Of a stretch of 64,000 bases of DNA, positions 1 to 64,000 are shown piece after piece (position 1 is the first letter of the stretch; each line of letters starts with the position of its first letter). Where the stretch lies: NCBI GenBank assembly GCA_035577985.1, contig DATJZY010000127.1:1-64000 (forward strand). Direction: 5' to 3'. The notes under the pieces are model-generated. The model made no database searches. It saw only the letters and a list, made by a program, of their open reading frames with translations, and was not told the origin of the DNA. A program made the position numbers and the translations under genes. This stretch comes from Candidatus Eisenbacteria bacterium. GTDB lineage: Bacteria > Desulfobacterota > Binatia > DP-6.

Positions 1-2144
1 TCGGTGAGGTTCAGGAGCTGCAGCGACAGCTCGACGTTCCGCCAGCGGTAGCGGGCGATCAGGTCGAGCAGGAAATAGCCGCGCGCGACGAGCGTACGTT
101 GCTCGTTGGCGGGGCGATCGTCGAGGTAGCGCGCGCGGAGACCGACCGAGAGGCCGTTGCCGAACTCGGCCGTGAGGCCGCCGTTCATGAGCAGGGTGGG
201 CGCCAGGGGGATGGCGCCGCCGTTGTCGAAGCGCGGGTCGGCGTAGGAGAGGTCGTAGTCGGCAAACAGCCAGCGCGTGATCTGGTAGCGCGTCTCGAAG
301 TCGATGCCCCAGCGGCGGCTGGACGGGCTCGGCTCGTCGGTGCCGGCGTCGCCCGAGAAGACGAGCTCGCTGTCGAGGTCGAGGAGCCAGAGCGACGCCG
401 CGAGATCCAGGCTGTCGAACTGGCGGGTCCGGGCGCCGAACTCGTAGCCGATCGCACGCGCGAGCGGCGTCACCGTCTGGTCCTCGCCCACGCCCTCGCC
501 GGGGTTCGTGACGCCCGTGAACGCGGCGCCGCCGATCGCCGCGCGCGCGTCGTTCGAGTGAAAGCCCTCGCCGAAGTTGAGGTAGATCTCGGTGTCGCGC
601 ACGGGCGTGATGATGAGGTTCGCCTTGGGGCTCACCTGACCCTGGGTCTGGTAGCCGTCGAGGTAGACGGGGCTGAAGTTCGGATCGGTGCCCTGCTGGG
701 GGAGGCGGTTGTTCACGTCGAAGATGAAGAAGTCGCCGCGCAGCCCGCCGTCGAAGCGCACCCAGTCGTTGAAGAAGATCTGCTGGTTCCAGTAGCCGCT
801 GAACGAATGCTCGCGGACATAGACCTTGTTGATGTCGTAGAAGATCGTCCGGCGCACCTGCCGGTGCAGCGCCACGTCGACGTCGTCGTTGCGGGTTTCG
901 AAGGCGAGCTGCGACTGGAGCGGGATGCCGGCGAGGAACCAGTTGCGCGTGAAGCGCGCCTTCGCGCCGTAGTAGAAGCGGGAGTCGTCCTGCGCGATGC
1001 CGTCGCCGGGGATGTAGTGGGCGCCGGCGCGCACCGGCTTCGCGCGCGTGTCGACGACGGCGCCGTTCGGAAGCTGGACGAAGCGCAGGCCCGTCGAGTT
1101 GAAGAACGTGAAGTCGGAGTACAGGCGCAGCTTGTAGCGGTTGGCGTACGTCTGGACCTCCCACGTGTCGGCGGCCGTCGGCGTGTAGCGCCAGTGGAGG
1201 TCCATGATCTCGCGGTCGGTGTGGCCGCCCTCGGTCGGATCGAGCGAGCCGAAGCGATCGAGCTTCCCCGCCGAGACGAGGCTCAGCGGCACCTGCCCCG
1301 ACCCGTCCCAGTCCGCCTGGTAGCCCATCGTCGTGAGCCACATGTGCGAGAGCGGCGTCGGGTCGAAGCTCATCTTGGCGTAGCCGTTGTAGCGGGCGAG
1401 GTTCTCCGGGTGCTCGAAGGGCCCGTTCGTGTAGTAGGCCTGCGCCGCGATCATCGTCTTCACCTGCCCGACCTGCGGCGAGGCGCCGACGACGTAGCGC
1501 ATGGTGTCGAACGACCCGCCCTCGGCGAGGAAGAAGTTCTCGGCGAACACGTCCTTGGTGACGAAGTTGATCGCCCCGGCGGTCGCGAAGTCGCCGAACT
1601 GCGTGAAGTACGGGCCCTTGTAGAGGCCGACGCGGTCGATCACCTCGGGGATCAGGAAGTTCGGATCCGCGTAGCCCTGCCCGTGGGCGTGGGTCGGAAA
1701 GTTGATCGGCATGTCGTCGACCGAGACGGCGACGTCGGTGCCGTGGTCCGCGTCGAAGCCGCGCAGGAACCACTGCGGCGCTTTCGATCCACCCTGATGC
1801 TGCGCCACCACGACACCCGGCAGGTTGTTCAGGATCTGCATGATCGTCTGGTGCGGGCGGACGTCGAAATCGTGGGCGCGGATGTCCTGCGCCGACGCGG
1901 CGCTCATCGGCTTCCTCGATTCGACCACCAGCTCCTCGAGCCGCGTCTCGTTCTTGCTCGCCGGCGGTGCCTGGTCGGACGAATCCCCTCCCGGATCGGG
2001 CTTTCCGTCGCCTTCTTCAGTCATCTGTTCGCTCGTCGTCGTGGTCGTGTCCGCAGCCGTGTCGTCCGCCGCGCGCGCGACAGCCACCGCGCACGCGACC
2101 CACACGACGATGCCGAGCACACGACCCCTGCAGGATCGCAGCAT
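1..2144 (-). CDS. TonB-dependent outer-membrane receptor (3' end beyond window)
   Basis: The reverse strand reads open from an ATG at 2144 to the window edge, so about 714 residues are visible and the C-terminus is missing. A strong ribosome binding site (GGGAGGAG) precedes the ATG. The protein has a signal peptide, a Thr/Asp/Glu-rich spacer, a possible TonB-box stretch (RLEELVVES), then a plug domain (QTIMQILNNLPGVVV, LRGFDADHG, VSVDDMPINFPTHAHGQ) and alternating aromatic barrel strands. Such receptors import metal chelates or other scarce ligands across the outer membrane using TonB energy. The substrate cannot be read from sequence. The adjacent His-rich exported protein and the copper-themed neighbourhood make a metal or metallophore plausible, which is inference. 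Confidence in the family is high. Confidence 0.93.
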   Translation of the reverse strand, partial: MLRSCRGRVLGIVVWVACAVAVARAADDTAADTTTTTSEQMTEEGDGKPDPGGDSSDQAPPASKNETRLEELVVESRKPMSAASAQDIRAHDFDVRPHQTIMQILNNLPGVVVAQHQGGSKAPQWFLRGFDADHGTDVAVSVDDMPINFPTHAHGQGYADPNFLIPEVIDRVGLYKGPYFTQFGDFATAGAINFVTKDVFAENFFLAEGGSFDTMRYVVGASPQVGQVKTMIAAQAYYTNGPFEHPENLARYNGYAKMSFDPTPLSHMWLTTMGYQADWDGSGQVPLSLVSAGKLDRFGSLDPTEGGHTDREIMDLHWRYTPTAADTWEVQTYANRYKLRLYSDFTFFNSTGLRFVQLPNGAVVDTRAKPVRAGAHYIPGDGIAQDDSRFYYGAKARFTRNWFLAGIPLQSQLAFETRNDDVDVALHRQVRRTIFYDINKVYVREHSFSGYWNQQIFFNDWVRFDGGLRGDFFIFDVNNRLPQQGTDPNFSPVYLDGYQTQGQVSPKANLIITPVRDTEIYLNFGEGFHSNDARAAIGGAAFTGVTNPGEGVGEDQTVTPLARAIGYEFGARTRQFDSLDLAASLWLLDLDSELVFSGDAGTDEPSPSSRRWGIDFETRYQITRWLFADYDLSYADPRFDNGGAIPLAPTLLMNGGLTAEFGNGLSVGLRARYLDDRPANEQRTLVARGYFLLDLIARYRWRNVELSLQLLNLT

Positions 2145-2216
2145 GGCGCTCTCCTCCCTCCGGCGGATCGTGACGAGACACGATCCGCGCACGCTCGTGA
2201 TCGGGGACGATTCGGA

Positions 2217-2645
2217 TCAGAAGCGTGCGAGCGGAGGCGGACCGCGCGAGCGGATCGTCCCGAGGGCGAGTGCGCGGACGGCGGGAAGCGCCGCGGGACC
2301 CTCGGTCATGACGTGGAGCGCGAGCTCGACGTGCGGCGTCGCCGGCGGGGTCGCCGGCTGGAACGGCGAGACGACGTGCGCATGGTGCAGCGGGTCCGCG
2401 GTCCCGTGGGCGATCCGCGGCCGGTGCGCGTGGCCCCGATGGCGCCGCGCGTGCGCCGCCTCGGCGTCGTGATGGTGATGATGATCCGCGTGGTCGTGAT
2501 CGTCGTCGCCGTGCACGAGGAACGCGTGCACGTGATCGTGGTCGCCGCCGGCGTGGCGGTGCGCGACCACCTGCGGGCCGGGAACGGCCGTCGTGGCGGC
2601 GAAGGCCGCCAGCACCAGGACGGCGATGTGGGCGTTCTGCCTCAC
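2217..2645 (-). CDS. His-rich exported protein, probable metal binding
   Basis: This protein of about 142 residues has a hydrophobic signal peptide ending in an Ala-rich site (PQVVA) followed directly by HRHAGGDHDHVHA and a second cluster DHDHADHHHHHD. The predicted mature protein therefore starts with histidine and carries more than 20 His in its first half. The C-terminal half is a plain Val/Leu/Pro-rich stretch with no family I recognise. The GTG at 2645 is preferred because it places the signal peptide at the N-terminus; a GTG at 2663 is also in frame. It lies directly upstream of the TonB receptor on the same strand, so a shared transcript is likely. Periplasmic metal capture or delivery to the receptor is inferred from composition only. 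Confidence 0.72.
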   Translation of the reverse strand: MRQNAHIAVLVLAAFAATTAVPGPQVVAHRHAGGDHDHVHAFLVHGDDDHDHADHHHHHDAEAAHARRHRGHAHRPRIAHGTADPLHHAHVVSPFQPATPPATPHVELALHVMTEGPAALPAVRALALGTIRSRGPPPLARF

Positions 2646-2960
2646 CGGTGTCTGCCCTACCACGCTGTCGAGGTCACGGTCACGGACTTGTTCCTCCCGG
2701 TCCTACGGGCCGGGGTAGGTCGCCGGATGGCGGTTCGCCGCTGTCGAGGGCGCTCCCCATCGCAGGGGGCATGCGACATCGTGTCGCACCTGCGCCCCGG
2801 CGATCGTCCCGGTGCGCTCCGCCGCGCCCACGACCGGAAAGGGCCGCCGAAACCGCATGGTGGGCTAGGGCAGCCGATCGGCGACCGTTCCGACGGATCG
2901 CGCCGGCGGCGCGCACGGTTGCATTGCGCGGTTGGTGCACGTCCGGTAGCGTTTTTCACG
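2646..2960. promoter_or_regulatory. Divergent intergenic promoter region
   Basis: About 315 bp separate the His-rich/TonB unit (minus) from the family A operon (plus). The only strong signal I see is the 17-bp dyad at 2772-2788, listed separately. No convincing gene is present; the open frames across it are shadows. The dyad could serve both divergent promoters. Confidence 0.5.
2772..2788. promoter_or_regulatory. RegA/PrrA-type operator, site 1
   Basis: The site reads TGCGACATCGTGTCGCA, a perfect inverted repeat of TGCGACA around TCG. It fits the published RegA/PrrA pattern YGCGRC-N-GNCGC with a 5-bp spacer. It lies 173 bp before the family A gene at 2961 and 127 bp before the His-rich gene at 2645. 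A RegA homologue is encoded at 12245-12796. Binding is inferred. Confidence 0.65.
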
Positions 2961-3914
2961 ATGCGGCGCAGAGCGTGCTTCCTCATCGTGCTCGCCATGC
3001 TGCCGCGCACGGCCGCATTCGCCCACGAGCACATGTACATCGCGTCCGCCGCGCCCGGCTCGGGCGCGCTCGAACTCGTGGGCTACGATTTCACGCGCGC
3101 CTTCCCCGTCGCCCAGCTTCCGAACGCTCCAGACACCTGGATCGGCGTCGACCCGTCGTTCAATTCGCTCATGGCCGACGATCCCACGAACGGCGCCTAC
3201 CAGATCAAGAAGGGCCGCAAGATCAAGATGGTCCTGACCGCGATCGATCCGGAGCTCAGCGTCGTGCTAAACGGAAAGACCCTACGCCAGCCGGGCGACG
3301 TGGGCGTCGTCGGCAAGATGCCATATCTGCATCAACACCCCCAGTGGACTCTCACGATCCCGCCCGGGAGCGTTGGCACGTTCCACGTCTCGTTCAAGGT
3401 GAAGGGCGCCGGCTACGTCGCGTCCCCGGTGTACACCGGCACGGTGAGCAACGTGGGCGACGCGACGACCACGACCCTGCCCGGTAGCGTGACGACGACG
3501 ACGGTCCCGTCCGACTGCACCGTGACACCCTGCAACGACGGGAATCCGTGCACGACCGACGTCTGCGACGCGGGCACCTGCCGCTACGACCCGGTGACCG
3601 ACGCCGATGCCGTGCTGTGTCGTCTCGAGCAGATGGCGACCGAGCTCAACACGATCACCGCGAGCGGCTCCAAGCAACACGCGGCGCTCGTCCGTCTGTA
3701 CCGGACGACCGGCAAGGCCCGAGCGGTCATGCAAGCGGCGGCCAGCCGGGGGAAGCCGTCGCCGAGGGCGGGACGTCTGGTGAGCCGGCTCACGCAGCTC
3801 ACCGACGCGGCGGATCGCGTGGGCCTCTTCGTCGGATCGGTCGGCGACGAGATACGCACCCTGGCGAGCACCGCATACGACGCGTTCGCTCTTTGGCGCG
3901 CCTCACGTGGCTGA
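2961..3914 (+). CDS. Exported family A protein, copy 1 (candidate histidine-brace copper protein)
   Basis: The product is 317 residues. A signal peptide of about 21 residues ends AAFA, so the mature protein should begin HEHMYIAS. A beta-rich domain follows and ends with MPYLHQHPQWTL, putting an HxH pair at mature residues 103 and 105. After it come a Thr-rich linker, a Cys-rich block (CNDGNPCTTDVCDAGTC) and a helical tail. An N-terminal His plus a distant HxH is the ligand set of the PmoB CuB site, and CopC and LPMOs also use an N-terminal His; I claim no overall homology to these. The start at 2961 was chosen because it gives the signal peptide. Paralogues lie at 9380 and 10600. It is first in a run of five tightly spaced genes. 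Confidence 0.8.
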   Translation: MRRRACFLIVLAMLPRTAAFAHEHMYIASAAPGSGALELVGYDFTRAFPVAQLPNAPDTWIGVDPSFNSLMADDPTNGAYQIKKGRKIKMVLTAIDPELSVVLNGKTLRQPGDVGVVGKMPYLHQHPQWTLTIPPGSVGTFHVSFKVKGAGYVASPVYTGTVSNVGDATTTTLPGSVTTTTVPSDCTVTPCNDGNPCTTDVCDAGTCRYDPVTDADAVLCRLEQMATELNTITASGSKQHAALVRLYRTTGKARAVMQAAASRGKPSPRAGRLVSRLTQLTDAADRVGLFVGSVGDEIRTLASTAYDAFALWRASRG

Positions 3915-3930
3915 GGTGCTGGAGGCTTCG

Positions 3931-4374
3931 ATGGCGTTTCCCCGACTTCGTCCACTGCTCGCCTGCGCAGCGCTCGCTTTTGCCGCGCCCGCGCTGGCGG
4001 CCTCGGGCACGCAGCAGTTCATCGCCGTCCTGAACGGTGGGCAGGTCGTCCCACCCAGCAGCAGCCGCGCCTTCGGCGTCGGCTATCTCACGTACGACAA
4101 GGCGCTGCGCCGCCTGTGCTACACGATCACGTACTCGACGCTCGACGGTCTCGAGACCGACGCGCATCTGCACGGCGGCGAGCCCGGCAAGACGGACGCC
4201 GTGTTCTACGACCTCACGCCCCTCGGCGGTCCGAAGCTCGGCTGCGTCGGCCCGCTGAAGACGAAGGAAGTGAAGCTCCTCATGCACGGTGACACGTACA
4301 TCAACATCCACACCGTGCCCTGGGCCGCCGGCGAGATCCGCGGCCAGGTGCTGCCCATGCGAACCGGCCGATAG
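3931..4374 (+). CDS. CHRD-domain exported protein
   Basis: The 147-residue product has a signal peptide (ending ALA-ASG) and one CHRD domain. Visible hallmarks are FIAVLNGGQVVPPSSS near the mature N-terminus, HLHGGEPG in the middle, and YINIHTVPWAAGEIRGQV near the end. CHRD domains are small beta folds found in bacterial extracellular proteins; their ligand is not established. The ATG at 3931 has GGAGG six bases upstream, better than the in-frame GTG at 3907. The gene starts 16 bp after the family A gene and one base before the next gene, so it is cotranscribed. The His residues resemble those of its operon mates, but a metal role is speculative. Confidence 0.85.
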   Translation: MAFPRLRPLLACAALAFAAPALAASGTQQFIAVLNGGQVVPPSSSRAFGVGYLTYDKALRRLCYTITYSTLDGLETDAHLHGGEPGKTDAVFYDLTPLGGPKLGCVGPLKTKEVKLLMHGDTYINIHTVPWAAGEIRGQVLPMRTGR

Positions 4375-4375
4375 C

Positions 4376-5212
4376 GTGCGTCGGATCGCGAGAACGTTGG
4401 TGGCGCTGGCGCTGGCTGGGTCCGTGTCGACCGCGGCCCAGTGTCCGCCCGACTGCTTCGCGGGCGGCGGCGTCGCCGCGGCCGACTGCCTGGTGCAGTT
4501 CGGCGGCATCGGCGCGGCGAGAACGACGTGCGCCGACGGCGATCCGGCGTGCGACGCCGACGGGGTCGTCGACGGGACGTGCACCTTCGAGCTGACCGTC
4601 TGCATCAACGTGCCCGGCCCGGGCTGCACGCCCGATGCGGTCGTGGGGCCCGTCGTCGGACCGGCGGCGAGCTCCGCCGCACGCGCGCTGGCGGCGGGCG
4701 TGGCCGGACTGGATCCACGCCGCCCGGGGTGTGCGACCGCGCGCGTGCCGGTGCCGCTGCGCGCCGGCCTGCACGGCCTCGCGCCCGCGACGGCGCGTAT
4801 CGTGGTGAGCGCCAAGGGTCGTCGCACCGACCGGGACCGCCTGGTGCTCGGCTGCACGCCGAGCGCGGCGGCACCGTCGTTCGCGGTCGTGGCTCCGATC
4901 TTCGCCGCGCGATGCGCGACGCTCGGCTGTCACACCGTCACGCTCCCCAACAGCACGCCGCCGCTGGAGACGACGGTCGCGCGATCGGCCGTGCTCGACG
5001 TGCCGTCGCTGGACGTCCCGAGCCTGAAGCTCGTGGCCCCCGGCGATGTCGCGGCGAGCTGGCTCGCCCGCAAGATCCTCGGACGCCGGTTGGTCGACCG
5101 CAGCCGGCTCATGCCCGACGGTTGTCCGAAGACGCCACCCGCCGGCGGCTGCCTCACCCCCGCCGACAAGGCCGCCATCGTCGGCTGGATCGCCGGTGGC
5201 GCGCCCGACTGA
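4376..5212 (+). CDS. Exported protein with C-terminal cytochrome-c-like segment, CX4CH motif
   Basis: The 278-residue product starts at a GTG one base after the CHRD stop codon. A signal peptide (ending STAA) precedes a Cys-rich N-terminal half typical of the exported proteins in this locus (CPPDC, CADGDPACDADG). The C-terminal 110 residues resemble small planctomycete-type cytochrome c modules: IFAARCATLGCHTV gives a possible haem site, RLMPDGCPK a possible distal Met, and DKAAIVGWIAGGAPD the usual terminal helix. The haem motif has four residues between the cysteines rather than two. CX4CH haem sites are known but rare, so covalent haem is uncertain. Electron transfer within the operon's process is the simplest proposal. 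Confidence 0.7.
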   Translation: MRRIARTLVALALAGSVSTAAQCPPDCFAGGGVAAADCLVQFGGIGAARTTCADGDPACDADGVVDGTCTFELTVCINVPGPGCTPDAVVGPVVGPAASSAARALAAGVAGLDPRRPGCATARVPVPLRAGLHGLAPATARIVVSAKGRRTDRDRLVLGCTPSAAAPSFAVVAPIFAARCATLGCHTVTLPNSTPPLETTVARSAVLDVPSLDVPSLKLVAPGDVAASWLARKILGRRLVDRSRLMPDGCPKTPPAGGCLTPADKAAIVGWIAGGAPD

Positions 5213-5237
5213 CCCCCAACCCCAGAGGAGAGAGAGC

Positions 5238-5783
5238 ATGCAGCGTACCACCATCGTCGTCGTCGCGACCCTGATCCTCGCAGCGACCAGCGTTCGGGCC
5301 CACGAGTTCCCGACCGTCGCCAAGCAGCTGAAGTCGAGCCTCGTCCAGAACTATGCGCAGTGCACGGCCCCGACGACCATGACGAGCGGCGGCAAGCCGG
5401 CCTGCGGCGGCGAGCCCGATCCCGTCGACACGCAGTGCACCTTCGCGTCGAAGAGCCAGGGGACGCTCACGGCCACCATCAGCAAGACCTCGATCAAGCT
5501 GAAGGCCGCGCTGAAGGGGCTGTCCCCCGCGTGCAACGGCGAAACGCTCACCGCGGCGCTCGGCGTGCGCACGACCACCGACGACTGCCCGGACGGCCAC
5601 TGCACGGTCGTGGACGACGAGATCACCGGCGGCACCTGTACCGTGGCCAAGGGCAAGTGCGCGCTCGCGGCGACCATCCCGACCGGCTATTCGGCCGGCG
5701 CGGGGAGCGAGATGACGGTCCGCACCTGCGGCATACGTCACGGCATGCTCGACGCCTTCACGTGCGGGGTGATGGTTCGATAG
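5238..5783 (+). CDS. Exported family B Cys-rich protein, copy 1
   Basis: The product has 181 residues. Its signal peptide of about 21 residues ends SVRA, leaving HEFPTVAKQLKSSLVQNY as the mature N-terminus. Ten cysteines follow, plus two His positions (CPDGHC and CGIRHG) that are conserved in the paralogue at 11619. I recognise no named family. The three shared His (residue 1, DGHC, RHG) and paired cysteines could form a metal site in a disulfide-stabilised beta domain, which is inference. A good ribosome binding site (AGGAGAGAG) sits before the ATG. It is the fourth gene of the operon starting at 2961. Confidence 0.75.
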   Translation: MQRTTIVVVATLILAATSVRAHEFPTVAKQLKSSLVQNYAQCTAPTTMTSGGKPACGGEPDPVDTQCTFASKSQGTLTATISKTSIKLKAALKGLSPACNGETLTAALGVRTTTDDCPDGHCTVVDDEITGGTCTVAKGKCALAATIPTGYSAGAGSEMTVRTCGIRHGMLDAFTCGVMVR

Positions 5784-5793
5784 AATCGAGATC

Positions 5794-6783
5794 GTGCGCG
5801 CGCGCCGTCTCCTCCTCGTCCTCGTCGCCCTCGCCTCGCGCGCGTCGGCGCACGTCGTCCCCGTCGATCCGAGTCGCTGCACGTTCGACCCGATCGCCGT
5901 CGACGTGCCGGCGCTGGGGCTGAGCGCCGTCGCGACGGCGCCGGCCGGCGGGGACGCGCTGCGGCTCGTGTACGACGTCGGGACGGGCCGCGTGCAGATC
6001 TGTCCCGCAGCGTCGAGCGACGGTGCCGCGGAGTGCCAGCCGTCTCTGCCGGTGGCCTTCTCGCTCGGATCGATCGCCGGGTCGCTCCAGCTACCCACGC
6101 TCTTCGGCGGCGCGTTGTCGTCGAGCGGCGATCTCGTCATCCCCGGGGTACCGATCTTCCTGCAGGCGGGAGCCTCGTCGGCCACCGTGCCGGTGACGTT
6201 CACGACGGGTCTCGCGGTCGCCGGCGACGCCGTGATCGCCGGCAGTCCCATCGCGGGGCTCGATCACGTCGAGCTCGTCGGCGTCGTCATGGCGCCGCTC
6301 GATCCGCCGTTGGGCGGCATTCCGCTGGTTCTGCGGGTCGCATGCGCACCCATTCCGGGACCCGACGTCGACCAGTTCACGAGTCCGCCCCGCGTCGTCC
6401 GTCTCGCGGGCCGCTTGGCGCCGGACCGCGCGCGGCTGAAAGCGACGATCGACTTTCCGGATCCCACACGTACGCTGGCAGCCGGCCCGCTGTTGCTGCG
6501 GCTGGTGGCGGGCGCGTCGACCATCGCGACGGGCTCGGTGTCGCTCGCCCCGCAGGGCAAGGGCCTCGCCGGCGGGGATGCGAGCGGGCGATGGAAGGTC
6601 GTCGCGACACCGCGCAAGCACGCGCGCTGGATCGTCACCCTCGATGTGGCGGGTCCGACGCTCCCGGCAATCGATGGCGCGGGTGCCATCGTCGGGTTCA
6701 CGGCAGACCTCGGCAACGGGATCGCTCGCAGCGAGCGTCGCTTCCGCGCCGCGGCCCATCGCACGCAGCTCCGCGCTTCCTGA
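5794..6783 (+). CDS. Exported family C protein, copy 1
   Basis: The 329-residue product starts at a GTG ten bases after the family B gene. Its signal peptide (about 19 residues, ending ASA) leaves HVVPVDPSRCTFDPI as the mature N-terminus. The rest is Val/Ala/Gly-rich, probably all-beta, with four cysteines (RCTF, ICPA, ECQP, ACAP). It is clearly paralogous to the minus-strand protein ending at 7173 (shared AHVVP, CTFDP/CTIDP, DQF..PP..VVRRLAG, GLTTGL-type strands). No second His is shared by both copies, so a metal role for the N-terminal His is less supported here than in families A and B. No known family recognised. Confidence 0.72.
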   Translation: MRARRLLLVLVALASRASAHVVPVDPSRCTFDPIAVDVPALGLSAVATAPAGGDALRLVYDVGTGRVQICPAASSDGAAECQPSLPVAFSLGSIAGSLQLPTLFGGALSSSGDLVIPGVPIFLQAGASSATVPVTFTTGLAVAGDAVIAGSPIAGLDHVELVGVVMAPLDPPLGGIPLVLRVACAPIPGPDVDQFTSPPRVVRLAGRLAPDRARLKATIDFPDPTRTLAAGPLLLRLVAGASTIATGSVSLAPQGKGLAGGDASGRWKVVATPRKHARWIVTLDVAGPTLPAIDGAGAIVGFTADLGNGIARSERRFRAAAHRTQLRAS

Positions 6784-6816
6784 CGCCCAGCCGGCAGTGA
6801 TCGGTTGCTGGCCCGC

Positions 6817-6833
6817 TGCGACCACATGCCGCA
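6817..6833. promoter_or_regulatory. RegA/PrrA-type operator, site 2
   Basis: TGCGACCACATGCCGCA fits YGCGAC-N5-GNCGCA with one change from a perfect dyad in the right half-site. It lies 40 bp before the small exported-protein gene at 6873 and after the family C stop codon, where a promoter would be expected. Confidence 0.5.
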
Positions 6834-6872
6834 TCGCCCGACCGGGACCGCTTGGGGTAAGCGTGCAGCCCG

Positions 6873-7157
6873 ATGTCCCGCTTCGGAATCGCCATCGTGT
6901 GCGCGGCAGCGGGGCTCGTGGGCTGGACGCCCGCGGCTGTCGTCGCGACTCCTCTGTCGTCGCGTGACGAGTCCGGCGTCATCCGATTCGTCGTGCCCGA
7001 CGACTGGCGGTGCACGTCGAGCGCCGGCTGCGTCGTGTGCTGGAACGCCAGCGGGCACCCGAGCGGCGTGATGCTGCCGTTCGGCGCAAACGGCGCCCCC
7101 CACGCGCGTGAGCTCGATCCCGGCTACGGCTTCGAGCTCTGCCCGCCCGGCGACTGA
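6873..7157 (+). CDS. Small exported protein, unknown function
   Basis: This is a 94-residue product with a signal peptide (SRFGIAIVCAAAGLVGW..VVA). The mature part, about 68 residues, has four cysteines (WRCTSSAGCVVCWN and ELCPPGD) and two His. I recognise no family. An operator-like dyad sits 40 bp upstream, suggesting its own promoter rather than readthrough. It ends 15 bp before the convergent family C gene. Being short, it could be overlooked by gene callers, but the signal peptide, Cys pattern and position support a real gene. Confidence 0.55.
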   Translation: MSRFGIAIVCAAAGLVGWTPAAVVATPLSSRDESGVIRFVVPDDWRCTSSAGCVVCWNASGHPSGVMLPFGANGAPHARELDPGYGFELCPPGD

Positions 7158-7172
7158 AGACCGCCAGCGCGA

Positions 7173-8183
7173 TCAGCGGCGCAGGGCGTTTCCCTCCGGG
7201 TCCGGGTGGAACAGGCGCTCGCCACGGGCGAGGAGCCGACCGGTGTCGAACGTCAGGCCGACCAGCGACGGCCCGCCCTGCGCCACCTTCAGCCCCGTCA
7301 CGTCGAGCATCCTGATCGTCAGGGCCGCGGTGTTGGCTGAGCCCCACTTCACCGTGACGACGACGCGTCCATCGGCGCTGCTCGCGGTGTTCCGTCGCTT
7401 CGCGCGGGTCCATCCGGACACGATCCCCGAAGCGAGCGGCTCGCCGTCGACCCGCAGAACCAGCAGCGCCGATTGTCCCGCGAGAGTCTGCCGGTCGGCG
7501 GGGCCGAGGACGAGCTTCGCGCGCAGGTCGACCTCACGGGCGCCGATCGTACCCGCGAGACGTCGCACGACGCTCGGGCGCACGAACTGGTCCTTGTCGG
7601 GCACCGGACGGGGCACGCACGACAGCCGCACCACGACCGCATCGCTCGGGAGCGGCGGGGGCAGCGCGCCGCCCGGGATCACGCCCAGCATCACCCAGCT
7701 ACCGAGACCCTCGAGCGGCGCACCTGCCATCACGATCCCACCCGCCGCGACGAGGCCCGTCGTGAGCGACAGCGGCACCGTGACGGTGTTCGTACCGGTG
7801 GTGATCGTGACGGGAACGTCGTCGGCGATGAGATCGCCGCTCGACATCATGAGGGCGGTGAAGCGCGCCGGTAGCGCGAGCGTCCCGCCGGCGGCGCCGA
7901 GCGCGAAGCTCCTCGGCGAGGAAGCGCTGCAGTCGCCGGGGTCGGCCGGCGTCGCCGCACAGAACCGGACGACGCTCGCGTTGGCGTCGTACACGCCGCG
8001 CAACGCTCCATCACCTGCGTCACCGGCGCTGCCGGTCGTCCCCGAGGCGGGGATCTCGAGGCCGAGCGGATCGATCGTGCACAGGCTCGGCGGAATCGGC
8101 ACGACGTGCGCCGATGCCGGCCGTGTCACCATGACGACGCCGAGCGCGAGCGCGGCGATGCCGAGACGGTTCAGAAGCGCCAC
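7173..8183 (-). CDS. Exported family C protein, copy 2
   Basis: The 336-residue product starts at a GTG at 8183 that overlaps the end of the upstream barrel gene by 13 bp, which implies translational coupling. Its signal peptide of about 25 residues ends RPASA, leaving HVVPIPPSLCTIDPLGLEI. The remainder parallels copy 1 at 5794-6783: a beta-rich protein with CVPRPVPDKDQFVRPSVV and a C-terminal Ig-like stretch. Divergence from copy 1 is substantial, so the duplication is old. Function unknown; an extracytoplasmic location is well supported. Confidence 0.75.
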   Translation of the reverse strand: MALLNRLGIAALALGVVMVTRPASAHVVPIPPSLCTIDPLGLEIPASGTTGSAGDAGDGALRGVYDANASVVRFCAATPADPGDCSASSPRSFALGAAGGTLALPARFTALMMSSGDLIADDVPVTITTGTNTVTVPLSLTTGLVAAGGIVMAGAPLEGLGSWVMLGVIPGGALPPPLPSDAVVVRLSCVPRPVPDKDQFVRPSVVRRLAGTIGAREVDLRAKLVLGPADRQTLAGQSALLVLRVDGEPLASGIVSGWTRAKRRNTASSADGRVVVTVKWGSANTAALTIRMLDVTGLKVAQGGPSLVGLTFDTGRLLARGERLFHPDPEGNALRR

Positions 8184-9184
8184 GTCACCCCTCCCCGGAC
8201 ACGCACGTCGGGAACGAGCTGGAGGCCCGTATTGTGCTGCAGCACCGGCAGATCGACGGCGACGTCCGCGCTGAGCGACGTCTCCCAGGTGAAGCTCACG
8301 CCCGGCCCGATGTAGAGGGAGGTGATCGCGGTGTCGTTGGCCTTGTGCCCCTGCTGCGTGTCGTTGCCCTTGGTCTCGCCCGAGAGCACGGCCTGCAGGC
8401 CGAGCGTGTGGTCGTGCTCGAGGAGGAGGTACCAGCCCGGTCCGCCGACCCACGTGAGGTCGTTGGCGTAGCGGTAGTCGAACGCGCCGGTGCTGCGAAT
8501 AGCGTACTGCATGCCGCCGGCGACGAAGGCGCGGTGCCAGTTCCAGAAGATCTGGCCGCCGACGATGCCGTCGTATGATCCGGAGCCGAGCGCGAGGTCG
8601 TGGCCGTGGAGCCCGCCTTCGAACGGCAGAAGATCCGACGGCGTCCGCGCGGCCGCGTACGTACCCATGCGCTGGGCCGCGGACGTCGCGCGCCGCACCG
8701 GTGCGGTCGTGGGCTCGACGAACTCCTCGCCGAGCTCGCTCGGATTCCCGGTCGGGAACTTGATCCCGCCCAGGATCGAGAAGCGCAAGAGGGCGTCGCC
8801 GATGATCGTGCTGTAGGCGAGGAAGTCGCCGAGGAGCGTCATGTCGCCGACGCCGCTCACCGTCCCGCTCTGGAGCTCGTGGTCGTGAATGCGGGTGAAG
8901 CTCCGGTAGATGTAGGGAATGTTCAGCTGGAGCCAGAGCCGGGGCGTGAAGGTGTAGCCGAGCACGAACTGCGTGACGAAGCTATCCATGTGCTCCTTGG
9001 CGGGCAGCGTCACCTCGTGGCCGCCCTGGAGCTCGGTTCCGAAGTAGCTGTACTGCTCCGCGACGCCGAACCAGAAGCCGGGCTGCGCCTCGCGCTGCTC
9101 GGTGGCGGTGTAGACGGCACAGATGTCGCACGCCGCGGCCCGCGCCGCGATGCCGAGTACGATCAAGAAGCAAAGACGAATCAT
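8171..9184 (-). CDS. Outer-membrane beta-barrel protein, transporter-like
   Basis: The 337-residue product has a signal peptide (MIRLCFLIVLGIAARAAA), then CDICAVYTATEQ at the mature N-terminus, then alternating aromatic strands (FWFGVAEQYSYFG, LWLQLNIPYIYRSF, GGQIFWNWHRAFVAGGMQY) and a C-terminal TWRF ending in Phe, as expected for an outer-membrane barrel. A CDIC motif right after the signal peptide and several HEHM/HDHE/HGHD clusters in loops could bind metal. The ATG at 9184 is chosen for the signal peptide; the longer in-frame start at 9298 would bury it. It leads a two-gene unit with family C copy 2, divergent from the family A/B operon, and three operator-like dyads lie between them. 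Confidence 0.75.
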   Translation of the reverse strand: MIRLCFLIVLGIAARAAACDICAVYTATEQREAQPGFWFGVAEQYSYFGTELQGGHEVTLPAKEHMDSFVTQFVLGYTFTPRLWLQLNIPYIYRSFTRIHDHELQSGTVSGVGDMTLLGDFLAYSTIIGDALLRFSILGGIKFPTGNPSELGEEFVEPTTAPVRRATSAAQRMGTYAAARTPSDLLPFEGGLHGHDLALGSGSYDGIVGGQIFWNWHRAFVAGGMQYAIRSTGAFDYRYANDLTWVGGPGWYLLLEHDHTLGLQAVLSGETKGNDTQQGHKANDTAITSLYIGPGVSFTWETSLSADVAVDLPVLQHNTGLQLVPDVRVRGGVTWRF

Positions 9185-9233
9185 CGGGCGGGAAGATGTC
9201 CCCCCGCTTATCCGGACGTCGCACCCGCCACAA

Positions 9234-9250
9234 CGCGACCGATTGCCGCA
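9234..9250. promoter_or_regulatory. RegA/PrrA-type operator, site 3
   Basis: CGCGACCGATTGCCGCA keeps both half-sites and the 5-bp spacer. It lies 50 bp upstream of the barrel gene (start 9184, minus strand). Confidence 0.5.
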
Positions 9251-9290
9251 CGCGCCACTGGAGCCGCCAATCGGCACCGCGATCGGGGGG

Positions 9291-9307
9291 TGCGACAACG
9301 TGACGCA
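9291..9307. promoter_or_regulatory. RegA/PrrA-type operator, site 4
   Basis: TGCGACAACGTGACGCA is a near-perfect dyad matching site 1 at 15 of 17 positions. It is in the middle of the divergent promoter region between 9184 and 9380. Confidence 0.6.
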
Positions 9308-9333
9308 CCCTGGCGATCCTTGATTCGACCGGG

Positions 9334-9350
9334 CGCGACAATCGGTCGCA
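9334..9350. promoter_or_regulatory. RegA/PrrA-type operator, site 5
   Basis: CGCGACAATCGGTCGCA is a dyad of GCGAC/GTCGC with a 5-bp spacer. It ends 30 bp before the family A gene starting at 9380. Confidence 0.6.
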
Positions 9351-9379
9351 TTCCCGGATGGGGACCTGCGCGATACGGG

Positions 9380-10603
9380 GTGAGGGTGTTTGCCCGCGTG
9401 CTGCTCGGCCTACTGGTCGCGACGATGGCGCGCGAGGCCGGTGCGCACGAGCACATGATGATCGCCTCCGACGCCCCGGGCGGGGGCGCCCTCGCCCTCG
9501 AGTACGACTTCGCTCGCCGCTTCCCCGTCCTGCCCACCGCCACCCCCGGTGTGTTCGAGGGCGACGATCCGGCGTTCGCGGCCCTGCTCGCGGACGATCC
9601 CGCAAACGGCTTCTACCGCGTCACCGACGGCACCAAGGTGACGCTCTTTCTCGTGGACGTCGACCCCGCCGTGAGCCTCACCATCGAAGACAAGACGCTC
9701 GACGCACCAGGGGACCGCGTCGTCATCGGGAACATGCCCTTCCTGCACGTCCACGTGACGTGGACGCTCGCCGTTCCACCCGGCACGATCGGCGAGTTCC
9801 CGGTCTCCTTGCAGATCCGGGGCCGCGACTACGACGACTCGCCCGTCTACGTCGGGTGGGTGTCGAACGTCCCGACCACGACGACCACGACCGAGCCCGA
9901 GCCGACGACGAGCTCGACCAGCGTGCCCACGACGACGACCTCGACGACGAGCGGACCGGGGGCCACCACGACGACGACCTCGACCTCGACGAGCTCGCCC
10001 ACCTCGACGACGACGAGCACGTCGACCACGACATCGACGAGCTCGACGACCACGCCCGCCGCCTCTACCTCCACCACGACCAGCTCGTCGTCGACCACGA
10101 TCGCACCGGCGTTCACGGACGAGCCACTGCCGGGAACGTCCCTGGCGATCGCCGACAAACCCGCCGTCACGGCTCGCCGAACCTTCACCGCCGTCGCGAA
10201 GACGGCGCCGATCACCCTCGGCGAGGCCGGGGCGGACGACCCGACGACGACGGGCGCCCGGCTCCGGATCGCCGGAGCGACCTTCGACCTCACGTTCGAT
10301 CTGCCGTCGGCGCGCTGGCGGGCGCTGGGTGGTGCCACGCCGAGCGGGTTCGCCTATGCCGACAAGCCGCGTGCGCACGGTCCGGTCACCGCGGTCCAGG
10401 TGAAGCGCGACAAGATCTTCAAGGTGACCGCAAAGGGGCCCGGTCTGGCGCTCGATCTGGCGGCGAGCCCGTACCCAGTCACGGTCGTTCTCACGATCGG
10501 GCACCATCGACACTGTCTGTCGTTTGGGGGCGACGTCCGCTTCCGCGCCGGCCGCTCGTTCAAGGCGACCGACGCACCCGCGCCCGCGACGTGCACGCCA
10601 TGA
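9380..10603 (+). CDS. Exported family A protein, copy 2, with Thr/Ser linker and extra C-terminal domain
   Basis: The 407-residue product starts at a GTG (9380; a second in-frame GTG lies at 9386). The signal peptide ends EAGA, leaving HEHMMIASDAPGG. The family A domain ends with NMPFLHVHVTWTL, so mature His 1, 3, 101 and 103 are kept. A long Thr/Ser-rich linker (about residues 175-250) follows. The C-terminal part of about 155 residues (DKPAVTARRTFTAVAK..., HHRHCLSFGGDVRFR) is absent from copies 1 and 3 and replaces their Cys-rich block and helical tail. Its stop codon overlaps the next ATG (ATGA), so copies 2 and 3 are translationally coupled. Confidence 0.78.
   Translation: MRVFARVLLGLLVATMAREAGAHEHMMIASDAPGGGALALEYDFARRFPVLPTATPGVFEGDDPAFAALLADDPANGFYRVTDGTKVTLFLVDVDPAVSLTIEDKTLDAPGDRVVIGNMPFLHVHVTWTLAVPPGTIGEFPVSLQIRGRDYDDSPVYVGWVSNVPTTTTTTEPEPTTSSTSVPTTTTSTTSGPGATTTTTSTSTSSPTSTTTSTSTTTSTSSTTTPAASTSTTTSSSSTTIAPAFTDEPLPGTSLAIADKPAVTARRTFTAVAKTAPITLGEAGADDPTTTGARLRIAGATFDLTFDLPSARWRALGGATPSGFAYADKPRAHGPVTAVQVKRDKIFKVTAKGPGLALDLAASPYPVTVVLTIGHHRHCLSFGGDVRFRAGRSFKATDAPAPATCTP
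9880..10110 (+). repeat. Low-complexity Thr/Ser codon repeat inside family A copy 2
   Basis: A run of degenerate acgacgacc/tcgacgagc triplets encodes an almost pure Thr/Ser linker. Such linkers separate domains on secreted proteins and change length easily by slippage. Similar shorter runs occur in copies 1 (near 3460-3510) and 3 (near 11090-11160). Confidence 0.8.
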
Positions 10604-11568
10604 GGGCGGCGCCGTGGGCGGTTCTCGTCCTTGCCGTCGCCTCCTCGGCGGGGGCCCACGAGCACATGTACATCGCATCGACTGCATCGGGCTCGGGAAC
10701 GCTCGTTCTGGCTGACTACGACTTCGCCCGCCCTTTCCCCGTGGTCGAGCTTCCGAACGCGCCCGGAACGTCGATCGGCGTCGATCCGTCCTTCGATGCG
10801 TTCGCCGCCGACGACCCGGCGCGCGGCCTCTACCGGATCAAGAACGGACGCAAGATCACGATGCAGATCACGGCGATCGATCCGGACCTGACCGTCGTTT
10901 TCAACGGCAAGACCCTGCAGGCGCCGAACGACCGGGTGGTGATCGGGAGCATGCCGTACCTGCACCAGCATCCCCAGTGGACGCTGACGCTTCCGCCCGG
11001 CACCGTCGGCTCCCGCCACGTGTCGTTTCTCGTGCGAGGCGAGGGCTACCAGCCGTCGCAGGTCTACACGGGCGTCGTGACCAACGTCCCCGACACGACC
11101 AGCACCACGACGACGCTGCCGGACGGCGTCACCACCACGACCACGACCACGCTCCCGCTCGACTGCACGGTCGCGGGCTGTGACGACGGCGACGCGTGCA
11201 CGACGGACGTCTGCGTGGACGGCGCCTGTCGCTTCGATCCGGTCGCAGGCGTCGACGCGGTGCTCTGTCGGCTGGAGGACCTCTCGGCCGCGCTCAACGA
11301 CGTCACGACGACCTCCCGGGCCGGCCGCCGCGCCTTCGTACGGCTCTACCGAGCCGTCGGCAGGGCGCGAGCGAGCGTCCAGGCGGCCGCCGGCGGGCCC
11401 ACGACGCGTCGCCTGCACCACGCGAAGAAGCTCGTGAGTCGCTTGACGCCGCTCGTGGACACGGCCGTGCGCGCCGGGCTCTTCACGGGACCGCGAGCCG
11501 ACGTCCTGCGCGATCTCGCGAGCTCCGCCTACGACCAACTGACCATCTGGAGCGCCTCGCCGGGCTGA
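10600..11568 (+). CDS. Exported family A protein, copy 3
   Basis: The 322-residue product starts at an ATG overlapping the previous stop codon. Its signal peptide (about 19 residues) ends SAGA, leaving HEHMYIASTASGSG. SMPYLHQHPQWTL gives the HxH at mature 103/105, identical in spacing to copy 1. The Thr-rich linker, Cys-rich block (CDDGDACTTDVCVDGAC) and helical tail also match copy 1 closely, so copies 1 and 3 are the nearest relatives. It is followed by family B copy 2, the same A-then-B order as in the first operon but without the CHRD and cytochrome genes. Confidence 0.8.
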   Translation: MRAAPWAVLVLAVASSAGAHEHMYIASTASGSGTLVLADYDFARPFPVVELPNAPGTSIGVDPSFDAFAADDPARGLYRIKNGRKITMQITAIDPDLTVVFNGKTLQAPNDRVVIGSMPYLHQHPQWTLTLPPGTVGSRHVSFLVRGEGYQPSQVYTGVVTNVPDTTSTTTTLPDGVTTTTTTTLPLDCTVAGCDDGDACTTDVCVDGACRFDPVAGVDAVLCRLEDLSAALNDVTTTSRAGRRAFVRLYRAVGRARASVQAAAGGPTTRRLHHAKKLVSRLTPLVDTAVRAGLFTGPRADVLRDLASSAYDQLTIWSASPG

Positions 11569-11618
11569 GGACCGCGCGCGCCGCTCGCGTTCAACGTACA
11601 CCAACGAAGGAGGAAGGA

Positions 11619-12170
11619 ATGAAGCGTATCACCCCCGCCCTCGCGATCGCCGCGGCGATCGCCTTCAACAGCGTCCCCGCGGACGCCCACGAGTTCCCGA
11701 CCAAGGCGAAGCAGTTGAAGTCGAGCCTGGTCCAGAACTACGCCCCGTGCCTGGCTCCCGACACGGCGACGAACGGCGGGACGCCGGCCTGCGGCGGCGA
11801 GCCCGATCCCGTCGACACGCAGTGCACGTTCGCGTCGAAGAGCCAGGGCTCGCTCACCGTCGCGATCAGCAAGACCGATCTCAAGGTGAAAGCGAGCCTC
11901 AAGGGTCTCTCCCCGGCGTGCGACGGCGAGACGCTCACCATCGCGCTCGGCGTGCGCACCACGACCGACGATTGCCCGGGCGGTCACTGCACCGTCATCG
12001 ATCAGGAGGTCACGGGCGGCACGTGCACCGTCGCGGGCGGCAAGTGCTCGATCTCGACCGCCATCCCGAGCGGCTACTCGGCGGGCGCCGGTAGCGAGAT
12101 GACGATCCTCACCTGCGGGGTCCGGCACGGCGCGCTCGACGCCTTCGCCTGTGGCGTCATGGTGCCCTAG
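11619..12170 (+). CDS. Exported family B Cys-rich protein, copy 2
   Basis: The 183-residue product follows a strong ribosome binding site (AAGGAGGAAGG). The signal peptide ends PADA, leaving HEFPTKAKQLKSSLVQNY. It aligns end to end with copy 1 at 5238, with all ten cysteines and the three His positions (residue 1, GGHC, RHG) retained. Function is unknown. It is the last gene of the operon starting at 9380 and converges on regA across a 13-bp inverted repeat. Confidence 0.76.
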   Translation: MKRITPALAIAAAIAFNSVPADAHEFPTKAKQLKSSLVQNYAPCLAPDTATNGGTPACGGEPDPVDTQCTFASKSQGSLTVAISKTDLKVKASLKGLSPACDGETLTIALGVRTTTDDCPGGHCTVIDQEVTGGTCTVAGGKCSISTAIPSGYSAGAGSEMTILTCGVRHGALDAFACGVMVP

Positions 12171-12188
12171 AGGGGCCCCAGGGCGCTC

Positions 12189-12233
12189 GTCGCCGTGCGC
12201 CCCGTTCTCCCCCGGACGGTGGCGCACGGCGAC
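12189..12233. terminator. Inverted repeat between convergent genes, likely bidirectional terminator
   Basis: GTCGCCGTGCGCC at 12189-12201 is perfectly complementary to GGCGCACGGCGAC at 12221-12233 with a 19-nt loop. It lies between the stop codons of family B copy 2 (plus) and regA (minus). No T-tract follows on either strand, so intrinsic termination strength is uncertain. Confidence 0.55.
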
Positions 12234-12244
12234 ACGCGTCGACG

Positions 12245-12796
12245 TCAGCGTCTCGTCGGGAACTTCGCGAGCTTGCGCTGCAGGGATCGGCGGTGCATGC
12301 CGAGTCGCCGCGCCGCCTCAGAGATGTTGCCCCCGCAGTCGGCGAGGACGCGGTTGATGTGCTCCCACTCGACGCGCGCGAGCGAGAGCGGATCGGACGG
12401 TACGTCGGCGATCGGTGTCGCGGGCGCATCGACCCGCGCGAACGCCGCGAGAATCTCGTCTACGTCGGTGGGCTTCGTCAGGTAGTGGGTTGCGCCGAGC
12501 CGGACGGCGTCGAGCGCGGTCGCGATGCTGCCGTAGCTCGTCAGCACGACGATGCGGGAGCCGGGATCGAGTGCGTGCAGCTCGCGCACCACGTCGAGCC
12601 CCGAGGCGTCGGGCAGGCGCAGGTCGACGACGACGTACTCGGGCGAATCGGCGTGCGCGGAAGCGATCGCAGCGCGCCGGTTCGCGGCCTGACGCACCTC
12701 GAAGCCGCGGTCACGAAACGCCCGCGCCAGCCGGACGCGGAAGACCTCGTCGTCGTCTACGAGGAGGATGGTCGGAGGGCTCGCGACCTCGCTCAT
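12245..12796 (-). CDS. regA: RegA/PrrA/ActR-family response regulator
   Basis: The 183-residue product has a receiver domain (TILLVDDDEVF, phospho-acceptor in VVVDLRLPDASG near residue 56, TSYGS and the Lys in TKPT) and a Fis-type DNA-binding helix-turn-helix at the C-terminus (GGNISEAARRLGMHRRSLQRKL), the conserved RegA/PrrA signature. RegA-type regulators control redox-, oxygen- and energy-linked genes. Its ATG overlaps the last bases of regB (ATGA). Six copies of a sequence matching the known RegA/PrrA site lie upstream of the exported-protein units around it, so they are the likely local regulon. Confidence 0.92.
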   Translation of the reverse strand: MSEVASPPTILLVDDDEVFRVRLARAFRDRGFEVRQAANRRAAIASAHADSPEYVVVDLRLPDASGLDVVRELHALDPGSRIVVLTSYGSIATALDAVRLGATHYLTKPTDVDEILAAFARVDAPATPIADVPSDPLSLARVEWEHINRVLADCGGNISEAARRLGMHRRSLQRKLAKFPTRR

Positions 12797-14085
12797 GCGG
12801 CGCGTTTCCCGTGGACGAGAACCGCCGTCGGGAGCCGGAGCGCCGCCCGGACGCCGCGCCCCGGCGGCGAGGACAGATCGAGCGATCCGCCAAGCTCCTC
12901 GGCGAGCGTCCGGGCGAGGAACACCCCGAGCCCGAGCCCCCGTCCCGGCCCCTTCGTCGTGAAGAACGGCTCTCCGCAGCGCGCGAGGACGTCGGGCGGC
13001 ATGCCCGGCCCGTCGTCCTCGATCGCGAACTCGAGCGTAGCCGGCCCGAGATCGACCGCGACGCGCACCGCTCCGTCTGGGGTGCTCGCGTCGAGCGCGT
13101 TGTGGACCAGGTTCGCGAGCACCTGGACCAGAGCGCGGCGCGGCACGTTCAGTCGGAGCACCGGACGCGGGAGGGACACGGCGACACGTGACACGTTTCC
13201 GGGCGGCAAGGCGGAGAGGGTGTCGTCGATGAGCGATCGCAGGTCGACCATCGTCGGGGCCTCGCCGGCCGGCCCGCCCGCGTCGCTCGCCAGCAGATCG
13301 AGGATGCGGCGGCAGCGGGAGACCTCGGACCGGATGAGACGCGCGTCGTCGCCGAGGGCGATGGCGCGCGATTCGGGAAGCGTCGCGACCGCTCGCTCGA
13401 GCTCGGTCGCGACGACGGCAATGGTCGCGAGCGGCGTGCCGAGCTCGTGCGCCGCGCCCGCGGCGAGCGTCGTGAGAGAGGCCAGACGCTCCGCACGGCT
13501 CGCCTGCTCCCGCACGCGCGCGAGCTCCGCGTCGCGCCCCTCGATCGCCGCCGAGAGCTGGACCACGAAGTACGCGGTGAGCGCGGCGGCCAGCATGAAC
13601 GCGATCCACATCCCCTGGAGGTGGAGCGACAGCATGCCGCCGTCATGGGCGTGCATGGGCGCGATGGCGGGGAATGGAACCGCCAGGAAGAGCGCGCCGT
13701 AGCACGCGACGGCGAGCCCGGCGAGCGCCCAGGTCCATGCCGCGCCGAGCACCACCGCCGCGAGCGTGATGTGGACCAGGTAGAGGATGCTGAACGGGTT
13801 GAGGGGACCGCCGGTGGCCTGGAGGAGTCCCGTCAGGAGCACGGTGTCGAGCGCGAGCACGGCGCCGCACAACGGGCGCGTAGCCACGTGCCCCCGCGCG
13901 AGCCACACGGCGAGCGCGAGGTTGCTGGCAGCCCCCGCGGCGATGATGGACAGCACTCGCGCGAGCGGCATGGGCTCCGCGAACTGATGGACGACGGCGA
14001 CGGCGGCGAGCTGACCGGCCGCCGCGCCCCAGCGCAGACGGGTGAGCCATGGAAGGCCCACCGCAGTTCGATCGGTGACGTGCAT
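12793..14085 (-). CDS. regB: RegB/PrrB/ActS-family redox sensor histidine kinase
   Basis: The 430-residue product has six membrane segments in the first 165 residues, with GGPLNPFSILYLVHI in the loop region. This matches the GGxxNPF quinone-sensing motif of RegB. The H-box is GAAHELGTPLATI (His near residue 213) and a cysteine in the dimerisation helix (RCRRILDLL) corresponds to the redox-active RegB Cys. The ATPase motifs follow (NLVHNALDAS, DDGPGMP, GLGLGVFL). RegB senses quinone redox state and phosphorylates RegA. The ATG at 14085 was chosen over one at 14118 because the shorter start matches the family N-terminus. A degenerate operator-like sequence (14101-14117) sits just upstream, hinting at autoregulation. 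Confidence 0.92.
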   Translation of the reverse strand: MHVTDRTAVGLPWLTRLRWGAAAGQLAAVAVVHQFAEPMPLARVLSIIAAGAASNLALAVWLARGHVATRPLCGAVLALDTVLLTGLLQATGGPLNPFSILYLVHITLAAVVLGAAWTWALAGLAVACYGALFLAVPFPAIAPMHAHDGGMLSLHLQGMWIAFMLAAALTAYFVVQLSAAIEGRDAELARVREQASRAERLASLTTLAAGAAHELGTPLATIAVVATELERAVATLPESRAIALGDDARLIRSEVSRCRRILDLLASDAGGPAGEAPTMVDLRSLIDDTLSALPPGNVSRVAVSLPRPVLRLNVPRRALVQVLANLVHNALDASTPDGAVRVAVDLGPATLEFAIEDDGPGMPPDVLARCGEPFFTTKGPGRGLGLGVFLARTLAEELGGSLDLSSPPGRGVRAALRLPTAVLVHGKRAA

Positions 14086-14200
14086 GACGGTTCCCCGAAG
14101 TGCGCCGCGGCTACGCACCGGACGTGCGGAGCAGTCCGGTGCCGACGGACCACACTCGTTGTTCTGGCTGCGTTGAGTGGGAAAAGACGTCGGGTGAGGG

Positions 14201-14608
14201 TCAGCCCGCGCGCCGCGGTGGGGGAACGGGCGGGGCTGGTCCCGGGGCCAGCCGTCCGCCCGTCACGTCACGCGGTCCGGCGACGGCGACGAGCAGCGGC
14301 TCGATGCGACCGTCGTCGGGCGGCAGGGTGACCAGAGCGCCGGTCGCGTCGGCGGGCGTCCGGCCACACCGGGCACCGAACGCGCACTGCGAGCCGTCGC
14401 GGTCGTTGGCGGCCGCCGCTCCGGGACCGTGAGGCGCAGCTCGGTTCCCGTGGTGGCAGCCGAGGCGCCTCGATTCAGTGCGGCCGTGCATCGGGCAACC
14501 GGGCGGACAGCGATCGCAGGAGCCGAGCGGGGTGATCGCACCGGCAGAGGCCAGCGCCAGCACGAGTACGATCGCGCACGCGCGCCGGCCGTCCATGGTC
14601 CCGGCCAT
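14201..14608 (-). CDS. Small Cys/His-rich exported protein
   Basis: The product is about 135 residues. A signal peptide (RRACAIVLVLALASAGA) is followed by CDRCPPGCPMHG and GCHHGN, clusters that look suited to Cu(I) or Zn binding. The remainder is Pro/Ala/Gly-rich without recognisable domains. The start at 14608 has GGAAG at suitable spacing; an ATG at 14596 is also possible. It is divergent from the Csp1-like gene, and an operator-like dyad (14635-14651) ends the shared promoter. Copper handling is suggested by composition and neighbours, not by homology. Confidence 0.55.
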   Translation of the reverse strand: MAGTMDGRRACAIVLVLALASAGAITPLGSCDRCPPGCPMHGRTESRRLGCHHGNRAAPHGPGAAAANDRDGSQCAFGARCGRTPADATGALVTLPPDDGRIEPLLVAVAGPRDVTGGRLAPGPAPPVPPPRRAG

Positions 14609-14634
14609 ACCACTGCGCTTCCGGCGCGAACAAC

Positions 14635-14651
14635 TGCGACACATCGTCGCA
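14635..14651. promoter_or_regulatory. RegA/PrrA-type operator, site 6
   Basis: TGCGACACATCGTCGCA is a perfect dyad of TGCGAC/GTCGCA with a 5-bp spacer. It lies 27 bp before the Cys/His-rich gene (start 14608) and 100 bp before the Csp1-like gene (start 14751). Confidence 0.62.
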
Positions 14652-14750
14652 GGACGGGCGGCCGTGCCGTGGGTTCCCACCGTCCGAGCGCCCCTGGGTA
14701 AGGTCGCGGGTCCATGCTAACCCGGGCCAGCATCCCGGAAGGAGGACCAC

Positions 14751-15182
14751 ATGAACGTGACACGAAGGACCGTGTTGCTGGCGGCAGCGAGCGCCGTCGT
14801 GGCGCAGGCGGCGAGCCGGGCGCTTGCGGCCGGTGAAGCTCCGGCCGCCGCGCCCGCCGGAGCCCTCGCGGACGCCGCGGGCAAGTGCGTCGTCGTCGGG
14901 GACGCCTGCTTGCAGCATTGCCTCGACCTGCTCGGCAAGGGCGACACTACGCTCGCCGAGTGCGCGCAGAGCGTGCGCCAGATGCTCGCGATCTGCGCCG
15001 CCGTCGGGCCAATCGCCGCCGCCGGCGGCAAATACTTGAAGAGTACGGCCCGCGTCTGCCTGGACGTCTGTACCGACTGCGAGCAGGTCTGTCGCAAGCA
15101 CGAAGCGCATCACGCCGTCTGCAAGGAGTGCGCGGACGCGTGCGCTCGCGTCATCGTCGAGTGCAAGAAGGTCCTCGCGTAG
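14751..15182 (+). CDS. Tat-exported Csp1-like copper storage four-helix bundle
   Basis: The 143-residue product has a twin-arginine signal (TRRTVLLAAASAVVAQ...RALA), then a four-helix bundle with 13 cysteines pointing inward: CVVVGDACLQHC, ECAQSVRQMLAIC, CLDVCTDCEQVC, CKECADACARVIVEC. This is the pattern of the Csp/DUF326 family. Csp1, described in a methanotroph, stores many Cu(I) ions for copper enzymes; the Tat signal makes this protein Csp1-like rather than the cytosolic Csp3 type. A strong AAGGAGG precedes the ATG. It fits the copper theme of the locus and shares its promoter region with a Cys/His-rich gene. Confidence 0.9.
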   Translation: MNVTRRTVLLAAASAVVAQAASRALAAGEAPAAAPAGALADAAGKCVVVGDACLQHCLDLLGKGDTTLAECAQSVRQMLAICAAVGPIAAAGGKYLKSTARVCLDVCTDCEQVCRKHEAHHAVCKECADACARVIVECKKVLA

Positions 15183-15261
15183 TCCACCGCGGCCTTGAAT
15201 GGGCCGGCCCCGGAACTGCCCGGCGGTCGGCATGGCGGTTGCTCTAAGGTCGCGTTGCCAG

Positions 15262-15297
15262 CCCCCCAGGCCCTTTTTCGGCCTCGCTTGGGGGGGT
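15262..15297. other. G/C-rich hairpin downstream of the Csp1-like gene
   Basis: CCCCCCA and TGGGGGG arms enclose an inner GGCC/GGCC pair with an asymmetric bulge. It lies between the stop at 15182 and the kinase start at 15376, where a terminator is expected. No T-tract follows the stem, so termination is only possible. Confidence 0.4.
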
Positions 15298-15375
15298 GGG
15301 CGCGGCATTTGGACGACGACCGTGACTAATTCGTCGGTGAGCATCACCCCCGGGACGCTAGCCCACAGCCGCCCC

Positions 15376-17157
15376 ATGGACGGGAAGACGCGGGCCCGTT
15401 TCGAGGAGGCCCGACGCGTCGAGGCCTTTGGGCGGCTGCGCCGAACGACGTTCCTGCTCCTGCCGCCGCTCACGCTGGCGCTCGCGGTCAACATCCGTGT
15501 CTTCGGCGACGGCACGCCGATCCGGGCGCTCGCACTGATCGGCATGCTCGCCCTCGCGGCGCTGACGCACGCCGTCGTCAGCGAGCGCTCGGCGGGACGG
15601 CGCGCCATCCCGATCGCGATCGCGTTCGTGCTGGCGCTGGGCTTGCTCCTCTTCGGCATCTTCGTCGAAGCGCCGCAGGGGCACGACGTCAAGGTCGGCG
15701 CGGTCTCGGCGCTCATGATGGGCGCGGCGATCGTGATCCCGTGGGGTCTCGGCCCGCAGCTCGTCGTCGCGCTGGTGCTGGGGTGCGCCTACGCCCTGCT
15801 GCCGGGGTGGAACGTCTTTGCCGAGGGCCACATCGTCGACCTCGGGTTCTCGCTCGCCGATTGCGTGGCGCTTTCCGCCGTCGGCGCCTACGTGCTCGAC
15901 CGCCAGCGCCGTACGGCGTTCCTCGAGCGCGAGAAGGCATGCGCGATGACCGCGCAGCGCGAGCTGCTGCTCGACGCGAATCGCGAGCTCAACGCGAGCC
16001 TCGATCTCGACGAAACGGTCGCGACGATCACGCGAGTCGGCCACGCGCTGGTCGGCGGTGACACCGTCGCCCTCGGGCTCGTCGACGAACGGCGCGAACT
16101 ATTGCGGACCGTTTCGATGGTGGGCGATCTCACCGAGGCCGAGCGCGAGGTCATCGGGCTCGACGTGCCGCTGGTGGCGGTGGAGCCGCTGCTCCGCGAG
16201 CTCGCCGCCCGCGGGTTCGCACGCACGCCGTCCGAGTCGCTGGCGGCCATGAGCGAGCTCGTCCGCGATCACTTCGGCGTCGTCGAGAGTCTGTACGTTG
16301 CCCTCGCGCACGGGAGCCGGGTGCTCGGCTATCTGGCCTTCAACCTTCGCGGGGAGTCGGGCGGCTTCGGCGACGAGCAGCTCCGCCTGGCGCAGGGCTT
16401 CGCGTCGCAATGCGCGATCGCGCTCGCGAACGCGCAGCTCGTCGCCGACCTGCAGCGGGCGAACCGCGTCAAGACCGAGTTCGTGTCGACGATGTCGCAC
16501 GAGCTGCGCACGCCGCTCAGCGTGATGCTCGGCTACATCGACGTCCTCGAGGAGGCGGTCACGGACGTCGAGGGCCGGGTCGCCGTCGACCGCATCCGCT
16601 CCGCGGGTCGCGATCTGTTCGACCTGGTGCAGGCGACGCTCGACCTGAACCGTCTCGAGTCCGGGCAGGATCCGGCGCACTGCGAGGCGATCTCGATGCA
16701 CGAGCTGTGGGACGAGCTCGAAGGTCAGTACGAGGCCATCCCCCGCCGGGCCGGAGTCGTCCTGCGCTGGGAGGCGCACGGCCAGCCGACCGCCTTCACG
16801 GATCGCCGCAAGCTGAAGATCGTCGTGAAGAACCTGGTCGGGAACGCGCTCAAGTTCACGCACGCGGGCGAGATCGTCGTGAGCGTCCGCGGCGGTGTCG
16901 ACCACTGCCTGGTGACGGTGCGCGACACTGGCATCGGCATTCCACCCGATCAGCTCCCGCACATCTTCGACATGTTTCGCCAGGTCGACAGCTCCGATCA
17001 GCGGCCGTACGGCGGCGTCGGGCTCGGGCTCTACATCGTGCGCAAGCTGGCCGAGCAGGTCGGCGTGACGCTCGAAGTCGCGAGCACGGTCGGGAAGGGC
17101 ACCACGTTCACGCTGCGGCTCCCGCTCGGGGGCTCGATCGGGGCTGCGGCGGCGTGA
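15376..17157 (+). CDS. Membrane sensor histidine kinase with GAF domain
   Basis: The 593-residue product has about five or six membrane segments in residues 20-170, a coiled linker, a GAF domain (about 200-350), a HisKA domain (EFVSTMSHELRTPLSVMLGY, His near residue 375) and an HATPase domain (NLVGNALKFT, DTGIGIP, GVGLGLYIVRKLA). It is an orphan kinase: no response regulator gene adjoins it. The ATG at 15376 was chosen because upstream codons do not look like a protein start. The signal is unknown. Confidence 0.88.
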   Translation: MDGKTRARFEEARRVEAFGRLRRTTFLLLPPLTLALAVNIRVFGDGTPIRALALIGMLALAALTHAVVSERSAGRRAIPIAIAFVLALGLLLFGIFVEAPQGHDVKVGAVSALMMGAAIVIPWGLGPQLVVALVLGCAYALLPGWNVFAEGHIVDLGFSLADCVALSAVGAYVLDRQRRTAFLEREKACAMTAQRELLLDANRELNASLDLDETVATITRVGHALVGGDTVALGLVDERRELLRTVSMVGDLTEAEREVIGLDVPLVAVEPLLRELAARGFARTPSESLAAMSELVRDHFGVVESLYVALAHGSRVLGYLAFNLRGESGGFGDEQLRLAQGFASQCAIALANAQLVADLQRANRVKTEFVSTMSHELRTPLSVMLGYIDVLEEAVTDVEGRVAVDRIRSAGRDLFDLVQATLDLNRLESGQDPAHCEAISMHELWDELEGQYEAIPRRAGVVLRWEAHGQPTAFTDRRKLKIVVKNLVGNALKFTHAGEIVVSVRGGVDHCLVTVRDTGIGIPPDQLPHIFDMFRQVDSSDQRPYGGVGLGLYIVRKLAEQVGVTLEVASTVGKGTTFTLRLPLGGSIGAAAA

Positions 17158-17169
17158 GTCGCTGTGCAC

Positions 17170-17309
17170 GGCGGGGCGGCGGGCATCGCCCTCTGCGCTC
17201 CGCGTCCTCGGCCCATGCGCGTCGCGTAAGCTGGAGCTGCCCAGCCGCCAATCGTTGCGCGCGCAAGGGCCTGCGGAGTCGCGCCGAGGGCGATGCCCGC
17301 CGCCCCGCC
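17170..17309. repeat. Long perfect inverted repeat (24-bp arms, 92-bp loop)
   Basis: Positions 17170-17193 are exactly complementary to 17286-17309. The intervening sequence holds further matching pieces (GCGTAAGC near 17224 against GCTTACGC near 17331; CTCCGC against GCGGAG). It fills the gap between the kinase stop (17157) and the convergent protease gene (stop at 17343). It could be a large bidirectional terminator or a remnant of a MITE-like element with terminal inverted repeats; no target-site duplication is evident. Confidence 0.75.
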
Positions 17310-17342
17310 GGGCTCGCGGCTTACGCCACTTCGCTGACGCGG

Positions 17343-17717
17343 TCAGCTCGCGAGGCGCGCAGCGGCGAGCGAGAGCTTCATCGGACGGAGCTCGCGTTTG
17401 AGCGGGTCGAGGATGAGGCCGAGCGCTTCCAGGGCGATCGCGCCGAGCAGGCTCGCGTCGCCGGGTTCGCCGAAGATGACGGGCGCGGCGCCACGGCGAT
17501 CGCCGATCTCGAAAAAGGCGCTGCCCACGGCGCGCTCGACCGTGCTGCCGTCGGCCAAAGAGAACGTCTCGCGGCCGTGCGGTCGCACGCCGATCCTCCG
17601 CAGTAGCGGGGCCGGAACGACCGCGTAGATCGCCCCCGAGTCGACGAGCATCGGCTCCTCGACCGCCCGCTTCCCACCCACACGGCTGATTCGCACCACG
17701 ACCGTCGTCAGCCCCAC
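17343..17717 (-). CDS. Retropepsin-like aspartyl protease family protein
   Basis: The 124-residue product starts at a GTG (17717) preceded by GGGGGAAG. It shows the single-domain retropepsin layout: VGLTTVVVRISRVGG, the catalytic MLVDSGAIYAVVP, and a later hydrophobic LLGAIALEALGLILDP stretch. These bacterial clan AA proteins work as homodimers, each contributing one DSG/DTG Asp. Substrates are rarely known. Longer in-frame starts to 17798 exist, but the family normally begins just before this first strand. It may be transcribed with the GST operon upstream. Confidence 0.72.
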   Translation of the reverse strand: MGLTTVVVRISRVGGKRAVEEPMLVDSGAIYAVVPAPLLRRIGVRPHGRETFSLADGSTVERAVGSAFFEIGDRRGAAPVIFGEPGDASLLGAIALEALGLILDPLKRELRPMKLSLAAARLAS

Positions 17718-17779
17718 GTTGCACTTCCCCCGTCGGAGCCGGCGTACGATCGTCAGTGACACGACGCAATCAGTAGCCC

Positions 17780-17806
17780 CGCAGTGTTCGGGCGACAAGC
17801 ACTGTG
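17780..17806 (-). terminator. Weak hairpin after the GST gene
   Basis: CAGTG and CACTG arms flank a short loop between the GST stop (17828) and the protease start (17717). It could end the five-gene operon upstream. The stem is short and bulged and no T-run follows, so confidence is low. Confidence 0.3.
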
Positions 17807-17827
17807 GTTACTACCGAGCCGTCGCGT

Positions 17828-18478
17828 TCAGCCCGCCGACCCGATCGCCGCGGACATCGGGTGGAGGCTCGACGTCGCGCTCGGGCGCTTGCCGACGCGC
17901 TCGAACCACGCCGAGAGGTTCTTCAGGCTGGGATCGAACGGCTGGCCGACGCCGCGGCCGAAGTCGAGGGCGCAGTAGAGGATGATGTCGGCGATCGTGA
18001 AGCGATCGCCGGCGACGTACTGCTTGCCGGCGAGCAGGCCGTCGAGCCACTGGAGGTTGTCGCGCACGGTCGCCTTCAAGCCCTCGGCGGCCTCGGGCAG
18101 GACGCGCATGCGCGGCTCGAAGAGCGCCAGGCCCTCGGCGAAGCGGAAGCCGTTGTAGAGGTGCTCGGTGATCTTGAGCTCGACGCGGCGCTGCCACTGA
18201 CGCGTCTCGGCGCGCTCCTCGGCCGTCGTACCGACCAGCGCCGGCTTCGGATGCTTCTCTTCGAGGTATTCGAAGATCGCGACCGTCTCGCCGAGCGTGC
18301 GGCCATCGTCGAGCTCGAGCGCGGGGATCTGCCCGCCGGGGTTCTTCTCGGTGTAGGGCGGCCGCCGGTTCTCGGCGCCGAGGAGATCGACGTCGGCCTT
18401 GGGCAGCTCGAGCTGCTTCTCGGCGAGGAACATGCGCAGCGCGCGCGGATTCGGGCCGAACGAGTCGTAGACCTTCAT
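17828..18478 (-). CDS. Glutathione S-transferase family protein
   Basis: The 216-residue product has the N-terminal thioredoxin-like fold (MKVYDSFGPNPRALRMFLAEK, the cis-Pro in GGQIPALELDDG, the Ser in LGETVAIFEYLEE) and an all-helical C-terminal domain with the conserved FTIADIILYCALDFG motif. GSTs conjugate or reduce electrophiles and peroxides with glutathione. It is the last gene of a tight operon with two metal transporters, an ECF sigma factor and its anti-sigma factor, starting ten bases after the anti-sigma stop, so a stress-response role is likely. Confidence 0.93.
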   Translation of the reverse strand: MKVYDSFGPNPRALRMFLAEKQLELPKADVDLLGAENRRPPYTEKNPGGQIPALELDDGRTLGETVAIFEYLEEKHPKPALVGTTAEERAETRQWQRRVELKITEHLYNGFRFAEGLALFEPRMRVLPEAAEGLKATVRDNLQWLDGLLAGKQYVAGDRFTIADIILYCALDFGRGVGQPFDPSLKNLSAWFERVGKRPSATSSLHPMSAAIGSAG

Positions 18479-18488
18479 GCCCGAGGGC

Positions 18489-19211
18489 CTACGTCAGCTT
18501 ACCGACCAGTACAATGGGTCCCGTCGGGCTCGTCGATCCCTGCTCGGGCTCGATCGAGACGGCGAACGCGGAGACGTCTCCGGGTGCCTTCACGCGCTCG
18601 AGGCGCGTCGCGACGGCGACACCGCCCGCGACCCGCAGCAGCCCGGCAGGCTCCGGCGGATGATCGCCGCGGATGGCCCACAGCTCGTACGTCTTCCCGG
18701 CGCCGGCCGGCGGCAGCCCCGCGAGCACGATGTGGGCTTCGCCGCTCTCCTGATCGACCAGCACGCGGCCGCTGCCGGCGAAACCTTCCTTCGGCGCGAG
18801 CTGCGCCGTGAGGGTGCGCGGGCCGCCGATGACGCGCAGGATTTCGGTCTGCGCATCGAGCGCCTCGCGCAGCCCGACGAGCGTCTTGCCCTGCTCGTCG
18901 AGCCGGCGCTCGAGGTCCGCGTTCGCGGTCGCGAGACCCGCGATCTGGGCCGATTGCCCCTGCGCGTACCGTAGCTCGCGCGCGAGGAGACCCGTCGCGA
19001 CGACGGCCACGCTGGCAGCGAGCGCGCCGACCATGCGCCAGCGGGTGAGCGCCCGGCGGGTGCCCGCGATCTGGGCCTCGGTCCGAACGGCGCCGACGAG
19101 CCGCTCGCGCAGCGGCGCGGGCGCACGTCGCGCGTGCGCTTCGGCGAGCGCTTCGAGCGCCAGGTCGTCGAGCTCGCGCTCGTCGACGCCGATCGGCTCG
19201 TCGTCACGCAT
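18489..19211 (-). CDS. RskA-type membrane anti-sigma factor
   Basis: The 240-residue product has an N-terminal cytoplasmic part (residues 1-70), one membrane helix (MVGALAASVAVVATGLLA, about 79-96), a coiled coil (ANADLERRLDEQGKTLVGL) and a C-terminal RskA beta domain (YELWAIRGDHPPEPAGLL..., AFAVSIEPEQGSTSPTGPIVLVG). RskA proteins hold an ECF sigma factor at the membrane until released by a signal. The N-terminus lacks the HxxxCxxC zinc motif of ZAS anti-sigma factors. It overlaps the sigma gene by eight bases, the expected partner arrangement. Confidence 0.9.
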   Translation of the reverse strand: MRDDEPIGVDERELDDLALEALAEAHARRAPAPLRERLVGAVRTEAQIAGTRRALTRWRMVGALAASVAVVATGLLARELRYAQGQSAQIAGLATANADLERRLDEQGKTLVGLREALDAQTEILRVIGGPRTLTAQLAPKEGFAGSGRVLVDQESGEAHIVLAGLPPAGAGKTYELWAIRGDHPPEPAGLLRVAGGVAVATRLERVKAPGDVSAFAVSIEPEQGSTSPTGPIVLVGKLT

Positions 19212-19758
19212 GGACCGGAACTCCCACGAACTTCTCCTTGAGCTTTAGCACACCGTCGCGAATGCGCGTCTTGACGGTTCCGAGGGGCATCTTCTCGCGC
19301 GCGGCGATCTCGCTGTGCGACAGACCTTCGAAGTAGGCGATCTCGATCGTGCGCCGCTGATCGGCCGGCAGCTCGGCCAGCGCGGCTCGTAACACCCGCG
19401 CTCGCTCCGCTCGCCCGACCGTGTCTTCCGGACGCTCGGATACGGGCGCCAGGGCGACGTCGGTTTGGCTGCGCGTCTCGGCGCGGCTGCGCGCATCCGC
19501 CGTGCGCAGGCGATCGATCGCGACGTTGCGCACGACGCGCAGCAGCCACGGCCGCGCGGCGCCGCGCGCCGGCTCGTAGCGATCGGCGCGGTGCCAGATC
19601 CGCATGAACGCGTCCTGCACGACGTCCTCGGCGGTGTCGGCGTCGCCCACGATGCGGAGCGCGAGGCCGTACGCGAGCGACGACGTGGCGTCGTACAGCT
19701 CGGCGAGCGCCGGCTCGTCGCCGCGCGCGATGCGCGCGAGGAGGTCGGCTTCGTTCAC
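19204..19758 (-). CDS. ECF sigma factor
   Basis: The 184-residue product starts at a GTG (19758) that overlaps the upstream transporter stop. Region 2 is clear (DTAEDVVQDAFMRIWHRADRY, ARPWLLRVVRNVAIDRLR) and region 4 carries the DNA-binding helix (LPADQRRTIEIAYFEGLSHSEIA, GTVKTRIRDGVLKLKE). With RskA downstream it forms a SigK-type membrane-signalled pair. Its position after two NicO-family transporters suggests that metal status or envelope stress triggers the operon; this is inferred from context. Confidence 0.93.
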   Translation of the reverse strand: MNEADLLARIARGDEPALAELYDATSSLAYGLALRIVGDADTAEDVVQDAFMRIWHRADRYEPARGAARPWLLRVVRNVAIDRLRTADARSRAETRSQTDVALAPVSERPEDTVGRAERARVLRAALAELPADQRRTIEIAYFEGLSHSEIAAREKMPLGTVKTRIRDGVLKLKEKFVGVPVHA

Positions 19759-20456
19759 GCGAGGAGCCCCGCCTCCATGCCGATCTGCCACGCGAGCTGG
19801 AGCCCGATCACGACGCTCGCGACGGCGGCGCCGATGCCCAGCAGGCGCTCGGCGCCGGCGAAGCGCTCGGTCGTGAGGAGGGCCGGAATGCCGAGGAGCG
19901 CGCTCATGGCCGTCATGCCGCCGACGGAACCGATGCCGAACACGACCACGTAGGCAAGCGCCAGCACGGGGCTCGGAATCGTCGCGACGACGGCGAGCAT
20001 GAGCCCCGCACTGCCCGCGAGGCCGTGCACCATGCCGACCAGGAACGGCCGGCGCCGGCTCGGAGCGTGCTCGTGATCGCTTCTCTCGTGCGCGTGGAGG
20101 TGCGGGTGCACGTGCGTCCGCCTGCCGTGCGTGTGCGCGTGGAGATGCACCTGGCCGGCGGCGACGCTGCGCAGGAGGTTCACGCCGAGGACGACGAGCA
20201 TGATCGCGACGCCGAGCTCGAGCACGTGACCCACCGACGGCGGGATCTCGGTGTGGAGGCCGATCACCGCGACCGCGACCGCCACGAGCGAGACCGTGTG
20301 TCCGAGGCCCCAGAGCGCGCCCACGAGCGACGAACGCAAGAGGCTCCGGCGCTGGCTCACGATCGTCGACACCGCTGCCAGATGATCGACGTCGAGGGCG
20401 TGGCGCAGGCCGAGCACGAAGCCGAGGCCGAGAATGGCGAGAGGAGAGGTCGGCAT
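19755..20456 (-). CDS. NiCoT/NicO-family metal transporter
   Basis: The 233-residue product has six or more membrane helices and the family signature GLRHALDVDHLAAVS (HAxxxDH) in the first helix, plus a His-rich cytoplasmic loop (HLHAHTHGRRTHVHPHLHAH, then HERSDHEHAP). NiCoT proteins move Ni(II) or Co(II) across the inner membrane; related small forms serve as SOD- or urease-linked transporters. The gene follows a second NicO-family gene by two bases, and the next gene's start overlaps its stop codon. Direction of transport cannot be told from sequence. Confidence 0.87.
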   Translation of the reverse strand: MPTSPLAILGLGFVLGLRHALDVDHLAAVSTIVSQRRSLLRSSLVGALWGLGHTVSLVAVAVAVIGLHTEIPPSVGHVLELGVAIMLVVLGVNLLRSVAAGQVHLHAHTHGRRTHVHPHLHAHERSDHEHAPSRRRPFLVGMVHGLAGSAGLMLAVVATIPSPVLALAYVVVFGIGSVGGMTAMSALLGIPALLTTERFAGAERLLGIGAAVASVVIGLQLAWQIGMEAGLLA

Positions 20457-20458
20457 GA

Positions 20459-21175
20459 TCACGCTCCGATCCGGGCGAGAGCCTCCACCAGGATGGCGAG
20501 GCCTGCAAGGGAGATGACGGCGGCGCTCGCCACCGGCATGTAGCGCGCGACGCGGCCGTCGATGGGCAACCGATCGAACAGCCCGCGCGCGTAGACGAGG
20601 GCGAGACCGATCGTGGTCAGAACCGCCGCCAGACCTGCGCTGAAGGCGAGGATCAGCACGAGGCCGAACGCCGTGCGGCCGAGCGCGATCGCGCCCAGCA
20701 TGACGACGAGCGCGGACGGGCAGGGAAGGATGCCTCCCGAGACGCCGAGGGCGAGGAGGTTCCGCGCCGTCGGCGCCGCGTCGGCGGGCGGTACGTGGCT
20801 GTGGCCGTGATCGTGCTCCCCGTCGTGATGATGGTGGTGATGGTGGCCGTGGTCGTGCGGGTGGCCGTGGAGCGCCGTCTCGAGACGGCTTCGCAGGAGC
20901 GACGCGCCCACCGCGACCACGAGCAGGCCGGAGACGGCGCTCATCCACGGCAGCAGTCGCTCGGGGAGCACCCACGCCGACGCGACGAGCGTCGCGAGCC
21001 CGAGCACGTAGACGCCGAGCGTGTGTGTCGCCGTGACGACGAGGCCGAGGAAGACGGCGTGGCGCCACGTTCCGCGCGCGCCGACGAGGTACGCGCCGAC
21101 GATCGTCTTGCCGTGCCCCGGTGTGAGCGCGTGGAAGGCGCCGAGCACCAGGGCCACGAGGAGCGCGCTCGCCAT
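20459..21175 (-). CDS. RcnA/NicO-type nickel-cobalt transporter
   Basis: The 238-residue product shows GAFHALTPGHGKTIVGAYLVG (the HALxPGHGK motif of RcnA-like exporters), six helices, a His run in the central loop (HGHPHDHGHHHHHHHDGEHD) and GGILPCPSALVVMLG. RcnA-like proteins export Ni/Co, while others in the family are uptake systems. It is the first gene of the five-gene operon reaching 17828. Two different NicO-type transporters side by side with a sigma/anti-sigma pair is unusual. Confidence 0.87.
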   Translation of the reverse strand: MASALLVALVLGAFHALTPGHGKTIVGAYLVGARGTWRHAVFLGLVVTATHTLGVYVLGLATLVASAWVLPERLLPWMSAVSGLLVVAVGASLLRSRLETALHGHPHDHGHHHHHHHDGEHDHGHSHVPPADAAPTARNLLALGVSGGILPCPSALVVMLGAIALGRTAFGLVLILAFSAGLAAVLTTIGLALVYARGLFDRLPIDGRVARYMPVASAAVISLAGLAILVEALARIGA

Positions 21176-21233
21176 GAGGCTGACGGGATGCGCGCGCGGT
21201 TCACCCGCTCATACGGAAGCGCCCGGCGGTCGG

Positions 21234-21247
21234 ATGTGTGCCGGCAC
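21234..21247. promoter_or_regulatory. 14-bp perfect palindrome upstream of the metal-transporter operon
   Basis: GTGTGCCGGCACAC lies 59 bp before the start at 21175 and 67 bp before the decayed sigma gene at 21314, in the divergent gap between them. It could be an operator, but nothing identifies its regulator. Confidence 0.4.
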
Positions 21248-21313
21248 ACTCGTAGTCGGTCGGGGCCGACCCAATCCGGCCATCCGAGTGTGTTTTTCTG
21301 TAGGAGGAACCAA

Positions 21314-21550
21314 GTGTCAGCCCGCAGCAGCCGACCAGAGATCGAACGATCGGGGCACGCGTTCGTCGGCCGGATCGTGGGCGGCGACGGCATCGCGGAG
21401 GAGGTGACGGGCGACGTCCGTCGTCAGGCGTGGAAACCAGGCCGGGGGGCTGCGACGCCGGGCGTGGCTCGCCGCTCGCGTGGCTGCTCGACATCGCACG
21501 CAGCCGCGCGATCGACCGCATCCGCGTGGGCGCGGCCGCTGGCACCCCGC
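21314..21550 (+). pseudogene. Decayed ECF sigma factor gene
   Basis: A GTG at 21314 with a strong AGGAGG begins a frame containing AFVGRIVGGDGIAEEVTGDVRRQAW, a weakened sigma region 2. After a one-base frame change near 21430-21450 the adjacent frame continues with DAGRGSPLAWLLDIARSRAIDRIR, a textbook ECF region 2 end. Beyond about 21550 no sigma region 4 is recognisable in any frame. This is a frameshifted, truncated sigma gene next to an intact ECF/anti-sigma operon, so it may be the relic of a related regulatory unit. Confidence 0.7.
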
Positions 21551-22066
21551 ACGAGCTGCTCTTCGTCGTCGAGACGTTCTGGAGACGCTCAGAGAGACGC
21601 TCGCCGCGAGGCCGTCAACGACGGTGCGGAGATCGATCGCGGGCAACCGATCGAGGTCGGGCCGGAGGGCGTGGCGATGGTCTGCGGACGGCTCGCGACC
21701 AGTTCCAGGCTCCGCCCGCCCGCGACGGCGGCGTGACCGATCTCGCCGGGATCGCGCCGGTCGCTTCCGATCAGCCCGCGGACGGCGAGGCCGTAGGCAA
21801 CCACCAGCCCGATCCACATGAACATCCCCGCGGTCATCGATGCCTCGAAAGAGCATCGGCTGTGCCACGGACAGGCCTGCGAGGTTGCTAGGGAAATCGA
21901 GGTATCGGCCATCTTGGGCCTGCAGGGTGCAGCACGACCACCATGCAGATTGCGATCGGCGGCGGAACCCGGGCGGAGAATGCGAATCGCACGAGGGGCA
22001 TGTTTCACTTTGCAATCCAAGTCGGAGTCCCACCATGGGGCATAAGGAATTTCGCGACGCGTCAGG
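21551..22066. other. Non-coding or decayed stretch before the kdp operon
   Basis: About 500 bp without a convincing gene. Open frames on both strands show no domain, no good ribosome binding site and Arg/Ser-rich shadow composition. It probably contains the remains of the 3' part of the sigma gene and the upstream region of kdp. An 11-bp perfect dyad (TGCGAATCGCA, 21981-21991) lies about 90 bp before the candidate sigma-54 promoter, a distance typical of an enhancer-binding site. Confidence 0.4.
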
Positions 22067-22082
22067 TGGCATGCTTCGTGCG
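22067..22082 (+). promoter_or_regulatory. Candidate sigma-54 (-24/-12) promoter of the kdp operon
   Basis: TGGCATGCTTCGTGCG has GG and GC separated by exactly ten bases, as required for RpoN promoters (consensus TGGCAC-N5-TTGCW). Transcription would start near 22093, about 50 bases before the first ORF. Its relevance rises because the operon encodes an NtrC-type activator rather than KdpE. Confidence 0.45.
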
Positions 22083-22141
22083 TGAGGCAAGATGCGTCGC
22101 TCATCGCGGATCGTGGGCGAGCACTAAGGAGGAGTGAACGA

Positions 22142-22222
22142 ATGGATGTGCTCTACATCGGCTTGGCCGTCGGATTCTTCGCGCTCTCGTGGGCCTTCAT
22201 CGTGGCCTGTGAGCGCCTCTAG
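22142..22222 (+). CDS. 26-residue single-helix membrane peptide upstream of kdpF
   Basis: The ORF encodes a 26-residue peptide, one hydrophobic helix ending in CERL (MDVLYIGLAVGFF...). An AAGGAGGAG ribosome binding site precedes its ATG. Similar short ORFs ending in a CERL-type tail are, to my recollection, found ahead of kdpF in other bacteria, but I cannot verify a family name. It may be a second small KdpFABC-associated subunit. It ends 13 bases before kdpF, and its stop codon overlaps the ribosome binding site of kdpF (TAGGAGG). Confidence 0.65.
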   Translation: MDVLYIGLAVGFFALSWAFIVACERL

Positions 22223-22235
22223 GAGGGCCCCGGCC

Positions 22236-22319
22236 ATGCTCTACGCCATCGGTGGCATCGTGACGCTCGTGCTCTTCGTCTACCTCTTTGCTGCACTGCT
22301 GAAGCCGGAGTGGTTCTAA
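22236..22319 (+). CDS. kdpF: KdpF, small subunit of the K+-transporting ATPase
   Basis: This 27-residue single-helix peptide (MLYAIGGIVTLVLFVYLFAA, then LLKPEWF) has the typical KdpF ending KPEWF/KPERF. KdpF stabilises the KdpFABC complex in the inner membrane. Its stop codon overlaps the kdpA ATG by one base (TAATG). Confidence 0.92.
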   Translation: MLYAIGGIVTLVLFVYLFAALLKPEWF

Positions 22320-24121
22320 TGACCGCCAACGCATTCCTGCAGCTCGGACTCTACCTCGTCGTCCTTCTCGCGCTTGCGAAGCCGCTCGGCGGCTATATGG
22401 CGCGCGTCTACGAGGGCCAGCCCACGTTCCTCGGTCCGGTTCTCGGGCCCATCGAGCGTCTCATCTATCGACTGTGCGGCGTCCGTCCGGACGACGGCAT
22501 GACGTGGAAGACGTACGCGGTCGCGATGATGCTCTTCAATCTGCTCGGCCTCCTCGTCGTCTATCTCCTGCAGCGCTTGCAGGGATTCCTGCCTCTCAAC
22601 CCGCAAGAGTTCGCCGCCGTGACGCCGGACTCGTCGTTCAACACGGCCGTCAGCTTCGCGACCAACACGAACTGGCAGGGGTACGGCGGCGAGGCCACGA
22701 TGAGCTACCTGACGCAGATGCTCGGCCTCAACGTGCAGAACTTCGTCTCCGCCGCGGCCGGGATGGCGACGCTCGTCGCGTTCATCCGCGGCTTCCGCAA
22801 CGTCACGACCAAGGACATCGGCAACTTCTGGGTCGACCTCACGCGCAGCACCCTCTACATCCTGCTCCCCCTCGCGCTCGTGTTGGCGCTCGTGCAGGTC
22901 TCCCAGGGAGTCGTGCAGAACTTCTCCGCCTACAAGACGGTCCCGCTCCTCCAGCCGACGTCCATGACGACGCCCGTGACGGACGCCGACGGCAACCCCG
23001 TGCTCGACGAGCAGGGCCAGCCGAAGACGGAGACGAAGGCGGTGACGGAGCAGACGTTGCCCATGGGCCCAGCCGCGTCGCAGGTGGCGATCAAACAGCT
23101 CGGCACGAACGGCGGCGGATTTTTCAACGTCAACTCGTCCCATCCCTACGAGAACCCGACGCCGCTCTCCAACTTCTTCGAAATGCTCGCCATCCTGCTG
23201 ATCGGTGCGGCGCTCTGCTACACGTTCGGCGTCATGGTCCACGACACGCGCCAGGGCTGGGCGGTGCTCGCGGCCATGACGGCGATCTTCATCGTCCTGC
23301 TCGCGCTCTGCGTGTGGGCCGAATACCAGGGCAATCCGAGGATCGCGGCGCTCGGGGTCGACACCGTCGCGAGCAACCTCTCGCCCGGCGGCAACATGGA
23401 GGGCAAGGAGGTGCGCTTCGGCGTCGCCAACTCGGCGCTCTGGGCCACCGCCACGACCGCCGCCTCGAACGGTTCGGTGAACGCGATGCACGACTCGTTC
23501 ACCCCGCTCGGCGGCCTGGTTCCGCTGTTCATGATGCAGCTGGGAGAGGTGATCTACGGCGGCGTCGGCTCGGGGCTCTACGGCATGCTCGTGTTCGCGA
23601 TCATCGCGGTGTTCGTCGCCGGGCTCATGGTCGGGCGCACGCCGGAGTACCTGGGAAAGAAGATCGAGGCCTACGAGATGAAGATGGCCTCGCTCGTCAT
23701 CCTGATCCCACCCATCGTCGTGCTCGGATTCACCGCGCTCGGCGTTGCGACGGAGGCCGGTCTCGCAGGGCGCTTCAACAAGGGCGCCCACGGCTTCAGC
23801 GAGATCCTCTATGCGTTCAGCTCGATGGGCAACAACAACGGCAGCGCCTTCGCCGGGCTCGGCGCCAACAATCCCTTCTACAACACGAGCGGTGGGATCG
23901 CGATGCTGTTCGCACGCTACTGGCTCGCCATTCCGACGCTCGCCATCGCCGGCTCGCTCGCGCAGAAGAAGGTCGTTCCGGCGAGCCCCGGCACGCTCCC
24001 GACGCACACGGCGCTCTTCGTCGTGATGCTGATCGGAGTCGTGATCATCGTGGGCGCCCTCACCTTCATTCCCGCCCTCGCGCTCGGCCCCATCGTCGAG
24101 CACCTCATGATGACTGCGTGA
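22319..24121 (+). CDS. kdpA: KdpA, K+-selective channel-like subunit
   Basis: The 600-residue membrane protein has the four selectivity-filter-like loops of Kdp[45 protein letters not shown] and [14 protein letters not shown]. It belongs to the superfamily of K+ transporters and binds K+ on the periplasmic side before KdpB-driven uptake. Length is slightly above the usual 557-590 residues because of an insert around residues 218-245 ([18 protein letters not shown]), which is common in some lineages. Confidence 0.97.
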
Positions 24122-24143
24122 TCGAGACGCACAAGCGGAGTCG

Positions 24144-26237
24144 ATGATGACACAATCCAAGGCTCGTCCCCTCCTGGACCCAGAGATCGTGCGCGGCGCC
24201 ATCGTGGCGTCGTTCGCGAAGCTCGACCCGCGCCATCAGGTGCGAAACCCCGTGATGTTCGTCGTGCTCGTCGGCAGCGTCATCACGACCGTGCTCTTCG
24301 TGCAGGCGCTCGGTGGTCACGGCGAGGCGCCCGCCGGCTTCATCCTCGCGGTGTCGCTCTGGCTGTGGTTCACCGTGCTCTTCGCGAACTTCGCCGAGGC
24401 GATGGCCGAGGGCCGCGGCAAGGCGCAGGCCGACGCGCTCCGCAAGGCGCGCCGCGACATCGTCGCGCGAAAGCTCGACCGAGCTCCCTCGAACGGCTCC
24501 TTCGACCCCACGCGCGCCAAGTTCACGTCGGTGACCAGCGCGGACCTACGGAAGGGCAACCTCGTCTTCGTCGAGGCGGGCGAGTTCATCCCGAGCGACG
24601 GGGAGATCACGATCGGCATCGCGTCGGTCGACGAGAGCGCCATCACCGGGGAGAGCGCACCCGTGATCCGCGAGGCCGGCGGCGACCGGAGCGCTGTCAC
24701 GGGGGGCACGCGCGTCCTCTCCGACTGGCTCGTCATCACGATCACGAGCGACCCGGGCGAAACATTCCTCGACCGGATGATCGCGATGGTGGAGGGCGCC
24801 AAGCGGCAGAAGACGCCGAACGAGATCGCCCTCAACATCCTGCTGGCCGGGTTCACGATCATCTTCCTGCTCGCGACCGTGACGCTGCTGCCGTTCTCGA
24901 TCTACAGCGTGAACGAGGTCGGGCAGGGGGCGCCGATCACGGTGACCGTGCTGGCGGCGCTCCTCGTCTGCTTGATCCCGACCACCATCGGCGGGCTCCT
25001 CTCCGCCATCGGCATTGCCGGCATGGACCGCATGATCCAGTCGAACGTCATCGCGATGTCGGGCCGCGCCGTCGAGGCGGCCGGCGACGTCGACGTGCTC
25101 TTGCTGGACAAGACCGGCACGATCACGCTCGGCAACCGGCAGGCCACGGCCTTCATGCCGGCCGACGGCGTGAGCGTCGAGAAGCTCGCCGACGCCGCGC
25201 AGCTCGCCTCGCTCGCCGACGAGACGCCCGAGGGCCGCAGCATCGTCGTCCTCGCCAAGGAGAGGTACGGGCTCCGCGAGCGGGACATCCACGCGCTCGG
25301 AGCCACCTTCGTGCCCTTCAGCGCCCAGACCCGCATGAGCGGCGCCGACCTGAACGGCCGCCAGGTACGCAAAGGCGCATCCGACGCGATCGAGGAATAC
25401 GTGAAGGCGCTGGGCGGGCATTTCCCGGCCGTCGTCCACACGAGCGTCGAGACGATCGCACGCGAGGGCGGGACGCCGCTCGTCGTGGCCGAGGGCGCAC
25501 AGGTCATGGGCGTCATCCAGCTGAAGGACATCGTCAAGACGCGCATCAAGGACCGCTTCGCCGAGCTCCGGCGCATGGGCATCAAGACGGTCATGATCAC
25601 CGGCGACAACCCGCTGACGGCCGCATCGATCGCCGCCGAAGCCGGCGTCGACGACTTCCTCGCGCAGGCCACGCCCGAGAAGAAGCTCGACCTCATCCGC
25701 GAGCATCAGCGCGGCGGCCGGCTCGTCGCCATGACGGGCGACGGGACCAACGACGCCCCCGCGCTCGCCCAGGCGGACGTCGCCGTCGCGATGAACACCG
25801 GAACCCAGGCCGCGAAGGAAGCCGGCAACATGGTCGACCTCGACTCGAACCCGACCAAGCTGATCGAGATCGTCGAGATCGGGAAGCAACTCCTGATGAC
25901 TCGCGGCGCGCTCACCACCTTCAGCATCGCGAACGACGTCGCGAAGTACTTCGCGATCATCCCGGCGGCCTTCGCGACCACCTATCCGGTCCTCAACCGC
26001 CTGAACGTGATGGGCCTCGCGACTCCGCAGAGCGCCATCCTCTCGGCCGTCATCTTCAATGCCATCATCATCATCCTCCTGATCCCCCTCGCGCTGCGCG
26101 GCGTACGCTATCGGGCGGTCGGGGCGTCCGTCCTCTTGCGCGACAACCTGCTCATCTACGGCCTCGGCGGCATCGTCGCACCCTTCATCGGCATCAAGGC
26201 GATCGACATGCTGCTGGTAGGGCTCGGGCTCGCCTGA
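24144..26237 (+). CDS. kdpB: KdpB, P-type ATPase subunit
   Basis: The 697-residue product shows the P-type motifs: [15 protein letters not shown] in the actuator domain, [13 protein letters not shown] with the phosphorylated Asp near residue 322, [20 protein letters not shown], and [20 protein letters not shown]. KdpB energises K+ uptake through KdpA. Two ATG codons lie in tandem (24144 and 24147). Spacing to kdpA is 22 bp and to kdpC 16 bp. Confidence 0.97.
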
Positions 26238-26253
26238 CCACGGGAGACGACCA

Positions 26254-26826
26254 ATGAAACAACTCCGTCCAGCCCTGATGTCCCTCGCGCTGCTGACGAT
26301 CCTCACGGGAGTCGTCTATCCGCTCGTCGTGACCGGCATCGCCCAGGTGCTCTTCCCGTCGCAGGCGAACGGCAGCCTGATCGTGAAGGACGGCCAGCCC
26401 GTCGGCTCGGCCCTGATCGGTCAACCCTTCGACGATCCGAAGTACTTCTGGAGCCGGCTCTCGGCGACCTCGCCAGTCGCGTACAACGGCGCCGTGTCCT
26501 CGGGATCGAACCTGGGTCCGCTGAACGACGCGCTCGTGGACGCGGTGAAGGCGCGCGTCGACGCCTTGAAGAACGCCGATCCGGCGAACCCGCGGCCCAT
26601 TCCGGTCGATCTCGTCACCGCGTCCGGAAGCGGGCTCGACCCGCACATCAGTCCGGCTGCCGCCACCTATCAGGTGGCCCGCGTGGCGCGGGTGCGCGGG
26701 CTCCCCGAGGCGACGGTCGAAGGGCTCGTCACGCGCCACACGCACGGTCGCCAGTTGGGGATGCTCGGTGAGCCCGTGGTCGACGTTCTGGCGTTGAACC
26801 TCGCGCTGGACGCCGCGACCAAGTAG
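26254..26826 (+). CDS. kdpC: KdpC, assembly subunit of the K+-transporting ATPase
   Basis: The 190-residue product has one N-terminal membrane helix ([20 protein letters not shown]) and a periplasmic domain with the conserved family motifs [47 protein letters not shown] and VLALNLALD. KdpC stabilises the complex and increases K+ affinity. Confidence 0.96.
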
Positions 26827-26837
26827 AATCTCGCCGC

Positions 26838-29834
26838 GTGCCCTCTCGCACCTCGGATGACGCCCGGCGTCCGTCGCCCGAGGCCCTGCTAGCGACGGCG
26901 GCGCGAGAGACGCGCGCGCGGCTCAAGATCTTCGTCGGGGCGGCGCCGGGGGTAGGCAAGACCTACGCGATGTTGCAGGCCGCGCGCCAGCGGCGGGCGG
27001 AGGGCATCGTCGTCGTCGTCGGCGTCGTCGAGACGCACGGGCGCTCCGAGACCACGGCGTTGCTCGAGGGTCTCGAGGTCATCCCGCGCCGCGCCATCCC
27101 ATATCGCGGGCAGATGCTCGCCGAGATGGACCTCGACGCCCTGCTCGCGAGACGGCCCGAGCTGGCGGTGGTCGACGAGCTCGCGCACACGAACGCGCCC
27201 GGTAGCCGGCATCCGAAGCGCTACCTCGACGTCCAGGAGCTTCTCGACGCGGGCATCGACGTCTACACGACGGTCAACATCCAGCACCTCGAGAGCCTGA
27301 ACGACGTCGTCGCGCAGATCACGGGCGTGCGCGTCCGCGAGACGGTGCCGGACGCGATCCTCGATCGCGCCGACGAGGTCCAGCTGATCGACCTTCCGCC
27401 CGAAGAGCTGCTCCAACGCTTGCGCGACGGCAAGGTCTACGTGCCCCAGCAGGCCGAGCGCGCGCTCGAGCACTTCTTCCAACCCGCCAACCTGACAGCG
27501 CTGCGAGAGCTCGCGCTGCGGGAGACGGCCGAGCACGTCGACGAGCAGGTGCAGACGCATCGCCGGGCGCGCGGCGTCGCGGAGCCCTGGGGCGTCGCGG
27601 AGCGGCTGCTCGTGGCGGTCGGTGGCGGCGCCCTCTCGGAACGGCTCGTCCGCATCACGCGGCGGATCGCCGAGCGGCGTGACGCGCCATGGATGGCCGT
27701 CTTCGTCGAGCCGTCGCGCTTCCATGAGGCGTCCGAGGAGGAGCGCGCGCGGCCGGCGCAGGTGCTCGCACTGGTGAAGCGGCTCGGCGGCGAGGCGCTG
27801 ACCGTGCCGGGGGACGACGTCGCCGGGGAGCTCGTCCGCGTCGCGCGCGAGCACGACGCGACGGAAATCATCGTCGGACGCCCGGTTCGCCCCGCTTGGC
27901 ACGCGCTGCGCGGCCGCTCTGTCGTGGACAGGGTCATTCGTCTCAGCGAGTCGATCGACGTGCGCGTGGTGTCCGGAGGCGCCGAGGCGGTCGCGCCGGC
28001 GCCGCCGCCGCGGCGCTGGGGTAGCCCGCGCCGCTATGCGATGGCGGGCGGCATCGTCGTCGCCGCGGGCCTCATCGCGCGCGGGCTCCAGCTCGTCTTG
28101 CCGCTCCCCGATCCGGGCATGGTGTTCCTGGCCGCGGTGCTCGTGAGCGCGATCGCAACGGGGCTCGGGCCGTCGATCGCCGCCTCGATCGTCGCGCTCC
28201 TCGTGTACGACTTCTTCTTCGTCGAGCCGTACTACACGTTCACGGTCGCAAAACCCCAGGACATTCTCTCCCTCATGGTGTTCCTCGTGGTGGCCGTGGT
28301 CCTCTCCGAGCTCACCTCGCGCGTGCGGGCGCAAGCGGAAGCGGCGCGGCGACGCGAAGCGCGGATGACCGCCCTGCGGGCGTTCGCCGGCGAAATGGCC
28401 GCCGCGGCGACCCTCGCAGACGTCGTCGGGCGGACCGTCCAGCACGTGAGCCGGGTGCTCGGGGCGCCGGCGGCGGTGCTGCTCCCCGAGGGCGAGCGTC
28501 TCACCGTGCAAGGCATCGATCCTCCGGGGACGGAGCTCGATGAGCCCGAGCGGGGGACGGCCGCGTGGGTGTGGCAGCACGACCAGCCGGCCGGGCGGGG
28601 GACGGACACGCTGCCCGGGGGCGGGTGGCTGCACGTGCCCCTGTCGACGGCGCGCGGCGCGGTCGGGGTGCTCGCGCTGCGCGCGACCGCGGACCAGGTG
28701 CTTCCGCTCGAGCAGCGCCAGCTCCTCGAAGCGTTCGCGGGGCAGGCCGCCGTCGCGATCGAGCGCAGCCGCATCGACGTCGTCCTCGCCGAAAAGGCGA
28801 AGACGGAGGCGGTCATCGAGAGCATCGAGGACGGCCTCGTGGTTCTCGATCACACGGGGCACGTGGTCCACGTGAACGAGGTGGCGTGCGCGATCCTCGG
28901 CGTCGAGCGGGCGCAGGCGCTCGGAACCGCGTTCGCCGAGCTCGGCTCGAATCACCCGCACTACCTGCGGCTGCGCGGAGTGGTGGCCAACCTCCTCGCG
29001 CACCCCGAGCAGCCTCACGAGCCGGTCGAGCTCGCGCTCTACCTGCGCGGGCGCGACCACTACTTCGTGCTGCGCCCGACGCCACTCCATCTCCCCGGCG
29101 GCGGGCCCGCGGGGCTGATCGTCGTCCTCCAGGACGTCACCTATCTGCGCGACCAGGAGGCACGCCGCGAGCAGCTCATGGCGACGCTGTCCCACGAGCT
29201 CCGCACCCCGCTCCAATCGCTTCGGCTGGCGACCGACCTGTTGGACCGGTCGGGCACCTCGGCCGACGGGCCGCCCGCGGAGCTCGTCGCGGCCGCGCGC
29301 GAGGACGTGGCGCGGCTCGAGGACGTGGCGGCGCGGCTCCTCGACGTGTCGCGGTCGCGGGCGATGAGCATTGCGCTCGAGCGGCGCGACCTCGACCTGC
29401 CGGACGTGGTCACGCGCGTCGTGCGTCTGTTTGCGCTGCAGGCCCGTGAGCGGGACGTGACGGTCACCCCCGCGATCGCCGAGGGCAACCTCCGTCTGGC
29501 GGGGGACCCGACGAAGATCACCTGGGCGCTCTCGAACCTGATCGCCAACGCGCTCCGCTACACGCCGCGCGGCGGGCGGATCACGGTCGAAGCCGGGGCC
29601 GCCAACGGCGCCGTGCGCCTCGTGGTCGCCGACACCGGGCCCGGGATCCCCCCCGAGCTGCGGGAGCGGATCTTCGAGCGGTTCGTGCAGGGTGGGGGCG
29701 ACACCGAGCCGGGCGCCGCCGGCCTCGGGCTCGCCATCGTGCGCGACATCGTGCAGGCTCACGGCGGCCGGGTCTTCGTCGAGAGTGAGGTCGGCCACGG
29801 GACGCGCTTCACGATCGAGCTTCCGCGGGGGTGA
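26838..29834 (+). CDS. kdpD: KdpD sensor kinase with additional PAS domain
   Basis: The 998-residue product starts at a GTG. In order it has: the KdpD domain with Walker A GAAPGVGKTYAML (about 33-45) and VVDELAHTNAPGSRH, a Usp-like domain (about 250-370), four DUF4118 membrane segments (about 395-500), a GAF domain (about 515-640), a PAS domain (AVIESIEDGLVVLDHTGHVV, about 655-760), HisKA (ATLSHELRTPLQSL, His near 786) and HATPase (NLIANALRYTP, DTGPGIPPELRERIFERF, GLGLAIVRD). The usual KdpD is about 890 residues; the PAS domain explains the extra length and may add a second signal. It couples to the NtrC-type regulator that overlaps its 3' end. Confidence 0.95.
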   Translation: MPSRTSDDARRPSPEALLATAARETRARLKIFVGAAPGVGKTYAMLQAARQRRAEGIVVVVGVVETHGRSETTALLEGLEVIPRRAIPYRGQMLAEMDLDALLARRPELAVVDELAHTNAPGSRHPKRYLDVQELLDAGIDVYTTVNIQHLESLNDVVAQITGVRVRETVPDAILDRADEVQLIDLPPEELLQRLRDGKVYVPQQAERALEHFFQPANLTALRELALRETAEHVDEQVQTHRRARGVAEPWGVAERLLVAVGGGALSERLVRITRRIAERRDAPWMAVFVEPSRFHEASEEERARPAQVLALVKRLGGEALTVPGDDVAGELVRVAREHDATEIIVGRPVRPAWHALRGRSVVDRVIRLSESIDVRVVSGGAEAVAPAPPPRRWGSPRRYAMAGGIVVAAGLIARGLQLVLPLPDPGMVFLAAVLVSAIATGLGPSIAASIVALLVYDFFFVEPYYTFTVAKPQDILSLMVFLVVAVVLSELTSRVRAQAEAARRREARMTALRAFAGEMAAAATLADVVGRTVQHVSRVLGAPAAVLLPEGERLTVQGIDPPGTELDEPERGTAAWVWQHDQPAGRGTDTLPGGGWLHVPLSTARGAVGVLALRATADQVLPLEQRQLLEAFAGQAAVAIERSRIDVVLAEKAKTEAVIESIEDGLVVLDHTGHVVHVNEVACAILGVERAQALGTAFAELGSNHPHYLRLRGVVANLLAHPEQPHEPVELALYLRGRDHYFVLRPTPLHLPGGGPAGLIVVLQDVTYLRDQEARREQLMATLSHELRTPLQSLRLATDLLDRSGTSADGPPAELVAAAREDVARLEDVAARLLDVSRSRAMSIALERRDLDLPDVVTRVVRLFALQARERDVTVTPAIAEGNLRLAGDPTKITWALSNLIANALRYTPRGGRITVEAGAANGAVRLVVADTGPGIPPELRERIFERFVQGGGDTEPGAAGLGLAIVRDIVQAHGGRVFVESEVGHGTRFTIELPRG

Positions 29835-31165
29835 CCAGGATGCCGACCATCCTCATCGTCGATGACGAGAAGAACATCCGGACGCACCTCGCGAGCGTCG
29901 TGGAGCGGGCGGGCTACCGTGCCCTCGTGGCCGCCGACGGGACCGATGCCCTGCGCCGGCTCGAGCGGGAGGCGGTCGACCTCGTGCTGTCCGACGTGCG
30001 CATGCCCGGCCTCGACGGGATGACGCTCCTGCGCGAGCTGCGGAGCCGGCGACCCGAGGCGCTCGTCATCCTCATGACGGCCTTCGCGACGGTCGCGGGA
30101 GCGGTCGAAGCCATGCGCGAGGGCGCTCACGACTACCTCGTGAAGCCTTTCTCGATGGACGAGGTCGAGGTCGTGATCGCGCGCGCGCTCGAGGTGCAGG
30201 GGCTCCGGCGGGAGAATCGCAGCCTGCGGCGCGCGGTCGATCCTCCTGCGCTCCTCGAGTCGGCGAATCCGGCGATGCGGCGCGTGCTCGAGACGGCGCT
30301 ACAGGCGGCGGCGTCCGACGCGACCGTGCTGCTCGGCGGCGAGAGCGGAACGGGAAAGAACGTGCTCGCGCGCGCGATCCACGATTGGAGCCCGCGCCGC
30401 ACGCGGCCGTTCGTCGTGATCGCGTGCACGACGCTCGCCGATCACCTCCTCGAGAGCGAGCTTTTCGGACACGTGCGAGGAGCCTTCACGGGTGCCTGGA
30501 AGGACAAGCCCGGTCGCCTCGAGCGCGCGCAGGGGGGCACGGTCTTCCTCGACGAGGTTGGCGAGCTGCCGCCCGAGCTGCAGGCGAAGCTGCTCCGCTT
30601 CCTGGAGGAACGGCAGTTCGAGCGCGTCGGCGGGGCGGACACGATCGAGGTCGACGCACGCGTCGTAGCGGCGACGAACCGGGACCTCGAAGCCGAGGTG
30701 CATGCAGGGCGCTTCCGCGAAGACCTCTTCTTCCGCTTGAACGTGATCGGGCTCCGGCTTCCGCCTCTCCGGGAGCGTCCCGAGGACCTGCCGGCGCTCG
30801 TCGATCACCTGCTCGGCACGCTGCGGGTCCGTCACGCGCGCCCCGACGTCGCGCTCGCCCCGGCCGCACGCGAGGCCCTTCTGGCGTCGCGCTGGCCCGG
30901 CAACGTGCGCGAGCTGGTGAACGTTCTCGAGCGCGCGCTCGTGCTCTGCCGCGGCGACGCGGTACAGGTGGAGGACCTGCCCGATCACGTGACGCGCCCG
31001 GGCCCGCCTCCGCCGACTGGCGGGACGTCGTCGCTCGAGGACATGGAGCGGCGGCACGTGCAGACCGTGCTCGCCGAGTCGGCGACGCTCGAAGAGGCGG
31101 CGGCGCGGCTCGGCATCAACGTCACGACGCTCTGGCGCAAGCGCAAGCGCTGGAACCTCGACTGA
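29831..31165 (+). CDS. NtrC-family sigma-54-dependent response regulator in the KdpE position
   Basis: The 444-residue product overlaps kdpD by four bases. The receiver domain is clear (ILIVDDEKN, LVLSDVRMPGLDG, MTAF, KPF). The AAA+ domain has GESGTGKN (Walker A, with Asn where Glu is usual), the sigma-54 contact loop GHVRGAFTGA, and GGTVFLDEVGELPPELQAKLLRFLEE. A Fis-type helix-turn-helix ends the protein (EEAAARLGINVTTLWRKRKRW). KdpE is normally an OmpR-type regulator with a winged helix; this protein is not. It should activate a sigma-54 promoter, and a matching -24/-12 candidate precedes the operon. Confidence 0.95.
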   Translation: MTRMPTILIVDDEKNIRTHLASVVERAGYRALVAADGTDALRRLEREAVDLVLSDVRMPGLDGMTLLRELRSRRPEALVILMTAFATVAGAVEAMREGAHDYLVKPFSMDEVEVVIARALEVQGLRRENRSLRRAVDPPALLESANPAMRRVLETALQAAASDATVLLGGESGTGKNVLARAIHDWSPRRTRPFVVIACTTLADHLLESELFGHVRGAFTGAWKDKPGRLERAQGGTVFLDEVGELPPELQAKLLRFLEERQFERVGGADTIEVDARVVAATNRDLEAEVHAGRFREDLFFRLNVIGLRLPPLRERPEDLPALVDHLLGTLRVRHARPDVALAPAAREALLASRWPGNVRELVNVLERALVLCRGDAVQVEDLPDHVTRPGPPPPTGGTSSLEDMERRHVQTVLAESATLEEAAARLGINVTTLWRKRKRWNLD

Positions 31166-31189
31166 CGCCGACCGACCGGGGAGGTGCCA

Positions 31190-31237
31190 CCGCACGCCCG
31201 CCACCAGCGTATGCTGGGGGGAGGGACGGGCGTGCGG
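31190..31237. terminator. Nested inverted repeat between convergent genes
   Basis: CCGCACGCCCG (31190-31200) is complementary to CGGGCGTGCGG (31227-31237). A second dyad, CCAGC/GCTGG, sits inside the loop. It separates the sigma-54 regulator gene from the convergent lipoprotein gene and is probably a bidirectional terminator. Confidence 0.6.
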
Positions 31238-31259
31238 CGGCAAGCCCGAAGCGCCCGTG

Positions 31260-31964
31260 TCAGCGCATCGGGAGGGATTGGATCAGTGGCCCCCGATCGC
31301 CCTGGTAGACGTTGAGTGTGTGTCCCTCGATCCAGTCGATCTCGCTGGCGAGCGAGATGACGGCGGCGACGGCCAGCTCCTCGCTCACGCCGGCGGGAAG
31401 CGCGGCCTCGTAGATTCGCGGAGCGGCCTCGTACGGACCGATGCGAAGGCGCAGCCAGCCCACCTCGGTGCCCTTCGTGTCGCGGAGCGCCGACTGGTAC
31501 CTGCCACGGACGTCGAGGATCGTCTGTGCGCTCCGGGTGAGGGTGGTCGTTGCGGCGTTGCCGTCGGTCCTTGCGAAGACGTCGGACTGGATGGGCTCGC
31601 CCCCGGGCGGCTCGATGTGCAGACGCACGGCGTTGTCGTCCCAGCTCGGGCGGACGTCGCCGAGCGACTGGTCCGAGACCTCGAGGCCCGCCCGCGCGCT
31701 CGTGCCGGCATTGCCGTCGATCCAGTAGGCCGCCAGCGTCTTCCCATCGTGGCGCAGCGCCCAGGCGGGATCGCCGGGGAGACGCAGGAACTGCGGAGCC
31801 GTCACGAGAGCCGGCTTGCCCGACAGCGGGCGATCCACGACGAACACCTGGCTCTCCTGGTGTGCCGCGAAGGTGACGTCGGAATCGAGGGGGATCGTGT
31901 GCAGGCCGCACCCGCAGGCGACGACCGGGCCGAGTGACGTCAGGATGAAGAGGAAGACTCTCAT
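31260..31964 (-). CDS. Putative lipoprotein of unknown function
   Basis: The 234-residue product has a short signal peptide with a lipobox-like end (LGPVVAC), followed by CGLHTIPLDSDVTFAAHQESQ. The rest is probably beta-rich with a conserved-looking helical tail (EELAVAAVISLASEIDWIEGH). No family is recognised. It is the last of three envelope genes that follow the sulfate operon on the same strand. Confidence 0.65.
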   Translation of the reverse strand: MRVFLFILTSLGPVVACGCGLHTIPLDSDVTFAAHQESQVFVVDRPLSGKPALVTAPQFLRLPGDPAWALRHDGKTLAAYWIDGNAGTSARAGLEVSDQSLGDVRPSWDDNAVRLHIEPPGGEPIQSDVFARTDGNAATTTLTRSAQTILDVRGRYQSALRDTKGTEVGWLRLRIGPYEAAPRIYEAALPAGVSEELAVAAVISLASEIDWIEGHTLNVYQGDRGPLIQSLPMR

Positions 31965-32047
31965 CGCGCCTCGTCGAGGTTTGGATACGCTCGATGCCCG
32001 GACGGGCCCGGCCCGAGGGCCGGACCCGTCCGGTTCGCATCAGCCGG

Positions 32048-32611
32048 CTACTGGTTGGGGCAGTCCGCGATGCAGAACGTGAAGTTGGTGTGGCAGACCT
32101 GCTTTGCCTCCGAGCACTGGAACTTGCACAGCTTGAACGTCAAGCTCTTGGTCACGAGGCATCCCTGATCCCCCGATGCCCAGATGGTGTCGCCGTCCGG
32201 AATCGTCTTGCAGGCCTTCGTGTCGTTCCTGCGGTTCGTCCGGCACGTCTTCATGCAGGTCTTGCGGGTCGTCGGGACGTTCGTCAGGCACTTCGACAGG
32301 TTCGTCTGGCACTTCGTCGCGCACTTGACCCCGTCGCCGGCCGCGAAGCACTGGGCGTACGCCGTCTGATACTGCTTCAAGCAGTCGTCCTTCGTGCCCG
32401 GGCACTGCCGGTACGCCTGCTTCGCAGCTTTGATGCAGGCCCGCGTTTCGGGGCTGAACGGGTGCGGGAGCAGCGTGGTGGTCGTGCTGGTACTGGTGGA
32501 CGTGGTGGTCGTGGCGGTTTGCGCGTGCGCCGTGCCGCGCAGGAGCACGGCGATCGCCAGGACCCCCACTGTCATGCACTTCGATACTCGAAACATCGCG
32601 AAAGTCTCCAT
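32048..32611 (-). CDS. Exported Cys-rich helical protein with CX3C motifs
   Basis: The 187-residue product starts at an ATG with GGAGG eight bases upstream. A signal peptide (ending GTAHA) and a Thr-rich spacer precede a domain with 16 cysteines. Four pairs have CX3C spacing (CATKC, CMKTC, CKFQC, CIADC), which on a helix suggests a disulfide-clamped helical hairpin. No family is recognised. It shares an 18-bp sequence covering the ribosome binding site with the porin gene upstream. Its cysteine content is notable next to a cysteine-regulated sulfate operon. Confidence 0.72.
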   Translation of the reverse strand: METFAMFRVSKCMTVGVLAIAVLLRGTAHAQTATTTTSTSTSTTTTLLPHPFSPETRACIKAAKQAYRQCPGTKDDCLKQYQTAYAQCFAAGDGVKCATKCQTNLSKCLTNVPTTRKTCMKTCRTNRRNDTKACKTIPDGDTIWASGDQGCLVTKSLTFKLCKFQCSEAKQVCHTNFTFCIADCPNQ

Positions 32612-32682
32612 CTGCGTGCCTCCGGTCCATCCGGGGCCGCGAGCGTTTGTGGTGGCGTTCATGGTGTCGTCCCGGTCCTCGG

Positions 32683-34200
32683 TCAGAACTTCACGAGGGC
32701 GTCGATCTGAAAGCGCGTCTGGGTCGGGTTGTTCACGAAGTTCGCCGTCCCCTGGCTCGCGACCCACGGCCGGTCGATGAAGCTGGTGAAGTAGGCCTTC
32801 GTGCTGATCGTGAGCGGGTTCAAGAGCTGATAGGCGAAGCCGACCACCGGCCCCTGCTGGTTCGTCCCGCCGACGCCGAAGTCGCTCCAGGTGAACGCGG
32901 AGATGACCGCATCCTGCTGGATGTACTCGTAGAGCGCGTAGGCCGCCCAGTCACCCTGGGTCTTCGTCTGTCCGAGCTGCGCGCCGCCCTGCCAGCCGAA
33001 GCCCTTGCTGACCGCCCCCCAGTTGTTCACGAAGTCGAGGAAGAACTTCACCGGCTGGGCCCGCACGACGTTCGGCAGCGTGCCTTGCAGCGTCACGTTC
33101 GTTTGATTGAAGTCGCTGAGGAAACCCGTCGTGGCGGCGAACGCGGCGGGCTGCTTGCCGCCCTTCTGCGTCGGAGGCTGGATCTTCTGGAGCACGATCT
33201 GGTTGGTGTTCACGAGGCTGGAGTTGAAGTTCGGGTTCGCGACGGGCGCACCCGACGCGGTGTACGAGGTCGTGTTCCTGCTGGTGGCCTGCGCGATCTC
33301 GTCGGGATTGAGCCACCAGTACTGGCCGATGCCGGCCTCGAGCATGAGCGGGCCGATGTGCATGCTCGGGTTCACTTGTCCCCCGAACATCCACCCGTCC
33401 GCCCGGTTGTTCACCTGGCTGAAGGTCCACTGCTCGGCGTTGAGCTTCAGCTGATCGAGACTGAGGATGCTCGGGTCGCCGATCGGCTTGTCGAGAAGCG
33501 CGAGCGTCTCGTTGAAGCCCTCCGGGGCCAGGTCCTCGTCGAAGACCAGCTCGCCGACGCGGAACATCGGATTGGGGAACTTGCCGGCGTTCACCGTCAC
33601 GAGGCCGGGGCGGATGTTGAAGGTCTTGCCGGGCGCGAGCGTGAGATAGGCCCAGTCGAGATTGACCGTGAACGGCGTGAAGTTGCCGGTGAGCGTCTGG
33701 TTGGTCGAGATCGGGTCGTTGACGTTGCCGGTGGCGATGCGCACCGTCGCTCCCACCTCGTCGCTGTAGTTGAAGCGCAAGCCGACCCGCGCTCGGACGC
33801 GCTCGCGGTTGTTGGCCGTCACGACCTGGTCTTCCAGATGCGGCTGGTTGTAGAAGCCCTCGTAGCGAAAGCGAACGTCGCCGAAGGGTGTCAGGGAGCT
33901 GAGCCAGTCGGGCATCTTCGAGGTCTTGGCCTTCGCAATGTCGGCGGCGTCGGCCGCGTGCTGGACCTGCTCCTCCGTCGCGCGTGAGACCGCCTTCTGC
34001 TGCGACATCTCGCCGCGGAGCTGCTTCAGCTCGGCCTGCTGTCGCCGCATCTCCTCCTGCGTCCGCTGCAGCTGCTGTTCGAGCAGACGCAGCCGCCGCT
34101 CCGCATCGGGCTCGGCGGCCCTAGCGATCGTGGCCAGGCCGAGCAGCGCCGAGATGACGATGACGGTCCAGCGTTTCTCTCCAAACCCCCAGATGGACAT
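32683..34200 (-). CDS. Putative outer-membrane porin
   Basis: The 505-residue product has a signal peptide (ending IARA), an N-terminal coiled coil (RRLRLLEQQLQRTQEEMRRQ, MRRQQAELKQLRGEMSQQ) that can form a periplasmic trimer stalk, and a large barrel domain with aromatic strands (FGDVRFRYEGFYNQPH, LDWAYLTLAPGKTFNIRPG) ending in LVKF with a terminal Phe. It resembles the putative-porin family. The start at 34200 has AAGGAG eight bases upstream. It lies downstream of the sulfate operon, so passage of sulfur compounds is possible but unproven. Confidence 0.85.
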   Translation of the reverse strand: MSIWGFGEKRWTVIVISALLGLATIARAAEPDAERRLRLLEQQLQRTQEEMRRQQAELKQLRGEMSQQKAVSRATEEQVQHAADAADIAKAKTSKMPDWLSSLTPFGDVRFRYEGFYNQPHLEDQVVTANNRERVRARVGLRFNYSDEVGATVRIATGNVNDPISTNQTLTGNFTPFTVNLDWAYLTLAPGKTFNIRPGLVTVNAGKFPNPMFRVGELVFDEDLAPEGFNETLALLDKPIGDPSILSLDQLKLNAEQWTFSQVNNRADGWMFGGQVNPSMHIGPLMLEAGIGQYWWLNPDEIAQATSRNTTSYTASGAPVANPNFNSSLVNTNQIVLQKIQPPTQKGGKQPAAFAATTGFLSDFNQTNVTLQGTLPNVVRAQPVKFFLDFVNNWGAVSKGFGWQGGAQLGQTKTQGDWAAYALYEYIQQDAVISAFTWSDFGVGGTNQQGPVVGFAYQLLNPLTISTKAYFTSFIDRPWVASQGTANFVNNPTQTRFQIDALVKF

Positions 34201-34277
34201 GCGACACTCCTTGTTCGAGCATCTGCGTGCCTCCGGTGGGTCCGGTCAGCGGCGCGTATGTTTCAGTCGGTGGGTCT

Positions 34278-34289
34278 CCCTGCGCAGGG
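34278..34289. other. 12-bp palindrome between the regulator and porin genes
   Basis: CCCTGCGCAGGG lies just after the XRE-cupin stop codon (34306) and before the porin start. It may form a small hairpin marking the end of the sulfate transcript; there is no T-run. Confidence 0.3.
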
Positions 34290-34305
34290 TCGACCACGAT
34301 GGAAT

Positions 34306-34968
34306 CTACGAACGTGCGGCGTACGTCATGACGAGATGGGCGACGACCTCGACGTCGCCGGGATTCTCGTAGCGATGCGGAACGTCGGCGCGGAAGAAGA
34401 GGACGTCGCCCGCTTCGAGCCGCGCGAGATCGTCGCCGGCCTGGACGACGAGCGTGCCACTCAGAATGGTCAAATGCTCGTATGTCTTCGGAGCATGCGC
34501 GTGCGCCTCTTCCACGCAGCCGGGCGCGAGCGAGATCTCGTAGACCTCGGGCGCGTCGGCCTGTCCCAGCGGCGAGAGCGCGCGGGAACGGAAGCCGTTG
34601 TCCGACGAGGCGACGACGCGTCCTTGCCCGGAGCGGCGGATGCTGAACGCGACGTCGGGCCGCCCGGGATACGCGACCAGGGCGCCGAACGGCACCTCCA
34701 GCGCCGTCGCGAGCGTCCACACCGCGCGCAGGCTCGGGATGAGCTCGCCACGCTCGAGCCGTTCGAGGATCGGGACGTCGATGCCCGTGCGCCGCTCGAG
34801 CTCGCCGAGCGTCACGCCCCGCTTGCGACGATGGCGCTCGATGTTGCTCCCGACCGCCGCCGCGAGCGCACGGCCCTCGGGGCTGTCGGGCCCCCGGACC
34901 GCTTCCGCCCGCTCGTCGCGGACGGTCTCTTCGAGGGCGTCGTCGATCGTCGGGAGCTGCGTCGTCAT
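34306..34968 (-). CDS. XRE-family transcriptional regulator with cupin sensor domain
   Basis: The 220-residue product has an XRE helix-turn-helix (GVTLGELERRTGIDVPILERLERGE region, about residues 55-100) and a C-terminal cupin (EEAHAHAPKTYEHLTILSGT, AGDVLFFRADVPHRYEN, about 150-215) with His residues that could bind a metal. Such regulators often sense a small metabolite. The gene's ATG overlaps the stop codon of the YezD-like gene by one base, placing it in the sulfate operon. It may repress the operon in response to a sulfur metabolite, which is inference. Confidence 0.9.
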   Translation of the reverse strand: MTTQLPTIDDALEETVRDERAEAVRGPDSPEGRALAAAVGSNIERHRRKRGVTLGELERRTGIDVPILERLERGELIPSLRAVWTLATALEVPFGALVAYPGRPDVAFSIRRSGQGRVVASSDNGFRSRALSPLGQADAPEVYEISLAPGCVEEAHAHAPKTYEHLTILSGTLVVQAGDDLARLEAGDVLFFRADVPHRYENPGDVEVVAHLVMTYAARS

Positions 34969-35159
34969 CACGATCCTCGCTCGCGCTTCTCGATACGGAT
35001 CTTCTCGGTCCGGTCGACCTGCACCACCACCCCGTCCTGCACCACTGCCGTCACCGTCCCGAAGCGCAGGCCCCGCAGCGCCGTCTGGATGCGCTCGAGC
35101 GCATCGCGGGTGCGATCGAGCGGGGTCGGCACGTCGGTCGTCGATTGGTCGTTTCGCAT
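34968..35159 (-). CDS. YezD-like (DUF2292) small protein
   Basis: The 63-residue product contains LRGLRFGTVTAVVQDGVVVQ followed by DRTEKIR, the conserved core of the YezD/DUF2292 family. These small proteins are commonly encoded with sulfate transport and assimilation genes and are linked to cysteine or sulfur starvation; their biochemical role is not established. It lies 15 bases after cysA and overlaps the XRE-cupin gene. Confidence 0.85.
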   Translation of the reverse strand: MRNDQSTTDVPTPLDRTRDALERIQTALRGLRFGTVTAVVQDGVVVQVDRTEKIRIEKRERGS

Positions 35160-35174
35160 ACAATCCCCATCCCC

Positions 35175-36233
35175 TCAAATGATGTAGTCTTGGACGAACA
35201 CGCGCATCTGCCGCGGCGACACCTGGACGACGTCGCCCGGCACCAGCTTCAGCTCGGTGAACCGGTCCCAGGAGAGGTCCACGTTCAGCACGACGCCGAA
35301 CGTCTCCGAGTAGACGCGCACCTTCACCACCGGGCGGGCCGGGTTGATGTGCGTCACCTTGGCCTCGAGACTCGGGCGGCCGTTCTTCGTGCGCAGGATC
35401 TCGAGCTCGTGCGAGCGCACGAACGCCATGGCCTGACGTGACTCGGAGTCGGTGTACTCGGGGTACGCCACCTCGATGTTGCCGAGCGTCGCGCGGCCCG
35501 ACTGCACGCTGCCGTGGAAGACGTTCACGTTGCCGAGGAAGTCCATGACGAAGGGGTTCGCCGGATGCTCGAAGATCTCCGCCGGCGATCCGATCTGCTC
35601 GATCTTCCCGTGGTTCATGATGACGACCCGGTCGGACACCTCGAACGCCTCCTCCTGGTCGTGCGTGACGAACACGCTCGTCACGTGGATCTCGTCGTGC
35701 AGGCGGCGCAGCCACTGGCGCAGCTCCTGTCGCACCTTCGCGTCGAGCGCGCCGAAGGGCTCGTCGAGGAGCAGCACCTTCGGCTGCGCCGCGAGCGCCC
35801 GGGCGAGGGCGACGCGCTGGCGCTGGCCGCCGGAGAGCTGCGACGGCAGCGAGCGCTCGTAGCCGTCGAGCTGGACCAGGCGCAGCAGCTCGTGCACGCG
35901 GTCGCGGATCTCGGCCTTCGGCCGGTTGCGCACGCGCAGGCCGAACGCGACGTTGTCGAACACGGTCATGTGCCGGAAGAGCGCGTAGTGCTGGAAGACG
36001 AAGCCGACGTTGCGCTCGCGCACGGCGGCGTCGGTCACGTCCTCGTCGTGGTAGAAGACGGTGCCCGAGTCGGGCGCTTCGAGTCCCGAGATGATGCGCA
36101 GCAGCGTCGTCTTGCCCGACCCGGACGGACCGAGGAGCGCCAGCAGCTCGCCGGCGGGCACCTCCAGGGTCACGTCGTTCAGCGCGACGAACGTGCCGAA
36201 GCTCTTCGTGACGTTCTTGACCGTGATGCTCAT
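35175..36233 (-). CDS. cysA: Sulfate/thiosulfate ABC transporter ATPase CysA
   Basis: The 352-residue product has Walker [11 protein letters not shown]-loop [14 protein letters not shown], signature [15 protein letters not shown], Walker [12 protein letters not shown] and H-loop [11 protein letters not shown], then a TOBE-type C-terminal regulatory domain. It energises sulfate uptake through CysT and CysW. The ATG overlaps cysW by four bases. Confidence 0.96.
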
Positions 36234-37123
36234 GCCTCTCCTCCTAGAGTCAGCATTCGCTTGTTCTCTTCGAGCTCGCGGCGCGTCTTCCACTCGAGCG
36301 TCGTCTTCACGAGCAGCGTGACGAGCGCGAGCATGGCCAGCACCGACGCCACGGCGAAGGCGCCGGGCAGGTTGTATTCCTGGAACAGCTTCTCGACCCG
36401 CAGCGGCATGGTGTCGGTCTTGCCGGCGATGTGGCCGGAGACGACGTACACGGCGCCGAACTCGCCCATGGCGCGCGCATTGCAGAGGATCACGCCGTAG
36501 AGCAGGCCCCACTTGATGTTGGGGAGCGTGATCATGCGGAAGAGCTGCCAGCCGCGGGCGCCGAGGCTGACGGCGGCGATCTCCTCCTCGGCGCCGAGCG
36601 CCTCCATGAGCGGGATCAGCTCGCGGGCGACGACCGGGAACGTGACGAAGCACGTCGCCATCACGAGCCCCGGGAACGCGAAGACGATGTGGATGTCGTG
36701 CTCGCGGAGCCACGGTCCGAAGAAGCCCTGGAGCCCGAAGAGCAGCAGCAGGAAGAGACCGACCACGACCGGCGAGACGGTGAACGGCAGGTCGATGAGA
36801 GCGGTCAGGAACGCGCGCCCCGGAAACTTGAAGCGCGCGATCGCCCAGGCGGCGGCGATGCCGAAGACGAGGTTCAGAATGACCGCCGTCGGCGCCACCA
36901 TGAGCGTCAGCTTGATCGAGTGGAACGTGTCGGGGTCCTGGAAGAGGTTCTTCAGGTAGACGCGCGGTCCGGCTGCGAACGCCTCGACGAAGACGTTCAC
37001 GAGCGGGACGACGACCAGCAGCACCATGACGGTGACGGCCGTGAGCGTGAGCGTCCACTGCACCCAGCGCGGGTCCTCGTGGGCTCGCACGGGAACGGGG
37101 CGATGTCCTGCTGTCTCAGCCAT
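36230..37123 (-). CDS. cysW: Sulfate ABC transporter permease CysW
   Basis: The 297-residue inner-membrane protein has about six helices and the permease EAA loop ([20 protein letters not shown]), with [23 protein letters not shown]-type sequence following it, as in CysW. It pairs with CysT. It overlaps cysT by eight bases and cysA by four. Confidence 0.94.
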
Positions 37124-37940
37124 GCTGGCGCGCGCTCCAACGTTCGAGGAGGTTGATCGAGAACAGGGTCACGAAGGACATCGCGAGGAGCACGACCGCG
37201 ATCGCCGCCGCCTCGCCGTAGGCGAACTCTTCGAGGCGGGCGACCACCAGCACCGGCGCGATCTCGGTGCGGAAGGGCATGTTGCCGGAGATGAAGACGA
37301 CCGAGCCGTACTCCCCGAGCGAGCGCGCGAACGCGAGGGCGAAGCCCGTGATGAGCGCGGGCATGATCGAGGGCAGGGTCACCTTGAGCGCCGTCTGGAG
37401 CCGGCTCGCCCCGAGGCAGGCGGACGCTTCCTCGACGTCGCGATCGAGGCTCTCGAGGACGGGCTGCAGGGTCCGCACGACGAACGGAAAGCCGATGAAC
37501 ACGAGGACGATCACGATGCCGAGCCGCGAGTACGCGCCCTGGATGCCGAGCGGTACGAGAAAGCGCCCGTACCACCCGTCCTTCACGAGGAGGCTCGAGA
37601 AGACGAGCCCCGTGACGGCGGTCGGCAGCGCGAACGGGAAATCGACGAGCGAGTCGAACAGGCGCTTCAGTGGAAACTCGTAGCGGACCAGCACCCACGC
37701 GACGAGGCCGCCCAGGAGGAGGTTCACGACGGCGGACGCGAACGCCGTCCACATCGTGAGCCAGTACGCCGCGAGCGCCCGGTCCGAGAACGCGGCAGCC
37801 CAGAACTCGTCGAGCGAGAGGTGGGCGGCCTTCGCGAACCCGGCGGCCATCGGCACGGCCACCACCAGGCTCAGGTAGAGCATGGTGTAGCCGAGCGAGA
37901 GGCCGAACCCGGGCAGCACGCGGCGATTGACGTCGACCAT
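37116..37940 (-). CDS. cysT: Sulfate ABC transporter permease CysT (CysU)
   Basis: The 274-residue inner-membrane protein has six helices, FPFALPTAVTGLVFSSLLV and the EAA loop EEASACLGASRLQTALKVTL, followed by FARSLGEYGSVVFISGNMPF, which is typical of CysT. It starts 12 bases after sbp. Confidence 0.95.
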   Translation of the reverse strand: MVDVNRRVLPGFGLSLGYTMLYLSLVVAVPMAAGFAKAAHLSLDEFWAAAFSDRALAAYWLTMWTAFASAVVNLLLGGLVAWVLVRYEFPLKRLFDSLVDFPFALPTAVTGLVFSSLLVKDGWYGRFLVPLGIQGAYSRLGIVIVLVFIGFPFVVRTLQPVLESLDRDVEEASACLGASRLQTALKVTLPSIMPALITGFALAFARSLGEYGSVVFISGNMPFRTEIAPVLVVARLEEFAYGEAAAIAVVLLAMSFVTLFSINLLERWSARQHG

Positions 37941-37952
37941 CGGAGGCGCCTC

Positions 37953-38951
37953 CTACTTCTTCGGCTTGTAGAAGCTGTCGAAGAGCCCGCCGTCCGCGAA
38001 GAACTTGGCGGAGGCGTCGTCCCAGCCCTTGGCCACGGCGTCGATCTTGAAGAGCTTCAGATCGGGGAACTGGGACCTGTACTTCGCGAGCACCTGCGGG
38101 TCGGTGGGCCGGTAGAAGTTCTTGGCGATGATCTCCTGGCCCTCGGGCGTGTAGAGGAACTCGAGGTAGGCCTTGGCGGCGTCGAGGTTGCCCTTCTTCT
38201 CGGCGTTCTTCGTGACGATCGCGACGTACGGCTCGGCGAGGAAGCTCGTCGGCGGATAGACGATCTCGACCGCGCCGTTCGCCTCCTGCACCTCGAGCTC
38301 CGCTTCGTTCTCCCAGGCGAGATGGACGTCGCCGATGTTCTTCTGGACGAAGGTGGTCGTCGCGGCGCGCGCCGCCAGGTCGAGCACGGGCACCTGCTCG
38401 TAGAGCCTCTTCAGGAACGCGAGGGCGTCGGCGTCCGAGCCGCCGCGGGTCACGACGGATCCCCAAGCGGCCAGGAACGAGAGCTTGCCGTTGCCCGAGG
38501 TCTTCGGGTTCGGCGTCACGATCTCGACGCCGGGCTGCACGATGTCGGGCCAGTCGTGGATGTTCTTCGGGTTGCCCTTGCGGACGACGAAGACGATCGT
38601 CGACGTGTAGGGCAGGGAGTCGTTCGGGAGCGTCTTCTCCCATCCGAGCGGCATGAGGCCCGCCTTCGCGATCGCGTTGGTGTCCGTCCACATGGCGAGG
38701 GTCACGACGTCCGCCTCTAGGCCGTCGAGCACGGCGCGCGCCTGGCTGCCCGAGCCGCCGTGCGACTGCCTGACGGTGACGACGGCGCCGGTCTGGGCCT
38801 TGTACCTGGGAACGAAGGCCTCGTTGACGGCCCGGTAGAGCTCGCGCGTCGGGTCGTAGGACACGTTCAGGAGCTCGAGCGCGCCGGCGCGGCGCGGAGC
38901 GGCCGCGAGCAGCGCCGCGGCGACGAATACCAGAAGAGCGTGCTTCGACAT
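37953..38951 (-). CDS. sbp: Periplasmic sulfate-binding protein
   Basis: The 332-residue product has a signal peptide (ending [15 protein letters not shown]) and the sulfate-binding motifs [39 protein letters not shown]-like NPKTSGNGK, and the conserved [11 protein letters not shown]. It delivers sulfate to CysTWA. The ATG at 38951 is preferred because GGAG lies at good spacing; an in-frame ATG at 38963 also exists. A 20-bp perfect palindrome lies 16 bases upstream. Confidence 0.95.
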
Positions 38952-38966
38952 CGGGGTCTCCATCAG

Positions 38967-38986
38967 CCCTGGACCGCGGTCCAGGG
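38967..38986. promoter_or_regulatory. 20-bp perfect palindrome just upstream of sbp
   Basis: The sequence consists of CCCTGGACCG and its exact reverse complement. In RNA it would form a strong hairpin ending 15 bases before the sbp start codon, so it could control translation or mRNA stability; as DNA it could be an operator. Confidence 0.6.
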
Positions 38987-39059
38987 CGCGGGCTGGACGC
39001 CGGTCGCGGTGGCGGCGGCGTGCTCGGGTAGGAAGCGGAGCTGGGGGAAGACGATGCGG

Positions 39060-39269
39060 CTAGGCCGCCAGAAGACCCGCCGGGGCGCCGGAGCCACGAC
39101 AAAGTCGGCTCCGTGCCGGCAGGACGATGCCGACGTCGGTTTCGGACGTGGCCGAGAGGGCACGGCTCGCGTCGCGCAGGGCGCGCGCGCTCGTGTTGCA
39201 CGAGCGCAGATGCCGGCGGAGGCGGAGCCAGCGGAGCTGCAGTTCGGTCTTGGGAGTCTGAGGCTTCAT
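39060..39269 (-). CDS. Possible small basic protein in the sulfate operon leader
   Basis: This 69-residue ORF has AAAGGA at good distance from its ATG. It is basic and Leu/Arg-rich at the start (MKPQTPKTELQLRWLRLRRH) with no recognised family. It lies between the attenuator terminator and sbp. It may be a small functional protein or simply part of a long leader; codon use is not distinctive enough to decide. Confidence 0.4.
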   Translation of the reverse strand: MKPQTPKTELQLRWLRLRRHLRSCNTSARALRDASRALSATSETDVGIVLPARSRLCRGSGAPAGLLAA

Positions 39270-39310
39270 CGAATCGTCCTTTCGTCGTCGTGTCGTTCGT
39301 TCGGTCGCGG

Positions 39311-39348
39311 AAACGAAAAGGCCCGGGGGGCATGAGCCTCCCGGGCCT
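39311..39348 (-). terminator. Rho-independent terminator in the leader of the sulfate operon (attenuator)
   Basis: On the minus strand AGGCCCGGGAGGC pairs with GCCCCCCGGGCCT across a short loop and is followed by TTTCGTTT. It lies 42 bases before the small ORF at 39269 and 360 bases before sbp. A 13-nt segment in the leader peptide ORF (39409-39421) is also fully complementary to the 3' arm, so alternative pairing is possible. This is the usual layout of an attenuator. Confidence 0.8.
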
Positions 39349-39371
39349 GGTTCACGACGTTGGAACGATGG

Positions 39372-39440
39372 TCAGGACGTTCGATCGAAGTGACCGCGCG
39401 CGCAGGAAGCCCCCCGGGCCTCGATACAACGACAACACAT
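39372..39440 (-). CDS. Cysteine-rich leader peptide of the sulfate uptake operon
   Basis: The 22-residue ORF begins MCCRCIEARGASC: cysteine codons at positions 2, 3, 5 and 13. It ends 24 bases before the terminator hairpin. Leader peptides rich in the end-product amino acid mediate ribosome-dependent attenuation, and cysteine-rich upstream ORFs ahead of sulfur genes are known in actinobacteria. Low Cys-tRNA should stall the ribosome at codons 2-5 and favour readthrough. Its own ribosome binding site is weak. Confidence 0.75.
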   Translation of the reverse strand: MCCRCIEARGASCARGHFDRTS

Positions 39441-39469
39441 CGCTGCGAGCGGTCTCGTCACTGTGGGTG

Positions 39470-39499
39470 ACAATGCCTTGGATGGACGTTCCGTGTCAA
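39470..39499 (-). promoter_or_regulatory. Candidate sigma-70 promoter for the leader and sulfate operon
   Basis: On the minus strand a perfect TTGACA (39494-39499) is followed, after 18 bases, by CATTGT (39470-39475), a weak -10. Transcription would start near 39463, about 23 bases before the leader peptide ATG. Confidence 0.5.
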
Positions 39500-39540
39500 G
39501 CGCGTGCGCGCGCTTTACAGCCTGGAGGTGCACCGCCAGC

Positions 39541-40428
39541 ATGACCCGCATGCCTTGGCTCATGCTGCTTGCGGTGTTGGCCGCGTGCGGAGGGAGCTCC
39601 GGCGGGCCAGGGGACACGGCGACACGGACGCGAACGCCGGGCATCCGCGTCACCATGGACGCGCTCCATCGGATGGGCGGCGTTCCTCCGGGCTGGAAGC
39701 TCACGCCGCCGGCGGGGGAGATCGCGGCGGGCCGCCAGGCCTTCGTCGACTTCGGTTGCCCGTCCTGCCACCGCGTCGAGGGCGAATCGTTCTCCAACAA
39801 GGCGACGGCCGAGCAGGTGGGCCCCGATCTGACCGGCATGGGCGCGCACCATCCGCCCGCCTACTTCGCCGAAGCGATTCTCTCCCCCGACGCCGTGCTG
39901 ATCGAAGGCCCCGGGTACATCGGACCGGACGGCCATTCCGTCATGCCCGACTATCCCGAGATGACGGTGCGCCAGCTCGGCGACATCGTCACGTACCTCT
40001 CTTCGCTCCGGACGGGCGGCGCGCATGCGGGGCACGTCATGGGCAATGCGCCCGTCGTCCCGGCCAACGTGTTCGCGCGCCCCCAAGCGCCGGAGCAGCC
40101 GGCGAAGGCGTTCTTCGTGCAATCGTACGCGGTGAAGCCCGGGCAGCTCGAGCCCTTCGAGCAGTGGATGAAGGAGAGCGGCGGACGGCGCTTCCTCGAG
40201 CAGGGCGTCATCAGCATCGACACCTACGTCGACTTCACGCGCGAGCAGAACCCCTACACGTCGATCTTCGGCTTCCGCGACCCCGCCGCGCTGCAAGCGT
40301 TCGTCGAGAATCCCACCGCGCAGGCCCTGGGTCTCGAGTTCGATGGCTTCATCGGCGAGCACACGCACACGCAGCAGATGTGGCCGCCGATCTATCGCGC
40401 GCCGAGCCTCTCGGCGGCTCCGCGTTGA
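39541..40428 (+). CDS. Lipoprotein: cytochrome c domain fused to an ABM-like domain
   Basis: The 295-residue product has a lipobox (LAVLAACGGSS), a single c-type haem motif CPSCH in GRQAFVDFGCPSCHRVEG with a possible distal Met in HSVMPDYPEM, and TVRQLGDIVTYLSSL as the terminal helix of the cytochrome. A second domain follows (FFVQSYAVKPGQLEPFEQWM through the conserved-looking FIGEHTHTQQMWPP), resembling the ABM/dimeric alpha-beta barrel superfamily. GGAGG precedes the ATG. The fusion suggests an envelope redox enzyme; the substrate is unknown. The FG-GAP lipoprotein gene follows 44 bases later. Confidence 0.78.
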   Translation: MTRMPWLMLLAVLAACGGSSGGPGDTATRTRTPGIRVTMDALHRMGGVPPGWKLTPPAGEIAAGRQAFVDFGCPSCHRVEGESFSNKATAEQVGPDLTGMGAHHPPAYFAEAILSPDAVLIEGPGYIGPDGHSVMPDYPEMTVRQLGDIVTYLSSLRTGGAHAGHVMGNAPVVPANVFARPQAPEQPAKAFFVQSYAVKPGQLEPFEQWMKESGGRRFLEQGVISIDTYVDFTREQNPYTSIFGFRDPAALQAFVENPTAQALGLEFDGFIGEHTHTQQMWPPIYRAPSLSAAPR

Positions 40429-40472
40429 CTTTCGGGCAGGCAGCCGGCAGCCAGGCGCGCGGGAGGAATTCG

Positions 40473-41732
40473 ATGACGAAGCTCGGATGGGGAAGCGCGA
40501 CCCTCGCGATGTCGCTCGCGCTCGCCGCGTGCGGTGGCGGCGAGGAGCCGGCGTCGACAACCCAGGGGACGGCGGCACCGGCCGCCGAGCCGCGCCGCGA
40601 TCCGATCGCCGGTGGTCCCTTCCCCGCGCTCTTCGTCGCGGAGGCGCAGTTCGTCGACAAGGTCGGCGCCGACGGCAAGAAGGCGTCGATCCCCGGCGCC
40701 GCCAAGCTCACGATCGTCCGCAAGGGCGAAAAGGGGTGGACGGCGACCGTCCTCGAAGACCCCGACAGCAACGTCTTCCACAAGGCGCTGCAGACGCCCG
40801 AGGGGCTGCTCACGATCGGGGGCCAGCAGGCGCTCCTGCGCACGTGGACGTTCAAGGACGGCGCGTGGACGGCGGCGACGCACTGGAACCCGAAGTTCGG
40901 CGGCAAGTTCGATCGCCTGCGCGACATCGAGCAGGGCGACGTCGACGGCGACGGCAAGCCCGAATGGGTGATCGCGACGCATGATCAGGGCGTCATCGCC
41001 GTCCTCCATCCCGACGACGGCTGGCGCGTCGAAGAGGTCGATCGCGAGCCCAACACGTTCGTGCACGAGATCGAGATCGGTGACGTCGACGGCGACAAGG
41101 TCGCCGAGTTCTTCGCCACACCGTCCAAGCCGAACAAGCTGGACCAGGAGCAGCCGGGCGAGGTGCGCATGTACAAGCACACGCCGAGCGGCTGGCAGAA
41201 GTCGGTCGTCGACGCGCCCGGTGACACGCACGCGAAGGAGATCCTCACCGCCGACGTCGACGGCGACGGCATCGACGAGCTCTATGTCGTCTGGGAGGGC
41301 GCGGTCGGCCAGGGCGGCGCGCTCGTGCGTCCGGTCACGATCAAGCAGTACAAGATGAAGGACGGGAAGTGGACGTCCTCGGTCGTCACCACCATTCCCG
41401 ACCGCCAGATGCGCGCGATCCAGGCGGGCGACGTCAACGGCGACGGCAAGATCGATCTCGTCGCCGGCGCGCTCGCGTCGGGTCTGTGGCTGATCGAGCA
41501 GGGCCCGCAGGGCTGGACCCCGAAGCTCATCGACGCCCAATCGACCGGCTTCGAGCAGCCCGTCGACCTCGCCGACCTCGACGGCGACGGCGCGCTCGAG
41601 ATCTACGTCGCGTCCGAGGACCAGGCCGAGCTGCGACAGTACAAATGGAACGGCAGCGGGTTCGCGAAGACGGTGCTCGTCCCACTCAAGAAGGGCGACA
41701 TCACCTGGAACGTGACGCACGGGAAGCTGTGA
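40473..41732 (+). CDS. FG-GAP/VCBS-repeat lipoprotein
   Basis: The 419-residue product has a lipobox (LALAACGGGEE) and then a beta-propeller-like body with at least five calcium-binding repeats (DVDGDGKPEWV, DVDGDKVAEFF, DVDGDGIDELYV, DVNGDGKIDLV, DLDGDGALEIYV). Such propellers serve as binding scaffolds on the cell surface. GGGAGGAATTCG precedes the ATG. It probably works with the cytochrome lipoprotein upstream. Confidence 0.87.
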   Translation: MTKLGWGSATLAMSLALAACGGGEEPASTTQGTAAPAAEPRRDPIAGGPFPALFVAEAQFVDKVGADGKKASIPGAAKLTIVRKGEKGWTATVLEDPDSNVFHKALQTPEGLLTIGGQQALLRTWTFKDGAWTAATHWNPKFGGKFDRLRDIEQGDVDGDGKPEWVIATHDQGVIAVLHPDDGWRVEEVDREPNTFVHEIEIGDVDGDKVAEFFATPSKPNKLDQEQPGEVRMYKHTPSGWQKSVVDAPGDTHAKEILTADVDGDGIDELYVVWEGAVGQGGALVRPVTIKQYKMKDGKWTSSVVTTIPDRQMRAIQAGDVNGDGKIDLVAGALASGLWLIEQGPQGWTPKLIDAQSTGFEQPVDLADLDGDGALEIYVASEDQAELRQYKWNGSGFAKTVLVPLKKGDITWNVTHGKL

Positions 41733-41870
41733 GCCGCGGGCCGGCTACTACTTGAGTCGCAGCGGCGCGCCGGAATCGGGCGCAGGTGCACGAAAGGGGC
41801 GGAACCCCTCGCACTTCCACGACAATTCTTCTTGACACCGATTCGGGGGTCGACGTACCCAAGACGAACC

Positions 41871-44120
41871 ATGCTCCGCGGTCCGCGCCGCGTGCGGTCG
41901 AGCTTTGCACTCGCCGTCGCACTCGCTCTCGCCATCCCGTCGCTCGGACACGCGAGCCTCGTGTGGGGCCCGAAGAAGGGATCGTTCTGCGAGCCGCCGA
42001 GCGTCTTCTACTCGAGTCGCCACGCGGCCGGTGCGACGCCGTGCTGCGCGACGCAGGAAGGCGCGTGCCCCGGCGGCAACCCGTGCCCGGCGAGCGGCGT
42101 GTGCGCCGTCGGCGGCACACGCTGCGTGCCGACGGTCACCAGCCGTCCGAACGTCATTCTCATGATCTCCGACGATCAGGGCGAGTGCTTCTACGGCAGC
42201 GCCGGCGAGTGCCGGAGCGCGCAGTCGGGGACGCCGATTCCCGCGCCCGTGACGCCGAACCTCGATTCGCTCGCCGCGACCGGCACGGTGTTCGCCGTCG
42301 CGCACAACACGGCCGCGTGGTGCTACCCGTCGCTCAACTCGATCCTCACCGGCCGCTACCAGAAGAGCTTCGGCGGCTTCCGCAGCCAGATCGCGCAGCG
42401 CTACCTCACGATCCCGCGCACGCTGCGGCAGCTCGGCCGGGCGCCGGGCACGGTCGCGGATCCGTTCGACCCCGACGCCAGCATCGGCGGCTACTGCTCG
42501 CTCCAGGGCGGCAAGTTCACCGCCTCGTCGGGACGCGACACGGGCTTCGACGCGCGCATCAACGTGGGCGAGCGCACGATCGGCAGGATCGACTGTCTGT
42601 CCAGTCCCCAGGGCGGCACGCCGCTCTGCGGCTCGGATACGCAGGCGACGTACAATCCGTTCACCATCAGCCACATGCGGGACGTGTTCACGTTCCTCGA
42701 CTCGCTCGTCTACAAGACGCCGGGCGGCGGCCCCGGCGACTTCTCGATGCAGCCGTTCTTCCTGTGGTACGCGCCGCGCATTCCGCACCAGCCGCTGCGG
42801 GCTCCGGACGCGATCGGGCGCTACCTCTTCGGCGCCGACGGGCAGTCGGGCTTCTTCCAGCTGGGTCAGCTCTGCAGCGGCGGGACCTGCGCGCCCAGCG
42901 TGCGCGCGTTCGACGAGAACAACTTCGGCACCGTGCGCGAGTACTACGCCAACGTCTATCTCGCCGACGCCAGCCTGCGCGAGTTCCAGAAGTTCCTGCA
43001 GACGACGAGCGCCCCGCACTGCATCGGTCCGAACGGGCAGAGCCGCTTCCAGGAGACGACGCAGCAGGCCTGCCGCGGCACGTGGGTGACGAGCGTCGCG
43101 CCGGATCCGGCGGCGAACACGATCTTCGTCTACCTCTCGGACAACGGGTGGCAGCTCCCGAACTCGAAGCACAACTTCACGGAGAACGGCTACCGCACGC
43201 GTCTCATCGTGCTCGATCCGCGCGGGCAGACGGCCGGTCCGACCGCCGTCGCGCCGGCGGGCATCACGAGCCTCGCGCTCGCGCACTCGACCGACGTGCT
43301 GCCGAGCGTGCTCGGCTTCGCGCTCGGCACGGCGCCCGGGACGCAGAGCTGCCCGCAGAGCGACTACGACGGCACGCCGTGCGACGGGCGCGACTTCCGC
43401 GCGCAGCTCGTCTCGAATCCGGGCGGGCCGGCGCCGGCGACCGCGCTGCGCCGCGCCCTGTGCGGCCACGAGACGCAGCGCCCCGTGCGGCCGTCGCGGG
43501 GGCGTTACCTCCTCGCCGGTGCGGGTGCGGTCGGCCGATGCACGCTCACCGGCGGGACGGTCTGTGCCGCCGACGCCGACTGCGGCGCGTCCGGGTTCTG
43601 CCTGGGCGGATTCTGCGCCGCGCACGGCGGACAGGCGTGCGGCGCCTGCCCGTCGGGCACCGTGTGCCTCGGCGGGAAATGTCAGGCGGGGCCGCCGTGC
43701 ATCGACGACGCCACCTGCACGACGCTGCTGAAGGCGCCTGCGGCGTGCGTCGCCAAGGACACGACCTGGTGCGCGAACGCGCCCGACGTCGCGTGCGCGA
43801 CGGCGACCGATTGCCCCGAGTGTCCGACCGTCAACGGCCACGCGACCGCCTGCCGCCGGCTGTGCGCGCCGCGCATGCTGAAGATGTACGACACCGTCGG
43901 CGGCGCGGACATGACGGACCTGTTCCTCGATCCGGACGAGAAGGACGTGCACGCCAGCGGTCCGGTCGCAGCGCTCTTCTCGGACGAGAGCGGGCCCTAC
44001 GGTGCGACGCTGCGACGGATGGCCTGCTGCCTCGACGATTGGTGGGACGCGGAGTTGCGCGGTGGGTCGCTGTGCGGCGCGGGCGAGAGCTGCCCGGCCG
44101 AGCTCACCTGCAACGAGTAG
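41871..44120 (+). CDS. Sulfatase-like exported protein with altered active-site motif
   Basis: The 749-residue product has a signal peptide, a Cys-rich N-terminal segment, and an alkaline-phosphatase/sulfatase fold: RPNVILMISDDQG with metal-binding Asp residues, and DNGWQLPNSKHNFTENGYR near the end of the domain. The formylglycine position lies in AAWCYPSLNSILTGRY: Cys, Pro and LTGRY are kept, but the Arg of CxPxR is Leu. The last 220 residues are Cys-rich EGF/dickkopf-like repeats (CTLTGGTVCAADADC). Without Arg the Cys may not be converted to formylglycine, so it may be inactive or use a different mechanism. It lies three genes from a sulfate uptake operon but on the other strand. Confidence 0.82.
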   Translation: MLRGPRRVRSSFALAVALALAIPSLGHASLVWGPKKGSFCEPPSVFYSSRHAAGATPCCATQEGACPGGNPCPASGVCAVGGTRCVPTVTSRPNVILMISDDQGECFYGSAGECRSAQSGTPIPAPVTPNLDSLAATGTVFAVAHNTAAWCYPSLNSILTGRYQKSFGGFRSQIAQRYLTIPRTLRQLGRAPGTVADPFDPDASIGGYCSLQGGKFTASSGRDTGFDARINVGERTIGRIDCLSSPQGGTPLCGSDTQATYNPFTISHMRDVFTFLDSLVYKTPGGGPGDFSMQPFFLWYAPRIPHQPLRAPDAIGRYLFGADGQSGFFQLGQLCSGGTCAPSVRAFDENNFGTVREYYANVYLADASLREFQKFLQTTSAPHCIGPNGQSRFQETTQQACRGTWVTSVAPDPAANTIFVYLSDNGWQLPNSKHNFTENGYRTRLIVLDPRGQTAGPTAVAPAGITSLALAHSTDVLPSVLGFALGTAPGTQSCPQSDYDGTPCDGRDFRAQLVSNPGGPAPATALRRALCGHETQRPVRPSRGRYLLAGAGAVGRCTLTGGTVCAADADCGASGFCLGGFCAAHGGQACGACPSGTVCLGGKCQAGPPCIDDATCTTLLKAPAACVAKDTTWCANAPDVACATATDCPECPTVNGHATACRRLCAPRMLKMYDTVGGADMTDLFLDPDEKDVHASGPVAALFSDESGPYGATLRRMACCLDDWWDAELRGGSLCGAGESCPAELTCNE

Positions 44121-44419
44121 GCGCCCCGAAAGGTGACGCCACGGCCGCCGCCGCGGGCTCCGGCCGGTTGGAGGTGGCCGGGTCGCGGCGACTCACCGTG
44201 GGGTGGGTAGGGCCTCCGGGCAGGAGGAGGACGGCGCCCGCGGACTCCGGCCGGTTGCCGGACCGACCCGCCCGCGCTTGCGCTCGCCATGAAGGAGCCG
44301 TGTGAAAGCCCGCATTGCGACGGACCGTACTCCTGCGTTCGAGACTTCGATATCCGGGATTACTACGCACGGGCATCTGCGCGCGTAGTTCTGCGGGGTC
44401 TCGCGCCGCGGTCCGGCGG
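44121..44419. other. Intergenic region between convergent genes with short repeats
   Basis: This 299-bp gap holds no convincing gene. CTCCGGCCGGTTG occurs twice (near 44158 and 44244). A hairpin with ACTACGC and GCGTAGT arms at 44362-44389 may terminate the minus-strand transcript or the sulfatase transcript. Confidence 0.4.
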
Positions 44420-46204
44420 CTACTGCGCGTAGTACTGCCCGATCTCCTGCCCGACGAACGCGCGTCCTGCTGCTGCCAGGTGACCGAGGTCGTCCGTAAA
44501 TTGGGCGCACGTCTCCACCACGGGCGAGATCCCCGCGACGAGATCCGGGCTGTCCGGGACGACGGCGGCTATCGCCTGATCGATGTAGGGATGGTTGAAG
44601 GTGGCACGGATGCCTTGCCTGTTGGCAGACGTCGGGCAGACCGCGCCGCCGGGACCCCCGACGACGGACTGGAGCACGATCTGTCTCGCCTGCGGGTGCT
44701 GTAGCCGGATCGTGGCGATCGCGGCGCGAATCCGCTGCGCCCACGTCGGCACGCTCGAATCGTAGGTGTGCGACGTGATGGTGAGGATCACCCGGTCCGG
44801 CGAGCTCGAGCCCTGCGCGCACGGCGAGCACAGGACCGGGGAGCCGGAGCCCAGACATTGCGTGGCGACCGGCGGGCTCCAGCCGTCGGACGTCGGGTCG
44901 GCCCATACGTCGACGTCGCCGCCGGCCTGGAAGCGCATTTGCCACCTGGCATCGTCGATGTGCTGCTGGAACTCGGGCGTCTCGTGCCACATGAGTGTCT
45001 GGCTGAAGCCGATGACCTCGGTGCACGTGAAATCGCCGGGCGGTGGGGGTGGCGGGTTCTCTCCGCCCGGCGCCGTCACGACCAGCGTGACGTCCTGCGT
45101 GCGGGACACGCCTCCACCGTTGCCGGTGATCGTCAACGCATAGGAGCCCGGCGGCGTCGTCGACGCGGTGGCGACGAGGATCATGGAGGTGCCCGGGACG
45201 GGCGCGGGGTTCGGGGCGACGGAGCCGACCGCGCCGGCCGGAATGCCGCGCACGCTCAACGCCACGGTGCTGGTGAAGGCGTTGATCGCGTCGAGCTCGA
45301 CGTCGATGACCGCGGCGACTCCCGGATCGAGCGACTGTGACTGCGGCGACGCGAACAGGTCGAAGCTCCGGGCCTGGATGACGTTGAGCGTCAGGCCGGC
45401 CGTGTGGGTGACGTTCCCCGACGTCGCCGAGACCACGACGGGATACGCGCCCGAGGGTGTGGTCGGGGACGTGGTGAAGGTGAGGACCGAGGCGCCTCCC
45501 TGCAGGAGGTGGTCCGGCGTGAACGTGCCGGTCGTGCCCGCCGGCAAGCCGGAGGCGACGAGCGCGACGTCGCCGTCGAAGCCGTTCAGTGAGGTGACCG
45601 TGACGCCTGCCGTCGCGCTTCCGGGACGGCCCATCCGGATCACGCTCCGAGACAGGGCGAGGTCGATGTCGGGGGGCGGCAACGCGATCGCGAGGACCTC
45701 GATCCCGCACACCTGGGGATTACCGACGGAACCGGGCGTGAACCTGACGACGATGTTTCCTGCGGTGGCCTGGGCGACGAACTCTTGAACCACGGCACGG
45801 CGTGGCCCGCCCGCAGTGCGGACGATGTCGAAGTCGGTCAGGACCTGGGCGCCGTTGATCGCGACGTCGAATTCGCGCCGCCCGGGAACGGTGTTGAAGC
45901 TGTCCGCGAAGTGCAGGCGGACCCGGTACGACGCGCCGGGTGCCAGACCGGGAAACGAATAGGAGAAGGTCCCGAAGCGGATCGACTGGTAGACGTCCTG
46001 GAGCGCCGGGTCGGCGACGCCACTCAGATCGAACGTCGTCGTGGAGCGACCGGTCGAGCCGCCAGAAAAGAACGCGTCGGCCGAAAACGAGCCGGACCCC
46101 GCGCCCCCGGCGTCTATGGCGACGGCTCCCGCAGACGAGACGAACGGGCTTGCGATCGCGAGACACGCGAGGACGGCGAGGACGGTCGGTCGTAGGTCCT
46201 TCAC
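44420..46204 (-). CDS. Exported malectin-like and Ig-like multidomain protein
   Basis: The 594-residue product starts at a GTG with GGAG five bases upstream and has a signal peptide (TVLAVLACLAIASPF). A malectin-type carbohydrate-binding domain follows (AIDAGGAGSGSFSADAFFSG, YRVRLHFADSF, FDVAINGAQVL, VVRFTPGSVGNPQVCGIEVL). Two or more Ig-like repeats come next (about 200-390), then a proline-rich linker (PPPPPPGDF) and a C-terminal domain with ARWQMRFQAGGDVDVWADP, which may be SGNH-hydrolase-like. It is probably an exported glycan-binding protein. Confidence 0.75.
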   Translation of the reverse strand: MKDLRPTVLAVLACLAIASPFVSSAGAVAIDAGGAGSGSFSADAFFSGGSTGRSTTTFDLSGVADPALQDVYQSIRFGTFSYSFPGLAPGASYRVRLHFADSFNTVPGRREFDVAINGAQVLTDFDIVRTAGGPRRAVVQEFVAQATAGNIVVRFTPGSVGNPQVCGIEVLAIALPPPDIDLALSRSVIRMGRPGSATAGVTVTSLNGFDGDVALVASGLPAGTTGTFTPDHLLQGGASVLTFTTSPTTPSGAYPVVVSATSGNVTHTAGLTLNVIQARSFDLFASPQSQSLDPGVAAVIDVELDAINAFTSTVALSVRGIPAGAVGSVAPNPAPVPGTSMILVATASTTPPGSYALTITGNGGGVSRTQDVTLVVTAPGGENPPPPPPGDFTCTEVIGFSQTLMWHETPEFQQHIDDARWQMRFQAGGDVDVWADPTSDGWSPPVATQCLGSGSPVLCSPCAQGSSSPDRVILTITSHTYDSSVPTWAQRIRAAIATIRLQHPQARQIVLQSVVGGPGGAVCPTSANRQGIRATFNHPYIDQAIAAVVPDSPDLVAGISPVVETCAQFTDDLGHLAAAGRAFVGQEIGQYYAQ

Positions 46205-46397
46205 GGGTCTCCATTTGGTGTACGCGATCAGGTCCTCGCCGCGCAAGATAGCTCCCCGAGTGACGCGGGGGGTCATTCCCCATGCCGATCTGCCGAGAAA
46301 GGAAGCCTCTCGCGCAGTTGGTCAGCCCGGATTGGGGACACCCCGAGGCCGTCCGATCACGCGCCTCATAGGTGTGCGACGGGCCTTCCGGGCTGCC

Positions 46398-46763
46398 TCA
46401 GAGCCCGCGCCCGACGTAGAGGCCGGCCACCGCGGCGACCAGCCCGACGCCGACGCTCGCGAGGACGTTGATCCCCGCTGCGATCCCGCTCTGCTCGGCG
46501 AGCCGCATCGTCTCGACGGTGAAGGCGGAGAAGGTGGTATAGCCGCCGAGGAACCCGGTCACGAGGAGCAGGCGGGATTCGTCGGCCAGGCCGCGCGTGT
46601 CGCCTACGCCCAGGAGAACGCCGGCAACGAAGCTGCCGGTGAGGTTCACCGCCATCGTGCCGTACGGGAAGGCGGCGCCCAGAGCGGTCGCGAGCCAGAG
46701 GCCGACGATGTAGCGGGCGTTGGCACCGACGAAGCCGCCGACGCCGACGAGGAGGTAGTTCAT
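46398..46763 (-). CDS. crcB: CrcB/Fluc fluoride channel
   Basis: The 121-residue protein has four membrane helices and the family motifs GGFVGANARYIVG, GTMAVNLTGSFVAG and GFLGGYTTFSAFTVET. CrcB (Fluc) works as a dual-topology dimer that exports fluoride. No fluoride riboswitch is recognisable upstream. Confidence 0.95.
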   Translation of the reverse strand: MNYLLVGVGGFVGANARYIVGLWLATALGAAFPYGTMAVNLTGSFVAGVLLGVGDTRGLADESRLLLVTGFLGGYTTFSAFTVETMRLAEQSGIAAGINVLASVGVGLVAAVAGLYVGRGL

Positions 46764-46921
46764 TCGCGCCTGCTTGTAGTGGACGGACGGTGGACAGGGC
46801 AACGCGATGTGGAATCATCGCCGTGTCGAAGCGCCCCGTGCGGACGGTTTCGCCCCGCCAAACGCGGCCGACCGCGCAGCATCTCGAGATTTCGCGCCGG
46901 CACGCTGCGTGCTGAAGGAGC
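46764..46921. other. Divergent gap between crcB and an ACP-like gene
   Basis: A small hairpin (GCGATG/CATCGC around ATTCCA on the minus strand) is visible near 46804-46821. It lacks the conserved elements of the crcB fluoride riboswitch. Nothing else is recognised. Confidence 0.3.
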
Positions 46922-47530
46922 ATGCCCGCGCTGTCCACCCGCCCCACTCCGCACCGAACCGCCCACGCGCCCGAGCGCTCGGGCGCGATGGGTTGGCTCG
47001 GGCTCGAGGAGCACGTCGAGCCGAGCCTGCGACGCATCGTGTGCGGCTACTTCGGCCGGGTGTGGGAGGAGGTGCGCCCAACGACGCGGCTCCGCGACGA
47101 TCTCGGCGCGACGCCCGCCGACCTCGCGCGCCTGGCCGGCGAGATCGGCCACGCGTTCGGCGTCGACCTTCCGACCCAGGTGCTGGGTCGCGTGCGGACG
47201 CAGGCCGATCTGGTCGACGCGATCGTGCGCGCCCTCGGGCACCGTCGAACCGAGCACGAGCCCACGCCGATGGTGCGCGTGCGCCTCACGACCGCCGCTG
47301 CGGCGACCGCGCCCTTCGTGGAGCACGTCGGGGTGTTGACGCCCTATCTCACGGCGACGGCCGTCGACGACGCCCGGCGGCTCGCTACGGGCGGCCGCGT
47401 CGACGTCTGGGTGCCGGCCGACACATCGTGGAGCTCGCTCGTCGGCTTCTGCGGTCGCCTCGGCACGCTCGGCGCGCGCGGCGTGCAGGTGTGGGTGCAC
47501 CGCACGGCGCAGGCACGCGCCGTCGCCTGA
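46922..47530 (+). CDS. Acyl-carrier-protein-like protein lacking the phosphopantetheine serine
   Basis: The 202-residue product contains an ACP-like helical domain (about residues 30-105): VWEEVRPTTRLRDDLGATPADLARLAGEIGHAFGVDLP, close to the usual DLGADSLD pattern followed by FGVDIP. The serine that carries phosphopantetheine is replaced by proline. A second domain of about 80 residues follows and is not recognised (MVRVRLTTAAAATAPFVEHV, VDVWVPADTSWSSLVGFCG). The start is uncertain: AAGGAG lies too close to the ATG at 46922, and an ATG at 46988 is possible. It may be a binding or scaffold domain rather than an acyl carrier. Confidence 0.55.
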   Translation: MPALSTRPTPHRTAHAPERSGAMGWLGLEEHVEPSLRRIVCGYFGRVWEEVRPTTRLRDDLGATPADLARLAGEIGHAFGVDLPTQVLGRVRTQADLVDAIVRALGHRRTEHEPTPMVRVRLTTAAAATAPFVEHVGVLTPYLTATAVDDARRLATGGRVDVWVPADTSWSSLVGFCGRLGTLGARGVQVWVHRTAQARAVA

Positions 47531-47533
47531 ACC

Positions 47534-48034
47534 TCAGGACTTCGTACCCCAGTCCTCGAAGAGCTGGCGCACGACCGCATGCGCCGCGGTCTCGTAGGCC
47601 GCGGGCATCGACGGCGAGAGCTGCGTCGATACGAGCCAGTTCGATCGTTCGGCGCTCCAGCGCACCGTGCCGTCGGGATCGGTGAGCGTCACCGTGAGCC
47701 CGACGTCGACCCAGTCGAGCTGCGGCGTATTGAGATCGAAGTGCTGGAGCGTGATCTTCAAAACGGGTGCGCCGGCCACGTCGACCTTGATGCCGCGATC
47801 GCGCAGCATCTTGCCCGTGTCCTCGCGCATGACGTCCATCACCGTCTTCTTCGAGACGCCGAGGAACTTGGCGCCGATGAAGTCGCCCGAGGTGACGAGC
47901 TCCCACTTGGTCTTGTTCACGACCGGCGCTACGGAAACCGCCGTGACGTCGGTCGGTGGCGGTGGGAGCGTCGGCGCGGCGCCGCAGCCGGCGAGAGCCG
48001 CGACGATGGCAATGCCGAGAAGTCGAGGGATCAC
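47534..48034 (-). CDS. Lipoprotein, unknown function
   Basis: The 166-residue product has a lipobox (IAIVAALAGCG) and a folded region (KKTVMDVMREDTGKMLRDRGIK, VDVGLTVTLTDPDGTVRWSAE) resembling periplasmic CsgG/DUF-type assembly lipoproteins. The GTG at 48034 gives the best signal peptide; a GTG at 48046 is also in frame. It is the last gene of the zinc-transport operon that begins at 55961 and shows no close identity to the two paired lipoproteins upstream. Confidence 0.75.
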   Translation of the reverse strand: MIPRLLGIAIVAALAGCGAAPTLPPPPTDVTAVSVAPVVNKTKWELVTSGDFIGAKFLGVSKKTVMDVMREDTGKMLRDRGIKVDVAGAPVLKITLQHFDLNTPQLDWVDVGLTVTLTDPDGTVRWSAERSNWLVSTQLSPSMPAAYETAAHAVVRQLFEDWGTKS

Positions 48035-48078
48035 GCGTGCTAGCACGGGGCCCCAGGGGACTGCGAGCCCCGCGGGGG

Positions 48079-48672
48079 CTACCACGGCCCGGGCGCACCC
48101 AGCCACCCGACCAGCTCCTCGGCCGCCTTCGCGGCCGCCATCTCGTAGGCCGATGCGAGCGTCACCGCGCCCGGCGTAGCGATCGGGTTCGCACGGCGGT
48201 GCGCGTGCCACACCACGGCGCCGCTCGCCGGATCGACGAGCCACACGTCGAGCCCGACGATGACGAAGTCGGCATGCGTGCCGGGCTTCGCCTCCCATCG
48301 GTCGATCGACACGACGAGCAGCGGAGCGGTCAGGTGTCCGTTGCGCGCGAGCTCGACGGCCGCCTCGGGGCTGGCGACGCCGCGCCCTTCGGTCGCCTTG
48401 CGGACGACGTCCGGCGCCACGACCGCGAAGCCGCGCTTCGCGAGTCTCGCGCGCAGCTCGGCGGCGAGGACGTCGCCCACGGTCACGCGGTCCGTATCGG
48501 GAGCGTACTTCTCGAGGAGCGCCGCGCCCTCGACGAGGAGGTCGTCGCCGGTGCGGTTGCCGGGTGGCAGCACCGTGATTCTTCGCATCGGGTCCGCAGG
48601 AGGGGCGGGTGCCAGCAGCGCACAACCCATGAGGAGGAGCGGCAACAGCAGCAGCGTGGCGCGCGACGTCAT
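48079..48672 (-). CDS. GNA1162-like lipoprotein, duplicate copy 2
   Basis: The 197-residue product has a lipobox (LLPLLLMGCALL) and a domain aligned throughout with the protein at 48962-49555: VLPPGNRTGDDLLVEG, LEKYAPDTDRVTVGDVLAAEL, RRANPIATPGAVTLASAYEM, AAAKAAEELVGWL. It resembles GNA1162/DUF799 lipoproteins of the CsgG-like superfamily, which act at the outer membrane. Its ATG overlaps the end of a short reading frame that matches the tail of the spermidine-synthase-like protein, evidence of tandem duplication. Confidence 0.82.
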   Translation of the reverse strand: MTSRATLLLLPLLLMGCALLAPAPPADPMRRITVLPPGNRTGDDLLVEGAALLEKYAPDTDRVTVGDVLAAELRARLAKRGFAVVAPDVVRKATEGRGVASPEAAVELARNGHLTAPLLVVSIDRWEAKPGTHADFVIVGLDVWLVDPASGAVVWHAHRRANPIATPGAVTLASAYEMAAAKAAEELVGWLGAPGPW

Positions 48673-48881
48673 TCGTCTCCTCTCGTCAGCTCTGCGAGGC
48701 GCCGCTCCATCTCGCTCACCTGACTGCGAAGCTGCGATTCCTCGCGCCGCAGGCGCACGAGCCCGTCGTCCGGATCCATCGCGGGTGGACCTTCGGCTGC
48801 AGCTACGACTCCGGGCACGAGGCGGCGCACATCCTCTTGATAGCGTTCCGCCGCGCCGTCGTCATGTCGCGCGCTCGCGTC
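48669..48881 (-). pseudogene. Remnant: duplicated C-terminal tail of the spermidine-synthase-like gene
   Basis: This frame of about 70 codons (DASARHDDGAAERYQEDVRR, LVPGVVAAAEG, LRREESQLRSQVSEMERRLA) matches the last 70 codons of the gene at 49552-52077 closely, including the overlap with the following lipoprotein start. Upstream of it no homology continues and no start codon with ribosome binding site is evident. It is the left-over of a tandem duplication. Confidence 0.75.
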
Positions 48882-48961
48882 ACCCGTGGTGAACGATGAC
48901 GCCGACCAGGCGATGCGCGGGGCGTTGCGCAGCAGGCGATTGCAGGCAGTCCGAGACGAGC

Positions 48962-49555
48962 CTACGGCCCCGCGGGCGCCTGCCACGACCCGACCAGCTC
49001 CTCGGCCGCCTTCGCGGCGGCGATCTCGTAGCCCGACGCGAGGGTCACCGAGCCCGGCGTCGGGATCGGGCTGGCGCGCCGGTGCGTGTGCCACAGCACG
49101 GCGCCCGTGCCGGGATCGACGAGCGACGCCTCGAGCGCCACGATGACGAAGTCGGGATTCGTGCCGCCGTTCGGCTCCCATTGCTCGATCGCGACCACGA
49201 GCAGCGTTTCCGTCAGATGCCCGTGACGGGCGATCTCGACCGCCGCGTCGGGGCTGCCGACCGCCCGGCCCTGCGTGGCCTCCTGGACGACGTCCGGCCG
49301 CACGACCGCGAACCCCCGGCGCGCGAGCTGCATGCGGAGCTCCGCGGCGAGGACGTCGCCGACCGTCGTGCGGGCGGTGTCGAAGGCGTACTTCTCGAGG
49401 AGCGAAGTGCCCGTAACGAGGAGGCCGTCGCCGGTCCGGTTGCCCGGCGGCATGACGGCGATCGTTCGTACCGTGCTCGGAGGGGGATCCGGCGTGGGCG
49501 CCGCGCATGCGAGGAGCAGCGCCGGCAGCAGGTACGTCAGCGCACGGGACATCAT
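48962..49555 (-). CDS. GNA1162-like lipoprotein, copy 1
   Basis: The 197-residue product has a lipobox (LLPALLLACAA) and the same domain as the downstream copy (VMPPGNRTGDGLLVTG, LEKYAFDTARTTVGDVLAAEL, ASPIPTPGSVTLASGYEI, AAAKAAEELVGSW). It overlaps the end of the spermidine-synthase-like gene by four bases, the same junction seen in the duplicated unit. An outer-membrane assembly or trafficking role is inferred from family resemblance. Confidence 0.82.
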   Translation of the reverse strand: MMSRALTYLLPALLLACAAPTPDPPPSTVRTIAVMPPGNRTGDGLLVTGTSLLEKYAFDTARTTVGDVLAAELRMQLARRGFAVVRPDVVQEATQGRAVGSPDAAVEIARHGHLTETLLVVAIEQWEPNGGTNPDFVIVALEASLVDPGTGAVLWHTHRRASPIPTPGSVTLASGYEIAAAKAAEELVGSWQAPAGP

Positions 49556-52077
49556 TCGTCACCTCCCGCGAGATCGGCGAGGCGCCGCTCCATCTCGCTC
49601 ACCTGGCGCCGAAGCTGGGACTCCTCGCGGCGGAGGCGCGCGAACGCGTCATCAGGGTCGACCGCCGGCGAGCGGTCGGCCGCCGCCACCACCTCGGGCA
49701 CGAGGCGCTGCACGTCCGCCTGATGGCGTGCCGCCGCCTGGTCGTCGTGGCGCGCGCTCGCGAGCGCGTAGCGGAAGAGCGCGAGGCCCGCGCGGCGCCC
49801 GCGCCCGGTGTCGTCGGTTGGGGGCAGCAGCGCGGGCGGTTGGTCGGCCAGCGATGCATAGAAGGCTTCCAGCGCCTCGCCCGTGAACCAGTCCTTGTCG
49901 CCGGCGCTCGACATGCGTGTGAGACGCGGCGCCAGGAACTCGATCACCGGCCGGTCGTCGGTGTTGAGCGGTGCGGCGGTGAAGAGGTCGGCCGCGGCCG
50001 TGAGGTCGCCGGCATACAGCATGGCGAGCCCGCGCGGCGACTGGACGACGGTGTCCCGCGCGGCCTCGGGCAGCGCCGCGATACGCTCGCCCACCTGCTC
50101 CAGATCGAGCGTGCGCGGCTCGAGCAGGCCGACGAGCGCGACGACGGGCCGGTCCGCGTAGAAGTCGTCCCGCCACAGCGTCACGTGGGGGAAGACGGCG
50201 AGGAAGGTACGCGCGATCACGTCGAGCTCCTCGCGCGTCAACTGATAGAGCGGCAGCCACTGGCAGAAGAGCCCGCCCGGCGCAAGCCGGCGCGCGGCCG
50301 TCTCGTACATCTCGCGGGCGTAGAGGCTGCCCGCGCCGGCGTGCCAGGGTATGAAGAGGTCGGAGACGACGACGTCGAAGCGCTCGTCGCTCGCGGCGAG
50401 ATGGCGACGCCCGTCGCCGACGACGAGGCGCACGCCGTCGCGCTCGAGCAGCCCGTCGTTCCAGACGCCGAAGTGCGTGCGCGCGAGCGTCGCCACCTCG
50501 GGGACGACCTCGATCACGGTCGTCTCGCGGACGCCCAGCGCCGGCGCCGCGCTCGCGGTGATGCCGGTCGCAAGGCCGATGAAGGCGACGCGGTGCGGAT
50601 CGGGATGCAGGAGCAGCGGGACGAGCCCCTGGCGTCGCTCGTTGGCGGCCGAGGCGCTGCCGCCGAGCGTGTAGAAGCTGTCGAGGCGGAGCTGCGTGTC
50701 GACGCCGCTGTCGACGACCGTGGCGATACCCGACGGACCTTCGAGCGTGGCGCGAATCGTCTCGACGGAATTCCGCAGGTGCGTCAGCGGGGCGCGGAGC
50801 GGATCGGCGACGATGACGGCGAGGAGACCGGCGTAGGCGAGGAGCCGCCAGGTCCCGCGCGCCGGCGACGCGACGTCGGCGAGCACGACGTAGCCGACCG
50901 CGGCGAGCAGGAGGCCACCGCGTACACCGAGCGCCGGCACGACGACGAAGCCCGCGACGAGCGCCCCGGCTGCGCCGCCGAGACAGCTCGCGGCGGTGAG
51001 GAGACCCATCGGCCGCGCCGGTCCCCTGGTGATGCCGAATTCCTCCCACAGCGCCGGGAGGACCGCGGCGCCAGCCAGCGCCGCCGGGCCTGCGGTCGCG
51101 GCGGCCAACGCGACGATGCGGCCGACGTACTCCGCGAGGCCTGCCTTCATGCCGACGTATGCGAGGCCATCGGTGAGCCACACGAAGAGCCAGTAGCCGC
51201 CGACGGTGCCCACGCCGGCGACGACGAGCGCCGTCGCCGCGATGCGCTCTGCCGGAACGCGGGCGAGGAGCAGTCCCGCCAGCGCCGCGCCGGCGGCGAT
51301 GGCGACGAGGAAGACGAGCGCGACGGTGGTGAAGGAGTACACCGAGTTGTGGAGCACCTGCGCGAAGATGCGCGTCCACAGCACTTCGAGACCGAGGCCG
51401 AGCGCTCCGGTCGCGGCCGCGACCAGGACGAGGCGCGCGGGCAGCGGGTCCCGCGCGGGCGGTCGCGCGTCAGGTGCGCACCGGGTCGTCCGGTCGCCGA
51501 CGACGAGGGCCGCCGCGCCCGCGCCGGCGCCGCAAAGGATCGCGATCGCATAGCTCGCCCGCACGCCGACGAACGCCGGAAGCCCGAAGCCCGCCGCGGC
51601 CGCGCCCGCCGCGGCCCCGAGGGTATTGAGGGCGTAGAGAAGGCCACCGCGCCGCCCGACCGCGTCGCGCGCGAGCGCGTGGCCGAGGGTCGGAAGCGTG
51701 GCGCCGAGACACATCGTCGCCGGAAGGATCGCGCACGCGGCGGCCCCGAGCTGTGCGAGCGGGCCCGCTCCGGCTAGCGCGGCCTGCGCATCCTCGCCTC
51801 CGAGGAGGGCGAACGCGACGACCGACCACGCGGCGCCGGCCGCCGCGCCGAGCTCGAGCGCGCCGTAGCGGCGCACCGGCCGCGCGCTGCCGCGGCTGGC
51901 AAGGAGCGCACCGGCTGCGAGGCCCACGAAGTAGCACGCGAGGACGCTCGCGGCCGTCGCCGCGGTGCCGCCGAAGACGAGGGACGCCGAGCGCATCCAC
52001 AGCATCTCGAGCGCGAGCGCCGCCGCGCCCGAGACGACGAAGCAGGCCCAGAGGACGGCGGTCACGCGGCGCTCCAT
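49552..52077 (-). CDS. Spermidine-synthase-like methyltransferase-fold protein with multi-pass membrane domain
   Basis: The 841-residue product has about 12-14 membrane helices in two sets (residues 1-200 and 215-430), then a Rossmann-type domain like spermidine synthase (RVAFIGLATGITASAAPALG, TTVIEVVPEVATLARTHFG, VRLVVGDGRRHLAASDERFDVVV, about 520-640). A C-terminal helical tail rich in charged residues follows. Membrane-bound proteins of this type occur in many bacteria without established substrates; polyamine synthesis cannot be assumed. Its gene is translationally tied to the zinc ABC transporter upstream (16-bp overlap). Confidence 0.85.
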   Translation of the reverse strand: MERRVTAVLWACFVVSGAAALALEMLWMRSASLVFGGTAATAASVLACYFVGLAAGALLASRGSARPVRRYGALELGAAAGAAWSVVAFALLGGEDAQAALAGAGPLAQLGAAACAILPATMCLGATLPTLGHALARDAVGRRGGLLYALNTLGAAAGAAAAGFGLPAFVGVRASYAIAILCGAGAGAAALVVGDRTTRCAPDARPPARDPLPARLVLVAAATGALGLGLEVLWTRIFAQVLHNSVYSFTTVALVFLVAIAAGAALAGLLLARVPAERIAATALVVAGVGTVGGYWLFVWLTDGLAYVGMKAGLAEYVGRIVALAAATAGPAALAGAAVLPALWEEFGITRGPARPMGLLTAASCLGGAAGALVAGFVVVPALGVRGGLLLAAVGYVVLADVASPARGTWRLLAYAGLLAVIVADPLRAPLTHLRNSVETIRATLEGPSGIATVVDSGVDTQLRLDSFYTLGGSASAANERRQGLVPLLLHPDPHRVAFIGLATGITASAAPALGVRETTVIEVVPEVATLARTHFGVWNDGLLERDGVRLVVGDGRRHLAASDERFDVVVSDLFIPWHAGAGSLYAREMYETAARRLAPGGLFCQWLPLYQLTREELDVIARTFLAVFPHVTLWRDDFYADRPVVALVGLLEPRTLDLEQVGERIAALPEAARDTVVQSPRGLAMLYAGDLTAAADLFTAAPLNTDDRPVIEFLAPRLTRMSSAGDKDWFTGEALEAFYASLADQPPALLPPTDDTGRGRRAGLALFRYALASARHDDQAAARHQADVQRLVPEVVAAADRSPAVDPDDAFARLRREESQLRRQVSEMERRLADLAGGDE

Positions 52078-52946
52078 CGCAGGGCCGCCCGACGCAGCGT
52101 CGTCGCGGACGCGACCACAGCCAGCAGGAGCACGGCGAAGGCCACCTGCGTCGGGCCGAGCGGGAGATCGGCCAGATATGCGAGATAGAACCCGGCGAAC
52201 GCGGAGAACCCCCCGAACGCCGAGGCGGCGAGCGAGAACGTCAGCATGTGCCGCGTCACGAGCCGCGCCGTCAGGGGCGGCACGACGAGGAAGCCGAAGG
52301 CGACGATCGGTCCGGCCGTGGTGACGCCGAGCGATATGGTGACGCCCATCACGAGATAGAGGAGGCCGTCCCACACCCAGACGCGCTTCCCGAACACGAG
52401 CGCCAGCTCGCGATCGAAGGAGACCAGGAGCAGCTCCTTCCGAAACGCCAGTAGCACGACCACCACGGCGGCCAGCACCATGGCGACGCCGCGGAGGCTC
52501 GTGGCAGTGGTGGCCAGGAAGTCGCCCTTCAGCAGGTTCACCATCTGGGCCTCGCCGTAGGGATCGCTGGCCAGGAAGAGGATCGTGAGCGCGGTAGCGA
52601 TCGCGTAGGTGAGACCGATCCGGCCGTCGATGGTCTCCCGCCCTCGGCGCTCGAGTGCCGCCAGCGCGATCAGCCCTCCCAGCGTGAAGGCGAAGGACCC
52701 GATCATGGCGAGCGCTCGCTCGCCCATGGCGCCGTGCTCGTGTTGCCCGAACGTCATCCCGTAGACGAGGAACGCGAACGCGATGCCCGCCGCCGAGAGC
52801 TGCGGTAGCGCCACGCCGAGGAAGATCATCCTCCGCAGGACGAAATAGGCGCCGACCAGCGGGCAAACGAGGCCGACGACGACGCTCCCGATCAGCGCAT
52901 CCCGCAACAGGAAGTCGGGCCGAAGGATCTGGACGAAGGTGCTCAT
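52062..52946 (-). CDS. znuB: ZnuB-type metal ABC transporter permease
   Basis: The 294-residue membrane protein has eight or nine helices and the ABC-3 family motifs ALIGSVVVGLVCPLVGAYFV, RRMIFLGVALPQLSAAGIAF and TAGPIVAFGFLVVPPLTARL. It has a His loop (GQHEHGAMGE). It overlaps the ATPase gene by four bases. With ZnuA and ZnuC it forms a zinc or manganese importer; zinc is favoured by the family context. Confidence 0.92.
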   Translation of the reverse strand: MSTFVQILRPDFLLRDALIGSVVVGLVCPLVGAYFVLRRMIFLGVALPQLSAAGIAFAFLVYGMTFGQHEHGAMGERALAMIGSFAFTLGGLIALAALERRGRETIDGRIGLTYAIATALTILFLASDPYGEAQMVNLLKGDFLATTATSLRGVAMVLAAVVVVLLAFRKELLLVSFDRELALVFGKRVWVWDGLLYLVMGVTISLGVTTAGPIVAFGFLVVPPLTARLVTRHMLTFSLAASAFGGFSAFAGFYLAYLADLPLGPTQVAFAVLLLAVVASATTLRRAALRWSAA

Positions 52947-53659
52947 CCGACGCCGGCGCCGAAGACTTCGGCGATGCGCTCGGGCGACAGCATGGTTGCC
53001 GTGGGCCCCTTCCTGGCCGTTCCGTCCTCCACCCAGATGACGGAACGGACGAGGGGGCGGGCCTGGCGGAGCTGGTGCGTGACGAGGATCACCGTCATCG
53101 CCTGCTCGCGATTGAGGCGCGAGATCACCTCCATGATGGCCGCGGCCGCGCCCGGATCGACGCCGGCCGTCGGCTCGTCGAGCAGGAGCACGCGCGGCTC
53201 GGCCGCGAGCGCGCGCGCGATCAGCACGCGCTGCTTCTGGCCGCCGGAGAGCGCCCAGAAAGGCGCATCCGCGATGCTCGTGAGACCTACCTGCTCGATC
53301 GCGGTCGCGGCGATGCGACGCTGGCTGCGGCCGACCGGGCGGAGCGGTCCCAACCGGGCATACGTGCCCATGAGGACGACCTCGGACGCCGTCAGCGGAA
53401 AGATCGGGTCGAGGGTGTCGCGCTGGGGCACGTATCCCGGGGGCGACGCCTTGCGGTCGAGCCCGTGCTCGATGCGCCCGGTCAGCGGCGCCATGAGTCC
53501 GAGGATGCCACGTAGGAGTGTGCTCTTCCCGCCCCCGTTCGGGCCGAGCAGAGCGAGAAACTCGCCCTCCTCGACCTCGAATGTCAGGTGTTGCAGCACC
53601 GGGCGGCCGTCGTAGCCGAGACTAACGTCATGGAGCGCCAGGATCGGCTTCGACATCAC
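52943..53659 (-). CDS. znuC: ZnuC-type metal ABC transporter ATPase
   Basis: The 238-residue product has Walker A GPNGGGKSTLLRG, signature LSGGQKQRVLIARALA, Walker B RVLLLDEPTAGVD and H-loop ILVTHQL. GYVPQRDTLDPIFPLTASEV is the Q-loop region typical of metal-type ATPases. The ATG at 53659 overlaps the znuA stop codon. Confidence 0.94.
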   Translation of the reverse strand: MMSKPILALHDVSLGYDGRPVLQHLTFEVEEGEFLALLGPNGGGKSTLLRGILGLMAPLTGRIEHGLDRKASPPGYVPQRDTLDPIFPLTASEVVLMGTYARLGPLRPVGRSQRRIAATAIEQVGLTSIADAPFWALSGGQKQRVLIARALAAEPRVLLLDEPTAGVDPGAAAAIMEVISRLNREQAMTVILVTHQLRQARPLVRSVIWVEDGTARKGPTATMLSPERIAEVFGAGVG

Positions 53660-54573
53660 CCTCCTTTGACGGCTTGCACCATGGTCCGCACGTTGTGGTC
53701 GACGAAGCTGATGTAATCCTTCGTATCGGGAAGCCCGCCGGCCATCGCGGGCAGCTCGACGAGCTTGGCACCGGTGGCCTGCGCCACGCTCTCCGCCAAG
53801 GTGGCGGGGTAGTGGAGCTCGCGTACGACGATGTCGACCTTCTCGCGACGCATCTGCGCCTCGAGTTCCTCGATGTGTCCCGGAGTCGGGTCGACGCCGG
53901 GGCGGATTTCGATCGTGCCCACGGGCTCCATCCCGAATCGCTCGGCGAAGTAGACCATGTCTGGATGGTAGCTCACGAGCTTCTTGCCGCGAAGCGGTGC
54001 GGCCTCTTTCTCCCAGCGCGCGATCGCTGCGTCGAGCTTCGCAGTGTAGGCGGCCAGGTTCGCCTTGTAGGTGGCCTCGTTCGCGGGGTCGAGGCGCGAG
54101 AGCCCGTCGGCGATCGCCCGCACCATGTCCTTTCCCATCACCGGGTCGAGGTTGATGTGCGGGTTCCCCATCGGGTGTTGGTCGCCGAGCGAGCGGTCGA
54201 TGCGGCCCGGCACCTCGAGCGGTGTGATATAGACCGAGGTGTCGATGTAGCCCGGCTGATCGCGCTGGATCTTCGGGTTGCGCGACGCCTCGAGCAGCGC
54301 CGGCATGAACGCGTGCTCGGCCTCGAGGCCCACGACCACGACGGCGTCGGCCGTATTCAGCAGGACCGCGAAGCTCGGCTTCATGGGCACGGCGTGGATG
54401 TCCTCGACGCCGGTCGCGAGGCTCGTCACGTCGACGCGATCGCCGCCCACCTGGCGCGTCATGTCGGCTAGGTCGGGGATGGTGGTCACGATCTTCAGCT
54501 TGTCGGCGGCCGGAACGCGCCCTGGGACGACGAGCGCGGCCGCGACGATGAGAGCGAACAGTGGACGTGTCAT
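53656..54573 (-). CDS. znuA: Periplasmic metal-binding protein of the ZnuA family
   Basis: The 305-residue product has a signal peptide (ending VPAA-DKLKIVTT) and cluster A-I features: VTTIPDLADMTRQVGGDRV, EDIHAVPMKPSF, MGNPHINLDPVMGK, VSYHPDMVYFAERFG and the C-terminal VRELHYPATLAE. The His in these blocks are the usual metal ligands. The long His-rich loop of classical ZnuA is absent. GAGGAGG precedes the ATG at 54573. Confidence 0.92.
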   Translation of the reverse strand: MTRPLFALIVAAALVVPGRVPAADKLKIVTTIPDLADMTRQVGGDRVDVTSLATGVEDIHAVPMKPSFAVLLNTADAVVVVGLEAEHAFMPALLEASRNPKIQRDQPGYIDTSVYITPLEVPGRIDRSLGDQHPMGNPHINLDPVMGKDMVRAIADGLSRLDPANEATYKANLAAYTAKLDAAIARWEKEAAPLRGKKLVSYHPDMVYFAERFGMEPVGTIEIRPGVDPTPGHIEELEAQMRREKVDIVVRELHYPATLAESVAQATGAKLVELPAMAGGLPDTKDYISFVDHNVRTMVQAVKGG

Positions 54574-54584
54574 GTGATTCCTCC

Positions 54585-55961
54585 TCACCGGTCCTTGAAG
54601 CTGTGGACGTGGCTACCGAGAACGACCGTCCACTGCAGGAAAAATTCGTTGGCGTGCTCGCCCGGCGACTCGAGCCGCGTGTATTGTAGGCGAATTCGCT
54701 GGAACTCCGACGCCCACACCGTGAGATACGGCGAGTACGCGAGCGTCTCGCCCACGCCCGGGTTGATGTCCTGGACCCACTCGAACAGGAAGCCGGGGTA
54801 GAAGCGGCGTGTCAGACGCGGCTCGATGTAGCTATAGAGCCCGACGGCGTTCTGGTGCCGAAAGACGAGGGGCGTATTGCCGTCCCCGAAACCGCCGATG
54901 GGGCGATTCTCGGAGTTCATGAGCACTTCGGTGCCCCACACCAGACCGCGGTAGGATGCCTGGCTGAGGGGCGTGTAGCGATATGTGACGTCGATGCCGG
55001 AGAGAATCCGTGTGTCACGCTGGTCCTCCTTCACCACCGGCGTGAAGCCGCCGCTCACGCCGAAGTCGATCGAGCTCGAATCCGAGAGAGACAGGAAGGT
55101 GAACGCCCGCCCGAGGTAGGTGAACTCCGAGTAGTTGCGCGGCACGTTGTTGTTGACGCGCTCGTTCTCGGCGCCGATCTTGTTGTACGCCCCCGCCGTC
55201 AGCGTGAGGTACTGCGGGATCGGCACGAGCCAGCTCGCCTCGATACCGTCGCCCTGCGATTCCCCGTCGACGTATTCGTCGAGCACGTGCGGGCGGTTTA
55301 CGAACGGCAGGTCATGGTCGTGGAACTTGGACAGCCGTCCGAAGTCGGCGAAGAAACGTCCCCCTTTCAACGCGAGGTTGTAGGGTAACGACGTCGTCAC
55401 GATCGCCGCCTCCTCGACCTCGACGCCGTCGTTCGTGCCGTTGAAGATGCCGTAGCCGCGCACGAACGGATCGACCGACGCCGAGATGCCGATCTCGCCG
55501 GAGCGGAACTCGAAGTTGCCGCCCTCCTTGTCGTTATACGATGCGACGCTGTCGATGACGAAGCCGATCGCCGGGTTGAACTGTGACGCGAACGTCTTGT
55601 TGGCCGCCGCCAGGCTCGGCTGGATGCGGCGCATGATGTTCTCCGTGACCTCGTTCTTCAGCTCTTCCTCGCGCGTGGTGGTCGGCGCCTCGGTCGCGAC
55701 GACGGGCGCGGCAGCCTTGCGGGGTGGCGCGACCCTCTGCCCGGTCAGCTGCTGGATCTTCTCGTTCTGCCGCCGGATGACCTCCTGCTGCTCCTGGGTC
55801 TGCTTCTCCACCTTCTCGAGCCTGCGCTTCATCGCCTCGAAGTCGCGCATGAGCTGCTCCACGGTGCCTTGATCGGCCGCGGACGCGGCGCGCGCTTCGA
55901 GGATCGCGGTCACGACGAGCAGGGCGCTCACCGTGCGGATGCCCCTCTGCCATGCTGCCAT
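54585..55961 (-). CDS. Outer-membrane barrel protein of the zinc operon
   Basis: The 458-residue product has a signal peptide, an N-terminal coiled coil (EAMKRRLEKVEKQTQEQQEV, IRRQNEKIQQLTGQRV) and a barrel with strands such as FGRLSKFHDHDLPFVNRPHV and YLTLTAGAYNKIG, with HDHD in a loop. Its position as the first gene ahead of znuA suggests that it passes zinc or a zinc complex across the outer membrane. It is not a TonB receptor: no plug domain is present. Confidence 0.82.
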   Translation of the reverse strand: MAAWQRGIRTVSALLVVTAILEARAASAADQGTVEQLMRDFEAMKRRLEKVEKQTQEQQEVIRRQNEKIQQLTGQRVAPPRKAAAPVVATEAPTTTREEELKNEVTENIMRRIQPSLAAANKTFASQFNPAIGFVIDSVASYNDKEGGNFEFRSGEIGISASVDPFVRGYGIFNGTNDGVEVEEAAIVTTSLPYNLALKGGRFFADFGRLSKFHDHDLPFVNRPHVLDEYVDGESQGDGIEASWLVPIPQYLTLTAGAYNKIGAENERVNNNVPRNYSEFTYLGRAFTFLSLSDSSSIDFGVSGGFTPVVKEDQRDTRILSGIDVTYRYTPLSQASYRGLVWGTEVLMNSENRPIGGFGDGNTPLVFRHQNAVGLYSYIEPRLTRRFYPGFLFEWVQDINPGVGETLAYSPYLTVWASEFQRIRLQYTRLESPGEHANEFFLQWTVVLGSHVHSFKDR

Positions 55962-55995
55962 CGCCTGCCTCCTCCTGCTGCCACGGGACGTGTGA

Positions 55996-56029
55996 CCACC
56001 CCGGCGGTCGGTGACGACGTGCGGGGTGG
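55996..56029 (-). terminator. Hairpin between the exported-protein gene and the zinc operon
   Basis: CCACCCCG (55996-56003) and CGGGGTGG (56022-56029) form a stem just after the stop codon of the gene ending at 56032. It may end that transcript and separate it from the zinc operon. No T-run is present. Confidence 0.4.
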
Positions 56030-56031
56030 GG

Positions 56032-56334
56032 CTACGCTTCTAGCGCGAGAAGGATCGTGGGCGGTCCGCGACTGGTCGGCAAGCCAACCGCCGACACCAC
56101 TGGGGCCGCCAGTCCGACGAGCTCGACGCGAACGACGAGCTGCGACGAAGCAGGGACGGAGACGACCGGCACACTCACCGCAGGCGTGTGCTGCGTGACG
56201 GCGCAGGTGGCGCACGGCTGTGTCGCCGAGTGCGCCGCGTGATGGTGTGCACCCGCGACGACCGGCACGAGCAGCAGACCGATCAGGAGGATCGGTCCAG
56301 CGAGTCGGAGCAGCCGCTGCCGCGCGAGGATCAT
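56032..56334 (-). CDS. Small exported protein with His cluster at the mature N-terminus
   Basis: The product of about 100 residues has a signal peptide (LAGPILLIGLLLVPVVAGA) followed directly by HHHAAHSATQPCATC, then a Val/Pro-rich body. The mature N-terminus is therefore probably histidine, and CATC adds thiol ligands. The start is uncertain: an ATG at 56427 in the same frame would add 31 residues. It lies between a ZIP transporter and the zinc operon, which suggests periplasmic zinc binding. No family recognised. Confidence 0.6.
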   Translation of the reverse strand: MILARQRLLRLAGPILLIGLLLVPVVAGAHHHAAHSATQPCATCAVTQHTPAVSVPVVSVPASSQLVVRVELVGLAAPVVSAVGLPTSRGPPTILLALEA

Positions 56335-56399
56335 GGAACCGAAGGGCAGGTAGACCGCGCCTGGCACGCTGTCAAGCGAGCTACGCTCCTCGGTAGTGC

Positions 56400-56414
56400 A
56401 TACTTCCGGAGTAT
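56400..56414. promoter_or_regulatory. 15-bp dyad upstream of the small His-rich gene
   Basis: ATACTTCCGGAGTAT is an inverted repeat with one wobble pair. It sits 66 bp upstream of the start at 56334 and after the ZIP gene, where a metal-responsive operator might be. A TTGACA lies about 25 bp closer to the gene on the same strand. The regulator is unknown. Confidence 0.4.
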
Positions 56415-56482
56415 TGTCGGCTGTCATCGGGCGGGCATGAGCGCCCGCACGCAACGCCTCGGCTGCCCTTTCGTGCACCTCC

Positions 56483-57211
56483 TCACCCCATGATCCGCGT
56501 CACGAAGAGGATGAACGCGGCGCCAAGGCACGTCAGCACGATCGTGAGGCCCGAGCTCTGCTGGGAGTGCGCCTCGGGCAGGATGTCCGCGGCGCCGATG
56601 CACAGCAGGAAGCCGGCGAAGAACCCGAGGTACAGAGTCAGAATGGCCGGCGGCACCTCGAGGAACAGCGTCGACGCCACACCGACGACCGGTGCGAGCG
56701 CATCGAGAGCCAGCATCAGCACCGACCGACGAGTGGTGTTGCGGTGCGCCAGCATGAGGCCGACGGTGTTGAGCCCGTCGGCGAAGTCGTGGGCGATCAC
56801 CGCCAAGGCGACGATCGCACCGACGGCCGTGGAAACCTGGAACCCGAGGCCGATCCCGACGCCGTCCATGAAGCTGTGGCCGATCAGCGCCAGCGCCGAG
56901 TACACCCCGACCCGCGGATGATGGTGATCGGCGTACTGCGCCTCCTGAGCGTGATGAATGGCGGTAAGCTTTTCGACGCTGTGAAAGAACAGGAACCCGA
57001 CGACCATCGCGATCATTGGCCCGACCGGATCGAGCGCGTGCTCCGCCGCGAGACCGAACAGCTCTGGCAGGATGTCGAAGCTGACGACTCCCAGCAGCAC
57101 GCCGGCCGTGAAACCGAGGATCAGGTGCAGGCGGTCGCGGAACTTCAACGCGAACAGGCCCCCTGCGAATGTCGAGCAGAGCGCCGCCAGCGAGAGGAGC
57201 AGGGCGTTCAT
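56483..57211 (-). CDS. ZIP-family metal transporter
   Basis: The 242-residue protein has eight predicted helices and the ZIP metal-path motifs: LIGHSFMDGVGIGLGF in helix IV and VIAHDFADGLNTVGLM in helix V, with a His-rich loop (HHAQEAQYADHHHPRVG) before them. ZIP proteins move Zn(II) or other divalent ions into the cytoplasm. It begins 18 bases after a beta-helix protein gene on the same strand. Confidence 0.93.
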   Translation of the reverse strand: MNALLLSLAALCSTFAGGLFALKFRDRLHLILGFTAGVLLGVVSFDILPELFGLAAEHALDPVGPMIAMVVGFLFFHSVEKLTAIHHAQEAQYADHHHPRVGVYSALALIGHSFMDGVGIGLGFQVSTAVGAIVALAVIAHDFADGLNTVGLMLAHRNTTRRSVLMLALDALAPVVGVASTLFLEVPPAILTLYLGFFAGFLLCIGAADILPEAHSQQSSGLTIVLTCLGAAFILFVTRIMG

Positions 57212-57229
57212 GGCCGCGGGCTTCCCGCT

Positions 57230-58336
57230 TCAGTGCGGGAAGTCCTTCTCCTGCACCTGAGCGAAGGTCGTTGCCGTGTCCCGGTAGTAGGAGTCGACGG
57301 CATCGGGCCGCGACGCGCCCGCGCCGGCCATCACCTCCGCCGCGGTTTTCGAGGCGGGGACGTTCGGAGCCGGCAGCGGACGGGCAATATCGCCGCGGGC
57401 GCCGAGATCGCTGGGGTTGCCTTCCACATACGCGTGACCGCCCCACAGCTTGACGGCAATCGTCGCCTTGGGGCCGTCGAGCGTGTTGCCGACGACGTTG
57501 GCCCTGGCGCCGTCGCGAATCTGGATGCCGCCCTGCTCGGGCGAACGGACGACGTTGTAGCGGACGTCGGCGACACGGCCCGCTCCGGTGACACTCGGCG
57601 TCCGCCTGAGGCTCTTGTCCCACACGTTGTAGTAGTAGCTCACCCGATCGGCGCCGTACGCCATCAGGCTCGCCCCGCCGCACCACCCCTTCGGGCACGC
57701 TCCGCCGTTTCCCGCGAAGTAGTTGCCGATGATCGTGACGTTGGAGACGGGGATGCCCTTGGAGCCGGTGAGGTCGATGCCCCCGTCGGCATTGTTCGTG
57801 ATCGAGCAATGGTCCACGACGACGTTCGCGACCGCGTGGCCGTTCCGCGGCGCGATGTGGACCCCGTCATTCATGCCGTTGCGGATGCGCAGCCCGCGGA
57901 TGACGACGTCGGCGTCCGCGATGTTGACGACGCCCGTGCCGCCAGCCCCCGCGTGCTCGCCCCAGAGCGTGATGCCCGGCGGCGGCGCGGACGATCCGTC
58001 GATGGTCGTGTGCCCGGGCGCATCGAGCCCCGAGTCGAGCTTGATGCCGCCAGCGATCGAGAAGCGGATGATCCCGCCCCCTCGCGCAGCCTTGGCGAGC
58101 GCGGCGCGCAGCGATCCTGGACCCGAATCGGCGAGCGTTCGTACGACGAGCATGGGACGTCCGTCGCCACCCGTGGTCCTGGATCCGAATCCCGGATACC
58201 TGGTCTCGTGTGCCGGGCGGGGCGGCGGGCCTTTCGTCCTGGGTGGACGGGAGGTCTTTGCGAGTGAGCACACGGCCGTCCCCGTGAGCAGGAGGACGAC
58301 GGAGGGCCACAGTAGCGTTCGCCCGCGGGCGCTCAC
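57230..58336 (-). CDS. Right-handed beta-helix exported protein
   Basis: The 368-residue product starts at a GTG (58336) overlapping the upstream gene by four bases. A signal peptide (LLWPSVVLLLTGTAV) precedes a pectate-lyase-like fold with repeating turns: GGIIRFSIAGGIKL, VVNIADADVVIRGLRIRNG, VVDHCSITNNADGGIDL, NVVRSPEQGGIQIRDG, VVGNTLDGPKATIAV. The first part resembles the N-terminal domain of PL1/PL3 polysaccharide lyases. No catalytic motif could be confirmed, so binding or cleavage of a polysaccharide are both possible. Confidence 0.8.
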   Translation of the reverse strand: MSARGRTLLWPSVVLLLTGTAVCSLAKTSRPPRTKGPPPRPAHETRYPGFGSRTTGGDGRPMLVVRTLADSGPGSLRAALAKAARGGGIIRFSIAGGIKLDSGLDAPGHTTIDGSSAPPPGITLWGEHAGAGGTGVVNIADADVVIRGLRIRNGMNDGVHIAPRNGHAVANVVVDHCSITNNADGGIDLTGSKGIPVSNVTIIGNYFAGNGGACPKGWCGGASLMAYGADRVSYYYNVWDKSLRRTPSVTGAGRVADVRYNVVRSPEQGGIQIRDGARANVVGNTLDGPKATIAVKLWGGHAYVEGNPSDLGARGDIARPLPAPNVPASKTAAEVMAGAGASRPDAVDSYYRDTATTFAQVQEKDFPH

Positions 58337-59346
58337 GGGGCACCGGTCGACGACGGTTCGAGCGTGTCGATGGGGAAGTGGAACTGGCGTGACCAGTGTC
58401 GCTGCGCGATCCCGACGTTGAAGCCGGTGACGACGTTCACGGTCACCGCGCTGAACGCGCGGTCGGAGACCCGCGAGGCCAGAATCTCGGCGGCCCTCCG
58501 GGCCTGCGCCTCGAGATCGGACGCGTTCTCGAACCGCGGCGAAGCCAGGAACCCGGCCACGACGAGCTGTCGGTCGACGCCGTGTCCGGCCTCCTCGAGC
58601 GACAGACTGCCGACGTAGACCCGCTCGAGAGCGGTTCCGGATTCGATGGCACGTTGCCAGGCCGCCGTCGTCGCCGACGGCGAGTCGAGCGCCGAGGACA
58701 GCCGTGCGACCGGCACGGCGCCCAGCACGACGATCAGGAGGAAGACGCCGATCGCGAGGGCCCACGCGCGTCTCGCTCGGCGTCGGTTCCAGAGGGCGGC
58801 GACGACGTCACCGTCGAAGCGGCCGCGGCGGACCACGACGGTATCGACGAGCAGGTCGTGGAGGCCCTGCTTCAGGGGATGGAGCGGCACGAGGAAGACG
58901 ACGCCGCAGAAGACGAAGACACCGACGACCAGCACGGCGACGTTCAGGGGCAAGGTGTCGAGCGCGGGAAAGGTCGCATGGAGGCCCCCGACCAGCAGAC
59001 TCTCGAAGAAGAGAAAGTTGATGATCGAATACCGGAGGAGCGACTGTGGCAACGACATGAAGGTCCCGTCGCGTCTCACGACCTGGATGCCGAGCAGCCA
59101 TTTGGCGACACTCTGGCCGCGATTCAACCTCGTGTGCAGGAGACCCGCGTAGAGGTAGGCGATCGGGGCGCCGAGCCACCACCCGCGGTCTCCGAGCCGA
59201 TAGATCTCCTCCCGGAACGGCAGCACGAGGATGAATCCGAGGAGCGCCAGCAGGGCCGCATCCAGGCCGTCGGCGAGCGAGCGGAGCCAGAGGCCGACCA
59301 GCATCGTGGTCTTCGCCGGCGGGGGCGGTGGCTCGGCGAGCGTCAT
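58333..59346 (-). CDS. RDD-family membrane protein
   Basis: The 337-residue product has an RDD-type membrane domain (LADGLDAALLALLGFIL, GQSVAKWLLGIQVVRRDG, LHDLLVDTVVV), a cytoplasmic loop, a further helix (ALAIGVFLLIVVLGAVP) and a C-terminal extracytoplasmic domain of about 110 residues that is not recognised. RDD proteins are membrane proteins, some with transport roles. It leads a unit with the beta-helix gene and the ZIP gene. Confidence 0.8.
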   Translation of the reverse strand: MTLAEPPPPPAKTTMLVGLWLRSLADGLDAALLALLGFILVLPFREEIYRLGDRGWWLGAPIAYLYAGLLHTRLNRGQSVAKWLLGIQVVRRDGTFMSLPQSLLRYSIINFLFFESLLVGGLHATFPALDTLPLNVAVLVVGVFVFCGVVFLVPLHPLKQGLHDLLVDTVVVRRGRFDGDVVAALWNRRRARRAWALAIGVFLLIVVLGAVPVARLSSALDSPSATTAAWQRAIESGTALERVYVGSLSLEEAGHGVDRQLVVAGFLASPRFENASDLEAQARRAAEILASRVSDRAFSAVTVNVVTGFNVGIAQRHWSRQFHFPIDTLEPSSTGAP

Positions 59347-59415
59347 TCAGGAGCGAGCCCGGCCGGGTCGACCGGCGTCGATGCCTGTCCCACGACGGTC
59401 GACGAACTGGTAGAG

Positions 59416-60117
59416 ATGGCCGCGGCCACGATGGCGCATCGCCGACCACCGCTCGTTCTCGCGCTTGCATTGAACACGGCCGTTCTCGTCCCGGAGTTGG
59501 CCGCCGGAGTCGGCGGCAACAGCCTCAGTCTCATCATGGACGGCGTGCACAACGTCTCCGACGAAGTGGCGCTGGCGATGCTCGTCGTCGCATACACGCT
59601 GCCGGCCGGACTCTCCGGCAATGCGCTGCGGCTCGCCAATCTCTTCAACTCCGTCGGGCTGCTCGGCATCAGCGGGTTCCTGGTCTGGCAGGCGGTCGAA
59701 CGCCTCGGCCAGCCGCCCCCGTTCTTCGCCGTTCTTCCCGTCGTCGTCGGTCTCGTCGCGGCCGCGGGAAATTGGGGCGTGGCGCGCGCCCTCCGCGACG
59801 CCAGTCGCGAGGACCCCGCGATCCGACTCGCCTATGTCCACAATCTCGGGGATACCCTGGTGTCCCTTGCGCCGGTGCTCGCGGGGACGCTGACGCTCCT
59901 CACGGGCCATGCCGTGTTCGATCCGATCCTCGCGCTCGTCATCGCCGCGGCGATCATCGTGCCGAGCGTGCAGACGCTCATCACGTTTCGCCGGGAGCTG
60001 ACCTGGCCTGCGAATGTCGCGTGCGGCCACGAGACGCCGACGATGCCCAGCAGCCCGTCGACTCATTCGATGATGCGGATGGGCAGCGCACCGTCACCGC
60101 CCGGGTCCAGCACGTAG
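59416..60117 (+). CDS. Cation diffusion facilitator family transporter
   Basis: The 233-residue product has about six helices with the CDF metal site: SLSLIMDGVHNVSDE in helix II and YVHNLGDTLVSL in helix V (HxxxD in both). CDF proteins export Zn(II) or similar ions in exchange for protons. It is shorter than the usual 280-320 residues because the cytoplasmic C-terminal domain is absent, and its final 30 residues read through the 3' end of the convergent SPFH gene (55-bp overlap), so the real end may be decayed. Confidence 0.82.
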   Translation: MAAATMAHRRPPLVLALALNTAVLVPELAAGVGGNSLSLIMDGVHNVSDEVALAMLVVAYTLPAGLSGNALRLANLFNSVGLLGISGFLVWQAVERLGQPPPFFAVLPVVVGLVAAAGNWGVARALRDASREDPAIRLAYVHNLGDTLVSLAPVLAGTLTLLTGHAVFDPILALVIAAAIIVPSVQTLITFRRELTWPANVACGHETPTMPSSPSTHSMMRMGSAPSPPGSST

Positions 60118-60989
60118 CGCCGGACGCGCGGAAGAACGCGCTCCGCGGTCTCGAGGTAGAGACGTCGCTCGAGTAGGTCCGGCGCGCGCCGGTGCTCCGC
60201 GGCGAGCTTGGCAAACCGCTCGGCGTCGCCGTGGGCACGGCTCACGCGCTGGTTTTGAAAGGTGAGCGCCTCGTTGGCCTTCCGCTCCGCCTCGCCGCGA
60301 GCAACGGGCACGAGGCCGTTCGCATAGGTCTCCGCCTCCGACACGAGCCGTTCGCGGTCGGCTCGTGCGTTCTGGACATCTTGGAATGCGGCCATGACGA
60401 CCGCTGGCGGCCCGACCGACTCGAGGTTCACCGCGAGCACTTGGAGCCCGACGTCCCACCGATCGAGCAAGAGCTGCGTCTGCGCACGCACGCGCTCGAG
60501 GAGCGCCAGGCGACCGGAGGTGAGGAGGTCGTCGACCGAGAGCGAGCTCGCCGCCTCGGTGAAGGCGGAGCCGGCGACGTAGCGCAGGACCTGCGCGGGC
60601 TGCTCGCTCCCGAACAGGTACTTCGCCGGGTCCGCGATCCGGTAGTTCACCTTGGCACGGAGCTGGAGGATGTTCGTGTCGCCCGTGAGCCAGCTCGCTA
60701 TGGAAGGATCCGGCTGCATGCCGCGGGCGTCCTCGATCGCGAGGTAGCCGACCGGCATCGTGAACGCGCGCGTCACCTCGGCCCGATCCACCTGTCCGAT
60801 CGGACGCGGCCACCACCAGTGAACGCCCGGCGGTACCGCGGCGTCGACGGTCGCGCCGAACAGCCGCGTCACCGCGAGACTCGTCGCGGGCACGGTGTAG
60901 AAGCCGCTCGCGAGATATGCGAGCACGCCTGCCACGGCGACGATCGCACGCGCTCGCGGTGCGCCGAGCGTCGCGAGAAGCTTCGTCAT
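60063..60989 (-). CDS. HflK-like SPFH-domain protein
   Basis: The 308-residue product has one N-terminal membrane helix (AIVAVAGVLAYLASGFY) and an SPFH/band-7 domain (about 35-240: RIADPAKYLFGSEQPAQVLR, AFTEAASSLSVDDLLTSGR, LDRWDVGLQVLAVNLESVGPP). HflK and HflC form a membrane complex that modulates FtsH proteolysis. The ATG at 60989 has GAGGAG six bases upstream; a GTG at 61001 is also possible. It follows an HflC-like gene. Confidence 0.87.
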   Translation of the reverse strand: MTKLLATLGAPRARAIVAVAGVLAYLASGFYTVPATSLAVTRLFGATVDAAVPPGVHWWWPRPIGQVDRAEVTRAFTMPVGYLAIEDARGMQPDPSIASWLTGDTNILQLRAKVNYRIADPAKYLFGSEQPAQVLRYVAGSAFTEAASSLSVDDLLTSGRLALLERVRAQTQLLLDRWDVGLQVLAVNLESVGPPAVVMAAFQDVQNARADRERLVSEAETYANGLVPVARGEAERKANEALTFQNQRVSRAHGDAERFAKLAAEHRRAPDLLERRLYLETAERVLPRVRRYVLDPGGDGALPIRIIE

Positions 60990-60997
60990 GCGGCTCC

Positions 60998-61888
60998 TCA
61001 CCGCGTCGCTCCGGCGCCCGGTGCGCCGAGGAGGCCCTTCATGAGCGGCGAGTCGGCCGGCAGGATGACGGTCGTATCCTTGTCGACGATCTTGTCGTAC
61101 GCCTCGAGCGTGCGGACGAACCGGTAGAAGTCCGGGTCCGCCCCGAGGGCGTCGGCGTAGATGCGCGCCGCCTCGGCTTCGGCCTGGCCGCGGATCTCCG
61201 CCGCCTTGCGATCGGCCTCGGCGAGGAGTCGGGCCCGTTCGCGGTCGGCTTCCGCTCGGATCTTGAGCGCCTGCTCTTCGCCCTCGGACCGGAACTGCTT
61301 GGCGATGCGCTGGCGCTCGGCCCGCATGCGCTGGTACACGCTCGCCTCGTTCTGCTGCGGGAACGCGAGGCGCTCGACGCGCAGGGACACGAGGTCGACG
61401 CCGTACTCGCGCGCGGCGGTGTCGCGGACGCGCTGCTCGATCTGGTCGACGATCGCGCCCAGACGCATCTTGTCGGCATCCGTCGACACCAACGTTTCGA
61501 ACGGCACCGAGCCGAAGGCGGCACCGATCTCGGAGCTGGTGACCGCGGCGAGCCGTGCTTCCGCGGCATCGCGGAGCTGCACCGTCTGCAGGTAGCGCAG
61601 CGGATCGCCGACGCGCCACGTGAGGAAGATGCGCGCGACCACGTTCTTCTTGTCGAGCGTCAGGTACTCGGCCATGGGCGGTTCGGTCATGAGGAGGCGG
61701 GCGTCCATCCGGACGATCTGGTCGACGAGCGGCACCCGGAAGTGCAGGCCGGGCGTCGTGTAGGTCCGCGTCGGACGCCCGAACCGCGTCACGACGGCGT
61801 ACTCCGTCGTTTCGACGACGAAGGCAGAGCCGAACGCCGCCAGTGCGACCAGCACGGCCAGCGTCGCGGTCAACATGCGGGATCTCAT
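60998..61888 (-). CDS. HflC-like SPFH-domain protein
   Basis: The 296-residue product has an N-terminal membrane anchor, then ETTEYAVVTRFGRPTRTYTT and PGLHFRVPLVDQI, and the SPFH/stomatin domain with a long charged coiled coil (QRMRAERQRIAKQFRSEGEE, AEADRERARLLAEADRKAAE). Its features are those of HflC (protease modulator). Its ATG overlaps the upstream permease-SPFH fusion (ATGA). Confidence 0.9.
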   Translation of the reverse strand: MRSRMLTATLAVLVALAAFGSAFVVETTEYAVVTRFGRPTRTYTTPGLHFRVPLVDQIVRMDARLLMTEPPMAEYLTLDKKNVVARIFLTWRVGDPLRYLQTVQLRDAAEARLAAVTSSEIGAAFGSVPFETLVSTDADKMRLGAIVDQIEQRVRDTAAREYGVDLVSLRVERLAFPQQNEASVYQRMRAERQRIAKQFRSEGEEQALKIRAEADRERARLLAEADRKAAEIRGQAEAEAARIYADALGADPDFYRFVRTLEAYDKIVDKDTTVILPADSPLMKGLLGAPGAGATR

Positions 61889-64000
61889 TCGGAGTCTCCT
61901 TCCAAGGACGGGGGCGGTGGCGTGGCGCCTGACTTCGCAGCGGCCGGAGACGGAGGGAACACGATCGGCGCGCCGTTGCCCCGCAGCCAGAGCTCGTACC
62001 CCTTGGCCGTTCCGGCCGTCGGGCGGATGATCTTGCGCGCGCCGGGCAAAACCCGCTCGGCCGCCTCGAGGTAGAGCCGGTCCTCCGTCAGACGCGGCGC
62101 GCGTTTGTGCTCTGCGGCGAGCGCAGTGAATGCCGACGCGGCACCGGCGGCGTCCGCGAGACGCTGACTCGCCTGGCCTTCGGCTTCCGCGACGAGGCGC
62201 GCCGCCTCGCCGCGGGCGACCGCGCCCACGCCCGCGGCGTATTCGTTCGCCTGGTGGATCGTCGTCAGCCGGTCCTCGTGTGCGCTCGCCACGTCGCGAA
62301 AGGCGTCGTGCACGGACGCGGGGGCGTGAACGTCGAGCAGGCGCACGGCGAGGACGTCGATGCCGAGCGCGGCTTCCTCCACGTCGTGCCGGACGCGTTC
62401 CAGGAGCCAGTTCTCGACCTCCGCGCGATCGTTGGTGTAGACGAAGTCGATCGGACGGCTCGCCATCGCCTCGACGAGCCGTGCCCGGACGAGGCCGAAG
62501 AGCACCTCGGCCGGCGCTTCGACGCCCAGGCGGAAGCGCACCGGGTCCGAGATCCGGTACTGGGCCTCGGCGTGGAGGTCGATCACGTTCTCGTCGGCGG
62601 TGACGTAGAGGGATTGGTCGAGCAGGGACTCGCGTGCGAGCGTGCCGCGCAGCGTGCGATACCCGACGGGTTGCTCGCGTACCTCGTCGACACGTACCAG
62701 CTCGAGCCGGTCGATGAGGGGCGCGGCGAACGCGAGGCCTGGCTCGCGCGGCGCTCCCGCGAGCGCGCCGAACCGCTCGATGATCGCGCGCTCGCCGACC
62801 GGCACGCGCCAGAAGCCGCCCGCGAGCGTCACCAGGATCCAGAGCAGCGCGAGCGCTTGAACGGGGCGGCTCGCGACCAGGGTCCGCAGTCGCATCCGTC
62901 GGAGCCAGCCGACGGCCGCACGCCCATTGTCGGCGAGCTCGGTGAGCCCGGGTCGCAATCCCGTCCGGCCGAGCGACTCGAACAGGAGCCAAACGAGCGC
63001 GAACGCCGCGACGAGCTTCGGGATGCCGAGATACTCCACGCTTCCGGGCGCGCCGATTCGCACGCCGCTCCCGAGCCCGGGGACGACGAGGTCGAGCAGC
63101 AAGCCGGCCGCGATCGCGACGCCGATGATCGCGCCGAGATAGACGCGCAGGAAGGAGCGCCCGAAGAGCCGCGTGATGGTCGCGATCGTGGCGGCGTTGG
63201 TCGCCGGCCCGACGAGTAGGAAGACGAGGGCCGCGCCGGCGGATGCGCCCTTGGAGACGAAGAGCGCGGCGAGCGGGGTGGACGCGCTCGCGCAAACGTA
63301 GAGCGGGATCCCGAGGATCACCATGGCGATCATCGCGGCGAACGACGACGGGAACACGCGCGCGAAGAAGTCGGAGGGCAGCAGGGCCGACAGCACCCCG
63401 GTCATGACGATGGCCAGAGCCAACCAGAAGCTCAACTCGTCGAAGAGGTCGACGAACGCGTAGCGCATCGCGTGGCGCCCCAGTGCCTCGGCGTGCGCGG
63501 CGCGTGAAGACCCTGCGAGGACGGCGTGATCGCCGCGATGTGTCGGCTCCGTCTGCGGAGCAGCCGCGCCGGCGGCGGCGTGGTGGTGATCGACCTCTGG
63601 TTCGGGAGGCGCCGCCGATTCCATCGGCGGCTCGTCCCCGGGGCGCGACCGGCGCAGCGACAGGGCCGCTGCCACGAGCGCCGTCGCGATCGCCGCCAGC
63701 GGCCGCACGACTGCGAGGAGCGGCCCGAAATAGGCGAGCGTCATGGCGACCGAGTCGACGCCTGTTTCGGGGGTGGAGATGAGGAAGGCGAGGGTCGACT
63801 CGCGGCTCGCCCCCTTGCGCCGCAGGGATACCGCCGTGGGCAGCACCCCACAGGAGCAGAGTGGAATGGGAGCCCCGAGGAGGGCCGCAATGGCGGCGGA
63901 GCGCAGACTCCGCTCGCCCAGGTAACGAACGATCCGGTCGGGATCGAGGAGGACGTGGATCACGCCCGCGATCGCGAAGCCTGCCAGGATGAAGAATGCG
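61885..64000 (-). CDS. Cu/Zn-efflux-type permease (SO_0444/DUF318 family) fused to an SPFH domain; 5' end beyond window
   Basis: At least 705 residues are visible; the frame stays open to the window edge, so the start is outside. The N-terminal half is a permease with IPLCSCGVLPTAVSLRRKG, STPETGVDSVAMTLAYFGP, a His-rich loop and GIPLYVCASASTPLAALFVS, which match the SO_0444-type Cu/Zn efflux family. After a linker the C-terminal 290 residues form an SPFH domain (VGERAIIERFGALAGAPREP, YRISDPVRFRLGVEAPAEVL, AASAHEDRLTTIHQANEYA-like). I do not recall this fusion. It implies metal efflux tied to an HflKC-like membrane scaffold. Confidence 0.82.
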   Translation of the reverse strand, partial: AFFILAGFAIAGVIHVLLDPDRIVRYLGERSLRSAAIAALLGAPIPLCSCGVLPTAVSLRRKGASRESTLAFLISTPETGVDSVAMTLAYFGPLLAVVRPLAAIATALVAAALSLRRSRPGDEPPMESAAPPEPEVDHHHAAAGAAAPQTEPTHRGDHAVLAGSSRAAHAEALGRHAMRYAFVDLFDELSFWLALAIVMTGVLSALLPSDFFARVFPSSFAAMIAMVILGIPLYVCASASTPLAALFVSKGASAGAALVFLLVGPATNAATIATITRLFGRSFLRVYLGAIIGVAIAAGLLLDLVVPGLGSGVRIGAPGSVEYLGIPKLVAAFALVWLLFESLGRTGLRPGLTELADNGRAAVGWLRRMRLRTLVASRPVQALALLWILVTLAGGFWRVPVGERAIIERFGALAGAPREPGLAFAAPLIDRLELVRVDEVREQPVGYRTLRGTLARESLLDQSLYVTADENVIDLHAEAQYRISDPVRFRLGVEAPAEVLFGLVRARLVEAMASRPIDFVYTNDRAEVENWLLERVRHDVEEAALGIDVLAVRLLDVHAPASVHDAFRDVASAHEDRLTTIHQANEYAAGVGAVARGEAARLVAEAEGQASQRLADAAGAASAFTALAAEHKRAPRLTEDRLYLEAAERVLPGARKIIRPTAGTAKGYELWLRGNGAPIVFPPSPAAAKSGATPPPPSLEGDSE

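Follow-up and report, generated by a model that had tools for sequence, protein, structure and literature searches.

Exported proteins with predicted N-terminal histidines at a putative copper-acquisition or copper-sensing locus of a Binatia genome

The start of contig C127, from the 5.7-Mb genome of a Candidatus Eisenbacteria bacterium, encodes a group of exported proteins predicted to begin, once processed, with histidine. An earlier note on this DNA had counted eight such proteins from at least four unrelated families, all within positions 2217–12170, and had seen in them the mark of copper histidine-brace proteins. Does the N-terminal histidine have a common basis in these families, and is this a copper locus? 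Here we analyzed a window of 64,000 nucleotides beginning at the first position of the contig. Gene calls and signal peptides were heuristic, and signal cuts were predicted by a (–3,–1)-rule scan.

All eight open reading frames highlighted earlier are present. A good AxA↓His cut was found in seven exported proteins encoded between 2961 and 12170, comprising three members of family A, two of family B and two of family C. A1 (2961–3914), A2 (9386–10603; from its ORF and homologues) and A3 (10600–11568; from its ORF, homologues and a structural model) lie on the plus strand, and their predicted mature forms start with HEHM. B1 (5238–5783; from its ORF and homologue comparison) and B2 (11619–12170), also on the plus strand, would start with HEFP; C1 (5794–6783, plus strand) and C2 (7173–8183, minus strand) would start with HVVP, B2, C1 and C2 being assigned by homologue comparison. 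The scan placed the cut at A↓H in A2, A3, B1, B2, C1 and C2, and a separate run gave A↓H for all of A1–A3. For a small His-rich protein known from its ORF (HRHAGGDHDHVH...RGPP; 2217–2663, minus strand), which is exported or membrane-anchored, the scan preferred A↓ATTAVPG over VVA↓HRH. At locus L159 its homologue HRHAGGEHAHVH adjoins a TonB receptor gene; there the sequence is LVYHRHAGGEH, and HRH is not preceded by a cut site. Seven of the eight proteins and three of the four families are thus supported, whereas the cut in the His-rich protein, the fourth family, is uncertain.

As background we used a sample of the same genome, namely 40 contig ends totaling ∼579 kb. There, His occupied +1 in 4 of 151 non-lipoprotein signal peptides, or in 5 of 157 when contig C52 was included (∼3%). 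At the locus, 7 of about 12 exported proteins have His at +1, far above background. A1–A3 form a single clade (SH-aLRT 100) and B1 and B2 are 80% identical, so there are three independent families out of about eight, not eight separate cases. A binomial estimate for three of about eight families is ∼1e-3, before allowing for the pattern having been picked by a reader. The local excess of His1 is genuine but reflects three families plus local duplications.

Among the families here, only C has His1 as a fixed feature, judging from sequence comparisons. Family C, most of whose occurrences are in the taxonomic family to which the window belongs, keeps A↓H in all eight members that have an N-terminus (6/6 in the alignment). 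Across the six aligned sequences H1, C10, C165, D172 and D174 are invariant, H1 being the only invariant His, and no second conserved His was found. Residues 1–9 are unstructured in the AlphaFold model (pLDDT <50), the alignment behind which holds six sequences only. No significant relative of C emerged from sequence and fold searches of the PDB, and Pfam and NCBIfam gave no permease domain, setting C apart from the HupE/UreJ permease architecture of Ang-1 and Ang-2. Across ∼30 stretches of family B and 53 proteins of family A, the first residue of homologues varies (Q, D, G, C or others). Family B homologues have starts such as QSFNVP, QRNPPKK and QLVEPAH; His1 is not conserved among them and is a feature of the window's lineage. 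Among the 39 A proteins with a confident non-lipoprotein cut, His is at +1 in 7, of which three are from the window; 10 start with Gln-His, and Asp, Gly, Cys or Trp occur among the remainder. N-terminal Gln is prone to cyclise. His somewhere within +1 to +3 is seen in 18 of these 39 proteins versus 12 of 151 in the background (p 2e-7). With this enrichment, and only 7/39 at +1 itself, A tends to have a tail that bears His, without the first residue being fixed. Provided that the cut is predicted correctly, HEH of A1–A3 fits an X-X-His (ATCUN) site for Cu(II) or Ni(II); HEH is not conserved in other A proteins.

These comparisons bear on the idea that four unrelated exported families build a copper histidine brace on the N-terminal His of the mature protein. 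In its favor are the seven A↓H cuts, the 8/8 retention of His1 in family C and the existence of 'mono-histidine brace' proteins (PMC12537917). Yet His1 is unconserved in A (7/39) and in B, many A homologues begin with Gln-His, C has no second conserved His and an N-terminus modeled as disordered, and A has no significant structural match to CopC (rank 39, E 0.024). A brace as the common basis is very improbable, and this part of the earlier proposal is not supported. Alternatively, the +1 His may be incidental whatever the metal, consisting of lineage-specific, gene-duplicated tails in A and B plus a structural residue in C. The single clade of A1–A3, the near-duplicate B1 and B2 and the B homologues lacking His1 all agree with this, but family A as a whole is enriched in His close to the mature N-terminus. 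HEH and HRH sequences also make good ligands for Cu(II). We regard an incidental His as possible, if on balance rather improbable; it concerns nothing but the tail and would go with copper or zinc alike. More probably, the His at or near the mature N-terminus is a variable metal-scavenging tail, as opposed to a brace shared by the families. An N-terminal His by itself, unless homologues are checked, predicts a histidine brace poorly.

Conservation within family A points to a different part of the protein. A1 consists of a signal peptide, HEHM, a beta domain carrying LHxHP (3021–3458), a Cys-rich linker and a C-terminal region; the motif reads LHVHVTW in A2 and LHQHPQW in A3 (domain at 10654–11091). 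The A domain spans 145 residues and is modeled with high confidence as all beta (pLDDT 97.3 for the A3 domain). It has no Pfam or NCBIfam assignment, and neither sequence nor fold searches of the PDB returned a significant relative (best fold E 2e-3, TM 0.3–0.4). The two His residues of LHxHP are near-invariant (57/59 and 55/59), making the motif the strongest conserved candidate metal site of A. Residue 1 of the domain is Asp in 35 of 40 sequences and His in the other 5, three of which are the HEHM proteins of the window. In fusions of A to MbnP or MbnH, the second His of the motif is Asp (HxD, not HxH), so metal binding by A may differ among subgroups. A kynurenine-forming Trp in LHxHPxW is not required, since Trp is replaced by Tyr or Phe in 23/59 sequences. 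TIGR03769 surface repeats gave no match in the sampled A-bearing genomes.

Which metal might such a site bind? The functional locus is wider than the span first described, reaching from a TonB receptor gene at the contig start through a Csp1 gene ending at 15182. The TonB-dependent receptor (3–2192, minus strand; Pfam Plug, 7e-16) continues past the contig start, and its L159 homologue (51% identity) has a CDICAVY protein and an MbnP-A fusion as neighbors. Following A1 are genes for an exported CHRD-domain protein (3931–4374, plus strand; Pfam CHRD, 5.5e-22) and a Cys-rich exported protein with a cytochrome c-like CATLGCH motif (4367–5212, plus strand; no Pfam or NCBIfam match). Protein D (8171–9184, minus strand), assigned from a genome survey and adjacency, is exported, with a mature start at or near CDICAVY. 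Beyond B2 lie genes for an ActR/PrrA/RegA-like response regulator (12245–12796, minus strand; NF033791, 3.1e-59) and an ActS/PrrB/RegB-like histidine kinase (12793–14085, minus strand; NF033792, 1.2e-74), both matches falling below their cut-offs. Next is a small exported protein with the motif CDRCPPGCPMH (14201–14608, minus strand), recognized by its L159 homologue, which has CDLCPPDCPMH and is encoded between the TonB receptor and D. The Csp1-family copper storage protein (14751–15182, plus strand) has an RR-type leader and 13 Cys and matches TIGR04401 with 124 bits against a cut-off of 100 (4.5e-36), bearing out the earlier claim of a Csp1-like protein beside the cluster. Farther along the contig, AztB- and AztC-like genes are found at 52–54.6 kb.

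When genomes were searched for families A, B and C, as had been suggested, His1 proved to be kept only in C. Of 148 genomes of the class, 20 carry family A, commonly in arrays of three to five; the family was absent from out-of-class genomes within a 395-genome sample of the phylum. At L159, A is fused to MbnP (TIGR04052, 2.4e-81; A at residues 329–480), and at L164 to MbnH (TIGR04039, 4.4e-140; A at 449–596). A adjoins an MbnP-MbnH fusion, D, TlpA-like and RegB/RegA proteins at L038, D plus RegB/RegA at L033, L050 and L162, and a di-heme MbnH-like protein at L032, L033 and L034. At L033 the latter is beside a CorA-like copper protein (PF18252, 1.3e-4, below cut-off). L159 repeats the His-rich, TonB-receptor, CPMH and D genes of the window. 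Protein D, present in 38 of 143 genomes, is linked to MbnP/MbnH in other genomes and adjoins them at L156, L157 and L158. Of the 20 genomes with A, 18 also have D (expected 5.3, p 1e-10) and 12 have MbnH above its cut-off (expected 2.9, p 2e-7), by tests that ignore shared ancestry. In the window's own genome, a second A array (on C52) adjoins a di-heme MbnH-like protein, and MbnH relatives were seen only below cut-off, the listed places being on other contigs. A search for MbnP gave no match there, nor did any positive control match in that search. CopD was not found in this genome, and a VgrG-like coding stretch was the lone match, a false one, in a scan of its contigs.

With D, the RegB/RegA-like pair, the TonB receptor and its His-rich partner, the CPMH protein and Csp1, the window is of the copper type. 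The A-MbnP and A-MbnH fusions, the conserved linkage of A with the CDICAVY protein D and RegB/RegA, and Csp1 support a role in copper handling, as the earlier note had proposed, and they are stronger evidence for it than His1. On the basis of these gene contents, we consider it fairly likely that this cluster of exported proteins serves to acquire or sense copper and is related to loci of the MbnP/MbnH and CorA/SACCP types.

Other A loci have a different setting. At no fewer than seven of them (at least L036, L039, L040, L042, L045, L047 and L048), zinc genes stand in place of copper genes, the partners of A arrays being ZnuD-like receptors (1e-91 and 4e-79), Fur/ArsR regulators and an AztABC or ZIP transporter. 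From our reading of the neighborhood tables, no examined locus combined copper-type and zinc-type genes. ZepA (All3515) is a Zur-repressed zinc exoprotein whose mature N-terminus carries His1, His4 and His6 (PMC10957091). The main rival to the copper reading is that A is a distant ZepA/All3515-like, Zur-regulated exoprotein supplying captured zinc to a TonB receptor of the ZnuD kind. The zinc-type partners of A arrays and the N-terminal histidines of ZepA are in line with this. Counting against the copper reading are also the AztB- and AztC-like genes on the window contig, the A tree, in which copper context is not one clade, the HxD motif of the MbnP and MbnH fusions and the missing MbnP match in this genome. 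The all3515 family NF040463 is also weakly matched by 10 of 48 A members (best 3.5e-5), and hhalign paired A with a true All3515 member at E 3.8e-4. But no A locus exceeds the NF040463 cut-off of 75 bits, and the hhalign match has a probability of 36% and covers the C-terminal half only. In that alignment LHxHP falls on LMFTPTFW of the All3515 member, which has no HxH there, and the H-X2-9-H-F/Y-H site of ZepA is not at the A motif. A PEP-CTERM tail is absent from the C-termini of A1–A3. As judged from these sequence comparisons, membership of A in ZepA/All3515 fails. None of the Zur/Fur palindromes tried was convincing in the window, although the Zur box of this class may differ from those tried; one clean palindrome, AATTGCAATT, occurs at L036 between a Fur-type gene and CxxC/TonB-receptor genes. 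Furthermore, the neighbors in the window are copper-type, and its A clade groups, with weak to modest support (80), with L050/L162, which are RegB-RegA-A-D loci. We consider a zinc function for this locus unlikely. A broader reading, to which we give about the same low weight, is that A is an undescribed exported metal-site domain in copper and zinc loci alike, its metal set by local partners; the window would add the N-terminal HEH Cu(II) site, and C would be a new mono-histidine-brace protein.

Under the copper reading, the A proteins would bind metal, here most likely copper, in the envelope or outside the cell, through LHxHP and the first-strand Asp/His. The HEH tail of the window's A proteins may aid this as an X-X-His Cu(II) site. 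Uptake through the outer membrane, of either the metal or a metal carrier, would fall to the TonB receptor and its His-rich partner; the small CPMH protein and protein D may act in the envelope, Csp1 would store Cu(I), and the RegB/RegA-like pair could regulate the gene set. MbnP and MbnH occur widely outside the methanobactin producers, and PMC3621798 called their broader role unclear. What is new here is probably domain A, an unannotated candidate metal-site domain found at other loci in fusion with known copper proteins. Conserved, fused to both MbnP and MbnH and present also at zinc-uptake loci, it offers a handle on metal capture by exported systems.

How does the locus compare with known systems? 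The earlier view that no described system matches was only partly right, as the neighborhood represents a variation on copper loci of the MbnP/MbnH and CorA/MopE types. CorA/CorB and MopE/SACCP are copper-repressible surface proteins. The likeness to them lies in the MbnH-like di-heme protein next to A at three loci and the CorA-like protein at L033; they were not found in the window, however, and the CorA match is below the Pfam cut-off. ZepA/All3515 resembles A in being exported, in its His-bearing N-terminal tail, in the zinc-gene neighbors at some A loci and in weak sequence similarity, but A has no H-X2-9-H-F/Y-H at the homologous place, shows no PEP-CTERM and scores far below the cut-off. 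LPMO, CopC, PmoB and Ang-1/Ang-2 (PMC12537917) share a mature N-terminal His, predicted in the present case, and differ in that His1 is not conserved in A or B and C lacks a second conserved His. With the MbnP/MbnH pair (TIGR04052/TIGR04039; PMC3621798) the locus has in common exported proteins, a linked TonB receptor, a RegB/RegA-like regulator and protein D, and in relatives A is fused to either one; the window has neither, and contains free-standing A proteins instead. Finally, the protein encoded at 14751–15182 is a member of Csp1 (TIGR04401), and its adjacency to A and D genes is particular to this locus among those sampled.

The window's own genome carries a second array of family A genes, which encode exported all-beta LHxHP domains with a putative metal site. 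At this locus (L032, G000:C52, 37-5069), three A genes lie beside a gene for an MbnH-like di-heme protein and one for a His/CxxC protein.

Within the window, 56032-56367 (-) encodes another small exported protein whose predicted +1 residue is His: the cut would fall between VVAGA and HHHAAHSATQPCATC, and the sequence ends in RGPP. The RGPP ending is common to this protein and the His-rich protein of 2217-2663. Similar His/CxxC/RGPP proteins are found near the A arrays of L032, L034, L036, L040 and L043. Also in the window, genes for an AztC-like zinc-binding protein, an AztB-like permease and an MFS/spermidine-synthase-like fusion protein are grouped at 49552-54588 (-). The spermidine-synthase-like family adjoins A arrays as well, at loci L035, L038, L040, L041, L042 and L047. 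Elsewhere in the window, judged from sequence only, 22310-31165 (+) would encode a putative Kdp potassium system (KdpA, KdpB and a KdpD-like sensor kinase) followed by a sigma-54-type regulator, and 60063-63963 (-) a row of probable SPFH/HflK-like proteins, one with a permease fusion.

In a second genome of the window's taxonomic family (L155, G063:C4, 7718-11055), one gene separates protein D, the exported CDICAVY protein, from family C, whose two exported members in the window have a predicted HVVP mature start. At another locus, L169, a CopD gene lies near a family C gene, weakly suggesting a tie between family C and copper.

A true member of All3515/ZepA, the Zur-repressed zinc exoprotein family, is encoded in a genome of the same class as the window (L144, G016:C309, 357-1238; 285.8 bits), where it adjoins a CDF-like transporter gene.

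Follow-up and report, generated by a model that had tools for sequence, protein, structure and literature searches.

What decides when this genome transcribes its genes for sulfate uptake? The window, by which we mean the whole 64,000-nt stretch analyzed here, carries an sbp-cysT-cysW-cysA operon on its minus strand, preceded by a short open reading frame (ORF) with clustered cysteine codons and then by a hairpin, an arrangement that a preliminary description took for a cysteine attenuator. Our analysis favors the same reading, and we put at roughly 0.86 the probability that the leader is a cysteine-responsive, ribosome-mediated transcription attenuator of sbp-cysT-cysW-cysA. Such a leader would very probably let the cell switch its sulfur genes on only when cysteine is short, since relatives keep it before genes for sulfate import, cysteine making, and methionine making.

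The leader before sbp and its recurrence in relatives

The genes behind the predicted terminator are the following.

39060..39269, minus strand: second small ORF, 69 aa, with Shine-Dalgarno sequence AAAGGA, ending in SRLCRGSGAPAGLLAA
37953..38963, minus strand: sbp, sulfate-binding protein, the predicted regulated gene (NCBIfam NF008022, E 3.3e-118; TIGR00971, E 3.3e-114)
37116..37940, minus strand: cysT, sulfate permease (TIGR02139, E 6.2e-106)
36230..37123, minus strand: cysW, sulfate permease (TIGR02140, E 2.1e-108)
35175..36233, minus strand: cysA-like ABC ATPase (its translation contains Walker A and LSGGQ motifs; start placed by its ATGA overlap with cysW)

The preliminary description had the sulfate operon following the terminator, and this order stands, but the two are not directly adjacent: the T-run lies 350 nt from sbp, with the 69-codon ORF (39269-39060) in between. 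The neighbor on the other side, an ORF with a cytochrome c domain (39463-40428, plus strand), is divergent, and the terminator therefore cannot belong to an upstream operon.

Between terminator and sbp, a small Cys-containing ORF is found in eight of the 12 loci examined (the window, L002, L003, L004, L009, L012, L113, and L017; the L009 ORF and its start were read by eye). The Cys ends of these ORFs are SRLCRGSGAPAGLLAA in the window and SWLCRGSATLLAA, SRCCRLASCRRAA, PCCRLAA, FHTCLCRSAR, FHTCLCCPC, FHTCLCSAR, and SMGCLCCR elsewhere, and in the window and L002 the product is a conserved 69-aa protein with no Pfam match. This second ORF is a possible added translational stage; when the region from it to sbp was folded, structures differed between loci and no common hairpin sequestering the ribosome-binding site (RBS) was seen. 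The window also has a perfect 20-nt palindrome, CCCTGGACCGCGGTCCAGGG (38967-38986), just before sbp, a candidate protein site or hairpin that is absent before sbp in the other loci compared.

We scanned with a detector that requires three Cys within five codons of a short ORF, together with a strong hairpin and a T-run; its parameters were tuned after the site had been seen. On the two strands of the window it matched only the leader site itself, and 1.1 Mb of control DNA, likewise scanned on both strands, gave no match. The main evidence that the leader exceeds chance is its conservation across the class to which this genome belongs. Sbp relatives were collected across the class, from 58 genomes in one search and 148 in another. 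The preliminary description had proposed looking for the leader ahead of sbp in relatives, and a Cys-clustered leader ORF with a terminator of the same design is indeed conserved ahead of the sbp genes of 19 class members, the window's included, from seven families. Many other Sbp carriers of the class lack it (families f9, f2, and f5 and most of f4). Among class members without the leader, L018-L020, L021, and L022 have sbp close behind the end of another gene, whose product has an outer-membrane-barrel-like C-terminus, so the regulation of sbp must differ there. Nor was the leader found at 80 sbp loci of Pseudomonas, Acinetobacter, and others, where two weak detector matches far upstream were judged to be chance.

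The leader is also found away from sbp. R1, a covariance model whose training set was the 19 sbp leaders alone, matched within the class at a second cysTWA (L166), at DUF3034-metY-metX (L167), and at cysK-cysE in two genomes (L168, L169), as well as at genes for an alginate-export-type porin (L170) and a phosphopantetheine-binding acyl-carrier-like protein (L165). One of these sites, L165 (G000:C103:51542-51692), lies in the window's own genome, where it is the only other leader copy; its promoter is poor, and about 5 kb away the same contig carries a cysK-like gene. The cysK copies of this genome have no poly-Cys ORF within 500 nt. A second model built from all 25 leaders (R2) found no further strong Cys leader, and 297 genomes across the phylum gave no strong match outside the class. 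Sequence comparison supports the leader, the terminator, the competing pairing, and the association with sulfur genes.

Two other sets of candidates were set aside: a loose DNA pattern for the leader returned noise in 29 genomes, with real and reversed patterns equally common, and the weak model matches L171, L172, and L177-L179 are unlike Cys leaders. Other weak matches in the same class are leaders of a different kind. In L175, L196, and L197, the leader ORF encodes a run of aromatic residues (MNPKTSIFFWYFSLWRAPGPTPCA, MKPSAIFVVWSYFIPQEPGPTTCA, and MIASQTRSWFFGYFTWRRPGLREGLTSA) and a terminator follows, immediately upstream of a DAHP-synthase-like gene (assigned to Pfam DAHP_synth_1 at one of the three loci); these are probably aromatic amino acid attenuators. 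At L176 (G011:C23:13084-13223, minus strand), a leader reading VSFVRTERSCTRCLDDPSVRSRFV, with a promoter-like site 6 nt upstream, is followed by a terminator before a gene for an MgtC-family membrane protein.

Start codon, cysteine codons, and promoter of the leader

The promoter-proximal features of the window are listed here.

39494..39499, minus strand: predicted -35 element TTGACA, with a TTGAC-type hexamer at the matching place in most relatives
39470..39475, minus strand: predicted -10 element CATTGT, after an 18-nt spacer, ending 8 nt before the leader start codon
39372..39461, minus strand: leader ORF of 29 codons with a likely GTG start, VTRPLAAMCCRCIEARGASCARGHFDRTS then stop, from the sequence and its conservation upstream of sbp (19 genomes) and of other sulfur genes
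39426..39437, minus strand: putative sensor codons TGT TGT CGT TGT (Cys Cys Arg Cys), read directly from the sequence

The 22-codon cysteine ORF of the preliminary description, MCCRCIEARGASCARGHFDRTS followed by a stop (39440-39372, minus strand), is real, but its start and length need revision, for it makes up the last 22 codons of the 29-codon ORF. Its ATG is codon 8 of the leader (39440-39438) and is replaced by ACT, ACC, or ACG in L002, L003, L004, and L014, whereas relatives keep a GTG or ATG 15-24 nt upstream of that site. The ATG, which is not conserved in relatives, was thus ruled out as the start, and the leader likely begins at the in-frame GTG at 39461, 21 nt farther upstream.

Every one of the 19 sbp leaders, like the extra copies, has clustered Cys codons, two to five per leader and usually beginning at codon 7-10; VTMPRPAMCCCCTEARGTSPARGRAALVRRS, MNVRFATCCCCTKAWEVSRACSRPAFIVSH, and MLPGNFIHCCCCTQAREASRAPRRGDVSLRAS are examples of the peptides in relatives. 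Across the 19 leaders, which are related to each other and so do not give independent counts, these codons are 55 TGT to 26 TGC, against 14 to 145 in window genes (a reference of 34 genes chosen by GC3). The codon preferred in the leaders, TGT, is presumably the wobble-read one, and this preference could make the sensor more sensitive. In each of the 19 sbp leaders, no more than 54-69 nt separate the leader stop from the end of the T-run.

Across the 25 leaders, 6-13 nt (mode 8) lie between the end of the best promoter match and the start codon, and a Shine-Dalgarno match before the start occurs in 0 of 25. Given this spacing and the missing Shine-Dalgarno match, the leader mRNA is probably leaderless or nearly so, with a predicted transcription start next to the start codon. 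Sixteen of the 25 promoter scores stand above those of nearly all shuffles, and poor scores belong to L005, L009, L010, L113, L165, L167, and L170.

Competing pairings of leader and terminator

Four segments and a T-run, all on the minus strand, make up the proposed switch.

39410..39420, minus strand: segment 1, GGCCCGGGGGG, in the leader ORF, a near-copy of the terminator 5' arm that is complementary to segment 4 in most leaders
39399..39410, minus strand: segment 2, GCTTCCTGCGCG, in the leader ORF a little downstream of the Cys codons, predicted antiterminator 5' arm, pairing with segment 3 at 10/11 pairs in the window
39336..39347, minus strand: segment 3, GGCCCGGGAGGC, predicted terminator 5' arm and antiterminator partner of segment 2
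39320..39331, minus strand: segment 4, GCCCCCCGGGCC, predicted terminator 3' arm
39310..39319, minus strand: T-run TTTTCGTTTC of the predicted intrinsic terminator, from the sequence; nearly all aligned leaders have a T-rich stretch behind the stem

As the preliminary description had noted, a strong stem begins 24 nt after the leader stop and is followed by TTTTCGTTT: the hairpin, GGCCCGGGAGGC-TCAT-GCCCCCCGGGCC, occupies 39347-39320 on the minus strand and is GC-rich. The window stem has one A.C mismatch, at a place where many relatives have A-U, and this mismatch probably explains why a simple terminator scan did not find the window terminator. The window T-run is interrupted by CG. The 211-nt leader region folds with z = -4.0.

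Covariation was counted on a MAFFT alignment (A2) of 25 leaders. In the 3:4 terminator pairing, 92.3% of cells are paired and seven pairs are changed on both sides (0/500 shuffles). The 2:3 antiterminator pairing has 87.8% of cells paired, compared with 34-62% when it is slid by 1-3 columns, and 10 cells, in four pairs, are changed on both sides (1/500 shuffles). Position 69:160 alone is seen as C-G, U-G, U-A, and A-U; the pairing is well illustrated by L016/L114 (CCUCUCGGGCC or CCUCUCGGGCU with GGCCCGAGAGG), L167 (CCUCACG with CGUGAGG), and L168 (CUUCCCG with CGGGAAG). A terminator and a competing antiterminator conserved with compensatory changes, together with the recurrence of the element at other cysteine and sulfur genes, bear out the attenuator interpretation first given for this site.

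Segment 1, which is similar to segment 3, has the potential to pair with segment 2 or 4 in most leaders, but it is absent in families f6 and f7 and is therefore probably auxiliary. A protector hairpin between segments 1 and 2 was rejected, having no covariation support. With segment 1 lost in those families and the 1:2 pairing unsupported by covariation, the alignment points to a core of two competing hairpins, 2:3 and 3:4.

Folding of the partial RNA, before segment 4 is made, pairs segment 3 upstream with a probability of 0.61-1.00, above the dinucleotide-shuffle mean in 17 of 19 leaders; for this pairing L002 and L009 do not exceed their shuffles, and L006 barely does. For the complete RNA, equilibrium folding has the terminator prevailing in 18 of 19 leaders, a result that holds with the Cys region masked as by a stalled ribosome. 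Equilibrium folding thus fails as proof of switching, and the switch, if it works, must be kinetic. Within these folding models, this result is a real weakness of the computational case for the switch.

Could the hairpin matter less than the ORF? The poly-Cys ORF might act mainly by translational attenuation, a stalled ribosome exposing a downstream RBS while the hairpin serves as a stabilizer or weak terminator, which is how leaderless poly-Cys ORFs of mycobacteria have been described (PMC9031893, PMC13236596). The mismatched stem, the broken T-run, and the second Cys-containing ORF before sbp in eight loci would fit such an arrangement. Against it, the 3:4 hairpin shows strong covariation, a T-rich tract comes after it in nearly all aligned leaders, the hairpin is 350 nt away from sbp in the window, and the conserved partner of the leader is terminator segment 3 rather than a Shine-Dalgarno sequence. 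We consider this alternative to transcription attenuation unlikely.

The product of the leader also deserves attention, as its tail, A[RW][EG][AT]S.A.GR, is conserved too. Cys clusters may bind metal, and the ORF could encode a functional Cys-rich peptide for metal or redox binding, with the hairpin as an ordinary terminator or processing site. However, the codons of this tail coincide with segments 1 and 2, and its conservation is accounted for by RNA pairing; moreover, the peptide has no NCBIfam family match, and the linked genes are mostly cysteine and sulfur genes. A role for the peptide itself is thus quite improbable. We give still less weight to control by a DNA-binding regulator at the promoter or at the palindrome, with the leader as a constitutive partial terminator. 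A perfect palindrome just before sbp invites this idea, but it is not shared by the other sbp loci compared, and the idea leaves unexplained why the Cys codons are conserved and biased to TGT, why the antiterminator is conserved, and why the element recurs at other sulfur genes.

Proposed mechanism and comparison with known systems

For the attenuator that we favor, we infer the transcription start, translation, stalling, folding order, and cysteine response as follows. Transcription would start at or a few bases from the leader GTG, and a ribosome would load on the probably leaderless mRNA and soon meet the clustered Cys codons. With ample Cys-tRNA, it would proceed into the codons of segment 2, which then could not hold segment 3, so that the 3:4 terminator would form and transcription would end at the T-run, short of sbp-cysTWA. 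Under a shortage of Cys-tRNA, the ribosome would stall on the Cys codons, leaving segment 2 free to capture segment 3 as it emerges; segment 4 would then be without a partner, and RNA polymerase would read through into the sulfate-uptake genes. The model predicts that one shared signal, Cys-tRNA charging, serves sulfate import and the synthesis of cysteine and methionine without a dedicated protein regulator.

Taken together, the leader has the sequence-testable features of a ribosome-mediated transcription attenuator. The ORF is rich in codons of the regulated amino acid; a predicted intrinsic terminator, with a covarying hairpin and a T-rich tract, lies between it and the structural genes; the 2:3 pairing is an antiterminator that a ribosome could block and that excludes the terminator, though equilibrium energies favor the latter; and the downstream genes supply the amino acid, with the acyl-carrier-like gene at L165 and the porin at L170 as exceptions. 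A bolder proposal, which we hold only tentatively and think rather doubtful as a whole, is that one leaderless poly-Cys leader forms a shared regulon element (sulfate uptake, cysK-cysE, and metY-metX) in a diderm class outside the known cases, that termination replaces mycobacterial translational control, and that the second Cys ORF adds a translational stage in several species, so that one amino acid would gate sulfate uptake at two stages.

Attenuators of the trp/his type in proteobacteria have a leader ORF rich in codons of the end product and mutually exclusive antiterminator and terminator. The leader described here shares both features and differs in its probably leaderless start, a stop codon well past segment 2, and a dispensable segment 1. 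The whole window has no match to a T-box, an S-box, or another riboswitch in Rfam 15 at the gathering threshold.

In mycobacteria, leaderless polycysteine short ORFs attenuate cysteine loci, and the control is called translational in the accounts through which that work is cited here (Canestrari et al. 2020, doi 10.1111/mmi.14498; via PMC9031893, PMC9094748, PMC13236596); no conserved terminator was found upstream of mycobacterial cys operons (PMC1262725). As far as those accounts describe them, the mycobacterial ORFs have in common with our leader contiguous or clustered Cys codons, association with several cysteine loci, proposed sensing by ribosome speed, and probably a leaderless start. 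They differ in lineage and in acting by translational attenuation, whereas a conserved intrinsic terminator with a covarying antiterminator is present here, and a translational layer on top of termination is possible. Leaderless poly-Cys ORFs thus seem not to be confined to mycobacteria, and here they are coupled with a classical terminator. For Actinobacteria, Seliverstov et al. 2005 (PMC1262725) described candidate leader peptides upstream of cys operons, which likewise have a Cys run in a leader ORF, but the run is near the stop codon with no obvious terminator, whereas it is near the start and followed by a terminator in our leaders.

The preliminary description knew of no such leader before sbp-cysTWA in a diderm of this type, a remark on precedent that needs correcting, since a Cys-containing upstream ORF (uORF) with a terminator was already proposed before cysS in Rhodobacterales. 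This uORFC-8-2 motif (PMC8632094) has a tandem-Cys uORF and stems ending in a U-run, proposed to act by ribosome-mediated transcription attenuation, and it resembles our leader in its diderm host, Cys-uORF, and terminator. Compared by description, it controls cysteinyl-tRNA synthetase through two Cys codons, mainly UGC, near codons 14-15 (PMC8632094), whereas the leader here has two to five, mainly UGU, and stands before genes for sulfate uptake, cysK-cysE, and metY-metX; a position before cysS is not seen, and the Cys codons usually begin at codon 7-10, not at 14-15. By these comparisons, our leader falls outside the uORFC-8-2, actinobacterial, and mycobacterial sets and would work like them. 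These results extend the known range of cysteine-sensing leader peptides to a further class of diderm bacteria and illustrate that covariance models can find short regulatory ORFs in poorly studied lineages. What is new here is not the Cys-uORF with a terminator, as proposed for Rhodobacterales cysS, but a probably leaderless poly-Cys ORF joined to an intrinsic terminator.
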